Positions 1-64,000 of a stretch of 64,000 nucleotides of DNA are shown here, piece by piece. Position 1 is the stretch's first letter. Every line of letters begins with the position of its first letter. The stretch is from Lycium barbarum (taxonomy: Eukaryota > Streptophyta > Magnoliopsida > Solanales > Solanaceae). Made by a program: the position numbers and the translations under genes. Under the pieces are notes generated by a model. The model was not told the origin of the DNA and searched no databases. It saw only the letters and a program-made list of their open reading frames with translations. The stretch is from positions 48,320,950 to 48,384,949 of the forward strand of contig NC_083348.1 of assembly GCF_019175385.1 (NCBI RefSeq), in the 5' to 3' direction.

Positions 1-2409
1 AGTATCAGATACATATTTTCAAAACATGCAGAGTGTATACAGAAACATATGTCATATCAAATCCGGCCCCTACCAAGGGACTCGGCAGACAGAACGTGGC
101 CACCCTCCCGACGCTGGTGCCACAACACAGAAGAATCAGACAACGGGGCATAACCCCGCATCATAATATATCATATCAGATGGCCATAGTAAATCATATC
201 AGAACAAGCGTACATGGCACAACATACTCCACAAACCCATGTACGCGTATACCTGCCCCCTCACATCGAGGCACGGCGAACAATGTAAAAGATCACGCTT
301 GACAACATATCCTGGCCCGGGCTCAGTGTGGGAACATTGGGGCATCCACGAATGGAGTAGTGAGAGACTAATGCAATTAAAATATCATAAATGTTTCCTT
401 AGACTCGATGAGGCATATCAAAGACAAACCGATCCAATGAAGTCGGAAGGGATCATAGTAAATGAGTTTCGAGTGTCAAAACAATTTATCAGACTTAATG
501 GAATATTTAAAACCATGTTTGTTAGGTAATGAGAATGGTAGTCAAAACATTTTGTTCAAATACCGTTCAAAAATAGGACTTAAGTACAATACGGGCAAAA
601 ACCGGGAATAGTGGGCCCACCTCGGGACAAGCAAGGCGGTGGGCTCAAATTACATATTTTAAACATATGGGGTCACCTACAAAGGTTCTACGGACGTTCT
701 ATGGCTTTCCAAGTAGTTTAGGGAATGTTTGAATGATTTTCAAGAATACAAACCAAAAGGGCTCAATCTTACTGAAGGAAAAAGCGAGATTTTCAATTGC
801 GGATTCCGATGGGCATAAAGTCTTTCGAGGCCCGAATCCGGTTCTAATACACTTAGGCATGCCAAAAGAAGGATCAGGTAGCTTTACATACTTTTTTGAG
901 CTTTGCACGCCTATCCAAGCTCACTCCCCGTTTCGTCGAAGATCTGCAAATGGTCACATTTACCAATTGTGAGTTATTGATGCCACGAATTCAACTTAAC
1001 TCATATATGTCTACCGATATTTCGGCAGCACCTCCCCTATACATATAGCACCCCCGAGAATTCAACTCGGTTCAAAACCATCAACCACAACCCAACAACA
1101 AACATCAACAACAACAACAATCACTATAAACACAATATAACTTATTTAGCCATGTTTTCAATACAATGACATAATCTTCACTTTAACCATAACTTTCCAA
1201 CTAATCTCAATGATTTCACATTCATTATCAATCTATATCACCACAACATAGTTTAGAAGCATTTCATATCGTTTCCTTAAATTATACACACGATATACAT
1301 AATATACAAACTTTCCGCAAAAGTCATAACGCATTCGAAACTTCTAATCTTTGACTTACATATTCATAACATGATTCCATCTTCCAAATTCATCAATACC
1401 CATCATAATTTGCAACCTAATAACTTCATTTTCATAATGTCGTAAAATCATACTTAAGCGACATAAGTTTCTACATTCCATTTCAAAGCAAACTCATATT
1501 GTTTTACTTTCATTTACATTGCAAACATCACAATAACACACTAACACACTAAGCAAACTTAATTCATTTCCATTCCACTCCAACACACCACACGGCCATG
1601 AGCTCTTTTTATCACTCCAACTCAATTCATTCCACTTTCATTTCCAATATGTATTTCACCACAATCACAACTAGAATATAACACAAATTCAACACATTAT
1701 GGCTATACAACATATACATACACACGACCATACACTAATAACACACACCCACTTTGCAAACTTCCATTTCTCCATACAATCAACACATTTCTACATACTA
1801 CAACACAAACAAGACTCCATAACACAATAATAAGGGATGAATTCTTACCTTCTTACTCAATCTGCTTCACTTGACTATATGATCAAGTTGATGAACCAAG
1901 GGCTCCTTCCTCCAAGACAACTACACCAAGTTGAGAAGGGACCTTGAATTAGTAGGAATTCAACAAGAGAAAAAATTTTGGAGCAAGATTTTTGGTGGCT
2001 AATATCTATGGCCAAACCCGAAACCCCTTTGTTTTTTTTGCTCTTGCTTTGCCTTGCTTTGTTCTTTCTAATTTCTTGAACTTTCTTAAGGGTATGACTC
2101 ATATAATTTTAACACATGGAAAGTTAATTAGGGCCATGGGTTTGGGCCATAGTTGGCCAGCCACCCTTCAAAATAATGGGCCTAATTTGTTTCTCATTTT
2201 ACAAGCCCAAAGACTTGTGAATCAAATTTTTGTAATTCCCGAAACTAATTTTCAAAATTCCAAAGTTGCCCTTAGTCTCCCTCGACACTTCCACATTAAT
2301 ATTCTTTCACAAACAACTCATGAGCTAAATGTAATCAATTATGACTTTATTTCAGGCAAGTCAAGATTATTTCTAATTTTCCAAATGTGCGAAAACACGG
2401 GATATAACA
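1..2409 (-). repeat. 3' LTR of element A (truncated by window edge)
   Basis: Near-identical to 8258-10668. The TG...CA terminus is at 2409 (plus-strand GATATAACA), directly followed by the PPT. The short open frames inside are not conserved as proteins between LTR copies and are not genes. It contains a variant of the LTR palindrome (GATATTTCGGCAG near 1016) and the GGCATGCC / TACC module near 860. Confidence 0.93.
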
Positions 2410-2424
2410 TCCTCCCCCCCTTTA
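2410..2424 (-). other. Polypurine tract of element A
   Basis: The minus strand reads AAAGGGGGGGAGGA immediately before the LTR start TGTTATATCCC. This is the expected plus-strand DNA priming site of an LTR retrotransposon. A short inverted repeat (ATTC-rich arms, AACATTC / GAATG) sits just upstream in element orientation, as at every other PPT in this window. Confidence 0.85.
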
Positions 2425-2529
2425 GATCATTCGTCCTTGAATGTTAAATTAATCTTATAGGATTTGAAAAGGCTCCGGGGGAGTTTCTGTTTATAGACAG
2501 CACATTCGTTATTGAAATGGAATTTAACA

Positions 2530-4000
2530 AAGACTCGAGATTACCTGAGGGCATAGGGAACAAATGAGGGTATTTCTTCTTCATCTCCTCTTCGGCCTCC
2601 CAGGTCATTTCCTCCCTATTATCGTTCTGCCACAGCACCTTAACAGAGGCTACATCTTTGTTCCGGAGCTTTCTTACCTGGCGGTCCAAAATAGCTACGG
2701 GTTGCTCCTCATAAGATAACTGCTCCGTCACCTGAATATCATCCGCAGGAAATATTCTGGAGGGATCACCAATGCATTTGCGGAGCATAGATACATGGAA
2801 TATCGGATGTACCGCTTCCGAATCAGATGGCAGATCTAACTCATAGGCGACATTCCCAAATTTCCGCACAATCAAATAAGGCCCAATATAACGCGGACTA
2901 AGTTTACCCTTTCTGCCGAACCGCATTACGCCTTTCATAGGCGATACCTTCAGAAATACCCAATCACCAACCTGGAATTCCAAAGGACGACGCCGTTTAT
3001 CAGCGTATGATTTCTGTCGACTCTGGCCTGCCAATAGTCGTTCCCGGATAAGTTTCACCTTATAAACGGCCTGCTGGATCATATCCGGGCCGATTAACTC
3101 TGTCTCGCCAATATCAAACCAGCCGATAGGTGACCTGCATTTCCTACCATATAAAGCCTCGTACGGAGCCATCTGGATGCTGGAATGGTAGCTGTTATTA
3201 TAAGAAAATTCAATCAATGGCAAGTGATCCTCCCAGCTACCTCTGAAATCAATAACACAGGCCCGCAACATATCTTCAAGCGTCTGGATAGTCGGCCTGT
3301 CCGTCACTCTGAGGATGGAAAGCTGTGCTCAGGCTCAACTGAGTCCCTAATCCTTCCTGAAAAGATCTCCAGAAGTTCGCTGTGAACTGAGCACCTCTGT
3401 CAGTGATAATAGATATAGGAACTCCATGAAGTCGCACAATTTCTTTAATATAAATCCTGGCATAATCCTCAGCGGAGTAAGTAGTTCTGACAGGGAGAAA
3501 ATGGGCTGATTTAGTCAGCCTATCAACAATAACCCAGATGGAATCATACTTCCGTGGAGTGCGAGGCAAACCTGTAATGAAGTCCATATTAATGACCTCC
3601 CACTTCCACGTCGGAATTTCCATTTCCTGCAACAGTCCACCCGGTTTCTGATGTTCAATCTTGACCTGCTGACAATTTGGGCATTGAGCGACGAACTCTG
3701 CGATATCCCGTTTCATACCATCCCACCAGTATAGGCATCTAAGATCATGGTACATCTTCGTAGACCCAGGATGAACAGAATAGCGAGCATAGTGTGCCTC
3801 GCCCATAACCTGCTGCCGCAGCCCTACAATATCAGGTACACACAACCTGCCTCTGTATAGTAAGGTTCCGTCTGGTGTAAACTCGAATGGCGTCTTCTCC
3901 TTTTCATGGGTTGTGTCTCTGTACCGAGCTAAAACAGGATCTTCATATTGGTTCCGCTTAATATCTTCCTTAATGGATGATTCATAAGCCCCTCGGACAG
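2530..4000 (-). pseudogene. Element A integrase with chromodomain-like C-terminus
   Basis: An HHCC zinc-binding region ([11 protein letters not shown] ... CPNCQQVK) is followed by the catalytic core with Asp in [10 protein letters not shown] and Asp in [15 protein letters not shown]. The third acidic residue falls where the 5-bp deletion near 3295 breaks the frame. Downstream, in another frame, come YNNSYHSSIQMAPYEALYGRKC, the KGKLSPRYIGPY block and a tail with AILDRQVRKL, VLWQN and EMTWEAEEEM, which reads as a chromodomain. In chromoviruses such tails guide insertion to heterochromatin, consistent with the nested repeats here. Confidence 0.88.
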
Positions 4001-4199
4001 AAATCCGCGTACCTCCAGAATCGGCCAGACGAACCCCAAGATTAGCCAACTCATGAATATCACGTACTATCTCTTTCCTGTCTGGCTGTAAATCTGCTAA
4101 ACTGCCCATAGATTTCCGGCTGAGTGCATCTGCAACAACATTAGCCTTACCCGGATGATACAGAATATCCACATCGTAGTCTTTCAGGAGCTCCAGCCA

Positions 4200-5711
4200 C
4201 CTCCGCTGCCGCAAATTTAGCTCTTTCTGCTTAAAAATATACTGGATACTTTTATGATCTGTATAGATATCAACATGAACGCCATATAAATAATGTCTCC
4301 ATATCTTCAGAGCATGAATCACCGCTGCAAGCTCCAGATCGTGGGTAGGATAATTCTTTTCATGCTTTTTGAGCTGCCGGGAGGCATAAGCTATAACTCT
4401 GCCATGCTGCATCAATACACAGCCTAATCCCATACCAGAAGCGTCACAATAAATAACATATCCATCGGGTCCCTCTGGAAGAGTCAGAACTGGGGCTGTA
4501 GTCAGCTTCTCTTTCAGCAACTGGAAGCTTCGTTCACAAGCATCAGTCCACTGGAACTTGGCTCCCTTCTGAGTTAGCCTTGTCAAAGGCGCTGAAATCG
4601 AAGCAAACTTTTCCACAAATCTTCTGTAATAGCCTGCTAATCCCAGAAAACTACGTACCTCTGTGGGCGTCGTGGGTCTAGGCCAATTCTTCACGGCTTC
4701 AATCTTCTGTGTGTCCACCCGGACACCATCAGCTGCAATAATATGTCCCAAGAATGCCACTGAAGCTAGCCAGAATTCACATTTAGAAAATTTTGCATAT
4801 AATTTCCGATGCCGAAGTACCCCAAGTACCGCTCTCAGATGATCTGCGTGCTCTGCCTTGGACCGAGAATAAACCATATCATCGATAAATACAATTACGA
4901 ACATGTCTAAGAACAGCCTGAATACCCGGTTCATTAAATCCATGAATACTGCAGGAGCATTATTCAGCCCAAAAGACATAACTCTGAATTCATAATGCCC
5001 ATATCTGGTCCGGAATGCTGTCTTAGGAATATCAGCCTATCGTACCCGTACCTGATGATAGCCTGACCGAAGGTCTATCTTCGAAAAATATTTGGTGCCC
5101 TGAAACTGATCAAACAAATCATCAATTCTGGGGAGGGGGTATATATTCTTTATAGTTACCTTATTCAGCTGCCGATAGTCGATACACATACGCAGCAACC
5201 CGTCTTTCTTACGCACAAATAATACCGGGGCTCCCCAAGGCGAAGTACTCGGTCTGATGAAGCCTTTTTCTAACAGATCCTTCAACTGCTCTTTCAGTTC
5301 TTTCAATTCCGCCGGTGCCATTCTGTACGGGGGAATAGATATCGGCTGAGTATCTGGAAGCAAATCAATAGTAAAATCTATCTCCCGCTCTGGAGGAAGG
5401 CCTGGGAGCTCATCTGGGAATACATCTGGAAATTCATTAACCACGGGAATTGACTGAAGAGTCGGCGTTTCTGCTGTCAAGTCTTGTACCCGAACCAGAT
5501 GATAAAAATAACCCTTTCTGATCATTTTCTTCGCCTTAAGGTATGAAATAAACTTACCTTTCGGCGATGCAGTATTACCTGCCCATTCTATAACTGGCTC
5601 CCCAGGAAACTGGAAACGAACTACCTTATTTTGGCAGTAAACATTAGCATAACAGGAGGCTAGCCAGTCCATTCCCATAATAACATCAAATTCAATCATA
5701 TCTAACTCCAC
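4200..5711 (-). pseudogene. Element A reverse transcriptase and RNase H
   Basis: The segment starts with the protease tail ([11 protein letters not shown]) and linker. RT blocks follow: [54 protein letters not shown], then after the stop at 5037 [15 protein letters not shown] and FIDD. RNase H shows [23 protein letters not shown] and ADALSRK, carrying the acidic residues of the active site. After FIDD the usual two residues are replaced by one Met through an in-frame 3-bp loss. Together these domains would copy element RNA into DNA and remove the RNA strand. Confidence 0.9.
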
Positions 5712-5765
5712 CAGATCTTCCTTAGTATCTCGGCCGCATATAATTACAGAACAGTCTTTATATAC

Positions 5766-6030
5766 CTATTTCGCTACAATAAAGTCCCCGATCGGTGTAG
5801 CTACCTCAAATGGCTCTATAGGCTCGGACGTTATACCAATTTTACTAGCAACAAGGGGAGAAATATATGACAAAGTCGAACCTGGATCACTCAATGCATA
5901 CACAGACCGAGAGAAGACCAATAATGTACCTGTAACGACATTAGGCGATGCCTCCTGGTCCTGGCGGCTGGACAAAGCATAAATGCGGTTCGAAGGACCG
6001 CTAGTACCAGAAGCTCCACCACGGCCTCTG
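5766..6030 (-). pseudogene. Element A aspartic protease segment
   Basis: This follows gag in the same frame. It contains the active-site motif DPGST (Asp codon 5886-5888) in the context YALSDPGSTLSYISP, followed by a hydrophobic segment typical of retropepsins. The family role is cleaving the polyprotein. The frame stops at 5766, before the [10 protein letters not shown] block that continues at 5711, so the domain is split by a nonsense codon. Confidence 0.8.
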
Positions 6031-6139
6031 CCGCGACCCGCTGGTGCTGAAGTACCTGGCCCCGTAGGGCGCATAGCCACAGATAAAGATGAAGACCCGG
6101 CGGTTGATCCGGTAGGCAGCGCTGCACCACCCGAACTAC

Positions 6140-7391
6140 CCTTATACGGGAAATCTCTCACAGAATGGCCCTGACGGCCACAAGAAAAACATGCACCGGT
6201 GGCTCTGTAGCACTCCCCAGGATGGTATCTTCCACAATAAGAACACTGAGGCCTAGGTGGCCTCGTCTGACCAGAACCCCTATCTGTCCGCGAACCTGAA
6301 GCCCTGGAGCTCTGACCTGCTCCTGAATACCCTGGGCCATCAAATCTGCGACCTGTAGGCTGTGGAGGTGCGCTCTGTGCTGGCTGGGATAGATGTCTGC
6401 TAGGTTGCTGTGGCTGCTGAGGCTGTCTGCCCCGAAAATCTCCAGAATACCCAGATGATCTGGCCCTCTTGGGCTGTCTCCGATCCTGACTCCTATCAGG
6501 CTGACGCTCCCTATGCCGGTCCTCCATGCCCTGGGCGTGCGCCTGAATCCGGGCAATATCCATGCCGGGCTGAGCAGCCAATACCAAACAGCTGTCGACA
6601 AAATAACGGTCCATCCCCATAATGTACCTGTGCATCCTGTCAGCCATAGTAGCTACCACAGCAGGTGCGTATCGGGCCAATGAGTCAAACTCCATACTGT
6701 ACTCTCGAACACTGCGACCCCTCTGTCTCAGCAATAAGAATCTGTCAGCCTTGGCCCGCCGTAACTCCGGAGGCAGAAAATGGCTAAGAAAAGCCTTAGA
6801 AAAATCATCCCAAACTGCTGGGGGAGCGCCGTCGCCTCTGGATAACTCCCATGACTCGTACCAATTAGCCGCTACATCATACAACCGGTACGAAGCCAAT
6901 GTGACTGACTCTGTCGCAGAAGCATTAATCAAATGTAAGGTGCGCTGCATCTTCCTAATAAACTCCTCAGGGTCCTCCTCGGGCTTTGTCCCGAAGAACT
7001 CTGGAGGGCCACAAGTCAAGAACTCACGGGCTCTCGAACTGTCACGCCTATATGCCTGATCACCTCCCAGTCCGTGCCCCTGAACCTGTCCTGCCACAAG
7101 TCTTGTCAATAGCTGGACTGCCTATCTCATAGTCTGATCCTCAGTCCCTGGCCGTGGAGCTGGAGGCTCAGGTACTGGAATCTCGGGAGCTGGCGGTGGA
7201 GCCGCCCCCCGACCTGCAGCTGCTGCTGCTCCAACCTCCTCTACGTGTGGCGGTGTGGAAGAGCCCTCTGTCGGGGGCAAAATATCAGGAGCAATATGTG
7301 CATGGGCCCTGGTAACCCTCTGGGCCCGACTAGTCTCTCCCACAGCTGCTGCCTTGGCCTTTTGGGCCGCTGTCGCCTTTTTTGGAGGCAT
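6140..7391 (-). pseudogene. Element A gag portion with zinc knuckle
   Basis: The N-terminal basic/Ala-rich segment is followed by the conserved gag core (FFGTKPEEDPEEFIRKM, then a YRLYDVAANWYESW block and REYSMEFDSLARYAP). A Gln/Arg/Pro-rich linker follows, then two cysteine motifs: CSYCGRYHPGECY and CFSCGRQGHSVRDF. In the second, a CCHC knuckle, the final Cys is replaced by Phe (codon 6150-6152), which should weaken RNA binding. The stop at 7122 separates the first 89 residues from the rest. The start at 7391 is preferred because the same MPPKKATAAQK start occurs at 26882 in a second element. Confidence 0.88.
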
Positions 7392-7499
7392 AACTGCAAA
7401 TGTAACAATTCGTTAGGGAGGAGTCATCCTGATAACACAGCTCTATCGCACGATCTAAGACAGAAAGAAGGGTAGTATCCTAAATGCCCTGTAGTCTCC

Positions 7500-7535
7500 T
7501 GTTTATAGGTGTGGTGCACAACACACCGATAAACA
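7500..7535 (-). other. Leader stem-loop with palindromic loop GTGCAC
   Basis: Arms TGTTTAT (7500-7506) and ATAAACA (7529-7535) enclose a second perfect arm pair GGTGTG (7508-7513) and CACACC (7522-7527), separated by a single A/G mismatch. The loop contains the self-complementary hexamer GTGCAC (7514-7519). It lies a few tens of bases 3' of the PBS in RNA sense. It resembles retroviral dimer-initiation stem-loops; that function is inferred. Confidence 0.65.
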
Positions 7536-7578
7536 AGACTCTACTAGAAACGGTCGGTAGACATTCCGAGGACGAACC

Positions 7579-7590
7579 GCTCTGACACCA
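7579..7590 (-). other. Primer binding site, initiator tRNA-Met type
   Basis: The minus strand reads TGGTGTCAGAGC four bases inside the 5' LTR end. It is one base off the canonical TGGTATCAGAGC complementary to the 3' end of plant initiator tRNA-Met. The canonical sequence occurs at two other PBSs here. Confidence 0.88.
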
Positions 7591-7594
7591 CTTT

Positions 7595-10500
7595 TGTCAC
7601 GACCCAACCCCGTAGGCCGTGACTAGTGCCCGATCTGGGCACCCAAACACATTTATCAAAAGCTATCTCAAATTTTATCTACACGCTTTCAAATATATAG
7701 CAGAAGCCGACAAGGCTGTATTTCGAAGTTAGATAATTTCCAGAAAAATTTCGGCACAGTTTCCTTTGTTTTACAGACTATCCAAAATAACCCTGCGCAC
7801 AAAAAATACCAACAGAAGACCACACAGGGCCAACGAAGAAATATTTAAACATATGCGGACCGGCCGCCGCGGCGAATGGGATCGCCCAAACATAACATAA
7901 GCACACATCTGTACAGGAAAACCCCAACCCACAAACATGTCCACAGACCTCTAAACAGACCGACAGAATCATATGACGGGACAGGGCCCCGCCGTACCCA
8001 CGAACGAGAATATATATATACAGTAGTGACGGACTATACCAAAAGATGGGCTCTGGATAAGAGAGCACTCCAAATAGCAGAATAAGATCCTAAGCGGACG
8101 GATCAGCAAACCTGTCGTCGGTACCTGCGCGGCATGAAAATGCAGCCCCCGAAGAAAGGGGGTCAGTACGAAATATGTACTGAATATGTAAAGCCTGAAT
8201 TACAGAAACAAAATCATAACTGGTACTGAACGTACAGAAAGTAAACAGAAGACCCAAAGTATCAGATACATATTTTCAAAACATGCAGAGTCTATACAGA
8301 AACATATGTCATATCAAATCCGGCCCCTACCAAGGGACTCGGCAGACAGAATGTGGCCACCCTCCCGACGCTGGTGCCACAACACAGAAGAATCAGAAAA
8401 GGGGGCATAACCCCGCATCATAATATGTGATATCAGATGACCATAGTAAATCATATCAGAACAAGCGTACATGGCACAACATACTCCACAAACCCATGTA
8501 CGCGTATACCTGCCCCCTCACATCGAGGCACGGCGAACAATGCAAAGGATCACGCTTGACAACATATCCTGGCTCGGGCTCAGTGTGGGAACATTGGGGC
8601 ATCCACGAATGGAGTAGTGAGAGACTAATGCAATTAAAATATCATAAATGTTTCCATAGACTCTATGAGGCATATCAAAGACAAACCGATCCAATGAAGT
8701 CGGAAGGGATCATAGTAAATGAGTTTCGAGTGTCAAAACAATTTATCAGACTTAATGGAATATTTAAAACCATGTTTGTTAGGTAATGAGAATGGTAGTC
8801 AAAACATTTTGTTCAAATACCGTTCGAAAATAGGACTTAAGTACAATACGGGCAAAACCGGAAATAGTGGGCCCACCTCAGGACAAGCAAGGCGGTGGGC
8901 TCAAATTACATATTTTAAACATATGGGGTCACCTACAAAGGTTCTACGGACATTCTATGGCTTTCCAAGCAGTTTAGGGAAAGTTTGCATGATTTTCAAG
9001 AATACAAACCAAAAGGGCTCAATCTTACTGAAGGAAAAAGCGAGATTTTCAATTGTGGATTCCGATGGGCAGAAAGTCATTCGAGGCCCGAATCCGGTTC
9101 TAATACACTTAGGCATGCCAAAAGAAGGATCGGGTAGCTTTACAAACTTTTTTGAGCTTTGCACGCGCCTATCCAAGCTCACTCCCCGTTTCGTCGAAGA
9201 TCTGCAAATGATCACATTTACCAATTGTGAGTTATTGATGCCACGAATTCAACTTAACTCATATATGTCTACCGAAATTTCGGCAACACCTCCCCTATAC
9301 ATATAGCACCCCCGAGAATTCAACTCGGTTCAAAACCATCAACCGCAACCCAACAACAAACATCAACAACAACAACAATCACTATAAACGCAATATAACT
9401 TATTTAGCCATGTTTTCAATACAATGACATAATCTTCACTTTAACCTTAACTTTCCAACTAATCTCAATGATTTCACATTCATTATCAATCTAGATCACC
9501 ACAACATAGTTTAGAAGCATTTCATATCGTTTCCTTAAATTATACACACGATATACATAATATACAAACTTTCCGCCAAAGTCATAACGCATTCGAAACT
9601 TCTAATCTTTGACTTACATATTCATAACATGATTCCATCTTCCAAATTCATCAATACCCATCATAATTTGCAACCTATTAACTTCATTTTGATAATGTCG
9701 TAAAATCATACTTAAGCGACATAAGTTTCTACATTCCATTTCAAAGCAAACTCATATTGTTTTACTTTCATTTACATTGCAAACATCACAATAACACACT
9801 AACACACTAAGCAAACTTAATTCATTTCCATTCCACTTCAACACACCACACGGCCATGTGCTCTTTTTATCACTCCAACTCAATTCATTCCACTTTCATT
9901 TCCAATATGTATTTCACCACAATCACAACTAGAATATAACACAAATTCAACACATTATGGCTATACAACATATACATACACACGGCCATACACTAATAAC
10001 ACACACCAACTTTGCAAAATTCCATTTCTCCATACAATCAACACATTTCTACATACTACAACACAAACAAGACTCCATAACACAATAATAAGGGATGAAT
10101 TCTTACCTTCTTACTCAATCTTCTTCACTTGACTATATGATCAAGTTGATGAACCAAGGGCTCCTTCCTCCAAGACAACTACACCAAGTTGAGAAAGGAC
10201 CTTGAATTAGTAGGAATTCAACAAGAGAAAAAATTTTGGAGCAAGATTTTTGGTGGCTAATTTCTATGGCCAAACCCGAAACCCCTTTGTTTTTTTTTGC
10301 TCTTGCTTTGCCTTGCTTTGTTCTTTCTAATTTCTTGAACTTTCTTAAGGGTATGACTCATATAATTTTAACACATGGAAAGTTAATTAGGGCCATGGGT
10401 TTGGGCCATAGTTGGCCGGCCACCCTTCAAAATAATGGGCCTAATTTGTTTCTCATTTTACAATCCCATAGACTTGTGAATCAAATTTTTGTAATTCCCG

Positions 10501-10668
10501 AAACTAATTTTCAAAATTCCAAAGTTGCCCTTAGTCTCCCTCGACACTTCCACATTAATATTCTTTCACAAACAACTCATGAGCTAAATGTAATCAATTA
10601 TGACTTTATTTCATGCAAGTCAAGATTATTTCTAATTTTCCAAATGTGCGAAAACACGGGATATAACA
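7595..10668 (-). repeat. 5' LTR of element A
   Basis: A complete LTR of about 3.07 kb with TG...CA ends in both directions. It carries the multi-hairpin cassette at 8121-8182, including GTAC arms and the CCCCC/GGGGG stem. Paired GGGCC motifs lie near 10395-10440 in the presumed U3. It would provide promoter and polyadenylation signals; neither is proven here. Confidence 0.93.
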
Positions 10669-11733
10669 CATATTCAAGTACTAATCCGCAACCATTCAAA
10701 CACTATTCAAGAATGCTTCCAACAATCCGTACAATATTCAAAACGATTTAACCCAACTCCTTTCCACCCGAAACTATACAAATACAACAAAAGCCACAAC
10801 AACACATTTCTATCTTTTAAATTCATGAACTACACTTAGCAATTCACACGTTAGCAATGTTATTCCCACAAATACAAGAAACGATATTGGAATCACATTG
10901 GCCTCCAAATCAGCCCGTAACCATTTCAACATCAACTTGAATTATCAAACTCTCATTCCCATCATAGAATACATAACAACAACAACCAAAATACTACATA
11001 AAAATTAACTCATCATTCCTACACCACACACACATACACGGCCAAACCCCAACATGTATAGTTTCATGATGTTTATCCATTTCTACCTACTACAACATAA
11101 ACAAACCATCCATAACATATAAAAAGAGGATTAAATCTTACCTTTTTCCTTCAACTTCTCCCTTGGCTAAGGTTGTGAACTTGCAACAATAAGAGGGATT
11201 CTTGCATCAACAATTGTACCACGTTAAAGTGGACCCTTGAATTAGTAGGAATACTAGAAGAAAATATTTTTTGGATCAAAATTTCAAGGGGTCAATTTTC
11301 CCCACCTTAGCCGATTGCCCCTTCTTCTTTTTTCTTTCTTTCTCTCAAATTTCTTGAAAATTCTTGAGTTGAAGATAATAATATGAAGAGTTGGGTCATC
11401 TTTTATTACTTATTTTAGCCTTCGTATGGGCCTTGGCCCATATTCCTTTGGCCGGCCACCTTGGCCATTTGTGCAAGCCCATCCCTCTTTTTTTTTTTTT
11501 TTGTAATTTATGAAAATTATTTTCCAAATTCCAAATTTTCCCTTAGCCTTCCGCAATATTTCTATGAGCCTTCTTGCGAATTTCCCTTTTTACCCCTATC
11601 CTTTTCTAATATTTCCACATCAAAAGTTCTCATAAACAACTTATGTATTAAACAAGATAAAAAATATAGCTTTGCTCTTAACTTCCCGCAATTATCTTGA
11701 ATTATCCAGATACGTAAAATGCGGGATATAACA
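10669..11733 (-). repeat. B-type LTR remnant, target of element A
   Basis: In minus orientation it begins TGTTATATCCCGCATTTT at 11733 and continues like the solo LTR at 19623 (shared GATAATTGCGGGAAGTTAAG). It stops abruptly where element A starts, so A inserted into this LTR. The rest should lie left of the window. It contains the inverted pair TGGGCC-TT-GGCCCA (11427-11440) and a poly-T run near 11488-11503. Confidence 0.8.
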
Positions 11734-11998
11734 ATATTTGTCGCTGATGATAGCCTTGCTTTATCGCTTTATCGTCGTACGGTAAAATCATAACTCATCG
11801 CCATATTTTTCCTTCCAACTTATTCCTTTATATGCTTAACTCGTCCTGTCTTGGTATAGGATATTTGTAGGAGATGCATCTTTCCTTTCTCATAATACGA
11901 CTACTTCTTAAGTGCGCGTACTTCGCATATTTCATTTTCTTTCTATACCCATACTTATTCCTTTACATTCTTTCCTCCTCAATTTATCTTACTACAGA
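11734..11998. other. Unassigned pyrimidine-rich spacer
   Basis: About 265 bp, rich in C and T on the plus strand, between two LTR remnants. It resembles in composition the non-coding internal region at 52456-54361 but I could not align it convincingly. No gene is seen. Confidence 0.4.
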
Positions 11999-14891
11999 TG
12001 TTACATCCCGTGTTTTCATGCGTTGGAAAGCATGCGAGTTAAATGACATTAGTAACGAAGCGAGGTTATCCCTCAAGCTTATAGGTGGTTAGAGTGATGG
12101 TACACATTTATCGTAAGGATTTGAAGTTAAAACAATCGAAGAAAATAAGTTTCATCAAGGTTCAACATTTATTTAAGTGAAATACAGTCCAAGCTATAAT
12201 ATCCCATATTTTTTGACTAGAAAATTGAATCGTCCAACATGAGCAAATTTACCTGAGCCTAGAGAATTTTGGTCATATTCAAGTATGAACATGAAGAACT
12301 CATTAGATAAAACGATAAAGGCCCAAATTTATTTAGGGCCTAAAAGTTGGATGACGGTGATTGGAGATAATATTTGATGTTGCAAAAGAGGTTATGGACT
12401 AGTGCTATATCACATAAGCATGATAATGATTATATGTCGTGTATTAAAGATGATTACTATTTAAGTGAATTGAGATCATGAAATTAAATATGTGGATGAT
12501 TGGTTAATATTGGGATAAAGTGGGAGAGTAAGAAATTAATTACGATATTAATTAAATTACATGGATAAGTGGCATTTATGTAGGTCAACGTGGAATAAGG
12601 GGGGATAATGGTCTTATGACTATGCACTTTTGTAATGAGTAGGTGGCAGCCATAGGACATGATGTGTATTAAAGATAGGAATGTTAGGTAAGAGGCCCTA
12701 CGTTGCTAATAAAGGAAAAGGTGGACATTAGTTCATTTTGTGGAAAATCTACTAGGTTTCGTACAGTATTGCTGTAATATTATGGTGAGGCAGCAACGTA
12801 AATATGGTTGACAAAGAGGAGCAACACTTCATTAGGCAGCAACATTTTTTTTTAGGATCAGTAGCAACGTTCCTTTCATATCAACCGTTGATCGAAGTAT
12901 AATTCATTACAAGGACATCATATGGATTTTGCACACTTTGTTCCATTTTATCACATTGTTGAATTCGGGCTTTCTTCGAAGGGAAGTAAGGTGGAAGAAG
13001 ATCATTTCTTGGCATATAAGGTAAGAACTATTCTCTACTAGATATATTTAAGTTCGTTGAGGTCATAGCTAAATTGTGGGATTAGAAATACAGAATTAAT
13101 TGTGGGTAATTGGATAAGTTATTGTTGTTGTTATGTGAGCAAATTTGAGGTATATTTTTGGGTTGTGTTGTGGCTGGAAATCATTGGAGTAACCTACGTG
13201 TATTGATGTTGTTGTCATTGATATGTATGTTGAAGGAAAGAAAAATTGGAGAAGTGTGTTGGATAATTATATTTGGGCTTTTCGCTCATCGTGAAATGTT
13301 TATGACTTGTTGTTACTACATGGTATATTGTTATTAATGTATATACTTGATGGATTATTCTAGTTCTTGTTGATGATATACGGAATTGGGGGAGATGATA
13401 AGAACGGGGGAGATGCTGCCCATTTTATTTTAGGATAAGTTAAAGTTTCATTATACGATTAAGAGAATCGTTTCTATAATTAACGATAGTATCATTGTTG
13501 TTATCATATAGATCATGGAGCCAATACGAGTTGAGTTCCTAAGCCGTTGAGCTAAGACCATGTATGTTAAGGCTATTCCCTTTTCTTTTTTTGGCATGGT
13601 CTATATGGAACAAACGGACGACGAACGTATAAACTCCAAAGAAGCTATTTCATTATGTCCTGATATGTGTCTATGATTCCTGAAGTCCTATTTTGATATT
13701 ATAATCCATAGTGACATTCGAGGGTATTATGCTTCCAGGTTATTCAAAGAGTTTCAGAAATAATCTTATGAGTCTCACTTGCATTCATTTGCGTCTATAT
13801 ATGTATGTCAAGGCTATCCCTTCTTTATTTTTGGCATGAATTACATAAAACGAGCGAACGATGAACATTCATGACTCTAATGAATTCTAGTTCTCAGCGG
13901 TACTTGACATGGCAGTTGTCTTTGATTCTCAAGTGTCGGTTCATTCTAATTATTCTATTGAGTCCCAGATGATGATTTAGTTTGCATATGGTTGCTCATG
14001 ATATTCTACTAGTGCATGTCGTTAATATATCATTCACCGAGTCCTGGGCCGGGTACGTATTCGTGCACAATTTCATTGCATTGTTCACCGAGTCCCTCAC
14101 TAGAGGGCCAGGTACGGTATATATATGATTATTTCACCTAGTCCCTTACTAGAGGGCCGAGTACGGTATATATATATGATTACTTCACCGAGTCCCTCAC
14201 TAGAGGGCCGGGTATGATATATATTTATATTTCACCGAGTCCCTTACTAAAGGGCCGGGTATGGTATATATTTACATTTCTAGTCACTGCCTTTGGGGCT
14301 ACTTACATGGTTATCCTCTGCCTTCGGGGCTATTCATATTACAGATGGTTTCTCATACTTTCATTATGGCTTATATCTCATTCTTTATGATTACTACTGC
14401 CTTACATACTCGGTACATTGTTCGTACTGACGTCCCGTTGCCTGGGGGCGCTGTGTTCATGCCACACAGTCCCAGATTGTTTTGCAGGTAAAAGTATTCA
14501 GCTAGGATGGTTGGCTATCAGCTGGGATTGGCAAACTCCATTTTCTTCCTGGAGCAGTGCCGAGTCATTATGGTTATCATATGTGTGTATGGGTACGTCG
14601 GGGCCCTGTCCCGACTCATATGATTCAGGTGTTTACTCTTAGAGACTTTACAGACAGTGTCCTGTGGTTAGTATGTTGAGATGTCATGTGTTGAGTAAAA
14701 AGACCATGTAGGCCGATATGTCAGTATGACTTACTCAGTTTTTGATTAATTGAGTTTTGACGGAAAGTACTTTATTATATTTTCGGAATTTTTCTATATG
14801 TCCAGTTTCATTATGTGAATGCCAGAGGGTTTGCTCAGCTCTAGGTAAGAGCTGGGTGCCCATCACGCCCTATCGGAATTGGGGTGTGACA
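11999..14891 (+). repeat. D-family LTR, apparently solo
   Basis: Starts TGTTACATCCCGTG and ends GGGGTGTGACA, about 2.9 kb. No PBS or PPT is adjacent and no clear 5-bp duplication is seen (left ACAGA, right TTTAC), so it is old or recombined. It carries a tandem array of CCGAGTCCC-hairpin units (about 14036-14275) and the hairpin cassette (about 14411-14465) with D-specific stem sequences. Two variants of the GTATGT...GGCATG module occur near 13562 and 13801. Confidence 0.75.
14036..14275 (+). repeat. Tandem array of CCGAGTCCC hairpin units
   Basis: Four to five units of about 60 bp, each CCGAGTCCC-arm, ACTA loop, arm GGGCCGGGTA, then TA-rich spacer. Arms differ between units: CCCTC/GAGGG, CCCTT/GAGGG and CCCTT/AAGGG, so pairing is maintained in the third by a matched change. 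Confidence 0.8.
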
Positions 14892-15526
14892 TTTACGGTC
14901 CGCATTTAACGAGGTTGCCAAATTCCAGTGAGCTACAGTTTCAAGATCCAAGTTTACGACCCCAGATTACGGTCCGTAATGTGATTTACAGTCCGTAATT
15001 TGCAATGTTCCCAGCTTCAGTGATTTTCATGTTGAACTCAAACTTCTCGAATTTTGGACCAAATTTCTTGGATCTGATGGCGTTCCTGGGCCCACTCAAT
15101 CTAGTATTTACCTTTTTGGGGTAGAAAAACACTTTCCCCAAATCTTGACTGGAAAACTTTGGATTAAATGCCCTTTGGAGAGTTTTCTTCCCTATGAAGA
15201 TTTGAAGATCTTCAAGAACACCAACAATTTCAAATTTCCAACTACCTTCAAATCAACTTGTTTTTCCTTCAAATTTCAGATTTAGACTCCCCAAGACATG
15301 TAGAACAACGCCCAATAAGTTTCAAGTCCCAATTTCACCCAAATCAACAAGACCCATTTCAAGTTCTTCAAGTTTTTTTTTTTCAAAAGCTTCAACTCAA
15401 AATGGTGGATTCTTCAATATTGACCCGATTGACACGAAATTTGAAGATTTGAAACCCTAATGTACAAAGCAACAAGAATCTAATAACAAAACAACAAAAC
15501 AAACAAAAACAAATTGGGTTTTTTTT
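14892..15526. other. Remnant with TTACGGTCCGTAA palindromes
   Basis: No gene is seen. The first part has several near-copies of the inverted repeat TTACGG-T-CCGTAA (14892-15000), the same motif clustered in the F-family LTR at 42300-42560, so it is probably an F-like LTR scrap. The remainder (15000-15526) is AT-rich with poly-T and poly-A runs and is unassigned. Confidence 0.5.
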
Positions 15527-15844
15527 TGTTATACCCCGTATTTTTATACGTCGGATTATTCGTAAGCTAATCGACATAAGTTCAAGGACAAGGTTATTTT
15601 TGAGATATGAGACAAGGACTTTTTAATCCCGATTTTAATAATGCATGGTTAGCTAGCTAATTACTATTAGTATGGAAACATTAGTGAAAGTTAGGGATTA
15701 ATTGACCATGATTAGATTATTAAGTGGGGATTAATGATTAATTAAGTTAATTAATGCACTACGTGGGCCCCACTTCAACATGGCCAAATCTGATTGGTCC
15801 ATGCCATAGTGGGACACATGTCAATGATGCTTGGTTGAGTGGGA

Positions 15845-15874
15845 CACGTGTCCATCTTAGAGGCAGCCTATAAA
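15845..15874 (+). promoter_or_regulatory. Candidate E-family LTR promoter: G-box plus TATA
   Basis: CACGTG (15845-15850) is followed 18 bp later by TATAAA (15869-15874), about 340 bp into the LTR. The same CACGTG to TATA-like pairing with nearly the same spacing occurs in two other E LTR copies on the minus strand (31963-31992 and 36298-36327). Promoter activity is inferred from motifs and conservation. Confidence 0.5.
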
Positions 15875-15959
15875 GCCTTAGTTGATGACTAATTCCTTAG
15901 TCACATTTCATTATTCATCTTCAACCAAAGTTAAATTAGGATAGAGGAACTCCTAAGCT

Positions 15960-15982
15960 AGAGAGAGAGAGAGAGAGAGAGA
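15960..15982. repeat. GA microsatellite
   Basis: Roughly eleven GA units inside the E-family LTR, downstream of the candidate TATA box. Confidence 0.9.
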
Positions 15983-16813
15983 GTCACGGCCATGGCTATG
16001 GCAGCAGCCCCTTGAGCTCACGGCCAGCTGCTGTTTTACACCATTAAATTGCTATCTTGTCTTGAATTGAAGAAGGAAATATCACCAGCCATGGCTGCCA
16101 AGCTCACGGCCATGGCAGCCCTTGATCAACCTCAAGTGTTGCAAGAAAAATCAAGTTCCTAAGGTAAGGTTTAATTCCCTCTTACATGTTTTAGTGATGA
16201 TTTGGTCTTTGCACAATTTGGTGGATGTGGAATTGGATGTAAAGAAATATGTGTGTTGATGCTAAGGTTCGGTTGGGGGCTGTTTTAATCTAATGATGGT
16301 GGATTAATTGTGATTATTGTTGTCTTTATTGTTGTCATGGGTTATATAATGGAAATGAAGGAAATTGATATTTTAAGTTGAAGTTGTATTTGTTTTAAGG
16401 GCTGGTTGGGACGTGTTGTTGTTCTTATTGAATTAGGAGGACTAAGTGTAATTAAGATTATGCATTGGGTTGTTGTAATGGTTGAACTATTATAAGGTCG
16501 TTTCGCTGAAGTGTTATGGCTATAGATGATTAAGAGTAACTTGAATATGTCGTAGCCGTTATGTTATCGATTATTGAATGTTGTGATGTGTGGGCTGATT
16601 GGAATGCTATGCGGGCTGTTCGGAGTATTCTTGAATCTTGTTTGGCTAGTCTTGATATAGTATTTGAACGTGTGGTTGTTGATGTTTATTTGGTTGTTAT
16701 AGTTGGTTTGAAAATGAGGGAAATGAGCAATGTAGGGGAAATGCCACCCAATTGTCTAGAAATAAGCTACTAACGTTGAAGTATGATTTACGCCTTTCCG
16801 TAGCTTAACCAGA

Positions 16814-16983
16814 TGTTATATCCCGTATTGTGTACGTTGGATTATTCGTAAGCTAATCGACATAAGTTTAAGGACAAAATTATTTTTGAGATATGAGGCA
16901 AGGACTTTTTAATCCCGATTGTAATAGTGCATGGTTTGCACATTAAATTCAATTAGTGAAGATTAGGGATTAATTAACCATGA
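16814..16983 (+). repeat. E-family LTR start, second nested copy
   Basis: A fresh LTR start (TGTTATATCCCGTATTGTG then GGATTATTCGTAAGCTAATC) 1.29 kb after the first E start. It runs only 170 bp before the D-type start at 16984, so three LTR starts are stacked head-in-head. Confidence 0.75.
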
Positions 16984-19029
16984 TGTTACATCCCGTGTGT
17001 GAGTTAAATGATATTAGTAACGGACATGAGGTTATCCCCAAAGCTTGTAGGTGGTTAAAGTGATGGTACGCATGTATCGTAAGGATTTGAAGTTAAACCA
17101 ATCGAAGAAAATAAGTTCGTCGAGGTTTAAAATTTATTTGAATGGAATACGGCCCAAGCTATGATATCCCGTATTTTTGGACCAGAAAATTTAATCGTCC
17201 AACATGAGCAAATTTACCCAAGCCCGGAAAATTCGATCATATCCAAGGATGAAAATCAAGAACTCGGTGTATACAAGGAATGAAGTCCCAAAATAATTTA
17301 AGACGAAAAAGTGTGACGACGATGATTGCAAATAATATTTTGTGTATGGGAAAAGAGGTTGTGGACTAGTTTTATATCACACGATCATGGTAATGAGTAT
17401 AGGAGGTGTGTTAAAAATGATTATTATTTAAGTTGATAGAGATCAAGAAATTAATTACGTGTGTAATTGATTAAATTGTTGGGAAAAGTCCGTATAATGC
17501 ATGCATAAAAATGGATTATAAAGAGCTTTAACTATGGTTTTAAAGTGGTATTATGATTTGTCTAGTCATGTGGGGGGGGGGGGGGGGACACATGGCATCA
17601 TAGGGGTTGAAGTAATCAACTCGACCTATATTTTCTTGGATGAAAAATCAGCCACGTAAGAGGGGCACTAGGAAAAATTTGCTAATTTCTTATATCCTAT
17701 AAAATGTTGCACGTGAGTATAGTACTCTTTGTGAACAATTCCAAAGAGATAAAGATTACCGTGTCTAGCACCTAACCGCCTATAATATTTACACTTCCTT
17801 TATTAGTTGTTTGTGTGAATATGTAAACAATACAAGGGTGGAGTTGTTCTTAGTTCATCAACTGCCATATTGATGTTGTTGACATGAGTTTCTAGATATC
17901 AATTACTGAAACAAATCTTGGAAATCATTCTCACGTCTTGCTTTCAAGCTTGGATTTAAGGTTATTATTTACTAAGAACTCACGGTAGTTCAAGTCATAG
18001 TAGTTGTACATAAGTAGATTATGGGTTGTTTTCTTATAATATGGAGATCGAAGGGGGTTTGGTAGCTCGTGCAGAGCATTTTATTAATGGGTAGTTGTTC
18101 TTGTTGTTCATGGTGATATCTTACTCTTCTCCATATATTTGTGATTTGCGAAGTAAGGGTCAAAAATTGTATTTTCGACGTTGTAGTTTCGGTGGGCTGT
18201 TTTGAGCTTATTAAAATGATATTGAAGTAGTTTTCTTGTACATGGACGGTAGTTGATGTTGTTGTCGTGTAGGTTGTTGGTGGTTGTTTGAGTTGTTTAT
18301 GGGCTGGATTTTAAAGATTTGATATGATTATTTCGGTTATCGTTGTTGTTGGTATTATTGTGATAATTGGAGATTAATTGGAAGTTCGGGTTAGGCGAGT
18401 TATATAGAGGAAATGCTGCCCGATTTCCGTTCAGTTTTTAACTAATCGAAATACTAACCAAGAAGTATGAACTAAGAAGTGATTCCCATAAGTGATTGGA
18501 TGTAGATTTATAAGTTTTGAAAGTCGTAGTTTATTAACAATAGTGTTACTCTCATATTAAATAGGCTAAAGGGGCGACGAAGCAAGCTTGGTTACGGTTG
18601 ATCTATAACAGGTATGTAAAGCTATCCCTTCCTTCTTTTTGGCATGATCTTTTATGAAACAAATAGACGACGTATGTATGATTTCAAAAAGCTCCTATTC
18701 TTAGAGACACTAGGATGGCTAATGTACTTGATTCCCAGGACTTATTTTATTATGTCTTGATACGTGTCTATGATTCCTGAAGTCTATTTTGATATAATCC
18801 ATAATGACATTCGAAGGATACTTGATATGACTATTGTCTTGATTATCAAATGATGGTACATTTTGATTATTCTATTGAGTCTCAGATATGACTTAGTTTG
18901 CATATGGTTGCTCACTACTCTGCTCGTGCATGCCTCAATATGTCTTTCACTGAGTCCCGGGCCGGGTACGTTCTCGTGCATAGTTTCACTACATTGTTCA
19001 CCGAGTCCCTCACTAGAGGGCCGAGATAC

Positions 19030-19091
<62 letters not shown>

Positions 19092-19118
19092 GATATGATG
19101 ATATGATGATGTGATTAT
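16984..19118 (+). repeat. Chimeric D/E LTR remnant
   Basis: Begins like the D family (TGTTACATCCCGTG, GAGTTAAATGATATTAGTAA). From about 18290 onward it matches E-family sequence (GGGCTGGATT, GTTCGGGTTAGGCGAGTTATA), so it is either a D insertion whose far end is lost, followed by resumed E, or a recombinant LTR. It holds a G run (17572-17587), a GTATGT/GGCATG module (18610-18647) and a long TA microsatellite. Confidence 0.65.
19032..19088. repeat. TA microsatellite at conserved LTR position
   Basis: Nearly 30 TA units directly after GAGGGCCGAGATACGG. The same site in other LTR copies has TA runs of very different length (14119, 29788, 40019; minus strand at 27735). Confidence 0.92.
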
Positions 19119-19379
19119 TGTTATGTCCCGTGTTTTCGCATAATTGGAAATCTTGAAAATAATTAAGACTTGTATGTTATAAGGCAATATTTTGATTTTA
19201 GTTAATATGTTGATGTCATTTATGGAAGTGTTGGTGCAAAGACGTCGGGGAAGTCAGAAAGAAGGTCAACAATCCCTAGATGCCCCGCAGCCTCCTGTTT
19301 ATAAATGTGGCCGGCTTCACACCCATAAACAGGACTCTACTGGACACGACTTTGCAGACAACCTGCTCTGATACCACTT
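19119..19379. other. LTR-start scrap joined to a minus-strand leader and PBS
   Basis: 19119-19211 looks like an LTR start (TGTTATGTCCCGTGTTTTCG). It then changes into the leader of the element whose 5' LTR begins at 19380. The leader has a 10-bp stem TCCTGTTTAT/ATAAACAGGA (19293-19302 and 19325-19334) with inner TGTG/CACA and the self-complementary loop GCCGGC (19310-19315). The PBS (TGGTATCAGAGC on the minus strand) is at 19365-19376. The element's coding region is missing. Confidence 0.72.
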
Positions 19380-19622
19380 TGTCACACCCTAATATTGATC
19401 AGGGCGTGATGGTTACCCGACCCCATATTCGGAGCCGAGCGAACCCACTGACTCTTATTGCACACATAATCTCTTTGGACATTTAAATCCAATAAGGATG
19501 AAATACATAGTAAAGCTTTCAGAAACTTTCTTTTCATCGTACTCAAATCAAGTAGAATTTGTAATCACAATACATAATGACACATCGGCTGGTGGAGCCG
19601 CTTACAAAACTGACATCCTATA

Positions 19623-22600
19623 TGTTATATCCCGCATTTTGTACATTCGGATAATTTAAGATAATTGCGGGAAGTTAAGAGCAAGGCTATAATTTTGATC
19701 TTGTTTGGTGCATAAGTTGTTCATAAAATTTTTAATGTGAAAATATTGAGGAAGGCTAAGGGAAAATTTGGAAATTTGGAAATAGTTTTCATGAATTACA
19801 AAAATTGGTCATGAAATAAAATGGGTTGGGAAAAAAAAAAAAAAAAAAAAGGAGGCCCAAGTGTGGCCAGCCATCTTGGATGGGCCAAGGCCCACTTGGG
19901 GACTTAATACTAGTAATAAAAAGGGGACCAATCCATCATTTTAACATCTTCAACCCAAAGAACAATCAAGAAACTTGGTAGAGAAAAAGAAGACCACTCC
20001 ATTCGGTCAAGCATGGCCAAAATTGACCCCTTGAAATCTTGATCAAAAAATTATGTTCTTCTAGCAAACTAACCAATTGGAAGGTCCTCTTTAACGTGGG
20101 ATAATTGTTGGAGCAAGAAAACCATCTATTCTTGCAAGGAGCAATCCTAGCCAAGTGAGAAGTTGAAGGAAAAAGGTAAGGTTTAATCTTCTTTTGATAT
20201 GTTATAGATGGTTATGCATGTTGTAGGATGTAGAAAATGAATGAAATTCATGAAACTTTGTGTGTTGAGGTTGAGCTGTGTGGGTGGGGTGTGTGTTGTG
20301 TAGGAATAAGGGACCAATTTTACTTAGCATTTTGGTTGTTGTTGTAATGAAATCTATGATAAAAATAAAAGTTTGATGATTCTAGTTGAAGTTGTAAGTG
20401 TTGGAAAGTTGTTTGAAAGCTAATGTGATGTTAAAAACCATTTCTTGTATATATGGAAAATTGATGTTGTTAGTCTGTGAATTGTTGGTGTAGTTCATGA
20501 ATTTGGAAGGAAGAAATGTGTTGTTATTGTTCTTGTTGAATTTGGAAGGTTTCGGATGGAATGGAATATTGGTTGGATTATTGTAACTAGTGTGCGGATT
20601 ATTTGAAGGGTTCTTGAACATTGTTTGAATGGCTTCGGATTAGTACTTGAATGTGTGAGCAAATATGAATTGACTATAAGTGAAACGCCGTTGAGGTTGT
20701 AGAAAGAAGTTGCTAATGTTATTATGCGTTTTGAATTGATTGTGGATATTGTTAGAATAATTGTTTGTATTGTTGCTGATATTTTGGCCGAGTTAAATTC
20801 TCGGATTTGTTGTTGTAATTTTGGCCGAGTTGAATTCTCGGGGTTGTTGTATTTACAGGGGAAATGCTGCCGAAATTTCTGTAAATAAAGTGTTGGATTA
20901 GAATTGAACTCTTAAGTGTTTTGGCTAATGTTTGGTATGTATGAATATTGTTGTAGATCTTGCGAGGCCAGAGGCTTAAGTTCGGATTAGCGTAGAAAGC
21001 GGGCAAGGTATGTAAGGCTTACCTTTCTTTCTTTTGGCATGATCTCTACGAAACGAGCAAATGACGTATATGTATGAATTCAAAGAAATTTCCCATTCTT
21101 AGAGGCACTAGGATGGCTAACATTCTTGACTTTCATAAGTTGTTTCATATGGTGTTGACGCGTACCTATGATGTCCGAAGTTTGTTTCATATGTTCTAAA
21201 GGGCACTCGAAGGATAATCGGTATGACTAAAGTTCTGATCTTGAAATGCTAGCACGTCCTATTACTCTATTAACTCTTTGATATGTTTTGATATGTACGT
21301 ATGGTTCCAAAACTCTACTTGAATTGGTCCATAACGATATCCGAAAAGTACTTGATATGATTGTTGCGTTGATTTTCCAAAAATGGCTTCTGGAACGTTC
21401 GTAGAGGGTTCTGTACTTCAAACGCTCATAACTTTCTTATACTATGTCGGATTGACCCGAAACTTGTTTCTGAGCCTTCAGGGGTCAGTGAGTATACTTG
21501 TCAATCGAGTCTTAGAATTGATTTATATACATATGGTTCTCACTACTCCGCTCGTGCGTGCTACTATTATATCGTCCACCGAGCCTCGGGCCGGTGATAT
21601 CATTATGTGCACTATGTTATACTCGCCACTAACATGTTATGTTATATATGGATCGGAGCCGACGCCTCGGCAACATGATATGTTCTGTTTTCTGTATATA
21701 TATGAGCAAGATATGTTTTTCAAAGGAAGTATTATTATGGATATGTATATGTTATATGTATATGGATCGGGCTGCACGTTCCGCAGTAGTATAATATATG
21801 CATATGGATCGGGCTGCACGTTCCGAAGCAGTATAATATATGTATGGATCGGGTTGCACGTTCCGCAGCAGTATAATATATGTATATGGATTGGGCTGCA
21901 CGTTCCGCAGCAGTATAATATATGTATGGATCGGGCTGCATGTTCCGCAGCAGTATAATATATATATGGATCGGGCCGAACGTTCCTCGGCACTAATATG
22001 TTATATATGAATCGGGCCGTACGTTCCTCGGCACTATCGCCTTACATATGGATCGGTTATATGTATATGTATATGGTGGCATATGATGTCGGCACGTATG
22101 ATCTGTGTTTGGAAAGTAAGTGTTTTGGTACTTTGGATGTTTTACTCATTTTCGATACTTTTCTGACATATGACATCGGTAAGCATGATTTACGTTCGGA
22201 AAATAAACAACTTGGTATTCTGACTAATGTACTTACTTTTTGTACCGTTGTTCCGGTTATGTTTCTGTTTTCAGTATTTCACGCCTTACATACTCAGTAC
22301 ATATTCCGTACTGACCCCCTTTCTTCGGGGGCTGCGTTTCATGCCCGCAGGTACAGACGCGCACGTGAGTGGTCCGCCAGCTTAGGCCATCCATTCTGCT
22401 GTGTTGAAGTGCTCCCTCGTTCCGGAGCCCACACTTTTGGTACAGATCTTTCTCTTGTACATATTTATGTATATATGACTATTTTAGGGGTACAGCGAGG
22501 CCCTGTCCCATCATATGGTTCTGTTATGTTTGTTAGAGGCCTGTAGACATATATGTGGGTCATGGGTCATTGTTGTTCGGTCATGTTTGTGTGAAATGCG

Positions 22601-22838
22601 CCCTAAGAAGTCCAGTTGCTATGATAGCCTTAACGGCTTGTGCGTATGTATATGCATGTATATGTTTTTGGGCGATATGTCTTTCGACAGCCTTGGTGGC
22701 TTCTGTATGATATGTATATCTGTATAAATTAAAATATGTTGGATATGGATAAGTTACAGATATGTCGATTTGGTAAGTAGGTGTGTACGGGTGTCCAGCT
22801 CGGGCACTAGTCACGGCCCACGGGGTTGGGTCGTGACA
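19623..22838 (+). mobile_element. Solo LTR with target duplication CTATA
   Basis: Starts TGTTATATCCCGCATTTTG and ends GGGTCGTGACA. It is flanked by identical 5-bp copies CTATA at 19618-19622 and 22839-22843. No internal region or PBS is present, so it is the product of LTR-LTR recombination. Inside are the inverted pair TGGGCC-AA-GGCCCA (19881-19894), a GTATGT/GGCATG module (21005-21043), a hairpin minisatellite (21757-22040) and the multi-hairpin cassette (22295-22354). Confidence 0.93.
21757..22040 (+). repeat. Minisatellite of ACGTTCC-loop hairpins
   Basis: About seven units of roughly 38-42 bp reading GGATCGGGC-arm, loop ACGTTCC, arm, then TA-rich spacer. Most units have stem GCTGC/GCAGC; the last two have GCCGA/TCGGC or GCCG/CGGC. 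Related arrays occur at 46580-46735 (reverse strand) and 60393-60505. Confidence 0.9.
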
Positions 22839-22984
22839 CTATACCCACGACTCTGTCTGCAAAGTCTCTAACATTAATCAGAAATCATAACATATGTACT
22901 CTGACTCGGCAACACTCCGAAAGGAAGTGGAGCTCGCCAATCCAGCTGAAGCATTTTCTAGCAATGTCCTTTACTCATCTAGGT

Positions 22985-23045
22985 GTACCTGCGTGGCATG
23001 AAACACAGCCCCCGAAGAAAGGGGGTCAGTACGGAATATGTACTG
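22985..23045 (-). other. Hairpin cassette copy in B-type LTR
   Basis: In LTR orientation: CAGTAC...GTAC arms, then a five-base C/G stem with a TTTCTTC loop, then a CTG/CAG-type third hairpin. It aligns with the cassettes at 8121, 22295, 26388, 27498, 30042, 40299, 46390, 49860, 57350 and 60767. Confidence 0.75.
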
Positions 23046-25077
23046 AGCATGTAAGGCATAGAATACAGAAAAGAGGATCATAACTGAAACAGAGATTTAC
23101 CAGAATCAAGTATGGCCTTTTAAAACATCAAAGCACTTGCCTTTTGAAATGAAAGTCATGTATGTCATCATCATATCTCATATATACATATTGCGTGCCC
23201 TGGCCCTCTAGTGAGGGACGCGGTGAACAAAATCATGCATGTCAATATCAAGTGTCATATATGCATGTAACGTGCCCCGGCCCTCTATTGAGGGACGCGG
23301 TGAATAAAATCATGTATGCCAATATCATGTATCATATATGCATGTAACGTGCCCCGGCCCTCTATTGCGGGACGCGGTGAATAGAGTCATCATATGCTAT
23401 CCTGGCCGCCATCCCCGTATCATCATATCATATACATACATATAACGTGCCCCGGCCCGCAAGTGAGAGGGACGCGGTGAACAATGCAGTGGAATACGCA
23501 CGAGAACATGTCCTGGCCCAGGACTCAGTGGACGATACTTTAAGGCATGCACGAGTAGAGACGTGAGAGACTATATGCATATAAAACAATTTTTAAGACT
23601 CGATGAATACGTACACAAACGACACTGGAAGGATCGTAAACATGTTTCGAGGCAATCCGAGTTAGTATACGAAAGTTAGGGACATTTTACTACAAAAACC
23701 TCATTGAACGTTTCAGAAGCTATTTTTGAAAAATCAAAGCAATAGTCATATCATGTGGCTTTTTCATATCACTGTGGACCAAATCAAAAAAAATCTTTTG
23801 GAACCATACACACGTATCAAGACATAGCAAAACAGTTTTCAGAAGTCAAGAACGTTAGCCATCCTAGTGGCTCTAAGAATAGGAATTTCTTTGAAATCAT
23901 ACATATACTTTGTCTGTTCGTTTCACAAGGATCATGCCAAAAGAAAGAAAGGGTAAGCCTTACCTATGTGTTCCACGCCTAATTAGCTACGCTTAATTTT
24001 CCAAGCTTGCTAGTCTACATTCAAGAGAATCGACAAAATCATTAGACTCATCGTCATATACTTGTCTTAGTCTTTCAAATGAATTTATTTATGTTCTACC
24101 GAAATTTCGGCAGCATCTCCCCTGTAAATACAGCCATCCCCGAGAATCCAACTCGGCCAATTTATTAACAACAATTCGAGAATTCAACTTGGCCAATTTA
24201 TCAACAACATTACCAACAATCATACTAACAACTTCAACAATCAATCCCAAAATATATTCTAACATTAACAACCCTTGTCACACAATTCGACGACATTTCA
24301 TTTATATTCAATTTGATCACATATAGTCAAGCTAACACCAATGATCTCACATTCAAGTGTTAATCCAAAATCATTCTAACATGGTTCAAGAACACCTTAA
24401 ACAATTCACACGATATTCAAAATAATATAACCAATATGCCATTCCACCCGAAACTTCCAAAGTGCAACAATAACAACAACAACAACAACAACACATTTCC
24501 TTCGTTCAAATTCATGAACTATACCAATAATTCATACACTAACAACATTATTTTCCATAAATACAAGAGACTACATTCAATCCACATTGGCTTCCAAAAC
24601 AGCCCACAACAATTTCAATTCATCAAACCTTCATTTCCATCATGACATCCACATCTATAGCAATCAAAATACTAAATAAAATCAATTCATCATGTCTACA
24701 CAATCACCACCCCTATTCGGCCATCACTTGCACACACATATTTCATGAATTTCATCCATTTCTTCATACTACAACATGCATAAATCATCCCTAACACAAA
24801 TAAAAGAAGATTGAACACATACCTTTTTCTCTTAGCTTCTTAGCTCAGCTAGGGTAGTGAATTGCACAAGTGAATGATTTAATTACTCCAACAACTACTC
24901 CATGCTAATAAGGACCTCTCAATTGCTTGAAATACTAGAAGAAAATATTTTTGATCAATTATTTTTTCCTAGGCTCTTGCTCGGCCAAGCATGGCCGAAT
25001 ATGGCCTCTCTTGTTTTCTCTTCCTTTCTTCAAGTTTCTAGAACTAGAAAAGATGACTAATAAGTCTTGCTTGGTCA

Positions 25078-25078
<1 letters not shown>

Positions 25079-25139
<61 letters not shown>
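25079..25139. repeat. CA then TA compound microsatellite
   Basis: A CA run (25079-25113) directly followed by a TA run (25114-25139) inside the B-type LTR. Confidence 0.92.
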
Positions 25140-25471
25140 CTCCTTCCAATACCAAGTGGACACATGCCCTCTTTCTTGAAGTTTCTTAAATTAAAACAAG
25201 GATGAATAATGTCTTTCTATGTAAGCTTTGGTCCATATACATAATTAGCTCCATCAAATAAAAATGTGGACACATACTCCCACACATGCCACACAGCCAT
25301 AGTGACTTCATGACCTTTTTTTTTTGAAATTCCCATTTTGCCCGTAGCCTTTCTCAACATTTTCATACTAATAAAAAACTTGTACATTAAAATAATTTTG
25401 GAAATGATCTTGCCCTTAACTTACCACGACTACCTTGAAATATCTGAATGTACAAAATACGGGCTATAACA

Positions 25472-25874
25472 GGGGCTCCCCAAGGTGATGTGCTAGGCCT
25501 GATGAAGCCCTTTTCTAATAAGTCCCTCAGTTGCTCTTTTAACTCCTTCAGCTCTGCAGGTGCCATTCTATAAGGAGGAATAGATATGGGTTGAGTATCT
25601 GGCAATACATCTATGGTAAACTCTATCTCCCGCTCAGGAGGAAGACCTGGAAGTTCATCTGGGAATACATCTGGAAATTCATTAACTATCGGGACTGACT
25701 GAAGAGTCGGTACCTCTGCTTTCAAGTAATGCACACGAACCAGATGATAAATATAACCCTTTCTAACCATCTTCCTAGCCTCGAGGTATGAAATAAACTT
25801 ACCCCTTGGCAATGTTGTATTCCCCATCCACTTTATAATCGGCTCTCCTGGGAACTGAAATCGAACTATCTTTC
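25472..25874 (-). pseudogene. Protease-tail/RT fragment of a chromovirus pol
   Basis: The frame reads from VRFQFPGEP through [45 protein letters not shown] to [14 protein letters not shown], matching the start of RT in element A (5238-5640). It stops abruptly at 25471/25472, where an LTR start joins, and at 25874/25875, where an LTR end joins. No catalytic RT motif is included. It is a scrap with no function on its own. Confidence 0.88.
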
Positions 25875-26462
25875 TGTCACGACCCAACCTCGTGGGCCAT
25901 GACTAGTGCCCGAGCTAGACACCCATATGTACCTGTTAAACATAGTCAGACTGATACTATAGGTCCTCAATCAATCACAACGAAATAACATACGCAAGAC
26001 GATGAGGCTGCCACTATATATATATCATTATGCTACGCAAGCCGACAATGATGCCACTACATATCATTATATTACGCAAGCCGACAAGGCTACCACTACG
26101 AAAAGATAACATATGCAAGCCGGCAAGGCTGCTACAACAAAAGAACTTCCACAATAACTATACAGACACAGCTGATCATAATCTGTACACAACCCACACA
26201 CATGTCTATAGACTTTTAAGAGTACTAATAGTGAAATATGACGGGACAGGGCCCCGCCGTACCCCTGGATAAGCATATACATATACATTAGAAGATCTGT
26301 ACTAAAAGTCTAGACTCCGGAACAACGGAGCTCTTTAAGACAACTGAGTAGAAGTCCTATGCTGAAGGATCACCAAACCAACTATCTGTACTTGTGGGCA
26401 TGAAACGCAGCCCCCCGAAGAAAGGGGGTCAGTACAGAATATGTACTAAGTATATAAACTCT
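25875..26462 (-). repeat. 3'-terminal part of an E-type LTR
   Basis: Begins at the plus-strand LTR terminus TGTCACGACCC and includes the hairpin cassette (26388-26448). At about 26455-26465 it passes into gag coding sequence through a short shared string around TAAACTC. This looks like an end-joining deletion that fused gag to the LTR and removed pol. Confidence 0.72.
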
Positions 26463-26882
26463 TGCAGATCATCCTCGGGCTTTGACCCGAAAACTCTGGA
26501 GGATTACAACTTAAGAAATCACGAGCCCTCAAACTATCAGATCTATCTGCATGGTCAACTCCTAGTCCATGCCTGCGAGCCTGCCCTACTACTAATCTGG
26601 TCAGCAGCTAAACTGCATCTCTCCTGGCCCTATCCTCCGCTCCCGGTTGAGGAGCTGGAGGCTCAGGTACTGGGGCCTCGGGAGCTGGTGGTGAGTTTCC
26701 CCCTGATCTGGAGCTGCTGCTGCTCTAAGTTCCTCTGGAGGTGGCGGTGTAGCAGAACTCGCCGACTGGAGCACAATCTCAGGCATAGACTGGGCACGGG
26801 CCCTAGTGATTCTCCGGGTCTGACTAGTATCTCCTGCTACCGACTTGCCCTTCTGGGCAGCTGTCGCTTTCTTTGGAGGCAT
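26463..26882 (-). pseudogene. gag N-terminal fragment, E-type element
   Basis: Start codon at 26882 giving MPPKKATAAQKGK, the same gag start as element A. The Pro/Ala-rich N-terminal region is present. After a frame disruption near 26600, nucleotide similarity continues to the conserved PEEDPEEF region (plus-strand CCTCGGGCTTTGACCCGAA). Everything after that is lost at the junction with the LTR piece. Confidence 0.82.
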
Positions 26883-27084
26883 AGCTATAAACACAATAAT
26901 TTTTAGGGAGGTATTATCCTGATAATATAGCTCTATCGCACGATCTAGAGTAAGAAAGAAAATAAACATCCTAAATGTCTTGTAGCTTCCTGTTTATAGA
27001 TGTGGTGCACAACACACCGATAAACAAGACTTTCTAGACACGGTCTATAGACACTCCAAGGATGAACTGCTCTGATACCACTTT
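26883..27084 (-). other. Leader and PBS of the E-type element
   Basis: The PBS TGGTATCAGAGC (minus strand) lies at 27069-27080, four bases inside the LTR end. The leader carries the stem TGTTTAT/ATAAACA with loop hexamer GTGCAC (27005-27010) and the motif GATCGTGCGATAGAGC (26930-26945), both as in element A. Confidence 0.82.
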
Positions 27085-27845
27085 TGTCACGACCCAACCC
27101 CATCGGCCATGACTAGTGCCCGAACTGGACACTCGTATACGGACCTATTAAATATAGTCAAACTAAAACTAAGGACAATATGGAAACTTGTAAAAAAAAT
27201 GAAGGATTCACAACACCACATATCATAAACCTGTTTCCTGAGGAGTCACGGCTAACCACAGCATAACACAATACGCAAGCCGATGGGCCAAAACCTATAT
27301 ACAACCCACACATGTCTATAGACCTCTAAGAGTATAAAAGTGAAATATGACGGGACAGGGCCCCGCCGTACACCTGGACATATACATAAGTCTATATCAA
27401 AAGATCTGTACCAAAATAGTCTAGGCTCCGGAACAATGGAGCTGTCCAAATAGCTGAGCAGAAGTCCTAAGCTGGAGGATCACCAAATCGAGTATTTTTA
27501 CCTGCGGGTATAAAACGCAGCCCCCCGAAGAAAAGGGGTCAGTACGAGATATGTATTGAGTATAACTAAATAGAAGATTACAGAAGGCAAGTATAATAAT
27601 CAAAGATACCAATGCACCTGTGCCTTACGAGATAAGAATCATGCATGTCAATACCATATACCATATCCGGCCCATTATGGGACTCGGTGAATAAAGTCAT
27701 CATATACCATACTCGGCAACATAATCACATCATATATATATATATATATATATACCGTACCCGGCCCTCTAGTGAGGGACTCAGTGAACAATGCAGTGAA
27801 ACTGTGCACGAAAACATACCCGGCCCGGGACTCGGTGAAAGATAT

Positions 27846-30501
27846 TGTTATATCCCGTATTTTTTGCATTCGGATGTTTCAAGATAGTCGTGGTAAGTTA
27901 AGGGCAAGGCTATTTCCCGAAACTATTTTAATACACAAGTTGTTTATTAGTATGGAAATATTGAGAAAGGCTAGGGGAAAAAAGAGAAATTCACAAGGTG
28001 GTTCATGGTAATATTGAGGAAGGCTAGGGGAAAAAAGGGAAATTCAAGAAGGTTCTAGACAAGGGCCACCTTGGTCGTGTGGTGTGTATGTGGTCCCCAC
28101 CCAAGGCTTGGCCAATTTCCTTAAGCCATGAGGTACGGCATGTGTCCATCCTTTTATGGGCTATGTATTTATATATATAGAAGGGTGCTTACATAGCAAG
28201 ACATATTAATCATCTTCCACAAGTCAAGAAACTTCAAGAAAAAAAAATAGGAGCATTCGGCCATGGCTCTCAAATTGGTGCCATAGAAATTGATCAAGAA
28301 AAATAATTTTCTTCTAGAATTTCAACCAATTGGAAGGTCCTCATTAGCATGAAGGAGTTGTTGGAGCAATCAAACCATTCATTTATGCAATTCACAACCC
28401 TAGCCGAGTGAGAAGATAAGTGGAGAAAGGTAAGGTTTAATCTTCTCTTTCATGTATCATGGATGATTTGTGAGTGTTGTAGTATGTAGAAATGGATGAA
28501 ATTCATGAAAAATATATGTATGTTGGTTGCGTCCGAACAGGGCTATGTTGGTAGGATGTGATGAATTGATTTTATTTAGTATTTTGATTGTTGATTGTTG
28601 ATTGTTGTGGATTCCATGATAAAAAATGAAGGTTTGATGGCTTGAAAAAAAGTTGTAATCGTTGTGGGATTGTTGAAGAAGTTAATGTGACATTAGCATG
28701 AATTCTTATATTTGTATGAATGATGTTGTTAATGTGTAGATTGTTGGTGTAGTTCATGAATTTGGAAGAAAGGAATGTGTTGTTGTTGTTCTTATGGAGT
28801 TGGGAAGTTTCGGGTGGTGTTGCATAATGGTTGGGCCGTTTTGATCATTGCGCGGATTGTTTGAAGTGTTCTTAAGTTTTGTTTGTAAGGTCTTGGGCAA
28901 GTATTTGAACGTGTGAGCATTGATGTTGGCTTGATTGTATGTGATTGAATTGAATATAAGTGAAATGTCGTCGAATTATGTAAAAGGAGTTACTAACGTT
29001 AGAATGCATTTTGAATTGATTGTTGAACTTGTTAATGTGGTTGTTGGTATTGTTGTTGATTATTTGGTCGAGTTAAATTCTCGGGGTTGGTTGAATTTAC
29101 AGGGGAAATGCTGCCGAAATTTCGGCAGATTATAAATGAATTTATTTGAAGGACTAAGACAAGTGTGTAACGATGCGTCTAACGATTGTGTAAATTCTCT
29201 TGAATGTAAACTAGCAAGCTTGGGCGAATAAGCGTAGCTAATAGGACGTGGAACAGGTATGTAAGGCTTACCCTTTCTTTCTTTCTTTTGGCATGTCCTA
29301 GAGCTAAGTAAGGTATGATACGTATCTTGGGGTAACTCTATTCTTGATTCCGAGCTTGTTTACGATTCTTATTCACTTCTTGATATGAGTATACTTAGTA
29401 TAGTCGAGATTATTATATGATTGAATAAAGAGCAAAGCATAAAGAGTTCTTGTTTTTAAAAAGAGTTCTATAAGTATTAATGTCCCTAACATTCGTAGAC
29501 AGTCTCGGATTGCTTTAAAACGTTCGTAGGGGATTGTGTAGTAAATGATGGTCATAACTTTCTTATTCTAACTCGGATTGACCCGAAACGTGTTTACGAT
29601 CCTTCAAGTGTCGTTTGGTGTACTTATCTATCGAGTCTTAAAAATTGATTTGTGTGCATATAGTTTCTCACTACTCTGCTCGTGCATGCCTCAATGTATC
29701 TTTCACTGAGTCCCGGGCCAGGACACGTTCTCGTGCGTACTCCACTGCATTGTTCACCGAGTCCCTCACTAGAGGGCCGGGACACGTTATATATATATAT
29801 ATTATGATATGATGACATGATGATATGATGATACGGGGGTGGCGGCCAGGATGGCATATGATGATTCTATTCACCGAGTCCCTCACTAGAGGGCCGGATG
29901 TATATGTGATATATGATGTTGACATGCATGATTTTCATTTCAAAAGGTCAGTGTATTGATGTTTTTAACAGTCATACTTGTTTCTGGTAAATCTCCGTTT
30001 TAGTTATGACCCTCTTTACTGTATTTCATGCGTTACATGCTCAGTACATATTCCGTACTGACCCCCTTTTCTTCGGGGGCTACGTTTCATGCCACGCAGG
30101 TACACCCAGATGAGTAGAAGACATTGCTAGAAGATGTTCCAGCGGGATTGGAGAGCTCCATTTCCTTCCGGAGTGTTGCCGAGTCTGAGTACATATGTTA
30201 CGATTCCGGATTGATGTTAGAGACTTTGCAGACAGAGTCACGTATGTGGGTCGTCAGTCTTGTAAGCGGCTCTGCAAGCCGATGTACCATTTTGCGTTAT
30301 GTACAAACTCCATATGATTACAGATTTTAATTGACTTGAGAACGATGGAAAGAACGTTTCGGAAAGCCTTTACTATGTATTTCATTTTTATTTGATTTAA
30401 GAGTCCAAAGAGATTATGTGTGTAATAAGAGTCAGCGGGTTCGCTCGGCCCTAAATAAGGGTCGGGTGCCCGTCATGCCCTATCAAGATTAGGGTGTGAC
30501 A
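27846..30501 (+). mobile_element. Solo LTR with target duplication GATAT
   Basis: Starts TGTTATATCCCGTATTTTTT and ends ATTAGGGTGTGACA. GATAT repeats flank it at 27841-27845 and 30502-30506. The empty site is preserved in the sibling LTR at about 34857-34867 (GTGAAAGATATATTACAGC), which confirms the insertion. It contains the perfect 18-bp palindrome (29111-29128), the GTATGT/GGCATG module (29253-29296) and the hairpin cassette (30042-30103). Confidence 0.95.
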
Positions 30502-31962
30502 GATATATTACAGCATGCACGAGCAGAGTAGTGAGCAACCATATACAAACTAAATCATCATCTGAGACTCAATAGAATAGGTAGAATGAACTAATACTTG
30601 GGCATCAAAGATAACAATCATATCAAGCACCCTTCAAATGTCACTATGGATTATATCAAATAGAACATAGAGAATCATAGACACGTATCAAGATAATGTG
30701 AAATAGGTTCTGGATATCAAGAACATTAGCCATCCTAGTGTCTCTAAGAATAGGAGTTTCTTTGGAATTTATACGTTTGCCGTCTGTTTGTTTCACATAG
30801 ATCATGCCAAAAAGAAAGAAGAGATAGCTTTACATACCTGTTATAGATCAACCGTAACCAAGCTTGCCTCGTCGCCCCTTTAGCCTATTAATATGAGAGT
30901 AACACTATTGTTAATAAACTACGACTTCTAAAACTTATAAATCTACAACCAATCACTTATGGGAATCACTCCTTAGTTTATACTCCTTGATTAGCATTTT
31001 GATTAGTTAAGAACTTAACGGAAATTAGGCAGCATTTCCTCTATATAACTTGCCTAACCCGAACTTCCAACTAAGCTCCGATAATTACAACAATACCAAC
31101 AACAATGATAATAGAAATAATCATATCAAATCCTTAAAATTCAGCCCATAAACAACTCAAACAACCCAATAACGTCTCTTAACCCTTTTTCAATCCAAAT
31201 CATTAACATCTAAGACTATACACCAAACAGACCAACATACCCTTCGTATATGATACTTATACATTTATTTTTTTCCAAATTTATGAACCATATCAATAAC
31301 AACACGACAACAACATCAACTACCATTCATGTACAAGAAAATTACTTCAATATCGTTTAAATAGCAAGCTCAAAATAGTCCATCGAAACTACAACATCGA
31401 AATACAATCTTCGACCTTTACTTCGCACAATCACAAACACATGGAAACGAGTCTAATATTACCATGAACTACAACACCTATACTTATCTATAACTATAAT
31501 TCCAGCCCTCCAACATAGAAAAATTACCGTCAAATACAATATAACAATAACGACAAGACTAATCAAACTTAATCCATTATTATTAATTTGGAACAACCCC
31601 AACACGGTCCAAACAGAACCATAACATTAACGTATACATTTCCTTGCATCAAATTCCACATAATAAGAGTTAGTCTCTCAATTACAATATCATCTACTCC
31701 AATTACACCATAAGAAGAAGAAATCTTACCTTAATTTAATTAGGACAGATCCTATAATCACTTGCACCAATTACACCGCTTCTTCTTCCTTAATTCAAAA
31801 TCCTTATGTTGCTGCCTCCTTGAACACGTAAAGCACCTTGGAGATTTAATTTTTTTTTTAAGAAGATGAACTGACATGGCCGTGAGCTGCCATGGCTGTG
31901 ATATGCATTTTGTTTTCAGGAATTGTGAATGAAAGTGTTTAGCAATTAGTCATCATATGCCT

Positions 31963-31992
31963 TATATATGCAGCCCACCAATTCTACACGTG
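31963..31992 (-). promoter_or_regulatory. Candidate E-family LTR promoter
   Basis: CACGTG at 31987-31992 and TATATA-type box at about 31963-31969, read on the minus strand. Spacing and position (about 300 bp into the LTR) match the copies at 15845 and 36298. Confidence 0.5.
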
Positions 31993-32281
31993 TCCCACTA
32001 TGGCATGGACCAATCAGATTTGGCCATGTTGTAGTGGGGTCCATTAGCACTCTAATTAGTTTAATTAACCATTAATCACCACTTAATAATCTAATCATGG
32101 TTAATTAATCCCTAATCTCCACTAATATTTCTACACTAATTGAAATTTACAAACAAGTCGTGCACTTTATTAAAAACGGGATTAAAAAGTCCTTGTCTCA
32201 AATCTCAAAAATAACCTTGTCCTTGAACCTACGTCGATTAACTTACGAATAATCCAACGTACAAAAATACGGGGCTTAACA

Positions 32282-32296
32282 TCCTTCCCCCCTTTA
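32282..32296 (-). other. Polypurine tract of the E-type element
   Basis: The minus strand reads AAAGGGGGGAAGGA directly before the LTR start. The inverted repeat AACATTCG/CGAATGTT lies immediately upstream in element orientation (32297-32318). Confidence 0.85.
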
Positions 32297-32399
32297 GAAC
32301 ATTCGTCCTCGAATGTTAAACTAGTCTTATAGTGTCTTATTAAAGTTTCGGGAAAGTCTCCTCTATCGCTATACCTACCAACCCGCATTTAGCAACCCA

Positions 32400-34838
32400 C
32401 AGATGCCTCACAGGGCCATAATAAAATATAGTTTTATCTATCAATCAATATAGTCAAGTAGGGATGTATATTACCTGTAGGCATAGGAAACAAGTAAGGA
32501 CACTCATTCTTCATCTCGTCTTCGGCTTCCCAGGTCATCTCTTCTCTATTGTTGTTTCGCCACAATACCTTGATGGAAGCCACATCCTTACTACGTAACC
32601 TTCTGACTTGGCGATCAAGTATAGCTATAGGGCTCTCCTCATAAGGCAACTCCTCTGTTACCTGGACATCGTCTATAGGGAATGCTCTAGAAGGGTCACC
32701 AATACACTTACGAAGCATTGATACGTGAAAGACTAGATGTACTGCTCCAAAATCAGATAGTAAGACCAACTCATAGTCAACCTTGCCTACCCTACGAATA
32801 ATCTGATAAGGCCCAATGTACCTCGGGCTAAGCTTCCCTTTCTTGCCGAATCTCATTACACCCTTCATGGGTGACACCTTCAAGAACACCCAATCACCAA
32901 TCTAAAATTCTAAGTGTCGACGTCGATTATCTGCATATGACTTCTGTCGACTCTGGGCTGCCAATAGTCTTTCCTGAATAAGCTTCACTTTATCAACAAC
33001 TTCCTGGATCATGTCTGGGCCTATTAATTTAGTCTCACCAATATCAAACCAACCAATAGGTGACCTGCACTTCCTCCCATATAAGGCCTCATACGGTGCC
33101 ATCTGGATACTAGAATGGTAGCTATTATTATAAGCAAACTCGATAAGTGGCAAATGATCGTCCCAGCTACCCCTGAAATCAATAATACAGGTCCGCAACA
33201 TATCTCCTAGAGTCTGAATAGTACGCTCGGCCTGTCCGTCAGTCTGAGGGTGAAATGTTGTGCTAAGATTCACCTGTGTCCCTAATCCCTCCTGGAATGA
33301 TCTCCAGAAGTTAGCTGTAAACTGAGCTCCCCTGTCCGAGATAATAGATATGGGAACCCCATGGAATCTCACTATCTCCCTGATATATAACTTTGCATAG
33401 TCCTCAGCTGAATAAGTAGTCCTGACTGGAAGAAAATGGGCTGATTTTGTCAGCCTATCCACAATAACCCATATAGAGTCATACTTCCGTGGAGTGCGAG
33501 GTAAGCCTGTAATGAAGTCCATATTAATTACTTCCCATTTATAGGTTGGGATCTCTATCTGCTGTAATAACCCACCAGGCTTCTGATGCTCGACCTTAAC
33601 CTGTTGGCAATTCGGGCACTACGCAACAAACTCCGCTATGTCCTTCTTCATGCCATCCCACCAATATAAACATTTGAGGTCCTGATACATCTTCGTCGAC
33701 CCTGGATGAACAGAATAACAGGCATAGTGTGCCTCTCCCATAACCTGTTGCTGTAACTCTGCAACCTCAGGTACACATAGTCTGCCTTCATATCGTAACA
33801 CGCCATCAGGTGTAACTTTGAACGGGGTCTCCTCCTTTTGAATAGTTGTATCTCTATACCGTGCAAGAACAGGGTCCTTGTACTGGTGCCTCTTTACCTC
33901 TTCCCTGATAGAGGATTCAGCAACTTCTCGAATAGAACTCCACCATCTCCAGAATCAGCCAAACGGACTCCAAGGCTAGCTAGTCGGTAATCTCATGAAC
34001 TATCTCCTTCTTTTCTGGTTGCACATCTCTCAAGCTACCCATTGATTTACGGCTAAGAGCTTCTACTACAACATTTGCTTTCCCTGGATGGTATAGAATA
34101 TCGACATCATAATCTTTTAATAACTCTAACCACCACCTCTGTCGCACATTCAACTCATTCTGCTTAAATATATATTGGAGACTCTTGTGATCCGTATAAA
34201 CATCAACGTGAACCCCGTATAAGTAATGCCTCTATATCTTCAAAGCATGAATTACCACTGCTAACTCCAGATCGTGAGTAGGATAATTCCTTTCGTGTTT
34301 TCTGAGTTGTCGGGAAGCATAAGCTATAACCCTGCCATATTGCATCAATACACAACCTAGCCCCACACCTGAAGCGTCACGATAAATAACATAACCATCT
34401 GGTCCCTCTGGAAGAGTTAAGACTGGAGCCGTAGTCAGCTTCTCTTTCAACAACTGGAAGCTTCACTCACATGCGTTAGTCCACTGGAACTTAGCTGCCT
34501 TCTGAGTTAGCCTTGTTAAAGGCACTAAAATTGAGGCAAAGTTTTCTACAAATCTCCTGTAATATCCTGCTAGCCCCAGAAAACTACGTACCTCCGTAGG
34601 TGTCGTAGGTCTAGGAAAAGTCTTTACCGCCTTAATATTCTGTGTATCTACCCGAATACCTTCAGCTCCAACAATATGCCCCAAGAATGCTACTGAAGTC
34701 AACCAGAATTCACATTTAGAGAACTTAGCATACAAATTCTGGTGTTGGAGCACCCTATGTACCGTCCTCAATTGATCTGCATGCTCCTCTTATGAACTTG
34801 AATAGACCAAAATATCATCGATAAATACAATCACGAAC
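32400..34838 (-). pseudogene. E-type pol fragment: RT (3' part), RNase H, integrase, chromodomain
   Basis: Reading from the right: the RT end (cut just past the FIDD region at 34838), connection ([19 protein letters not shown]), RNase H ([30 protein letters not shown]; the usual Cys before Asp is Arg), then integrase with [33 protein letters not shown] and MAPYEALYGRKC. It ends with the chromodomain-like tail (AILDRQVRRL, VLWRNNNREEMTWEAEDEM). Multiple stops occur, for example TAG at about 32899 where the sibling has CAG. Gag and protease are absent because the left part of the element was deleted. Confidence 0.9.
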
Positions 34839-36614
34839 ATACCCGGCCCGGGACTCGGTGAAAGATATATTACAGCATGCACGAGCAGAGTAGTGAGCAA
34901 CCATATAAAAACTAAATCATCATCTGAGACTCAATAGAATAGGTAGAATGAACTAATACTTGAGCATCAAATATAACAATCATATCAAGCACCTTTCAAA
35001 TGTCACTATGGATTATATCAAATAGAACTTCAAGAATCATAGACACATATCAAGATAATGTGAAATAGGTTCTGGATATCAAGAACATTAGCCATCCTAG
35101 TGTCTCTAAGAATAGAAGTTTCTTTGGAGTTTATACGTTCGTCGTTTGTTTGTTTCACATAGATCATGCCAAAAAGAAAGAAGGGATAGTTTTACATACC
35201 TGTTATAGATCAACCGTAACCAAGCTTGCGTTGTCGCCCCTTTAGCCTATTAATATGAGAGTAACACTATTGCTAATAAACTACGACTACTCAAACTTAT
35301 AAATCTATAACTAATCACTTATGGGAATCACTCCTTAGTTTATACTCCTTGATTAGCATTTTGATTAGTTAAGAACTTAACCGAAATCGGGCAGCATTTC
35401 CTCTATATAACTTGCCTAACCCGAACTTCCAATTACTCTCCGATAATTACAACAACAACGATAACAGAAATAATCATATCAAATCCTTAAAATTCATCCC
35501 ATTAACAACTCAAACAACCCAATAACCTCTCTTAACCCTTTTTCAATCCAAATCATTAACATCTAAGACTATACACCAAACAGACCAACATACCCTTCGT
35601 ATATGATACTTATACACTTGTTTTCTTCCAAATTTACGAACCATATCAATAACAACACGACAACAACATCAACTACCATCCATGTACAAGAAAATTACTT
35701 CAATATCGTTTTAATAGCAAGCTCAAAACAGTCCATCGAAACTACAACATCGAAATACAATCTTCGACCTTTACTTCGCACAATCATAAACACATGGAAA
35801 CGAGTCTAATATTATCATGAACAACAGCACCTATACTTATCTATAACTATAATTCTAGCCCTCCAACGTAGACAAATTACCCTCAAATACAATACAACAA
35901 TAACGACAACACTAATCAAACTTAATCCATTATTATTAATTTGGATCAACCCCAACACGGTCCAAATAGAACCTTAACATTAACGTATACATTTCCTTGC
36001 ATCAAATTCCACATAATAAGAGTTAATCTCTCAATTACAATATCATTTACTCCAATTACACCATAAGAAGAAGAAATCTTACCTTAATTTAATTAGGACA
36101 GATCCTATAATCACTTGCACCAATTACACCGCTTGTTCTTCCTCAATTCAAAATACTTATGTTGCAGCCTCATTGAACACGTAAAGCACCTTGGAGATTT
36201 TTTTTTTTTCAAGTAGATGAACTGCCATGGCTGTGCTATGCATTTTGTTTTCAGGAATTGTGAATGAAAGTGTTTAGCAATTAGTCATCATATGCCTTAT
36301 ATATGCAGCCCACCAATTCTACACGTGTCCCACTATGGCATGGACCAATCAGATTTGGCCATGTTGTAGTGGGGTCCATTAGCACTCTAATTAGTTTAAT
36401 TAACCATTAATGACCACTTAATAATCTAATCATGGTTAATTAATCCCTAATCTCCACTAATGTTTCTACACTAATTGAAATTTACAAACAAGTCGTGCAC
36501 TTTATTAAAAACGGGATTAAAAAGTCCTTGTCTCAAATCTCAAAAATAACCTTATCCTTGAACTTACGTCGATTAACTTACGAATAATCCAACGAACAAA
36601 AATACGGGGTATAA
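34839..36614 (-). repeat. E-family LTR, 5' part fused to pol
   Basis: Almost identical to 30502-32281 plus 27812-27845, but without the solo LTR. In minus orientation it starts at 36614 and breaks at 34838 into RT sequence. The junction shares AACAT between both parents, a microhomology typical of end-joining deletion. Its CACGTG/TATA pair is at 36298-36327. Confidence 0.88.
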
Positions 36615-38313
36615 CTTTCTTGACCAACTTTGGAAGAAGCTTAGGTTGAGAGGTAAGTTTGAGTGCAAATACGAGTGACGTGAGGAGCTTTTGCTGCTAA
36701 TCTTGTTTTCTCATTTTGTAGGTACGCGAAGAGGAGACATAAGGAGAAGGAGAGATAAGGATGTCATCCATAGCTTCTGAGACTTGTGGAGATGATTTCG
36801 AAGGTTATGCCTCTAGCAATGGAGGGTATTACTATGAGGGTGACGGAGGCTATGAGGTAGGTGACATGGGATATGAGCATCAGTATTCTTACAATGAATA
36901 TGATGGTGATGGTGCTCATGAGTCATTTGATGAACATGATGACCAATATGATCACAACTCGTACGAGGGTGAAGAATACTACATCGAAGGGCAATTGTGA
37001 GGCAACACCTCATGAGATTTATGAAGAAGAAGGAGTAGATGTGCATCACGATGAGTCCTATGGTAGATATGAGCATGAAGAGTCTCATCCTACGCGCCAT
37101 GGACATGGGGGTGAATTGAGGTATGCTCTTTCCTCACACTTTCGATATGAACCAATTGGTGGGAACTTGCAAGAATGGGAAGAATGTGGTGATGATGAAC
37201 CTATTGACGATGCACTTTATGGTGAGTATGCTTGTGAAGATAATGGGATTGCATATAATTCTTATGAGGGGTCTTCTAATAGATATTCACGTGCATCGCC
37301 TTGTAATACTTCCTATTCCAAGCAAAATAGTATAAGTGTGTGGATTATTCCGAGTAGGAGTAGTCTGAGGAGGAGAAGCGATTATACACTTCCTAATCCA
37401 AGAAACACAATGAACTATGACTCTTACCCTAAGTCGGAGGTGCCATGTTCTCAATATAGTTATGGTGTGGAGGGTAGGAGGAGAGAAGTGTTGACGGAAG
37501 GTGACCAACTTGTTGGTTATGGAAGTTCTTGTGACGACTACTCAAGTTCGAAGTCTTATCCTAGTCCAAAGAGTCTGAGTCTTGTTGGGAACCCACAAGG
37601 CTCACATCAAGAGTCTAACCTAGTTCACCACCAAATTAACCCTCCCTAAAGAATGGTTGCCACTTGTCGCAACTCCAATGAAATCGAGAGAGAAAATATT
37701 GAGAGGAGTAAGGGAGTGAAAAGTGATAACTCTAGAGAGAAAAAGGAGAGGATGTGAGGGAGTTTTCACAACCCCATTCTAACCCTTGTAACATTTCTTT
37801 CTTCTCTAGTGGTTTGAAAAATGGTGCAGGTATTCTTGGAAGAAAACCGAATGTTGAGCCTCAAACTTTGAAAGTTCAAGAGGTAGTTGAGAGATTCCTT
37901 ATATTCCAAGAAATAATCTTCTTCCACCTTATTTCATTACGAAGAAAGCCCGGAGTCAACAACACGACAAAAACGGAACAACGAAACCGAAGTACGGAGC
38001 AAAACTAGTATATTAATTTTTAGAAAAGATATACGATACTCCCCTTAAATAACTCGTGCTGCTGCTATTTAGAAGGGAATTTTTTTTCTGATTTGTGTAC
38101 TAAATTGTTGCTTTCAATATTCTGTAATGTTAAAGTTTACACTAAATGATATAAGGATGGTAAAAGCACCTTTGTCCCTTTACACATGGGATTCTTTTAG
38201 TCCACCACCCCAATATTTCATTATGTGTTGTCCACCACTATGTCAATACATATACATTCCTTAGCTCCTTGTTTTATCTAAGTCCCACGTGGACAATGTC
38301 CTCCCATTGTTTA
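36615..38313. other. Stretch without recognisable LTR homology
   Basis: Lies between a minus-strand E LTR and a plus-strand E LTR. It contains GAGAGGTAAGT (about 36649) and TTTCTCATTTTGTAG (about 36706-36720), which could be splice donor and acceptor of a small intron in a leader, then the disrupted frame described separately. From 37650 to 38313 I see no convincing gene. It could be host DNA or the 5' part of an unrelated element. Confidence 0.5.
36761..37649 (+). pseudogene. Frameshifted acidic Tyr/Gly/Glu-rich protein, unknown
   Basis: Not recognised. Frame one runs from 36761 (MSSIASETCGDDFEGYAS) to a stop at 37000 and is very rich in Tyr, Gly, Asp and Glu (YYYEGDGGYEVGD, YNEYDGDG). From about 36990 a second frame continues the same composition (EIYEEEGVDVHHDESYG, YEHEESH) to 37649. 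One small indel near 36985-36998 therefore probably splits a single frame of about 296 codons. The second half is Ser/Tyr/Asn-rich with RRRSDYTLPNPR. No domain, signal peptide or membrane segment is visible. Low-complexity acidic N-termini do occur in some plant gypsy gag proteins, so a gag N-terminus is possible, as is a host gene exon. Confidence 0.55.
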
Positions 38314-40017
38314 TGTTATACCCCGTAATTTTATACATCGAATTATTTGTAAGATAATTGGCATAAGTTAAGGAAGAGATTATTTTGGGATATGAAATAA
38401 GGACTTTTAATCCTCGATTTTAATTAGTGCACGATTTGTTTATAAATTTCTATTAGTATAGAAATATTGTTGGAGATTAGGGACTAATTAACTATGATTA
38501 GATTATTAACTATGATTAGATTATTAAGTGGAGATTAGTGATTAATTAAGATTAATTAAGTTAGCCAATTATATAATTAAAGTGGGCCCCACCCGATTCT
38601 TTAATTAAAAAAAATATATAACTCAAAACATTGAATTGGTGAGTCATTATAGGGGAAGCACGTGTCCCATGGAGAGACATCATATACATATTCAAGATAA
38701 TGACTAACTTAACAATTCATTTTCATTTTGCAAATTTTAGCTTAAGAGAAAGAGAAAGGAGAGCATAGCCATGGCTGCCATGCTCTCGGCCAGCCATGGT
38801 CTTTAAAAAAAAAATTCTTGCTTTGATTAAATTCTAAGGTAATTTGCAAGTCCAATGAGGTGATAGTAACATTGGGTATTGAATTGAGGAAGAAGAAATA
38901 GTGCAATTGGTGTAAGTGAGTGTAGAATTTGCTCCGATTAAATTAATGTAAGATCTTATCATTTTATGGTATAATTGGATTAATGGTGTTGTAATGGAAA
39001 GATTAAAATTGTATTAGATGAAATTGGAAGTAAGAAATTGCATGAATTCGTTGGTATTAGGAGTTGTAGTTGGTATATGGAATTGTTGAGTTGAAAGATT
39101 AAAAGTGTGGTTTATGTTCACATGTTGTTGTTCGTGTTGTTGTCATGTTGTCGTTGATATGGCTTCTAAATTTGGAAAAAGAAGTGTATAACGTATCGTA
39201 TACGAAACGTATGTTGGTCTGTTTGGTGTATAATCTTAAATGTTAATGATTTGGATTGGAAAAGGATTAAGAAAGGTTATTGGGTTGTTTGAGTTGTTTA
39301 TGGGCTGGATTGTAAGGGTTTGATATGAATATTTCTATTACTGTTGTTGTTGGTATTGCTATGATAACAGGAGATTAATTAGAAGTTCGGGTTAGGCGAG
39401 TTATATAGGGGAAATGCTGCCTGATTTCCGTTAAGTTCTTAACTAACCAAAACCCTAATCAAGGAAGTATGAACTAAAGAATGATTCCTATAAGTGATTG
39501 GTAGTAGATTTATAAGCTAGAAAGTATAGTTTACTGATGATAGCGCTACTTTCATATTAAATAGGGTAAAGGGGCGACAAGGCGAACTTGATTACAATTA
39601 ACCCATAATAGGTATAAAGTTATCCTTTCTTTCTTTTGGCATGATTCATATGAAACGAACAAATGATGAATGTATAAGTTCTTATTCTTAGAGACATTAG
39701 GATGGTTAATGTTCTTGATTTCCAGAACCTATTTCATTATGTCTTGATACATGTTTATGATTTCAGCCGTCCTATTTCGATATAATCCATAGTGACATTC
39801 GAAGGGTACTTGATATGACTATTGTCTTGATTTTCGATGATGGTTCATTTTGATTATTCTATTGAGTCTCAGATATGATTTAGTTTGCATATGGTTGCTC
39901 ACTACTCTGCTCGTGCATGCCTCAATATATCTTTCACTGAGTCCCTGGCCAGGATACGTTTTCGTGCACAGTTTCACTGCATTGTTCACCGAGTCCCTCA
40001 CTAGAGGGCCGGGATAC

Positions 40018-40090
<73 letters not shown>

Positions 40091-40346
40091 ATAGGATGAT
40101 GTGATTGTGGCGCCAAGGATGGTATGTGATGACTTTATTCACCGAGTCCCATAGTGGGCCGGATATGATATATGATATTGATATGCATGTTTCACATTTT
40201 ATAAGGCAAGTCTATTGGTATTTTGAAAGTCATACGTGTCTCCTGTAATTTCTATTTCAATCATGATACTCTTTGTTGTGTTTCATGCTTTATATACTCA
40301 GTACATATCTCGTACTGACCCCCCTTTCTTCGGGGGGCTGTGTTTC
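38314..40346 (+). repeat. E-family LTR, truncated by element F
   Basis: Starts TGTTATACCCCGTAATTTTATA and runs through the E-specific GGGTTAGGCGAGTTATATAGG (near 39390) and the hairpin cassette (40299-40346). It is cut in the middle of the third hairpin (CTGTGTTTC) by the F LTR end at 40347. Confidence 0.85.
40019..40086. repeat. TA microsatellite at conserved LTR position
   Basis: About 34 TA units directly after GAGGGCCGGGATACGG, the same location as the run at 19032-19088 in another LTR. Confidence 0.93.
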
Positions 40347-42714
40347 TGTCACGACCCAGCTAGGGGCCGCGACGGGTACCCGGGGCTAGCCACCGAGCAC
40401 CACTCGTTCTAATGCTCATCTTACTCATTTAATAATTCTTTGCAAATTTTATACACGAAATGCAGGAAAAATCATATTTTAAGTAGAAACATAAATGCTT
40501 TATATACATTTGCCTCTCGGCTATCAAAATAATATATACATATAGTAACATCTTGTGAGAGCATCTAACCCACACTGCGTATCTACGAGCCTCTACTGAC
40601 AGACTGAATACACATAGATGGAACAAGACTCCATCGTGCCCAAAATATGCATCTATATAACAACAGAATGAGCATAAGCACCTCCGAACAATGGAGTGCT
40701 CTCACTCAGCTGACCGCTGCTATGGATCTGGATCTAGCTCACCTCCCTGTGGGCATGAACACAGCGTCCAAAGAAAAAGGACGTCAGTACGAATATTGTA
40801 CTGAGTATGAGAGGCATGAACAATGAAGAAGGACAACACAATAATATAATGAGAACATCAATATGAACATCTGAATCTGAATGATAATCATAAGAGAATT
40901 GATGCATGCTGTCTTACTCATACTTATCATCATATCGTATATGCATGACATGCAAGCTACCCGTCCATATCGGAACGGTGTGATAATCAGTAATATTAGC
41001 CCGCGTACAAGCCTCCCGCGTCCGGGGTACCATCTCATGCTGCACACTAGTGGTGTCTGCCCATGCCAAAATGTTCATGGTGTATCCATATAGCTGCCCG
41101 CCTTAGCGGTGACTGCCCGGCCAACTAGGCGCGGTGTGATGCAATCATGACATGCCCATCATAAAATACTTATAATCATATGCTTATCATAATATGCTTA
41201 TCTTATCATAGTACATGCATAAGGCTCAAGATCATCTATATCCTATCGGGGTGACGTAAGGTCATGATCCCCCGATGTCATTACGGAGCAATTATTGACA
41301 TTCTGCCTCACCTTGAAGGAATTAGTACATAAGGTGAGTGTAAGCAATGATTAATATCATTATCAACATGGCATCATCGTATCATATCTCTTATTTTATG
41401 TGGATAGTTATGGATATAGGAACTCATGAAGAGGAAAGGAACTTATACTATAGGATTCATGCCATTAGAAAGAAAGGCTAGCCTCACATACCTTGTCGCT
41501 TGGCTACACTATCGATCACTCGTCTTCCTTCGAGGTCAAGTCGTTACCTTCACGAGAGAATCGTATTAACATTAGTTAATCGGCTTTAAAACGCGTCGTT
41601 ATTTCTAGGGAAAATTGGGCAGAACTTCCTTTATTTATACTACTTTTCCCATAGTCCCTATCAACCCCCAACGTTCTCAACAACATCCACATTATTACAA
41701 TCAACAACCATCATTTATATATATTCACTACGTTCCATCATTTTCCCCCCAATTTCCTTCACATTTATGGTTACAGTTCATTGTCACATTTCCTTGAATA
41801 TAATACTTATTTCATGACCAAAACATCATTTACAACGTATTCATAATCATAGCATATCAACTTTCATGATTCCATTCAACCATCTCCCAATGGTGACACT
41901 ATTCCCTCATTCAAGACCCATTTTCTATGTTCTTCAATGTTTGAAGTGTCTCAGCTTCCCAACACTTTAAACAACATGGAATGGTCATGAAACCTACCTT
42001 GTTTGATGGTTGAGCAAGCCTTGAATGAGAATACTCCTCTAGCACTAAAACCCCTCTTCACCTCTTTTGGAATTTCTTGAAGAAGATGACTTCCAACTAG
42101 GTTTCATACACTTTGTTGCTTGGATTTGATGTTGATGATCTTAGTTTCCCTTTGATCCCCTTGAATTCCTATAGATGAAGTGTTGGAGAGTTCTAGAGGT
42201 TTCTTGAGTTGTATGGATGAGTAATGAAATAAAATGAGGCTTGGGTCCCTTTTATAAATCCCCAAATCTGATTTTTTAATGGACAATCGTCGGGGTGAAC
42301 AGTGGTCGTAAACCACACTTTACGGGTCGTATACCAGTTTATGGACCGTATAGTGTGGTCGTATTCAAGCATGTCAAAAACAGAAAGGTTGGCTGAGGAT
42401 CATGGCAGTTTACGATTGAGGTTTACGGTCCGTAAACCAGTTTACGGGCTGTATACCAAGTCGTATTTAACCATTTCCACACTTAACAGAAAGTTGAAAT
42501 TTTTGGGAGGCTGGAGGACGATGGCACTTTACGGTCCATAATTCACTTTACGGGCCGTAAATCACTTTATGACCACTGCGCTGAATGAAATTCCGCAACT
42601 TCTCATTCCCAAATTCAAGTAGGGTCATTCCCTACTTAGTATAACATCGCACCCTCATACCCTTCGTTGGTCTATTCATTGTACGTATACGAGGACTTTT
42701 TCTGGGGTGTAACG
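40347..42714 (-). repeat. 3' LTR of element F
   Basis: Plus-strand TGTCACGACCCAGC at 40347, ending ...GGGGTGTAACG at 42714, where the final base should be A for a TG start. The hairpin cassette at about 40690-40806 has F-specific stems, for example ACGTCC/GGACGC-type in hairpin 2 and CTGTG/CACAG in hairpin 3. The palindrome cluster lies at 42300-42560. Confidence 0.85.
42300..42560. repeat. Cluster of TTTACGG-N-CCGTAAA inverted repeats
   Basis: About seven near-copies of a 13-15 bp inverted repeat (TTTACGGTCCGTAAA, TTACGGGCCGTAAA and decayed forms) in 260 bp, in the U3 part of the F LTR. The same motif appears at 14892-15000. Confidence 0.85.
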
Positions 42715-42729
42715 TTCTTCCCCCCTTTG
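42715..42729 (-). other. Polypurine tract of element F
   Basis: The minus strand reads AAAGGGGGGAAGAA next to the LTR. The inverted repeat AACATTCG/CGAATGTT lies just upstream in element orientation (42730-42751). Confidence 0.82.
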
Positions 42730-42949
42730 GAACATTCGTCCTCGAATGTTAAAATACTCGGGAATCCTAGAAACATTTCGCCAGAGTCTCCTTTGAAATC
42801 TGGCACTACTTACCTGCCACAACAACCCATAATATATTCGCCTCACAGGGCTACATCACAATATCAACATATCTATGGCCACACACGACCCAAAATATAA
42901 AAATAAAGCATACATACCTCATCTCGTCAATGTTTCATCTTGAGTCTCC

Positions 42950-45900
42950 TCTGCGGTTTGGAATAAGTGCGGATATTTGGCTCGCATTTCTCCTCTGCTT
43001 CCCATGTCATTTCTTCTCGATTACTGTTCTGCCACAAGACTTTGACTGAAGCAACCTCTTTATTTCAAAGTCTTCGCACCTGTCTATCTAGAATGGCAAC
43101 AAGCACCTCTTCGTAGGTTAGCTCCTCTGTCACTTGCACATCATCTACCGAAACTATTCTTGTTGGGTCTCCGATACACTTGCGGAGCATCGAAACATGG
43201 AATACCGGATGGACTGATTCAAGCTCCGAAGGCAATTTCAACTCATAGGCTACCTGACCCACCTTACTAATGATTTCGTAGGGTCCGATATATCTAGGGC
43301 TTAGTTTTCCTTTCATGCCAAATCTCATCACCCCCTTCATCGGTGATACTTTCAGAAACACCCAATCACCAACTTGAAATTCCAGGTCCCGTCGGCGATT
43401 GTCTACATAGGAGTTTTAGCGACTCTGGGCTGTCAGCAATCGATCTCGGATGATCTTGACTTTGTCGACTGCTTGTTGAATCAAGTCGGGGCCTATCAAT
43501 TGTACTTCTCCGGTTTCAAACCATCCAATTGGAGATCTACATTTTCTTCCATATAATTCTTCATACGGGGCCATTTGAATACCGGAATGATAACTATTGT
43601 TGTAGGCAAATTCAATAAGGGGTAAATGCTCATCCTAGTTACCGCCAAAATCCAACATGCACGCTCGTAGGATATCCTCCAAGGTCTGAATAGTACGCTC
43701 GGCTTGCCCGTCAGTTTGTGGATGAAATGTCGTACTGAACTTGACTTGAGTACCCAAACCTTCTTGGAAGGACTTCCAAAACTTAGCTGTAAACGGTGCC
43801 CCTCTGTCCGTAATAATGGCCAAAGGAATTCCATGAAGTCGCACAATTTCTTTCAAATACAACTTAGCATAATCTCCCGCCGAATATGTGGTCTTAACTG
43901 GAAGGAAATGAGCTGCTTTCATGAGTCTGTCCACGATCACCCATATAGAATCGTATCTGCCTTGTGAACGAGGTAATCCTACAACGAAATCTATATTAAT
44001 TTCTTCCCATTTCCATGAAGGAATTTCCATTGCTTGCAGTAAACCCCTTGGCTTTTGATGCTCGGCCTTTACTTGCTGGCAATTCGAAAATTGTGCCACA
44101 AATTCGGCTATGTCTCGCTTCATGCCATCCCACCAATATATCAATTTAAGATCATGGCACATCTTGGGTGCACCTGGATGAATAGAATACCAGGAATAAT
44201 GTGCTTCCTCAAAAATCCGTTGGCGCAAATTTGCCACATCCGGTACGTATAGCCCGCCCTGATATCTGAGGACCCCATCTATGGAAACTTCAAATGAAGA
44301 CTTTTCCTTTTCATGAGATAGATCTCAGTAGCGGCTTAACTGGGAATCTTCATATTGCCATTCTTTCACTTCTATATTCAAAAATGAAACTGCGGGGTCA
44401 TTGATGCGAATCCTTGCATCACCCGAATCCATTACACTTACTCCGAGATTTGCTAGTCGATGGAGCTCACGAGCCATTTCTTGCTTCTCTGAAGGAACTC
44501 CACGTAAACTGCCCATTGATCGAAGACTAAGTGCATCTGCTACTACATTTGCCTTTCCGGGGTGGTATAAAATATTCACATCGTAGTCCTTCAGCAGTTC
44601 TAACCACCGCCTCTGCCGGAGGTTCAATTCCTTTTGTTTAAAAATATGCTGGAGACTTTTATGATCCGTATAGATGTCAACATGCACACCGTACAGATAG
44701 TGCCTCCATATCTTCAAAGCATGAATAACCGCAGTCAGTTCGAGATCATGAGTTTGATAATTCTGCTCATGTTTCTGCAATTGTCTCGAGGCATATGCAA
44801 TAACTTTACCATGCTGCATCAATACACACCCTAGTCCCACACCGGAAGCGTCACAATATACGACATAGCCATCTGGCCCTTCTGGGAGTGTTAGTACTTG
44901 AGCCGAGGTCAACCTTTCTTTCAACTCTTGGAAACTATGCTCGCATGCATCGTTCCACTGAAATTTTGCCGACTTCTGGGTTAGCTTGGTCAATGGGGCT
45001 GAAATAGATGAAAAGCCCTCTACGAACCTGCGATAATAGCCTGTCAACCCCAGAAAACTATGGACTTCTGTGGGCGTCGTAGGTCTTGGCCAAGTCTTCA
45101 CAGCTTCTATTTTCTGAGTGTCGACTCGGATGACATCATCTGAAATTACATGACCTAGAAATGCCACGGAATTTAGCCAGAACTCGCAATTTGAAAATGT
45201 TGCATATAATTCTCGAGCTTAGAGAACGCCAAGGACAATTCTTAGGTGGTCCGCATGTTCTGACTCTGTGCGAGAATACACCAGAATATCATCGATGAAT
45301 ACTATCACGAAGAGATCCAAGAATGGCCTGAACACATTATTCATTAAATTCATGAACAATGCCGGGGCATTTGTCAACCCAAACGACATTACTCGGAACT
45401 CATAGTGGCCATACCTCGTTCTGAAGGCTGTTTTGGGAATATCTGCTTCTCTAATTCTCACCTGATGATAGCCCGATCGCAAATCTATTTTCGAAAACCA
45501 TTTGGCACCCTGCAGCTGATCAAACAAATCGTCAATCCTCGGAAGGGGATATTTATTCTTTATCGTCACCTTATTCAACTGCTTGTAGCCGATGCACATT
45601 CGTAGAGACCCGTCTTTCTTCCTCACGAACAAGACCGATGCTCCCCACGGCGAAGAACTAGGCCTTATAAACCCCTTTTTCAGTAAATCTTTTAACTGTA
45701 CTTTTAGTTCTTTCAATTCCGCCGGAGCCATTCGATACGGAGGAATAGAGATGGGCTCGGTGTCTGGTAATACATCGATAGCGAAATCAATCTCCCTTTC
45801 TGGAGGAAGACCAGGAAGTTCATCTGGAAACACATCTGGGAATTCATTCACTACCGGAACTGATTGAAAAGCTGGTGGCTTTGCCTCGGTGTCATGAACT

Positions 45901-45986
45901 CGAACTAAATGAGAAATGTAGCCCTTGGCTATCATCTTTCTTTCCTTAACGTAGGAAATAAACCTACCCTTTGGAAATGCCATTTT
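42950..45986 (-). pseudogene. Element F pol: RT, RNase H, integrase, chromodomain, disrupted
   Basis: From right to left: protease-RT linker ([13 protein letters not shown]), RT with [24 protein letters not shown] and FIDDILVYS, RNase H ([35 protein letters not shown]), then integrase with IDFVVGLPR, IITDRGAPFTAKFW and FHPQTDGQAE, and the chromodomain-like tail near 42960-43100. Stops interrupt it near 45219, 44322, 43635, 43415 and 43065; several fit C-to-T change at CGA or TGG codons. The first Cys of the integrase zinc CPNC motif is Phe. The first residues at 45992-45987 come from the adjoining LTR, not from pol. Confidence 0.9.
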
Positions 45987-48900
45987 TGTCACACCCTAAT
46001 CTTACTTAGGGTGTGATGGGCACCCGGCCCTTATTTAGGGCCGAGCGAACCCGCTGACTCTTATTACATACATAATTTCTTTGAATTCTTAAATCAAATA
46101 AAATGAAATACATAGTAAGGATCTCAGAATCGTTCTTTTCATCGTGCTCAAACTTAGTAAAATCTGTCATCACATAAAACTTGTAACATAACACATAATG
46201 ACGCATCGGCCGGTGGAATCGCTTACAATACCGACATTCTATACCCACGACTCTGTCTGCAAAGTCTCTAACTTCAACCAAGACATCATAGCATAAAACT
46301 CTGACCCGGTAACACTCCAGGGACAAATGGAGCTTGCAAACTTCGCTGGAACATCTTCTATAATGGCTTCTACTCATCTGGCTGTACCTGCGCGGCATGA
46401 AACGCAGCCCCCGAAGAAAGGGGGTCAGTACGAGCAATGTACCGAGCATGTAAGGCATGAATAATAACATACGAGGGGTACATAGCATGAATAAAGACAC
46501 TAAGGAAATGTAGAGCATATCGTGAGATAAAAGAGCAACCTGTACATATGAGTGCCTTTTGGCGGGTACCATGCATGCTTAGTGCTGCGGAACGTGCAGC
46601 CCGATCCATATATATATATTATATTGCTGCAGAACGTGCAGCCCGATCCATTTATATATTATATTGCTGCGGAATGTGCAGCCCGATCCATTTATATATT
46701 ATATTGCTGCGGAACGTGCATCCCGATCCATTTATCCATATATCCCGCGTCCGGGCATCCCGCGTCCGGGACGATTTCATATTATACCAACTGATCAGGT
46801 GGCTATGCGTCTATAGCGCCTCACCTTTCCCCTTACCCCATATACATATATCTTGTTCATGTATCATATACATATACCAAATACATATATCATGTAAGCA
46901 GCATGCAGGAGAGCCCAAAGAATGTTATGTCTCTATCGGAGTGACGTAAGGTCGGTAACCTCCGAATATATTATGGAATAATCATCATGGCATTGTCCCA
47001 CCTTGAAGGAGCAATTATTATAAGATGAGACTGGCAACGAATAACAGCGTTAAGAGGACATAGAATAAGATCATAACCACGTTTCGAGTCAATCCGAGTT
47101 AGTATAAGAAAGTTATGGACATTTTAGTACAAAACCTTCTACGAACGTTTCAGAAGCTATTCTTTTGGAAAACCAAAGCAATAATCATATCAAGTACCTT
47201 TCGAATATCGTTATGGATCAAATCAAATAGAGCTTTTGGAACCATATGTACGTATCAAAATATATCAAAGACTCAATGGAATACTCAAACGTGCTATCAT
47301 TTGAAAATCAAGACACTAGTCATATTACTTATCTCTCGAAAGCCATTCAGAAACATATCAAGTAGACCTTCGGACATCATAGATACGCATCAAAACCATA
47401 TGAAATAGCTTATGGAAGTCAAGAATATTAGCCATCCTAGTGGCTCTAAGAACAGAAATTTCTTTGAAACCATACATATACGTCATCTGCTCGTTTCATA
47501 AGGATCATGCCAAAAGAAAGAAAGGGTAAGCCTTACATACCTGTTCCACGTCCTATTAGCTACGCTTATTTATCCAAGCTTGCTAGTCTACATTCAAAAG
47601 AATTCACACAATCATTAAATTCGTCGTCATACACACTTGTCTTAGTCTTTCAAATAAATTCACTCATGACCTGCCGAAATTTCGGCAGCACTTCCCCTGT
47701 AGATACACCATCCCCGAGAATCTAACTCGGCCAATTTATCAAAACCAATCCGAGAATTCAACTCGGCCAAATTATCAACAACAATATCAACAATCATACT
47801 AACAACTTCATCAATCAATCCAAAATATATTCTAACATGGTTCAAGAACTTTCAAACAATTCACATAATGTTCAAACAACCCAGCCAACATGCCACTTCA
47901 CCCGAAACATTCCAAATTCAACAAGAACGATAACAACACATTTCCTTCTTTCAAATTCAATCACAACAACCCGACTTACAATCTTCCAAACACATGTCTC
48001 CCTTCCAAATTCATGAATTATATTTACAACCTACACATTAACAATATCATTCATACAATATAAGAAACCATACTAATATCACATTAACTTCTTCAACAAT
48101 CCACAAACGATTTCCACTTCATTTCAAACCACTAAATCCTCATTTTATATCATAGAATCTACCACAACAACAATTAAAATACTAAGTAAAATCAATTCAT
48201 CACATCTCACCAATTCAACCCTTATTCGGCCACACCCCTACACACATGTTTCATGAATTTCATCCATTTCTTCACTCTACAACATATACAAACCATCCAC
48301 AACATATAAAAGAGGATCAAACCTTACCTTTTCCACTTAGCTCTTCAACTTGGCTAGAGTTGTGCCTTGCAAGAATGAATGGTTTTATTGCTCCAACAAC
48401 CACTCCATATTAATTAGGGCCTTCAAATTAGTTGGAATACTAGAAGAAAATATTTTTTTGATAAATTTTCCATGGAGCCAAATTTGGCTAGCCATGGCCG
48501 AATAGCCCCTTCTCCTCTTCTCAAGTTTCTTGTGTTGTAAAAAGATGAATAATTCTCTTGCTTTTTCATTACTCATCTCTATATATATATATATATTGCT
48601 TCTACCAACACAAGGTGGACACATGTACCCTTCTCCCTTTTTCTTGAACTTTCTTAAAATAAACAAATATGACCACTTGTCTTGTTATATAAGCTTTGGT
48701 CCATATATATATATATATTTATAATTAGCCCCATTTAATAAAAATATGGACATATGCCACACGGCCAACATGGCCCCTTCAAGAACCTTCTTGAATATTT
48801 TGTGAAATTCCCATTTTGCCCCTAGCTTTCCACAATATTACCATGAACCACTTTGTGAATTTCCCTTTTTACCCTTAGCCTTGCTCAATATTTTCATACT

Positions 48901-49003
48901 AATAAACAACTTGTATATTAAAATAACTTTGGAAAATAGTCTTGCCCTTAACTTACCACGACTACCTTGAAATATCCGAACGTACAAAATACGGGCTATA
49001 ACA
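45987..49003 (-). repeat. 3' LTR of element B
   Basis: Plus-strand TGTCACACCC at 45987 and ...GGGCTATAACA at 49003. A PPT follows on the right, so it is the 3' LTR of an element whose interior extends rightwards. It contains the reverse-strand ACGTTCC hairpin array (46580-46735), a perfect 18-bp palindrome (47671-47688), a GTATGT/GGCATG module near 47505-47545 and a short TA run near 48580. It is inserted in the pol of element F. Confidence 0.88.
46580..46735 (-). repeat. Minisatellite of ACGTTCC-loop hairpins
   Basis: Four units of about 40 bp reading, in LTR sense, GGATCGGGCTGC-ACGTTCC-GCAGC then TA-rich spacer. Orthologous in position to the array at 21757-22040 in another LTR. Confidence 0.88.
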
Positions 49004-52000
49004 TCCTCCCCCCCTTTAGAACATTCGTCCTCGAATGTTCAACTGATCTTATGGGGTCTTGTAACATTTCGGGGGGTGGGGGGTCCCTCTTATATTTGTC
49101 CTTTTCTTCACGCCCATTCCTTACTTTTCACTCTATTTTCTTTATAGTCGAACTCCCCGGTCTTTACGTGAGTCCTCCTTCTGTATCATGGATTTTCTAA
49201 TCCACTGCGCCAATTCATTATCTTTGTCCTTCCCAGGTCATTTCTTCTCTGTTATTGTTTCGTCACAACACCTTAACCAAAGCCACGCTTTGGTACGAAA
49301 TCTTCACTTGATGATCCAGTGTGGCTATAGGTTGTTCCTTGTTCTCATTTTATCTACGGTATTGCAGTCCAGTTACACTTATGGTAACTTATGTTCCGAG
49401 TTCACTTAACTTCTTAGTTTGCAACATCTTTGAGCTCTTGCTACAATATTTTCTTTACCTCTGTCACTACCCAACCCCGTGGGCCGCGACTAGTGTCCGT
49501 GCTGGACACCCGTACGCACCCAATAACCCAAACTAGCATATAAACAAAATATACAGATATAGAAGGCAGTTGGCGTTACTAATTACCACAGATAAACAGA
49601 TATAACGCGGGGAAAGCCGATAAGGCTATCGCAGAACATATCAACCCAAAACATATACACAACCCACATGTATGTCTACAGACCTCTACGGATAATAACA
49701 GAATCATAAGACGGGACAGGGCCCCATCATACCCCTGAATAACATATATATATGTACAATAGAAAAGTCTATACCAAAATATAGGCTCCGGACAAGAGAG
49801 CCCTCCAAGACAGCAGAGTAGAATCCTACGCGGGCGGATCAGCAAATCGGTCGTCTGTACCTGCGTGGCATGAAACGCAGCCCCCGAAGAAAGGGGGTCA
49901 GTACGGAATATGTACTGAGTATGTAAATCCTGGAGTACAATAATAAAATCATAATCGGAACAGAACGTACAGAAAATGAGTGTAATGTCCAGAATATCAA
50001 ATGCATATTTACAAAACATAAATAGTGTATGCAAAAACATATGCCATATCCGGCCCCCGTCAAGGGACTCGGTGAACAAAACGTGGTCGCCACCCCGACA
50101 CTGACGCCACAACACATCATACTCTAGAGTAGGGAATAACTCCGTAACATATCATATCATATCAGATGGCCATATCGTATCATATCATATCATATCAGAA
50201 TAGGCGTACATGGCACAACATACTCCACAACCCATGTATATGTATACTTGCCCCCTCATATCGAGGCACGGCGAACAATGCAGTGGAATACGCTTGATAA
50301 CATATCCTGGCCCGGGCTCAGTGAAGGAAACATTGAGGCATCCACAAGTGGAGTAGTGAGAAACTAAATCCAATATAAAACATAATACATTTACAAAGAC
50401 TCGATGGAATATCTCGATAACAAACCTTAATAATGAAATTGCACGATAATCACAGTGCATGTATTTCGGATACCACAATAGGTTACGTAAAAATAAATTT
50501 TTCTGGAATCGTTTCCATGTTCCAAAATAGTTTATAAGACTCAATGGAATATTTAAAGCAATTGTCGTTTAGTAGTTAGAAGGGTAGTTAAAACGTTCCC
50601 TTTTGAAATCGCTCGAAAATAAGTCAATACACAATACGAGAGGAATCGGGAATAGTGGGCCCACCTCGGGTCAATTGAGGTGGTGGGCTCAAATTATGTA
50701 CATTAAGCTTATGGAGTCATCTATGAAGGCGTTAGGGCAATCCCATATTCTCTTAGGTAATTTATAGACGCCTACACTATTCTTTCAACACAGCTTGAAA
50801 CATGTGATTCAATTCTATTGAATGAAAAAGGGTTAAATTCAAACTCGGATTTCTAGGAATAGAGTCGTTCCCGAGGCTCGTATCCAAACCTATTGTGTCT
50901 AAGACATGCCAAGAGAAGGAAAGGTAAAGCTTTACATACCTTAGTTGCTCCTTACGCTTGTCCAAACTCAATTCCCGTTTCTTCTAGAATCTACAATTGG
51001 TCACAATTACCAATTATAAATTACAAGCCTTTAGGAATTCAATCTTAACTCATACTTGTCTAAAGAAATTTGGGCAGCATCTCCCCTATACATACAACAC
51101 CCCCGAGATTTAACTCGGCTCCAAATGTCAACAACCATACCAACAACAATACCAACAACATCAACAATCGAATTAAAAGGCATTCTAGCATGAATAGTAT
51201 CCTTTTCTACATAGTGCGACAACTTCCAATCTAACTTCGCACTTCCAAACCAATATCAATGTTTTCATATTCATTTACTAATCAAGATCATTCCAATACA
51301 ATTCGGAAGCATTTCATATCATTCTACAAAATATTTACAAAATATATAAAAATTCCACCAAAACCATAATTCATCCGAAACCTATAATCTTCGACATAAA
51401 TATTCATAACACATTTTCATCTTCCAATTTCATTAACAATAATCATAATTCGCACCTTAACAATTCCATTTTCATCATTACATAAATCTACCATAAAATC
51501 ACAAAACTTTCCATAACAACTTAACAACCAATCTTTCATGCCAATATGGACTAGCATCCCTCCAAATTCACCAATCAACATAATAATTCACATTTAGAAC
51601 TCCACTTCCATAATTACATAAAAACTACATTAAAATCACATAACTTCCTATTATCATTTTCAACAATTTTTCATGCCAACTTGAACCATTTTTCTTCCAT
51701 TTCCATCACCAGGCTTCAACAACACAATTAACATAATAAATAAAATTTTAATCATCCCTCTTCACCAACACTATTTTCGGCCACACATGCACATACCCAT
51801 AACACACAATTTTCACACTTTACATTCCTTTCCACATTCTACAACACATATATATATTTCTTTCAAGACAAAAGGAATAAAATCTTACCTCTTTCTTCTT
51901 AGCTCCTTCACTTGTCAAAAATTTTAAACCGACGAAACAAGCAGTCTATCTTCCGAAACAACTATACCACGTTGTAGAGGGTTCTTGAATTAGTAGGAAT

Positions 52001-54361
52001 ACCACAAGAAAATAATTTTTGGAACAAAATTTCAAGGGGTGAAATTTATGGGGTATGGCCGAATGGCCTTTAATGTTTTTGCTCTTCTTCTTTTGTTTTT
52101 CTCCTTCTCTTATTTCTTGAATCTTCTAAAGTTAATGATCCTTTCTTATATAATTTATCACATGGAAAAATAAATAAATCATATGGGCTTGGGCCATGTA
52201 TGGCCGGCCACCCCTCACATTTGGGCCTTATTTTCTCTTATTATTTTTTTTGAGCCCAATTGGTTATGAATCTTGTTTTGTAATTCCCGAACTAATTTCC
52301 AAAATTCCAATTTTGCCCTTGGCCTTCCTTAATATTTCCACATTAATATTTCATGAACAACACACATATATTAATTAAAATCAACATGACCTTATTTCTT
52401 TCAAGCCCAAATTATTTCAAATTTTTCCAAATAGACAAAAACACGGGATATAACAACCTCCTTCCCTCATATCTCTCGACACGAGTATACTTGTCTTTGA
52501 TTTCTTCATATTAGCAACCACTTCGTCAGTCATTATTCCATGTTAGCTCTCCGGTGTGGACTTCTTACAATTATAATTTGGCATAGCTTCACGTTAACAG
52601 TTCATATAATTCCATAGCGTATACCCTCATGTCTGCCTCATGGTACACTTATAGTCATTTCGCTTCTACTTCTTTCGGGTATCCTTCTGATGTGCCGATA
52701 TGCTTTGAACTCTGGCTCCGAGCTAATAATTTTTCCTTTTCTTGAGCCTGAAAATGGTGTGATTCCTTTTAGGCCTAATATAATATGTTTTTCCCCCCTT
52801 TTGAGGGGCTCCTTATACGCCAACAGCCTCCGAGTACCCTCGTCTACAGTAATTACCTTATTCCTCGTCTTTCTTTCCAACTCTGTGCATATCATATCGA
52901 AACTTCTTACCATAAGTTTTTCTTTCATTTTTTATGACCATATCATCACTTTGTCAACATTGCCATACCCTTCCATCCACCATTAGTCCCTTTCACCCAT
53001 TTGGCTCACTTAATCGTAGTTCTTCTTTAACTACGCGTTTGTATTGCAGCTGTGCGTCCATATTTTTCGAGCGTCCCGCTACTTTTGCTCGCAGCACAGA
53101 ATCCTTACAGTTCACACTCTCTCTAGCCTCGCTCATCGGACCTTTAACTATATTTATGATGTTATGACCGAGCGGTTTCCCACGTGCGTTCCTTTCACTT
53201 CATTCTATTTCCTCTAAGATCAAATCTTTCAGACCTCACATGAATTCTCATTCCATACCATTAATTTCTCAATCAACAGTGTCGACCCATCACCCTTGTT
53301 CCTTCCTCAATGCGTAATCAGGTTCCTACCGCCAACTCGTTAAGGTATCCTTTTTGCTCCCATATGTTCTTTCTATTCCTTCGACTTACCCGTTAGTATA
53401 CTATTCTTACTTTCATCCTTAACCTTCCTTGGGTTTCTTCTTCCTCGGGCACTTTTCTTTCTCTTTTTATCTGTAGTATCGTCTATAAAGTTCGTGAAAT
53501 ATTCCTTTAAATGCACAAATCTGTTCTATTCTTAAGTCATCCTTTCAGGAAGGCTCCTCCATGTCCGAGGCAACCACATCAATATGGCTACACATTTATC
53601 CCTTTACATACCTTTCAAGGGCCTAAATCTCCTAGCATCGTCGCAAGGCCTAAGCATTCTTTCTCTTACCTCACGTTCCTTGTCGCAATCACTATTCTCT
53701 TAGCCCCACTTATTAAAATTGGTTCTCGAACCTGACACATTCCTCTTTTGTTCCATATTACCACACTTTATCCTCTTCACGCGCCTATCTTTGAGTTTTT
53801 ACCCAAGTAGTCTCGTGCTTTGCCGGTAGTTTCTTTCAGGGGGGTTTCACTCACCCAGGTTTCTTACCTTTTACCCTTTTTCCGACATTTTGATCTCCTT
53901 GCCTTCTATTTTCTCACTCTCCTTATTTTCCAAATATAGTTGTATTAGAACTTTCCAATCTTAACCTGTAGTGAACATAACATCAACTTACCTTATAATA
54001 CTTGTACCATATCTTTTCTTGTTACTTGAACTTCGGTGCCCTTGCTCGATTGAGGCCTCCCATACCGTAACACCGGTTGCTGGGATACACATGCCCACCG
54101 ATACAATCACATATGGGATATCATACGCATTCATATATATATATATATATATATATAATTACTATCAACTAGCCCACAAAGTACTTCCAAACGCTATTCA
54201 AGCCTATCCTAATTCCAGAGCTGTGATGCACTCTCTGTCTCTTCACCAGTCCAATCTGCCTCGTCCTACACAACCTCTTATGGTCTCCAGGCACCCCGTA
54301 TACTCTAGTTCCTTATTTGCCTCAATTTATAGGACTTTTAGTTCACTTCCCAGGGGGTCAC
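49004..54361 (-). mobile_element. Element B internal region, non-coding, interrupted
   Basis: Begins with a PPT (49004-49018) and the AACATTCG/CGAATGTT hairpin (49019-49041). It continues as purine-rich (minus strand) non-coding sequence, split by a solo LTR at 49462-52455. No gag or pol motif is visible. One open frame at 52638-52928 (minus) has no recognisable domain and is not called as a gene. A TA run lies near 54135-54157. Its far end holds a piece of a 5S-rRNA-like sequence at the G junction. Probably a non-autonomous, large-derivative type element. Confidence 0.75.
49462..52455 (-). mobile_element. A-type solo LTR with target duplication ACCTC
   Basis: Plus-strand TGTCACTACCC start and GGGATATAACA end, about 2.99 kb, matching the element A LTR family. 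ACCTC flanks it at 49457-49461 and 52456-52460. No internal region. The hairpin cassette lies at about 49785-49920. Confidence 0.94.
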
Positions 54362-54362
54362 C
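54344..54362 (-). ncRNA. Tail of a 5S-rRNA-like sequence in element B
   Basis: The minus strand reads GGTGACCCCCTGGGAAGT, the same as 61693-61710 in element G and matching the end of the intermediate element plus box C of plant 5S rRNA. The similarity continues downstream in both elements (CTAAAAGT.CTATAAAT). The upstream part is missing because element G is inserted exactly here; it should resume beyond the far end of G, outside the window. Confidence 0.72.
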
Positions 54363-57300
54363 TTTATATCCCGTATTTTATGTATTCGGATAATTCAGGA
54401 TAATTACGGGAAGTTAAGGGCGAGGCTATATTTTTGACCTTGTTTAGCACACAAGTTGTTCATGAAAGTTTTGATGTGGAAATGTTAAGAAAGGCTAGGG
54501 GCAAAAAGGGAAATTCGCAAGATGGCTCATAGAAAATACGGAGGAAGGCCAAGGGAAATATTGAAATTTGGAAAAATAAATTTTCATGAATTACAAAACA
54601 AAAAAAAAAGATTGGGCTTGGATAATTTCGGCCAAAGTGGCCGGCTATGTTGAAGTGGGCCAAGGCCCACATGGAATTAAAATAAATAAGACCCAAAGGA
54701 TGACTTAATGGTCATACTTTTCATCTTCATCTTTTGGAAATTTCATGAAACTTGGAGAGGAAACATGGAGAGGGCCATTCGGTCATAGAGCAAGAAAAAG
54801 GAACCCTTGGAAATCTTGATCAAAAAAAATATTTTCTTCAAACATTCCTACTAATTTGAAGGTCCTCTTTAACGTGGTATAATTGTTGGAGCTAGTAGAC
54901 CCCTCCTTGTGGCAAGTTCATAATTATAGCCAAGTGAGAAGTTAAGGGAAAAAGGTAAGAATTAATCTTCTTTTATATGTTGTGGATGGTTGTGTATGTT
55001 GAAATATGTGGAAATTCATGAAATTTGGTGTGTTGGTGTTTGGCCGTGTATATGCTATGTGTGGCCGTGTATGTGTTGTATTGTGTAGGGATGATGAACT
55101 AATTTTATCTAGTATTTTTGTTGTTGTTGTAATGGAATCTATGATGAAAATGAAAGTTTAATGATCCTAGTGGAGTTGTAATGGTTGGAGAGTTGTTTTA
55201 GAAGTTAATCTGATTTGACTATAGTCTTCTTGCATTTATGGAAGATAATGTTGCTAATGTGTAGATTGTTGGTGCAGTTTATGAAATTGAAAGAAGGAAA
55301 TATGTTGTTATTGGTCTTGTTGAGTTTGGAAGGTTTCGGGTGAAGTAGTATGTTGGTTGGGTTGTTTGAATGTTGTGTGAATTGTTTGAAGTGTTCTTGA
55401 GTCATGTTAGAATGATTCCGAATTAACACTTGGATATGAGATCATTGGTGTTAGCATGATTATATGTGGTTGAATTGAATATAAATGGGATGTTGTCGAA
55501 TTATGTAGAAGAAAGTTACTAACGTTAGAATGCGTCTTAAGTTGATTGTTGAAGTTGTTAGTATGATTGTTGGTATTGTTGTTGATAATTTGGCCGAGTT
55601 GAATTCTCGGATTGTTGTTGATAATTTGGCCGATTTGGATTCTCGGGGATGGTTGTATTTACAGGCGAAATGCTGCCGAAATTTTGGCAGAATATAAATG
55701 AATTCATTTGAAGGACTAAGACAAGCATATGTCGATGAGTCTAATGATTATGTCAATTCTCTTGAATGTAGACTAGCAAGTTTTGACGAATAAGCGTAGC
55801 TAATTGGACGTGGGACAGGTATGTAAGGCTTACCCTTTCTTTCTTTTAGCATGTCCTAGAGCTGAGTAAGGTATGATACGTATCTTGGGGTAACTCTATT
55901 CTTGATTCCGAGCTTGTTAATGATTATTATTCACTTCTTGATGTGAGTATACTTAGTATAGCCGAGCTTATTGTATGATTGAATAACAAGAAAAGTCTAA
56001 AGAGTTCTATAAGTAGTACTGTTTATAAATTTCATAAGCGAACTCGGATTGTTTTAGAAACGTTCGTAGAGGTTTCTATAATGAATAACGTTCCTAACCT
56101 TCATAGGCTAACTCGGATTGTTTTGGAAACGTAGCGTAACGATATCCATAATGAATCCATTCCTAGATGTAGGATATCCTGAGTTCTTTGACCTCTTAAG
56201 CCCGAAGGGGCATTCTCAGGTTGTGCGATTTCATAATGTTGTCTAAATCCCGAAGGGGACGTTCATAAGGTCTTTCTCTTAACTATGCATTTTACATTTA
56301 AATTTGTGAGTCTCGAAGGAGACAAATGAAAAGGGTTTGATTGCATACATGACGTCCATAATAGTTTTTTTTTTCTAGATGATTTCATGACGCGACTGAG
56401 CGTGCTATATAACGTATGGCCTCGGCTTAATTCTGAGTGTGTTATGGCCTCAGCTGATCACTAAGTGCGCGGCCTCAGCTTATGTTTGAGCGTGCTGTAT
56501 AACATATGGCCTCAGTTTACGTTATGCCAATTGAGTTGTGCATATGGTTTCACTAATAATTTCGAGGAAATTAGTTTTATACTAAAGGAAACATAAAGTT
56601 AGATTTGAATAATGTCCATAACTTTCTTATGCTAACTCGGATTGACTTGAAATGTGTTTATGATTTTACTAATGATTTCGAGAAAACTAGTTTTATACTA
56701 AAGGAAATATAAAGTTTGATTTCCAAAACCATTCCGAAGGGGGTGCGAGATTTTACTATTTAGACTTTCAAAACCACTCCGAATGGGGTGCGAGATTTTA
56801 CTAATTAATTTTTCAAAACCACTCTGAACGGGGTGCGAGGTCTTACCTTTTTCATTCCATTTACGACTTATGTTTACATTTCATGCCATCATTTTTATTA
56901 TTATGCCCGAAGGGGCCAGGGTAATATTATGTCAGGACCGGCATGCCCGAAGGGGCCAGGGTAGTATTATGCCGGGACCGGCATGCCCAAAGGGGCCATC
57001 ATTATTATTTTGCCGGAAGCGGCTGCCTGAAGGGGCCATCATTATTATTATGCCGGAAGCGGCTGCCTGAAGGGGCCATCATTATTATTATGCCGGAAGC
57101 GGCTGCCCGAAGGGGCTATCATTATTATTGAGCCGGAAGCGGCCGTCCGAAGGGACTGTTGTGATATTATATTTATACTGTGAGTTCTAGATTTTGTGTA
57201 TGCTGTGTTTATATTGTGTATGCTAGAAATTGTGCAAAGTACTATATGGCATGGTTCGAAATGTTGTTCCAGGTACTCCCGGGTTGCTTCTAAACTTGCT

Positions 57301-57807
57301 TACTGTTATGCTTCTCCTTGTTTATGATTCAGTAATGCTTTACATATTCAGTACATATTCCGTACTGACCCCCTTTCTTCGGGGGCTGTGTTTCATGCCA
57401 CGCAAGTACACCCAGATGAGTAGAAGAATTTACTAGAAGGTGTTCCAGTGGGATTGGCGAGCTCCATCTCAGTTCGGAGTATTGCCAAGTCAAGTACTGT
57501 TGTTATGGTATTTTGTATATGTTAGAGACTTTGCAGACAGTGTCCTGTGGATAGGGCGTCGAGAAGTGCGGTCATTTGTAGATGAAAAAAAATATGTATT
57601 TTCATATAATTCCAGTTGGTTCAAAGTAAGCAATTGATTGAAAGTTTTTCATACTCTGTATAAAGATAATGATCTCTACTTGGAAAAAACTCCATGTGTT
57701 AAAAGTTTTTGAAATGACAGGTTTTGGTAAAGCAAATGTTTAAGGGCTCGCTCGACTCTGAAGAGAGTCGGGTGCCCATCATGCCCTAGCAATATGAGGG
57801 TGTGACA
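54362..57807 (+). repeat. 5' LTR of element G
   Basis: Starts CTTTATATCCCG, where TG has decayed, and ends GGGTGTGACA next to the PBS. It includes TGGGCC-AA-GGCCCA (54657-54670), a GTATGT/GGCATG module (55816-55854), a decayed 18-bp palindrome near 55672, GAAG-loop hairpins (56190-57160) and the hairpin cassette (about 57350-57410). Confidence 0.9.
56190..57160 (+). repeat. GAAG-loop hairpin region with minisatellite core
   Basis: The core at 56883-57160 has about seven 40-bp units with hairpins such as GCCC-GAAG-GGGC and GCCG-GAAG-CGGC plus ATTATTATTATG spacers. Looser copies upstream include TCCC-GAAG-GGGA (about 56250) and GTCTC-GAAG-GAGAC (56309-56322). The loop is constant while both arms change together. 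Confidence 0.85.
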
Positions 57808-57810
57808 AAG

Positions 57811-57822
57811 TGGTATCAGAAC
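57811..57822 (+). other. Primer binding site of element G
   Basis: TGGTATCAGAAC three bases after the LTR end, one mismatch from the initiator tRNA-Met complement TGGTATCAGAGC. Confidence 0.88.
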
Positions 57823-57910
57823 AGGTCGTCTTAGGGGTTGTCTACAAAGTCGTGTCTAGTACAGTCTTGTTTATCGGTGTCTTGTGCAGGAGGCTACGAG
57901 ACATTAATAG
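57823..57910 (+). other. Element G leader with half of the dimer-type stem-loop
   Basis: AGTCTTGTTTATCGGTGT (from about 57863) and TTGTGCA match the first half of the element A leader hairpin in RNA sense. The second half (CACACC...ATAAACA arms) is missing and the text goes straight to GGAGGCTACGAGACATT. The stem-loop is therefore broken in this copy. Confidence 0.65.
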
Positions 57911-60900
57911 TGTTATAACCCGTATTTTGTACGTTCGGATAATTCGAGATAATTGCGAAAAGTCAAGGCAAGACTATCTTCCAAACTATTTCAATAAACA
58001 ATTTATTTATTAGTATGGACATATTAAGAAAGGCTAAGGGTAAAAAGGGAAAGTCGCAAGATGGTTCATAGAAATATTGCGGAAGGCTAAGGGCAAATTT
58101 GGAAATTCGGAAAATAAATTTTCATGAATTACAAAAAAAAAAAATGGGCTTGGCTAATTTGGGCCAAGGTGGCCGGCCATGTGGGGTGGCCCAAGGCCCA
58201 CATGGAGGCCTAATATATATATTCCCAAAAGATGACTAATTAGTCACAATTTTCATTCCTAATATTTGGAAATAGAAGAAGCTTGGAGAAGACTCCAAAC
58301 AAGGGCCATATTCGGCCAAGAGAGGAGAAAAATTGGAGCCTCCAAATTTGATCCAAAAAAATATTTTCTTCTAGTATTCCTACTAATTCAAAGGTCCTCT
58401 TTAACGTGGTATAATTGTTGGAGCAAGAGAACCACTATTTGTTGCAAGTTCATAATTCTAGACAAAAGAGAAATCAAGGTAAAAAGGTAAGAATTAATTT
58501 CCTTTTATATGTTATGAATGGTTGTGTATGTTGTTGTGTGTAGAAATGGGTAAAATTCATGAGATATGTATATGTGTGTCATGGCCGAATAGGGTGTGTT
58601 GTGTGGAGAAGATGAGATGATTTTATTTAGTAGTTTGATTGTTGCGTTGTGGATTCCATGATGTGAAATGAATGAAAACCATGAATTTAGTGTGTTGGAA
58701 TGGTGGCCGTATGTGTGTGTTGTGTTGTATAGGGATGATGAATTAATTTTACTTAGTATGTTAGTTGTGTTGTTGTGGATTCTATATTGCAAATGAAGGA
58801 TTAATGATTCAAGTTGAAGTTATACGTGTTGGAAAGTCATTTTAGAAGCTAATAGGACTATAATATTACTTTTTGTATTTATGGAAAATAATGTTGTTAG
58901 CATGTGAATTGTTGGTTTAGTTCATGCATTGGGAAGACGAAAATGTATTGTGGTTGTTTTGTTGCATTCGGAAGGTTTTGGGTGATGTAATATGTTGATT
59001 GGGTTGTTGGAATATTATGTGAATTGTTAGGAGTATTCTTGAAACATGTTAGAAAGATTTCAGATGAATACTTGAATATATGTGATTGAATTGGATATAA
59101 ATGAAATGCCGTGAATTGTGTGACAAGAGTTGTTGATGTTAGAATATGTTTTGGGATTGATTGTTGAAGTTGTTAGTATGATTGTTGGCAATGTTGTTAA
59201 TAATTTGGCCGAGTTGAATTCTCGAATTGTTGATTGTTGATTTGGCCGAGTTAGATTCTCAGGGATGGTGTATTTAAAGGGGAAATGCTGCCGAAATTTC
59301 GGCAGATTATAAGTGAGTTTACTTGAAAGATTAAGACAAGTGTGTGAAAATATGTCTGATGATTTTGTAAACCTCCTTGAATGTACACTAACGAGCTTGG
59401 ACGAATAAACGTAGCCAAAAGGACGTGGAGCAGGTATGTAAGGCTTACCCTTTCTTTCTTTTGGCATGATCTTTATAAAACGAGCAAACGACGTATATGT
59501 CTGATTTCAAAGAAATCTCCTATTGTTAGAGCCGCTAGGATGGCTAATGTTTTTGACTTCCATGAGTTGTCTCATATGGTTTGATGTATATCTATGATGT
59601 CCGAAGTTTGTTGACATGTTTCCAAATGGCATTCGAAAAAAAATAAATTGATATGAATAAAGTTTTGATTTTCAAACGCTAGCACGTTCGATTATTCCAT
59701 CGAGTCTTTGATATATTTTGGTATGTGCATATGGTTCCAAAAAACTCTATTTGATTTGATCCATAACGATATCCGAAAGGTACTTGACATAATTATGGCT
59801 TTGTCTTTCCAAAAATGGCATTTGAAACGATTGTAGAACGTTCTGTACTTCAAACGTTCATAACTTTCGTATATTAATTTAGATTGACCCGAAACTTGTT
59901 TCTGAGCCTTCAAGGGTCGGAAAGTATACTTATCCATCGAGTCTTGATTTATGTGCATATGGTTTCTCATTACTCTGCTCGTGAATATTACTCTTATATC
60001 GTTCGCCGAGTCCCGGGCCGGTATATCTCGTGCGCATGGTTCGCCGGGTCTCTTGCTTGAGGGTCGGGTGCCATTTATGTATTCCGGAGTATGATGTGTT
60101 ACGGTGTTATGATGTGTTCATGGTTTGCCGAACCATATATGTGTATATGTATATTATGATCTTATGATGTGATATTATGATGTGTGACGGAGATTACGGA
60201 GCAAACCTTCTGGAGTATGATGTGTGTGGCACGAAAGGCAGGGTGGCGCCACGTTCCCCGGGTCCCGTAAGGGGCTGGATACCGTTCTTGGCATGCATGA
60301 TTCGTGTTTCCAGTAAGTGTTTTTATTATTCTGCATATCGTGCTTAAAGTCTGTACTAACCCTCTGCACGTGCCACAACAATGTAATATGTGTATATGGA
60401 TCAGGCTGCACGTTCCGCAGCAAATACATTTGTGGATCGGGCCGAACGTTCCTCGACACTAATATGATATATACGTGGATCGGGTCGTACGTTCCTCGGC
60501 ACTATTATGTAACATATGAATCAGTTATGTGTATATGTATATGATGGCATACGCTGTTGGCACGCACGGTCTGTGTTTGGAAAGTACGCATTTTGGCACT
60601 CTGAATGATCTACTTATTTTCTGTACTTCTTCTAATTCATGACATCGGTATACACGATTTGCATTCTAAAAGAAAATAGTATTTTGGTATTTTGAAAATG
60701 TACTTACTTTTGTACTGCTTGTTTCGATTATGGTTCTGTTTTCTGTGTTCCCTGCTTTACATACTCAGTACATATTCCGTACTGACCCCCTTTTCTTCGG
60801 GGGCTGCGTTTCATGCCACGCAGGTAGACCCAGATGAGTAAATGACACCGTTAGAAGATGCTTCAGCTGGATTGACGAGCTCCACTTCCTTTCGGAGCGT

Positions 60901-61232
60901 TTGCCGAGTCGAAGTTTGTGTGATATGATTTCTGATCGGGGTTAGAGACTTTGCAGACAGAGTCGTGGGTATGGAATGTCAGTTTTGTAAGTGGCTCTAT
61001 CAGCCGATATGTCATTCTGTGTTATGTCATAAATTCTACATGATTCAGATTTTGTTTGATTTGAAAATAACGATGAAAAGGAATATTTCAGAAACACTGT
61101 ACTATGTATTTCATCTTTGGCTGATTTAAAAGTCCCAAAAAGGATTATGTGTGCATTAAGGGTCTGAGGGTTCACTCGGCCCAAAGTAAGGGTCAGGTGC
61201 CCATCACACCCTAGGGAGATTAGGGTGTGACA
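57911..61232 (+). mobile_element. Solo LTR with target duplication AATAG
   Basis: Starts TGTTATAACCCGTATTTTG and ends TTAGGGTGTGACA. AATAG flanks it at 57906-57910 and 61233-61237. It is inserted in the leader of element G. It carries TGGCCC-AA-GGCCCA (58187-58200), a perfect 18-bp palindrome (59288-59305), a GTATGT/GGCATG module (59431-59469), ACGTTCC-loop hairpins (60393-60505) and the hairpin cassette (60767-60827). Confidence 0.95.
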
Positions 61233-61237
61233 AATAG

Positions 61238-61607
61238 GGTGTCATCCTTTCTTTCATGTCTAAGATCGTGCGATAGAGCCCAGTTGTAGGAAATGAAGTC
61301 CCTTGTACTAACCATTGATTTCAGCTGAAGGATGACATCGACAGAAGGAAGCGACCGATGACATTAGCAGTTACAGAGTGCAGTGGCAAGTAACGGTACG
61401 GAAGAGGCATGTTGGACAAGGTAAGAATATTGGAATCTGATTGAAATGTAAAGTTGGGGGAATGAAAGTGAAGGTAAATATTAGGGGTTCTTTTCGAAAA
61501 GGCTAAATTAGTAATTGTTAAGGAGAAAGACGTGTTACGAGGATGTCTCAGAATCTGTAAGACTTCGACTTGCTCCAGATCATGTAATAGAGGTCACGCG
61601 AAGAAGT
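61238..61607 (+). other. Element G interior, first part
   Basis: Contains GATCGTGCGATAGAGC (61264-61279), the leader motif shared with elements A and E, then TACTAACCATTGATTTCAG (61306-61324), which resembles a branch point and 3' splice site. No coding frame follows. Confidence 0.6.
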
Positions 61608-61716
61608 GGATGCGATTATATTGGCATTAATGCATTGGATTTCACCGAAGTTTCAAGGTTAAGCGTGCTGGGACAAGAGAAATTTTGGGATGGGTGACCC
61701 CCTGGGAAGTGTGCTA
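61608..61716 (+). ncRNA. 5S-rRNA-like sequence inside element G
   Basis: Starts GGATGCGATTATA and aligns along its length with plant 5S rRNA as I know it. The Pol III internal control regions are well kept: box A GTTAAGCGTGCT (61659-61670), intermediate element GATGGGTGACC (61689-61699) and box C CCTGGGAAGT (61701-61710). The 5' half has diverged, mostly by C-to-T changes, and the last 5S bases are lost, so it is not a normal 5S gene. It lies in sense orientation in the internal region. Cassandra TRIM elements carry 5S sequence, but in their LTRs. No T-run terminator directly follows. Confidence 0.86.
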
Positions 61717-61983
61717 AAAGTTCTATAAATGTAGATATAAGAGACAAATAGGAAGAACATGTGGGAGTACGAAGGACAAGGATAATAAGTTGGCGCAGTT
61801 GATTAGAAAACCCATGACATGGAATGAGGATACATGTGAAGACCGAGGAGTTCGATTATAAAGAAAACAGGGTGAAAGATAAGGAATGGACATGAAGGAA
61901 AGGACAACTATAAGAGAGACCCCCCTCCCGAAGTGTTATAACAGCCCTATAAGGCCAGTTGAACATTCGAGGACGAATGTTCT
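61717..61983 (+). other. Element G interior, last part
   Basis: Purine-rich and non-coding. It shares CTAAAAGT-CTATAAAT just after the 5S-like part with element B. It ends with the inverted repeat ACATTCG-AGGA-CGAATGT (61963-61980) before the PPT. Confidence 0.6.
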
Positions 61984-62007
61984 AAAGGGGGGGGGGGGGG
62001 GGGAGGA
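61984..62007 (+). other. Polypurine tract of element G, with expanded G run
   Basis: AAA, then a run of about 17 G, then AGGA, directly before the LTR start. Other PPTs here have six to eight G, so this one is expanded. Confidence 0.88.
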
Positions 62008-64000
62008 TGTTATATCCCGTATTTTGCGCATTCGGTTAATTCAAGATAATTGCGAGAAGTTAAGGGAAAGGCTATATTTTTGACCTCTTTTAGCACACAA
62101 GTTGTTCATGAATGTTTTGATGTGGAAATGTTAAGAAAGGCTAGGGGCGAAAAGGGAAATTCGCAAGATGGCTCATAGAAAATACGGAGGAAGGCCAAGG
62201 GCAAAATTGGAATTTGGAAAAATAAATTTTCATGAATTACAAAACAAAAAAAAAAGATTGGGCTTGGATAATTTGGGCCAAAGTGTCCGGCCATGTTGAA
62301 GTGGGCCAAGGCCCACATGGAATTAAAATAAATAAGACCCAAAGGATGACTTAATGGTCATACGTTTCATCTTCATGTTTTGGAAATTTCAAGAAACTTG
62401 GAGAGGAAACATGGAGAGGGCCATTCGGCCATAGAGCAAGAAAAAGGAACCCTTGGAAATCTTGATCAAAAAAAATATTTTCTTCAAGCATTCCTACTAA
62501 TTTGAAGGTCCTCTTTAACGTGGTATAATTGTTGGAGCAAGTAGACCCGTCCTTGTGGCAAGTTCATAATTATAGCCAAGTGAGAAGGTAAGGGAAAAAG
62601 GTAAGAATTAATCTTCTTTTATATGTTGTGGATGGTTGTGTATGTTGTAGTATGTGGAAATTCATGAAATTTGGTGTGTTGGTGTTTGGCCGTGTATATG
62701 CTATGTGTGGCTGTGTATGTGTTGTATTGTGTAGGGATGATGAACTAATTTTATATAGTATTTTGGTTGTTGTTGTAATGGAATCTATGATGAAAATGAA
62801 AGTTTAATGATCCTAGTGGAGTTGTAATGGTTGGAGAGTAGTTTTAGAAGTTAATGTGATTTCACTATAGTCTTCTTGCATTTATGGTAGATAATGTTGC
62901 TAATGTGTAGATTGTTGGTGTAGTTTATGAAATTGAAAGAAGAAAATATGTTGTTATTGTTCTTGTTGAGTTTGGAAGGTTTCGAGTGAAGTAGTATGTT
63001 GGTTAGGTTGTTTGAATGTTGTGTGAATTGTTTGAAGTGTTCTTCAGTCATGTTAGAATGATTCCGAATTAACACTTGGATATGAGATCATTGGTGTTAG
63101 CTTGATTATATGTGGTTGAATTGAATATAAATGGGATGTTGTCGAATTATGTAGAAGAAAGTTACTAACGTTAGAATGCGTCTTGAGTTGATTGTTGAAG
63201 TTGTTAGTATGATTGTTGGTATTGTTGTTGATAATTTGGCCGAGTTGAATTCTCGGATTGTTGTTGATAATTTGATCGAGTTGGATTCTCGGGGATAGTT
63301 GTATTTACAGGGGAAATGCTGCCGAAATTTCGGCAGAATATAAATGAATTCATTTGAAGGACTAAGACAAGCATATGTCGATGAGTCTAATGATTATGTC
63401 AATTCTCTTGAATGTAGACTAGCAAGTTTGGACGAATAAGCGTAGCTAATTGGACGTGGGACAGGTATGTAAGGCTTACCCTTTCTTTCTTTTGGCATGT
63501 CCTAGAGCTGAGTAAGGTATGATACGTATCTTGGGGTAACTCTATTCTTGATTCCGAGCTTGTTAATGATTATTATTCACTTCTTGATGTGAGTATACTT
63601 AGTATAGCCGAGCTTATTGTATGATTGAATAACAAGAAAATTCTAAAGAGTTCTATAAGTAGTAATGTTCATAAATTTCATAAGCGAACTCGGATTGTTT
63701 TAGAAACGTTCGTAGAGGTTTCTATAATGAATAACGTTCCTAACCTTCATAGGCTAACTCGGATTGTTTTGGAAACGTAGTGTAACGATATCCATGATGA
63801 ATCCATTCCTAGATGTAGGATATCCTGAGTTCTTTGACCTCTTAAGCCCGAAGGGACATCCAATGTTGTCTAAATCCCGAAGGGGACGTTCATAAGGTCT
63901 TTCTCTTAACTATGCATTTTACATTTAAATTTGTGAGTCTCGAAGGAGACAAATGAAAAGGGTTTTATTGCATACATGACGTCAATAATAGTTTTTTTTC
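62008..64000 (+). repeat. 3' LTR of element G, truncated by window end
   Basis: Starts TGTTATATCCCGTATTTTGC and matches 54362-56380 throughout. It contains TGGGCC-AA-GGCCCA (62302-62315), a perfect 18-bp palindrome (63319-63336) and the GTATGT/GGCATG module (63461-63500). Confidence 0.92.

What the first reader, a model, noticed from the sequence alone, without database searches (positions are those of the whole stretch)
61608..61716. 5S-rRNA-like sequence with conserved Pol III boxes inside a non-coding gypsy-type element
Box A, intermediate element and box C of 5S rRNA are nearly unchanged, while the 5' half shows mainly C-to-T changes. The known plant precedent, Cassandra, carries 5S sequence within short LTRs; here it sits in the internal region of an element with 3.4-kb LTRs. 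The kept internal promoter suggests selection for Pol III or TFIIIA binding, or simply descent from a captured 5S gene or 5S-derived SINE.
Basis: partly seen in the sequence, partly recalled or inferred. Interest (0 to 1): 0.88.

Follow-up and report, generated by a model that had tools for sequence, protein, structure and literature searches.

The report
5S rRNA fragment inside plant retrotransposon
A jumping gene in a plant genome has a piece of the 5S ribosomal RNA gene where its protein genes should be, and a second, distantly related element beside it carries part of the same piece, so the fragment appears to be an inherited part of the element.

Summary
Window 61608-61710 (+) aligns without gaps to plant 5S rRNA positions 1-103, with 27 differences (E about 1e-13 in 64 kb). 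It scores 27.8 bits against Rfam 5S, below the 38-bit gathering score. It lies inside an 873-bp non-coding interior of a gypsy-type element, G, with 3.4-kb LTRs, PBS and purine tract; a solo LTR with a 5-bp target duplication later inserted there. The interior's two ends match the leader and 3' end of chromodomain-type elements, so a 467-bp cargo containing the 5S piece stands where gag-pol should be. New here: G appears inserted in the 5S-like segment of a second element, M, on the other strand. M keeps 19 letters identical to G across box C, plus flank (43 of 51), although the aligned LTR parts are only about 60% alike. The segment is therefore probably a heritable component of a non-autonomous lineage. 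Evidence for function is thin: boxes mildly spared (P 0.02-0.03), pairing marginal (P 0.04), predicted fold not 5S-like, and a TTTT between IE and box C. It meets neither the Cassandra definition (5S in short LTRs) nor that of a SINE. No plant genome could be searched.

The parts
61608..61710 (+). 5S-like segment, equals plant 5S positions 1-103, sense relative to element G
   Evidence: nhmmer E 1.9e-14, ungapped, 27 of 103 differ; Rfam RF00001 27.8 bits, below gathering 38
61657..61671 (+). box A equivalent (5S 50-64; coordinates recalled)
   Evidence: 2 of 15 changed
61674..61679 (+). intermediate element equivalent (5S 67-72; coordinates recalled)
   Evidence: 1 of 6 changed
61687..61704 (+). 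box C equivalent (5S 80-97; coordinates recalled)
   Evidence: 2 of 18 changed
61683..61686 (+). TTTT inside the 5S-like segment, a potential Pol III stop ahead of box C
   Evidence: a TTTT arises in 31% of spectrum-matched simulations, so unremarkable by chance
54363..57807 (+). 5' LTR of element G (one base apparently deleted at LTR position 2)
   Evidence: 96% over 2009 columns to 62010-64000; ends AGGGTGTGACA; junction letters
57811..57822 (+). primer binding site of G, TGGTATCAGAAC (tRNA-iMet type, recalled)
57808..57910 (+). leader of G, first part, up to the solo LTR
   Evidence: G interior 1-169 is 71.5% identical to 27083-26905 (-), and 1-157 is 71.1% identical to 7593-7427 (-)
57911..61232 (+). 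solo LTR of a related family inserted in G's interior
   Evidence: TG..CA ends, 5-bp target duplication AATAG at 57906-57910 and 61233-61237, 71% and 67% to G's LTR in two stretches
61238..61303 (+). leader of G, second part, ends shortly before where gag would start
   Evidence: the match stops 23 nt (at 26905) and 36 nt (at 7427) before the gag start codons of the two relatives
61304..61770 (+). 467-bp cargo standing in place of gag-pol, contains the 5S-like segment
   Evidence: no match to the gag/pol pieces of the 2.4-7.6 kb element by tblastn; no Pfam match reaching its cut-off in 6 of the 9 open stretches listed; no other copy of 61304-61607 in the window
61771..62007 (+). 3' internal part and purine tract (61984-62007) of G
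   Evidence: 84% over 229 columns to 49232-49005 (-), which follows an integrase chromodomain remnant
62008..64000 (+). 3' LTR of G, cut by the window end
54345..54362 (-). truncated second 5S-like segment (box C part) of element M, cut at G's 5' LTR
   Evidence: 19 of 19 letters equal to G including the next base; match continues to 54312, 43 of 51; nhmmer E 6.3e-6 with G's segment plus 60 nt flank; against plant 5S alone only E 2.5
52456..54362 (-). 3' part of the internal region of element M, no gag/pol match
   Evidence: matches G's interior in three stretches; tblastn with gag/pol pieces gave none
49462..52455 (-). 3' LTR of element M, about 60% identical to G's LTR over 1712 columns
49004..49461 (-). 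remnant interior of element N (integrase chromodomain end, 3' region), no 5S-like segment found
   Evidence: tblastn 60% over 40 aa, E 3.5e-10

Best explanation
A fragment of a 5S rRNA gene or transcript (positions 1-103) was captured, in sense orientation, into a chromovirus-type gypsy element as part of a 467-bp non-coding cargo that stands in place of gag-pol. The resulting non-autonomous element keeps LTRs, PBS, leader, 3' region and purine tract, and would be copied in trans by autonomous relatives of the kind whose stop-interrupted remains are also present in this window. Shown: homology to 5S, anatomy, absence of gag-pol, and presence of part of the same segment in a second divergent element (M). 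Inferred: that the capture predates the G-M split (exchange by recombination is not excluded), trans-mobilisation, and capture by template switching or recombination. Most likely the segment is now mainly inherited cargo, perhaps with weak constraint on its TFIIIA-contact boxes. This copy is probably not a working Pol III gene.
For: 5S homology with controls. G anatomy: LTR pair, PBS, purine tract, solo LTR with TSD. Leader and 3' region shared with coding-type elements, no gag-pol match between them. The coding-type element at 2.4-7.6 kb has gag, protease, RT, RNase H, integrase zinc-binding and SH3 matches above cut-off, and integrase core and chromodomain matches just under theirs. Second copy in M, also sense with respect to its own element. 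G's LTRs differ by K2P 0.031 over 1989 sites while the 5S part differs from 5S by 27/103, so most change preceded G's insertion. Internal TTTT and missing 3' end argue against a complete Pol III gene.
Against: Only two copies were seen, and M keeps just 18 nt of 5S. Boxes are spared more than the rest (P 0.020 Fisher; 0.028 spectrum-matched) and 20 of 21 scored 5S base pairs still pair in G (permutation P 0.043), which pure passive cargo would not predict. No genome-wide copies could be checked.
Confidence: 0.72

Rival explanations
1. The segment is kept by selection as a DNA-level module: TFIIIA/TFIIIC binding at box A-IE-C gives the element Pol III factor recruitment (start site, open chromatin or boundary), as proposed for Cassandra's promoter. 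This shares the origin part of the best explanation, so the odds need not sum to one.
For: 5 of 39 box positions changed against 22 of 64 outside. Many changes in the 3' half fall between boxes, as reported for Cassandra's MotIE and MotC (PMC10853983 section 16). Box C is identical between G and M over 19 letters while aligned LTR parts are about 60% and a 3' internal stretch 67% alike.
Against: TTTT between IE and box C; 3' end and terminator absent; P values modest and box coordinates recalled; an LTR-driven RNA of about 4 kb (inferred) would not need a Pol III start.
Confidence: 0.2
2. It acts as RNA: a 5S mimic in the element's genomic RNA that binds ribosomal protein L5 or TFIIIA, comparable in principle to the 5S mimic exon of plant TFIIIA pre-mRNA.
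For: Seven of 21 scored 5S pairs changed and all seven still pair, including two double changes CG to TA (29-48, 34-41); permutation P 0.043. Both copies are sense with respect to their element. Precedent: 5S mimic in TFIIIA pre-mRNA bound by L5 (passage in PMC5972288).
Against: Minimum-energy fold is not 5S-like and no better than shuffles (z +0.61). Energy on the 5S structure P 0.095, MFE P 0.60. Helix I lost its 3' strand.
Confidence: 0.08
3. A 5S-derived SINE or a Cassandra solo LTR inserted into the element.
For: 5S-derived SINEs and Cassandra exist; the segment begins at the first base of 5S.
Against: No flanking direct repeat of 7 nt or more in the stretch tested, no A-rich tail seen. 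Non-5S flank downstream is shared with M. The segment carries the first 30 nt of 5S; Cassandra's shared core is about 70 bp around the boxes in the LTR middle, though some species exceed 100 nt (PMC10853983).
Confidence: 0.07

Closest known systems
Cassandra (plant TRIM, 5S in LTR)
   Same: Non-autonomous LTR element of plants with 5S-derived sequence; boxes spared, inter-box stretches variable (PMC10853983)
   Different: Cassandra has the 5S unit in the middle of short LTRs and totals about 600-900 bp; here it is in the interior of an element with 3.4-kb LTRs, with 5S positions 1-103, and as cargo in place of gag-pol
Ajax (nemertean TRIM, 5S in LTR)
   Same: Capture of 5S sequence by an LTR element, held by its author to be independent of Cassandra (PMC10886601)
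   Different: 421-434 bp, 5S in LTRs, animal
Chromovirus-type gypsy elements (Tekay/Del-like, lineage name recalled, not tested)
   Same: Leader, PBS type, 3' internal region, purine tract and LTR start shared with coding-type copies in the window
   Different: No gag-pol; 467-bp non-coding cargo with 5S
Large non-autonomous retrotransposon derivatives (LARD type, recalled)
   Same: Long LTRs, non-coding interior, presumed trans-mobilisation
   Different: Interior only 873 bp and carries a recognisable rRNA fragment
5S mimic exon of plant TFIIIA
   Same: 5S-like sequence placed inside another transcript (PMC5972288, passage)
   Different: Gene exon with a reported splicing role; not a mobile element

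Membership tests
Cassandra | 5S-derived unit located within both LTRs | tested here: not met
   5S-like unit at 61608-61710 is between LTRs 54363-57807 and 62008-; in the LTR parts visible nhmmer gave only chance-level hits (E 6.2 and worse)
Cassandra | Small element (about 600-900 bp, LTR 200-400 bp) | tested here: not met
   LTR 3445 bp, interior 873 bp; size range from a passage of PMC10853983
Cassandra | Conserved box A, IE and box C with variable stretches between | tested here: met
   5 of 39 box positions changed; changes at 66, 73, 75, 77, 78 lie between boxes
5S-derived SINE (SINE3) | 5S head plus body, A-rich or simple tail, target-site duplication | tested here: not met
   no direct repeat of 7 nt or more flanking; no tail seen; downstream flank shared with M
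Gypsy LTR retrotransposon, chromovirus-related, non-autonomous | LTR pair, PBS, purine tract | tested here: met
Gypsy LTR retrotransposon, chromovirus-related, non-autonomous | Internal ends derived from chromodomain-type elements, no gag-pol | tested here: met
   Chromo scored 24.6 bits, just under its cut-off of 25.1
Gypsy LTR retrotransposon, chromovirus-related, non-autonomous | 5-bp target duplication around G itself | not testable with these tools
   G's right end lies beyond the window; the genome search did not complete
Functional 5S/Pol III gene | Full 5S, gathering-level covariance score, T-run terminator after the gene and none inside | tested here: not met
   27.8 vs 38 bits; TTTT inside at 61683, next at 62022
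TFIIIA 5S mimic exon | Lies in a TFIIIA gene | tested here: not met
   no zinc-finger or other Pfam match reaching its cut-off in the 6 open stretches tested; sequence comparison with a real mimic exon not done

The most novel reading that the evidence does not exclude
A lineage of long-LTR chromovirus-type elements has traded gag-pol for a 5S-derived module that it keeps under selection as a cis signal, bound as DNA by TFIIIA/TFIIIC or as RNA by TFIIIA/L5, so that 5S capture would have occurred outside LTRs and independently of Cassandra, for a purpose other than driving full-length Pol III transcription.
Probability: 0.2. Interest if true: 0.75.

Novelty: new variant of a known kind. Interest (0 to 1): 0.52.

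Why it matters
5S capture by plant LTR elements is described for short LTRs (Cassandra). A heritable 5S fragment in the interior of a long-LTR gypsy lineage, in place of its genes, would show that 5S modules are recruited more than once and in more than one position. It offers a natural comparison for asking what the 5S boxes do for a retroelement: here the Pol III unit looks damaged while the boxes are still somewhat spared. It may also account for sub-threshold '5S' matches in such genomes.

Tried and rejected
Searches for further copies. Exact patterns of the G-M shared stretch, of box C (two forms), of box A-IE and of the purine-tract motif gave 0 loci in each of five viral contigs pattern scans, and the first two patterns gave 0 in both genome-contig scans. 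These collections hold viruses and prokaryotes, so this says nothing about plants. A pol query against viral contigs gave no confirmed locus. A 79-aa reading frame across the segment found no protein relative.

Third copy within the window: none found. Further nhmmer hits beyond G and M had E above 4 with G's own segments and 5.5 or worse with plant 5S.

RNA structure as a strong argument: rejected as a headline. Pair retention P 0.043, but energy on the 5S structure P 0.095 and MFE no better than null or shuffles. One loop column of the Rfam structure line was dropped to fit the plant length.

TTTT as evidence of counter-selection: rejected; it arises in 31% of spectrum-matched simulations.

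A start at exactly +1 as evidence for RNA-level capture: rejected, because homology outside the 5S gene would not be recognisable anyway.

Literature: ten answered searches, judged from titles and abstract openings of the listed papers plus passages or sections of five papers (PMC10853983, PMC10886601, PMC7076952, PMC6444444, PMC5972288), showed no report of 5S sequence in the interior of a long-LTR gypsy element. The library lacks most subscription papers, so absence from print is not claimed.

Full report
1. Is it there? The stretch 61608-61710 (+) aligns without a gap to positions 1-103 of plant 5S rRNA; 27 letters differ. The probe was recalled, so it was checked with the Rfam consensus printed: the same place is the best hit in the window (E 0.0018, over 61645-61708), against E 3.3e-13 for the recalled plant 5S. 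The lowest best E of 25 dinucleotide shuffles was 1.5, and the reversed probe gave 4.4. The covariance model scores 27.8 bits, below its gathering score of 38. So homology is secure, but it is not an intact 5S gene.

2. Anatomy of the host element (G). 5' LTR 54363-57807, PBS 57811-57822, purine tract 61984-62007, 3' LTR from 62008, cut by the window end. The LTRs differ by K2P 0.031 over 1989 compared sites, which is 1.2-2.4 My at recalled rates of 1.3e-8 to 6.5e-9. A solo LTR of a related family (57911-61232) sits in the interior with target duplication AATAG on both sides. Without it the interior is 873 bp. Its first 169 bp match leaders of coding-type elements (71%), and the match stops 23 nt before the likely gag start codon of the relative at 26.9 kb and 36 nt before that of the relative at 7.4 kb. 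Both of those frames begin MPPKKATAAQ, and the first matches the second's gag piece further on (65% over 46 aa, E 2e-14). G's last part (61771 on) matches the 3' end of element N at 84%, beginning where N's translated match to the integrase chromodomain ends, with 9 nt overlap. What lies between is 467 bp with no gag-pol match by tblastn to the pieces of one coding-type element and no Pfam match reaching its cut-off in the 6 of 9 listed open stretches tested. The 5S-like segment lies in it, at interior positions 474-576, sense. The coding-type element at 2.4-7.6 kb is itself interrupted by in-frame stops; no intact helper was identified in the window.

3. A second copy. Directly left of G's 5' LTR, on the minus strand, lie 19 letters identical to G's box C region, and the match runs on through non-5S flank to 43 of 51 (nhmmer E 6.3e-6; against plant 5S alone the 18 nt give only E 2.5). 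This belongs to element M: interior 54362-52456 (-), LTR 52455-49462 (-). M shares two further interior stretches with G (67% over 132 columns, 75.5% over 49) and shows no gag-pol match in what is visible. G thus appears inserted in M's 5S-like segment, and M appears to lie in the integrase part of N. The G-M LTR identity is about 60% over 1712 columns, apart from a 72-nt island at 96%. Sharing of 5S plus non-5S flank between such divergent elements means that the segment, already trimmed at its 3' end, was probably present in their common ancestor, unless it was exchanged by recombination.

4. Is it under selection? For: 5 of 39 box positions changed against 22 of 64 others (Fisher P 0.020; spectrum-matched permutation P 0.028). 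Box C is identical between G and M where a G-M interior stretch is 67% alike; by hand, 0.67 to the 19th power is about 5e-4, but the alignment end was not chosen independently, and at the 84% of the whole 51-column stretch the figure is only about 0.04. 20 of the 21 scored 5S pairs pair in G, as in 5S, with two double changes (P 0.043). Against: predicted fold not 5S-like, z +0.61; energy on the 5S structure P 0.095 and MFE P 0.60; TTTT at 61683-61686 between IE and box C, next at 62022; helix I lacks its 3' strand. The two halves of the segment differ in amount of change only at P 0.075. The C>T excess (11 of 25 C, against G>A at 5 of 31 G) runs with the C-poor sense strand of the element (C 13-15% in G's LTR and interior, 21% in the coding-type element), so it needs no special cause. 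Several tests were made and none is strong.

5. Reading. A captured 5S fragment is part of the non-coding cargo of a non-autonomous chromovirus-type lineage. Capture by template switching or recombination and copying in trans are inferred. Whether boxes are used is open; I put about 0.2 on DNA-level use and 0.08 on RNA-level use.

6. Known relatives. Cassandra (PMC10853983; passages and sections 14, 16 and 21 seen) and Ajax (PMC10886601; abstract and discussion seen) carry 5S in short LTRs. Neither definition is met here. Box conservation with variable inter-box motifs is like Cassandra. The 5S mimic of TFIIIA (one passage in PMC5972288) is a precedent for 5S-like RNA in another transcript. 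The organism is a flowering plant by its elements (inferred): among the 120 best hits listed for a pol piece, the closest that names a plant is Solanum tuberosum at 70%, while unnamed records reach 83-84%.

7. Limits. No plant genome could be searched: the genome search was unreachable in 13 of 13 requests, and the open collections hold viruses and prokaryotes. Carriers seen are G and M; the elements of the window were not all classified, so no carrier fraction is given. A window-wide scan found no further 5S-like segment, so N and the coding-type element show none.

Noticed in passing
57303-57492 (+), 60721-60901 (+), 8100-8196, 22963-23059, 26366-26462, 46362-46458, 49835-49931 (all -): LTRs of several elements share an island (72 nt at 96% between M and G, whose LTRs are otherwise about 60% alike) that by eye spells two small hairpins in a row, one with a CCCCC..GGGGG stem; a conserved LTR RNA or DNA signal is likely.
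   Followed up: partly
45987-64000: Apparent four-deep nesting: M in N's integrase part, G in M's 5S-like segment, a solo LTR in G; only the solo LTR has both flanks in the window.
   Followed up: partly
61984-62007: Unusually long purine tract of G with 17 consecutive G before the 3' LTR, against 7 in N.
   Followed up: no
hit P0002: A protein filed under a Corynebacterium assembly is 82% identical to the plant pol piece, which looks like plant contamination of a bacterial record.
   Followed up: no
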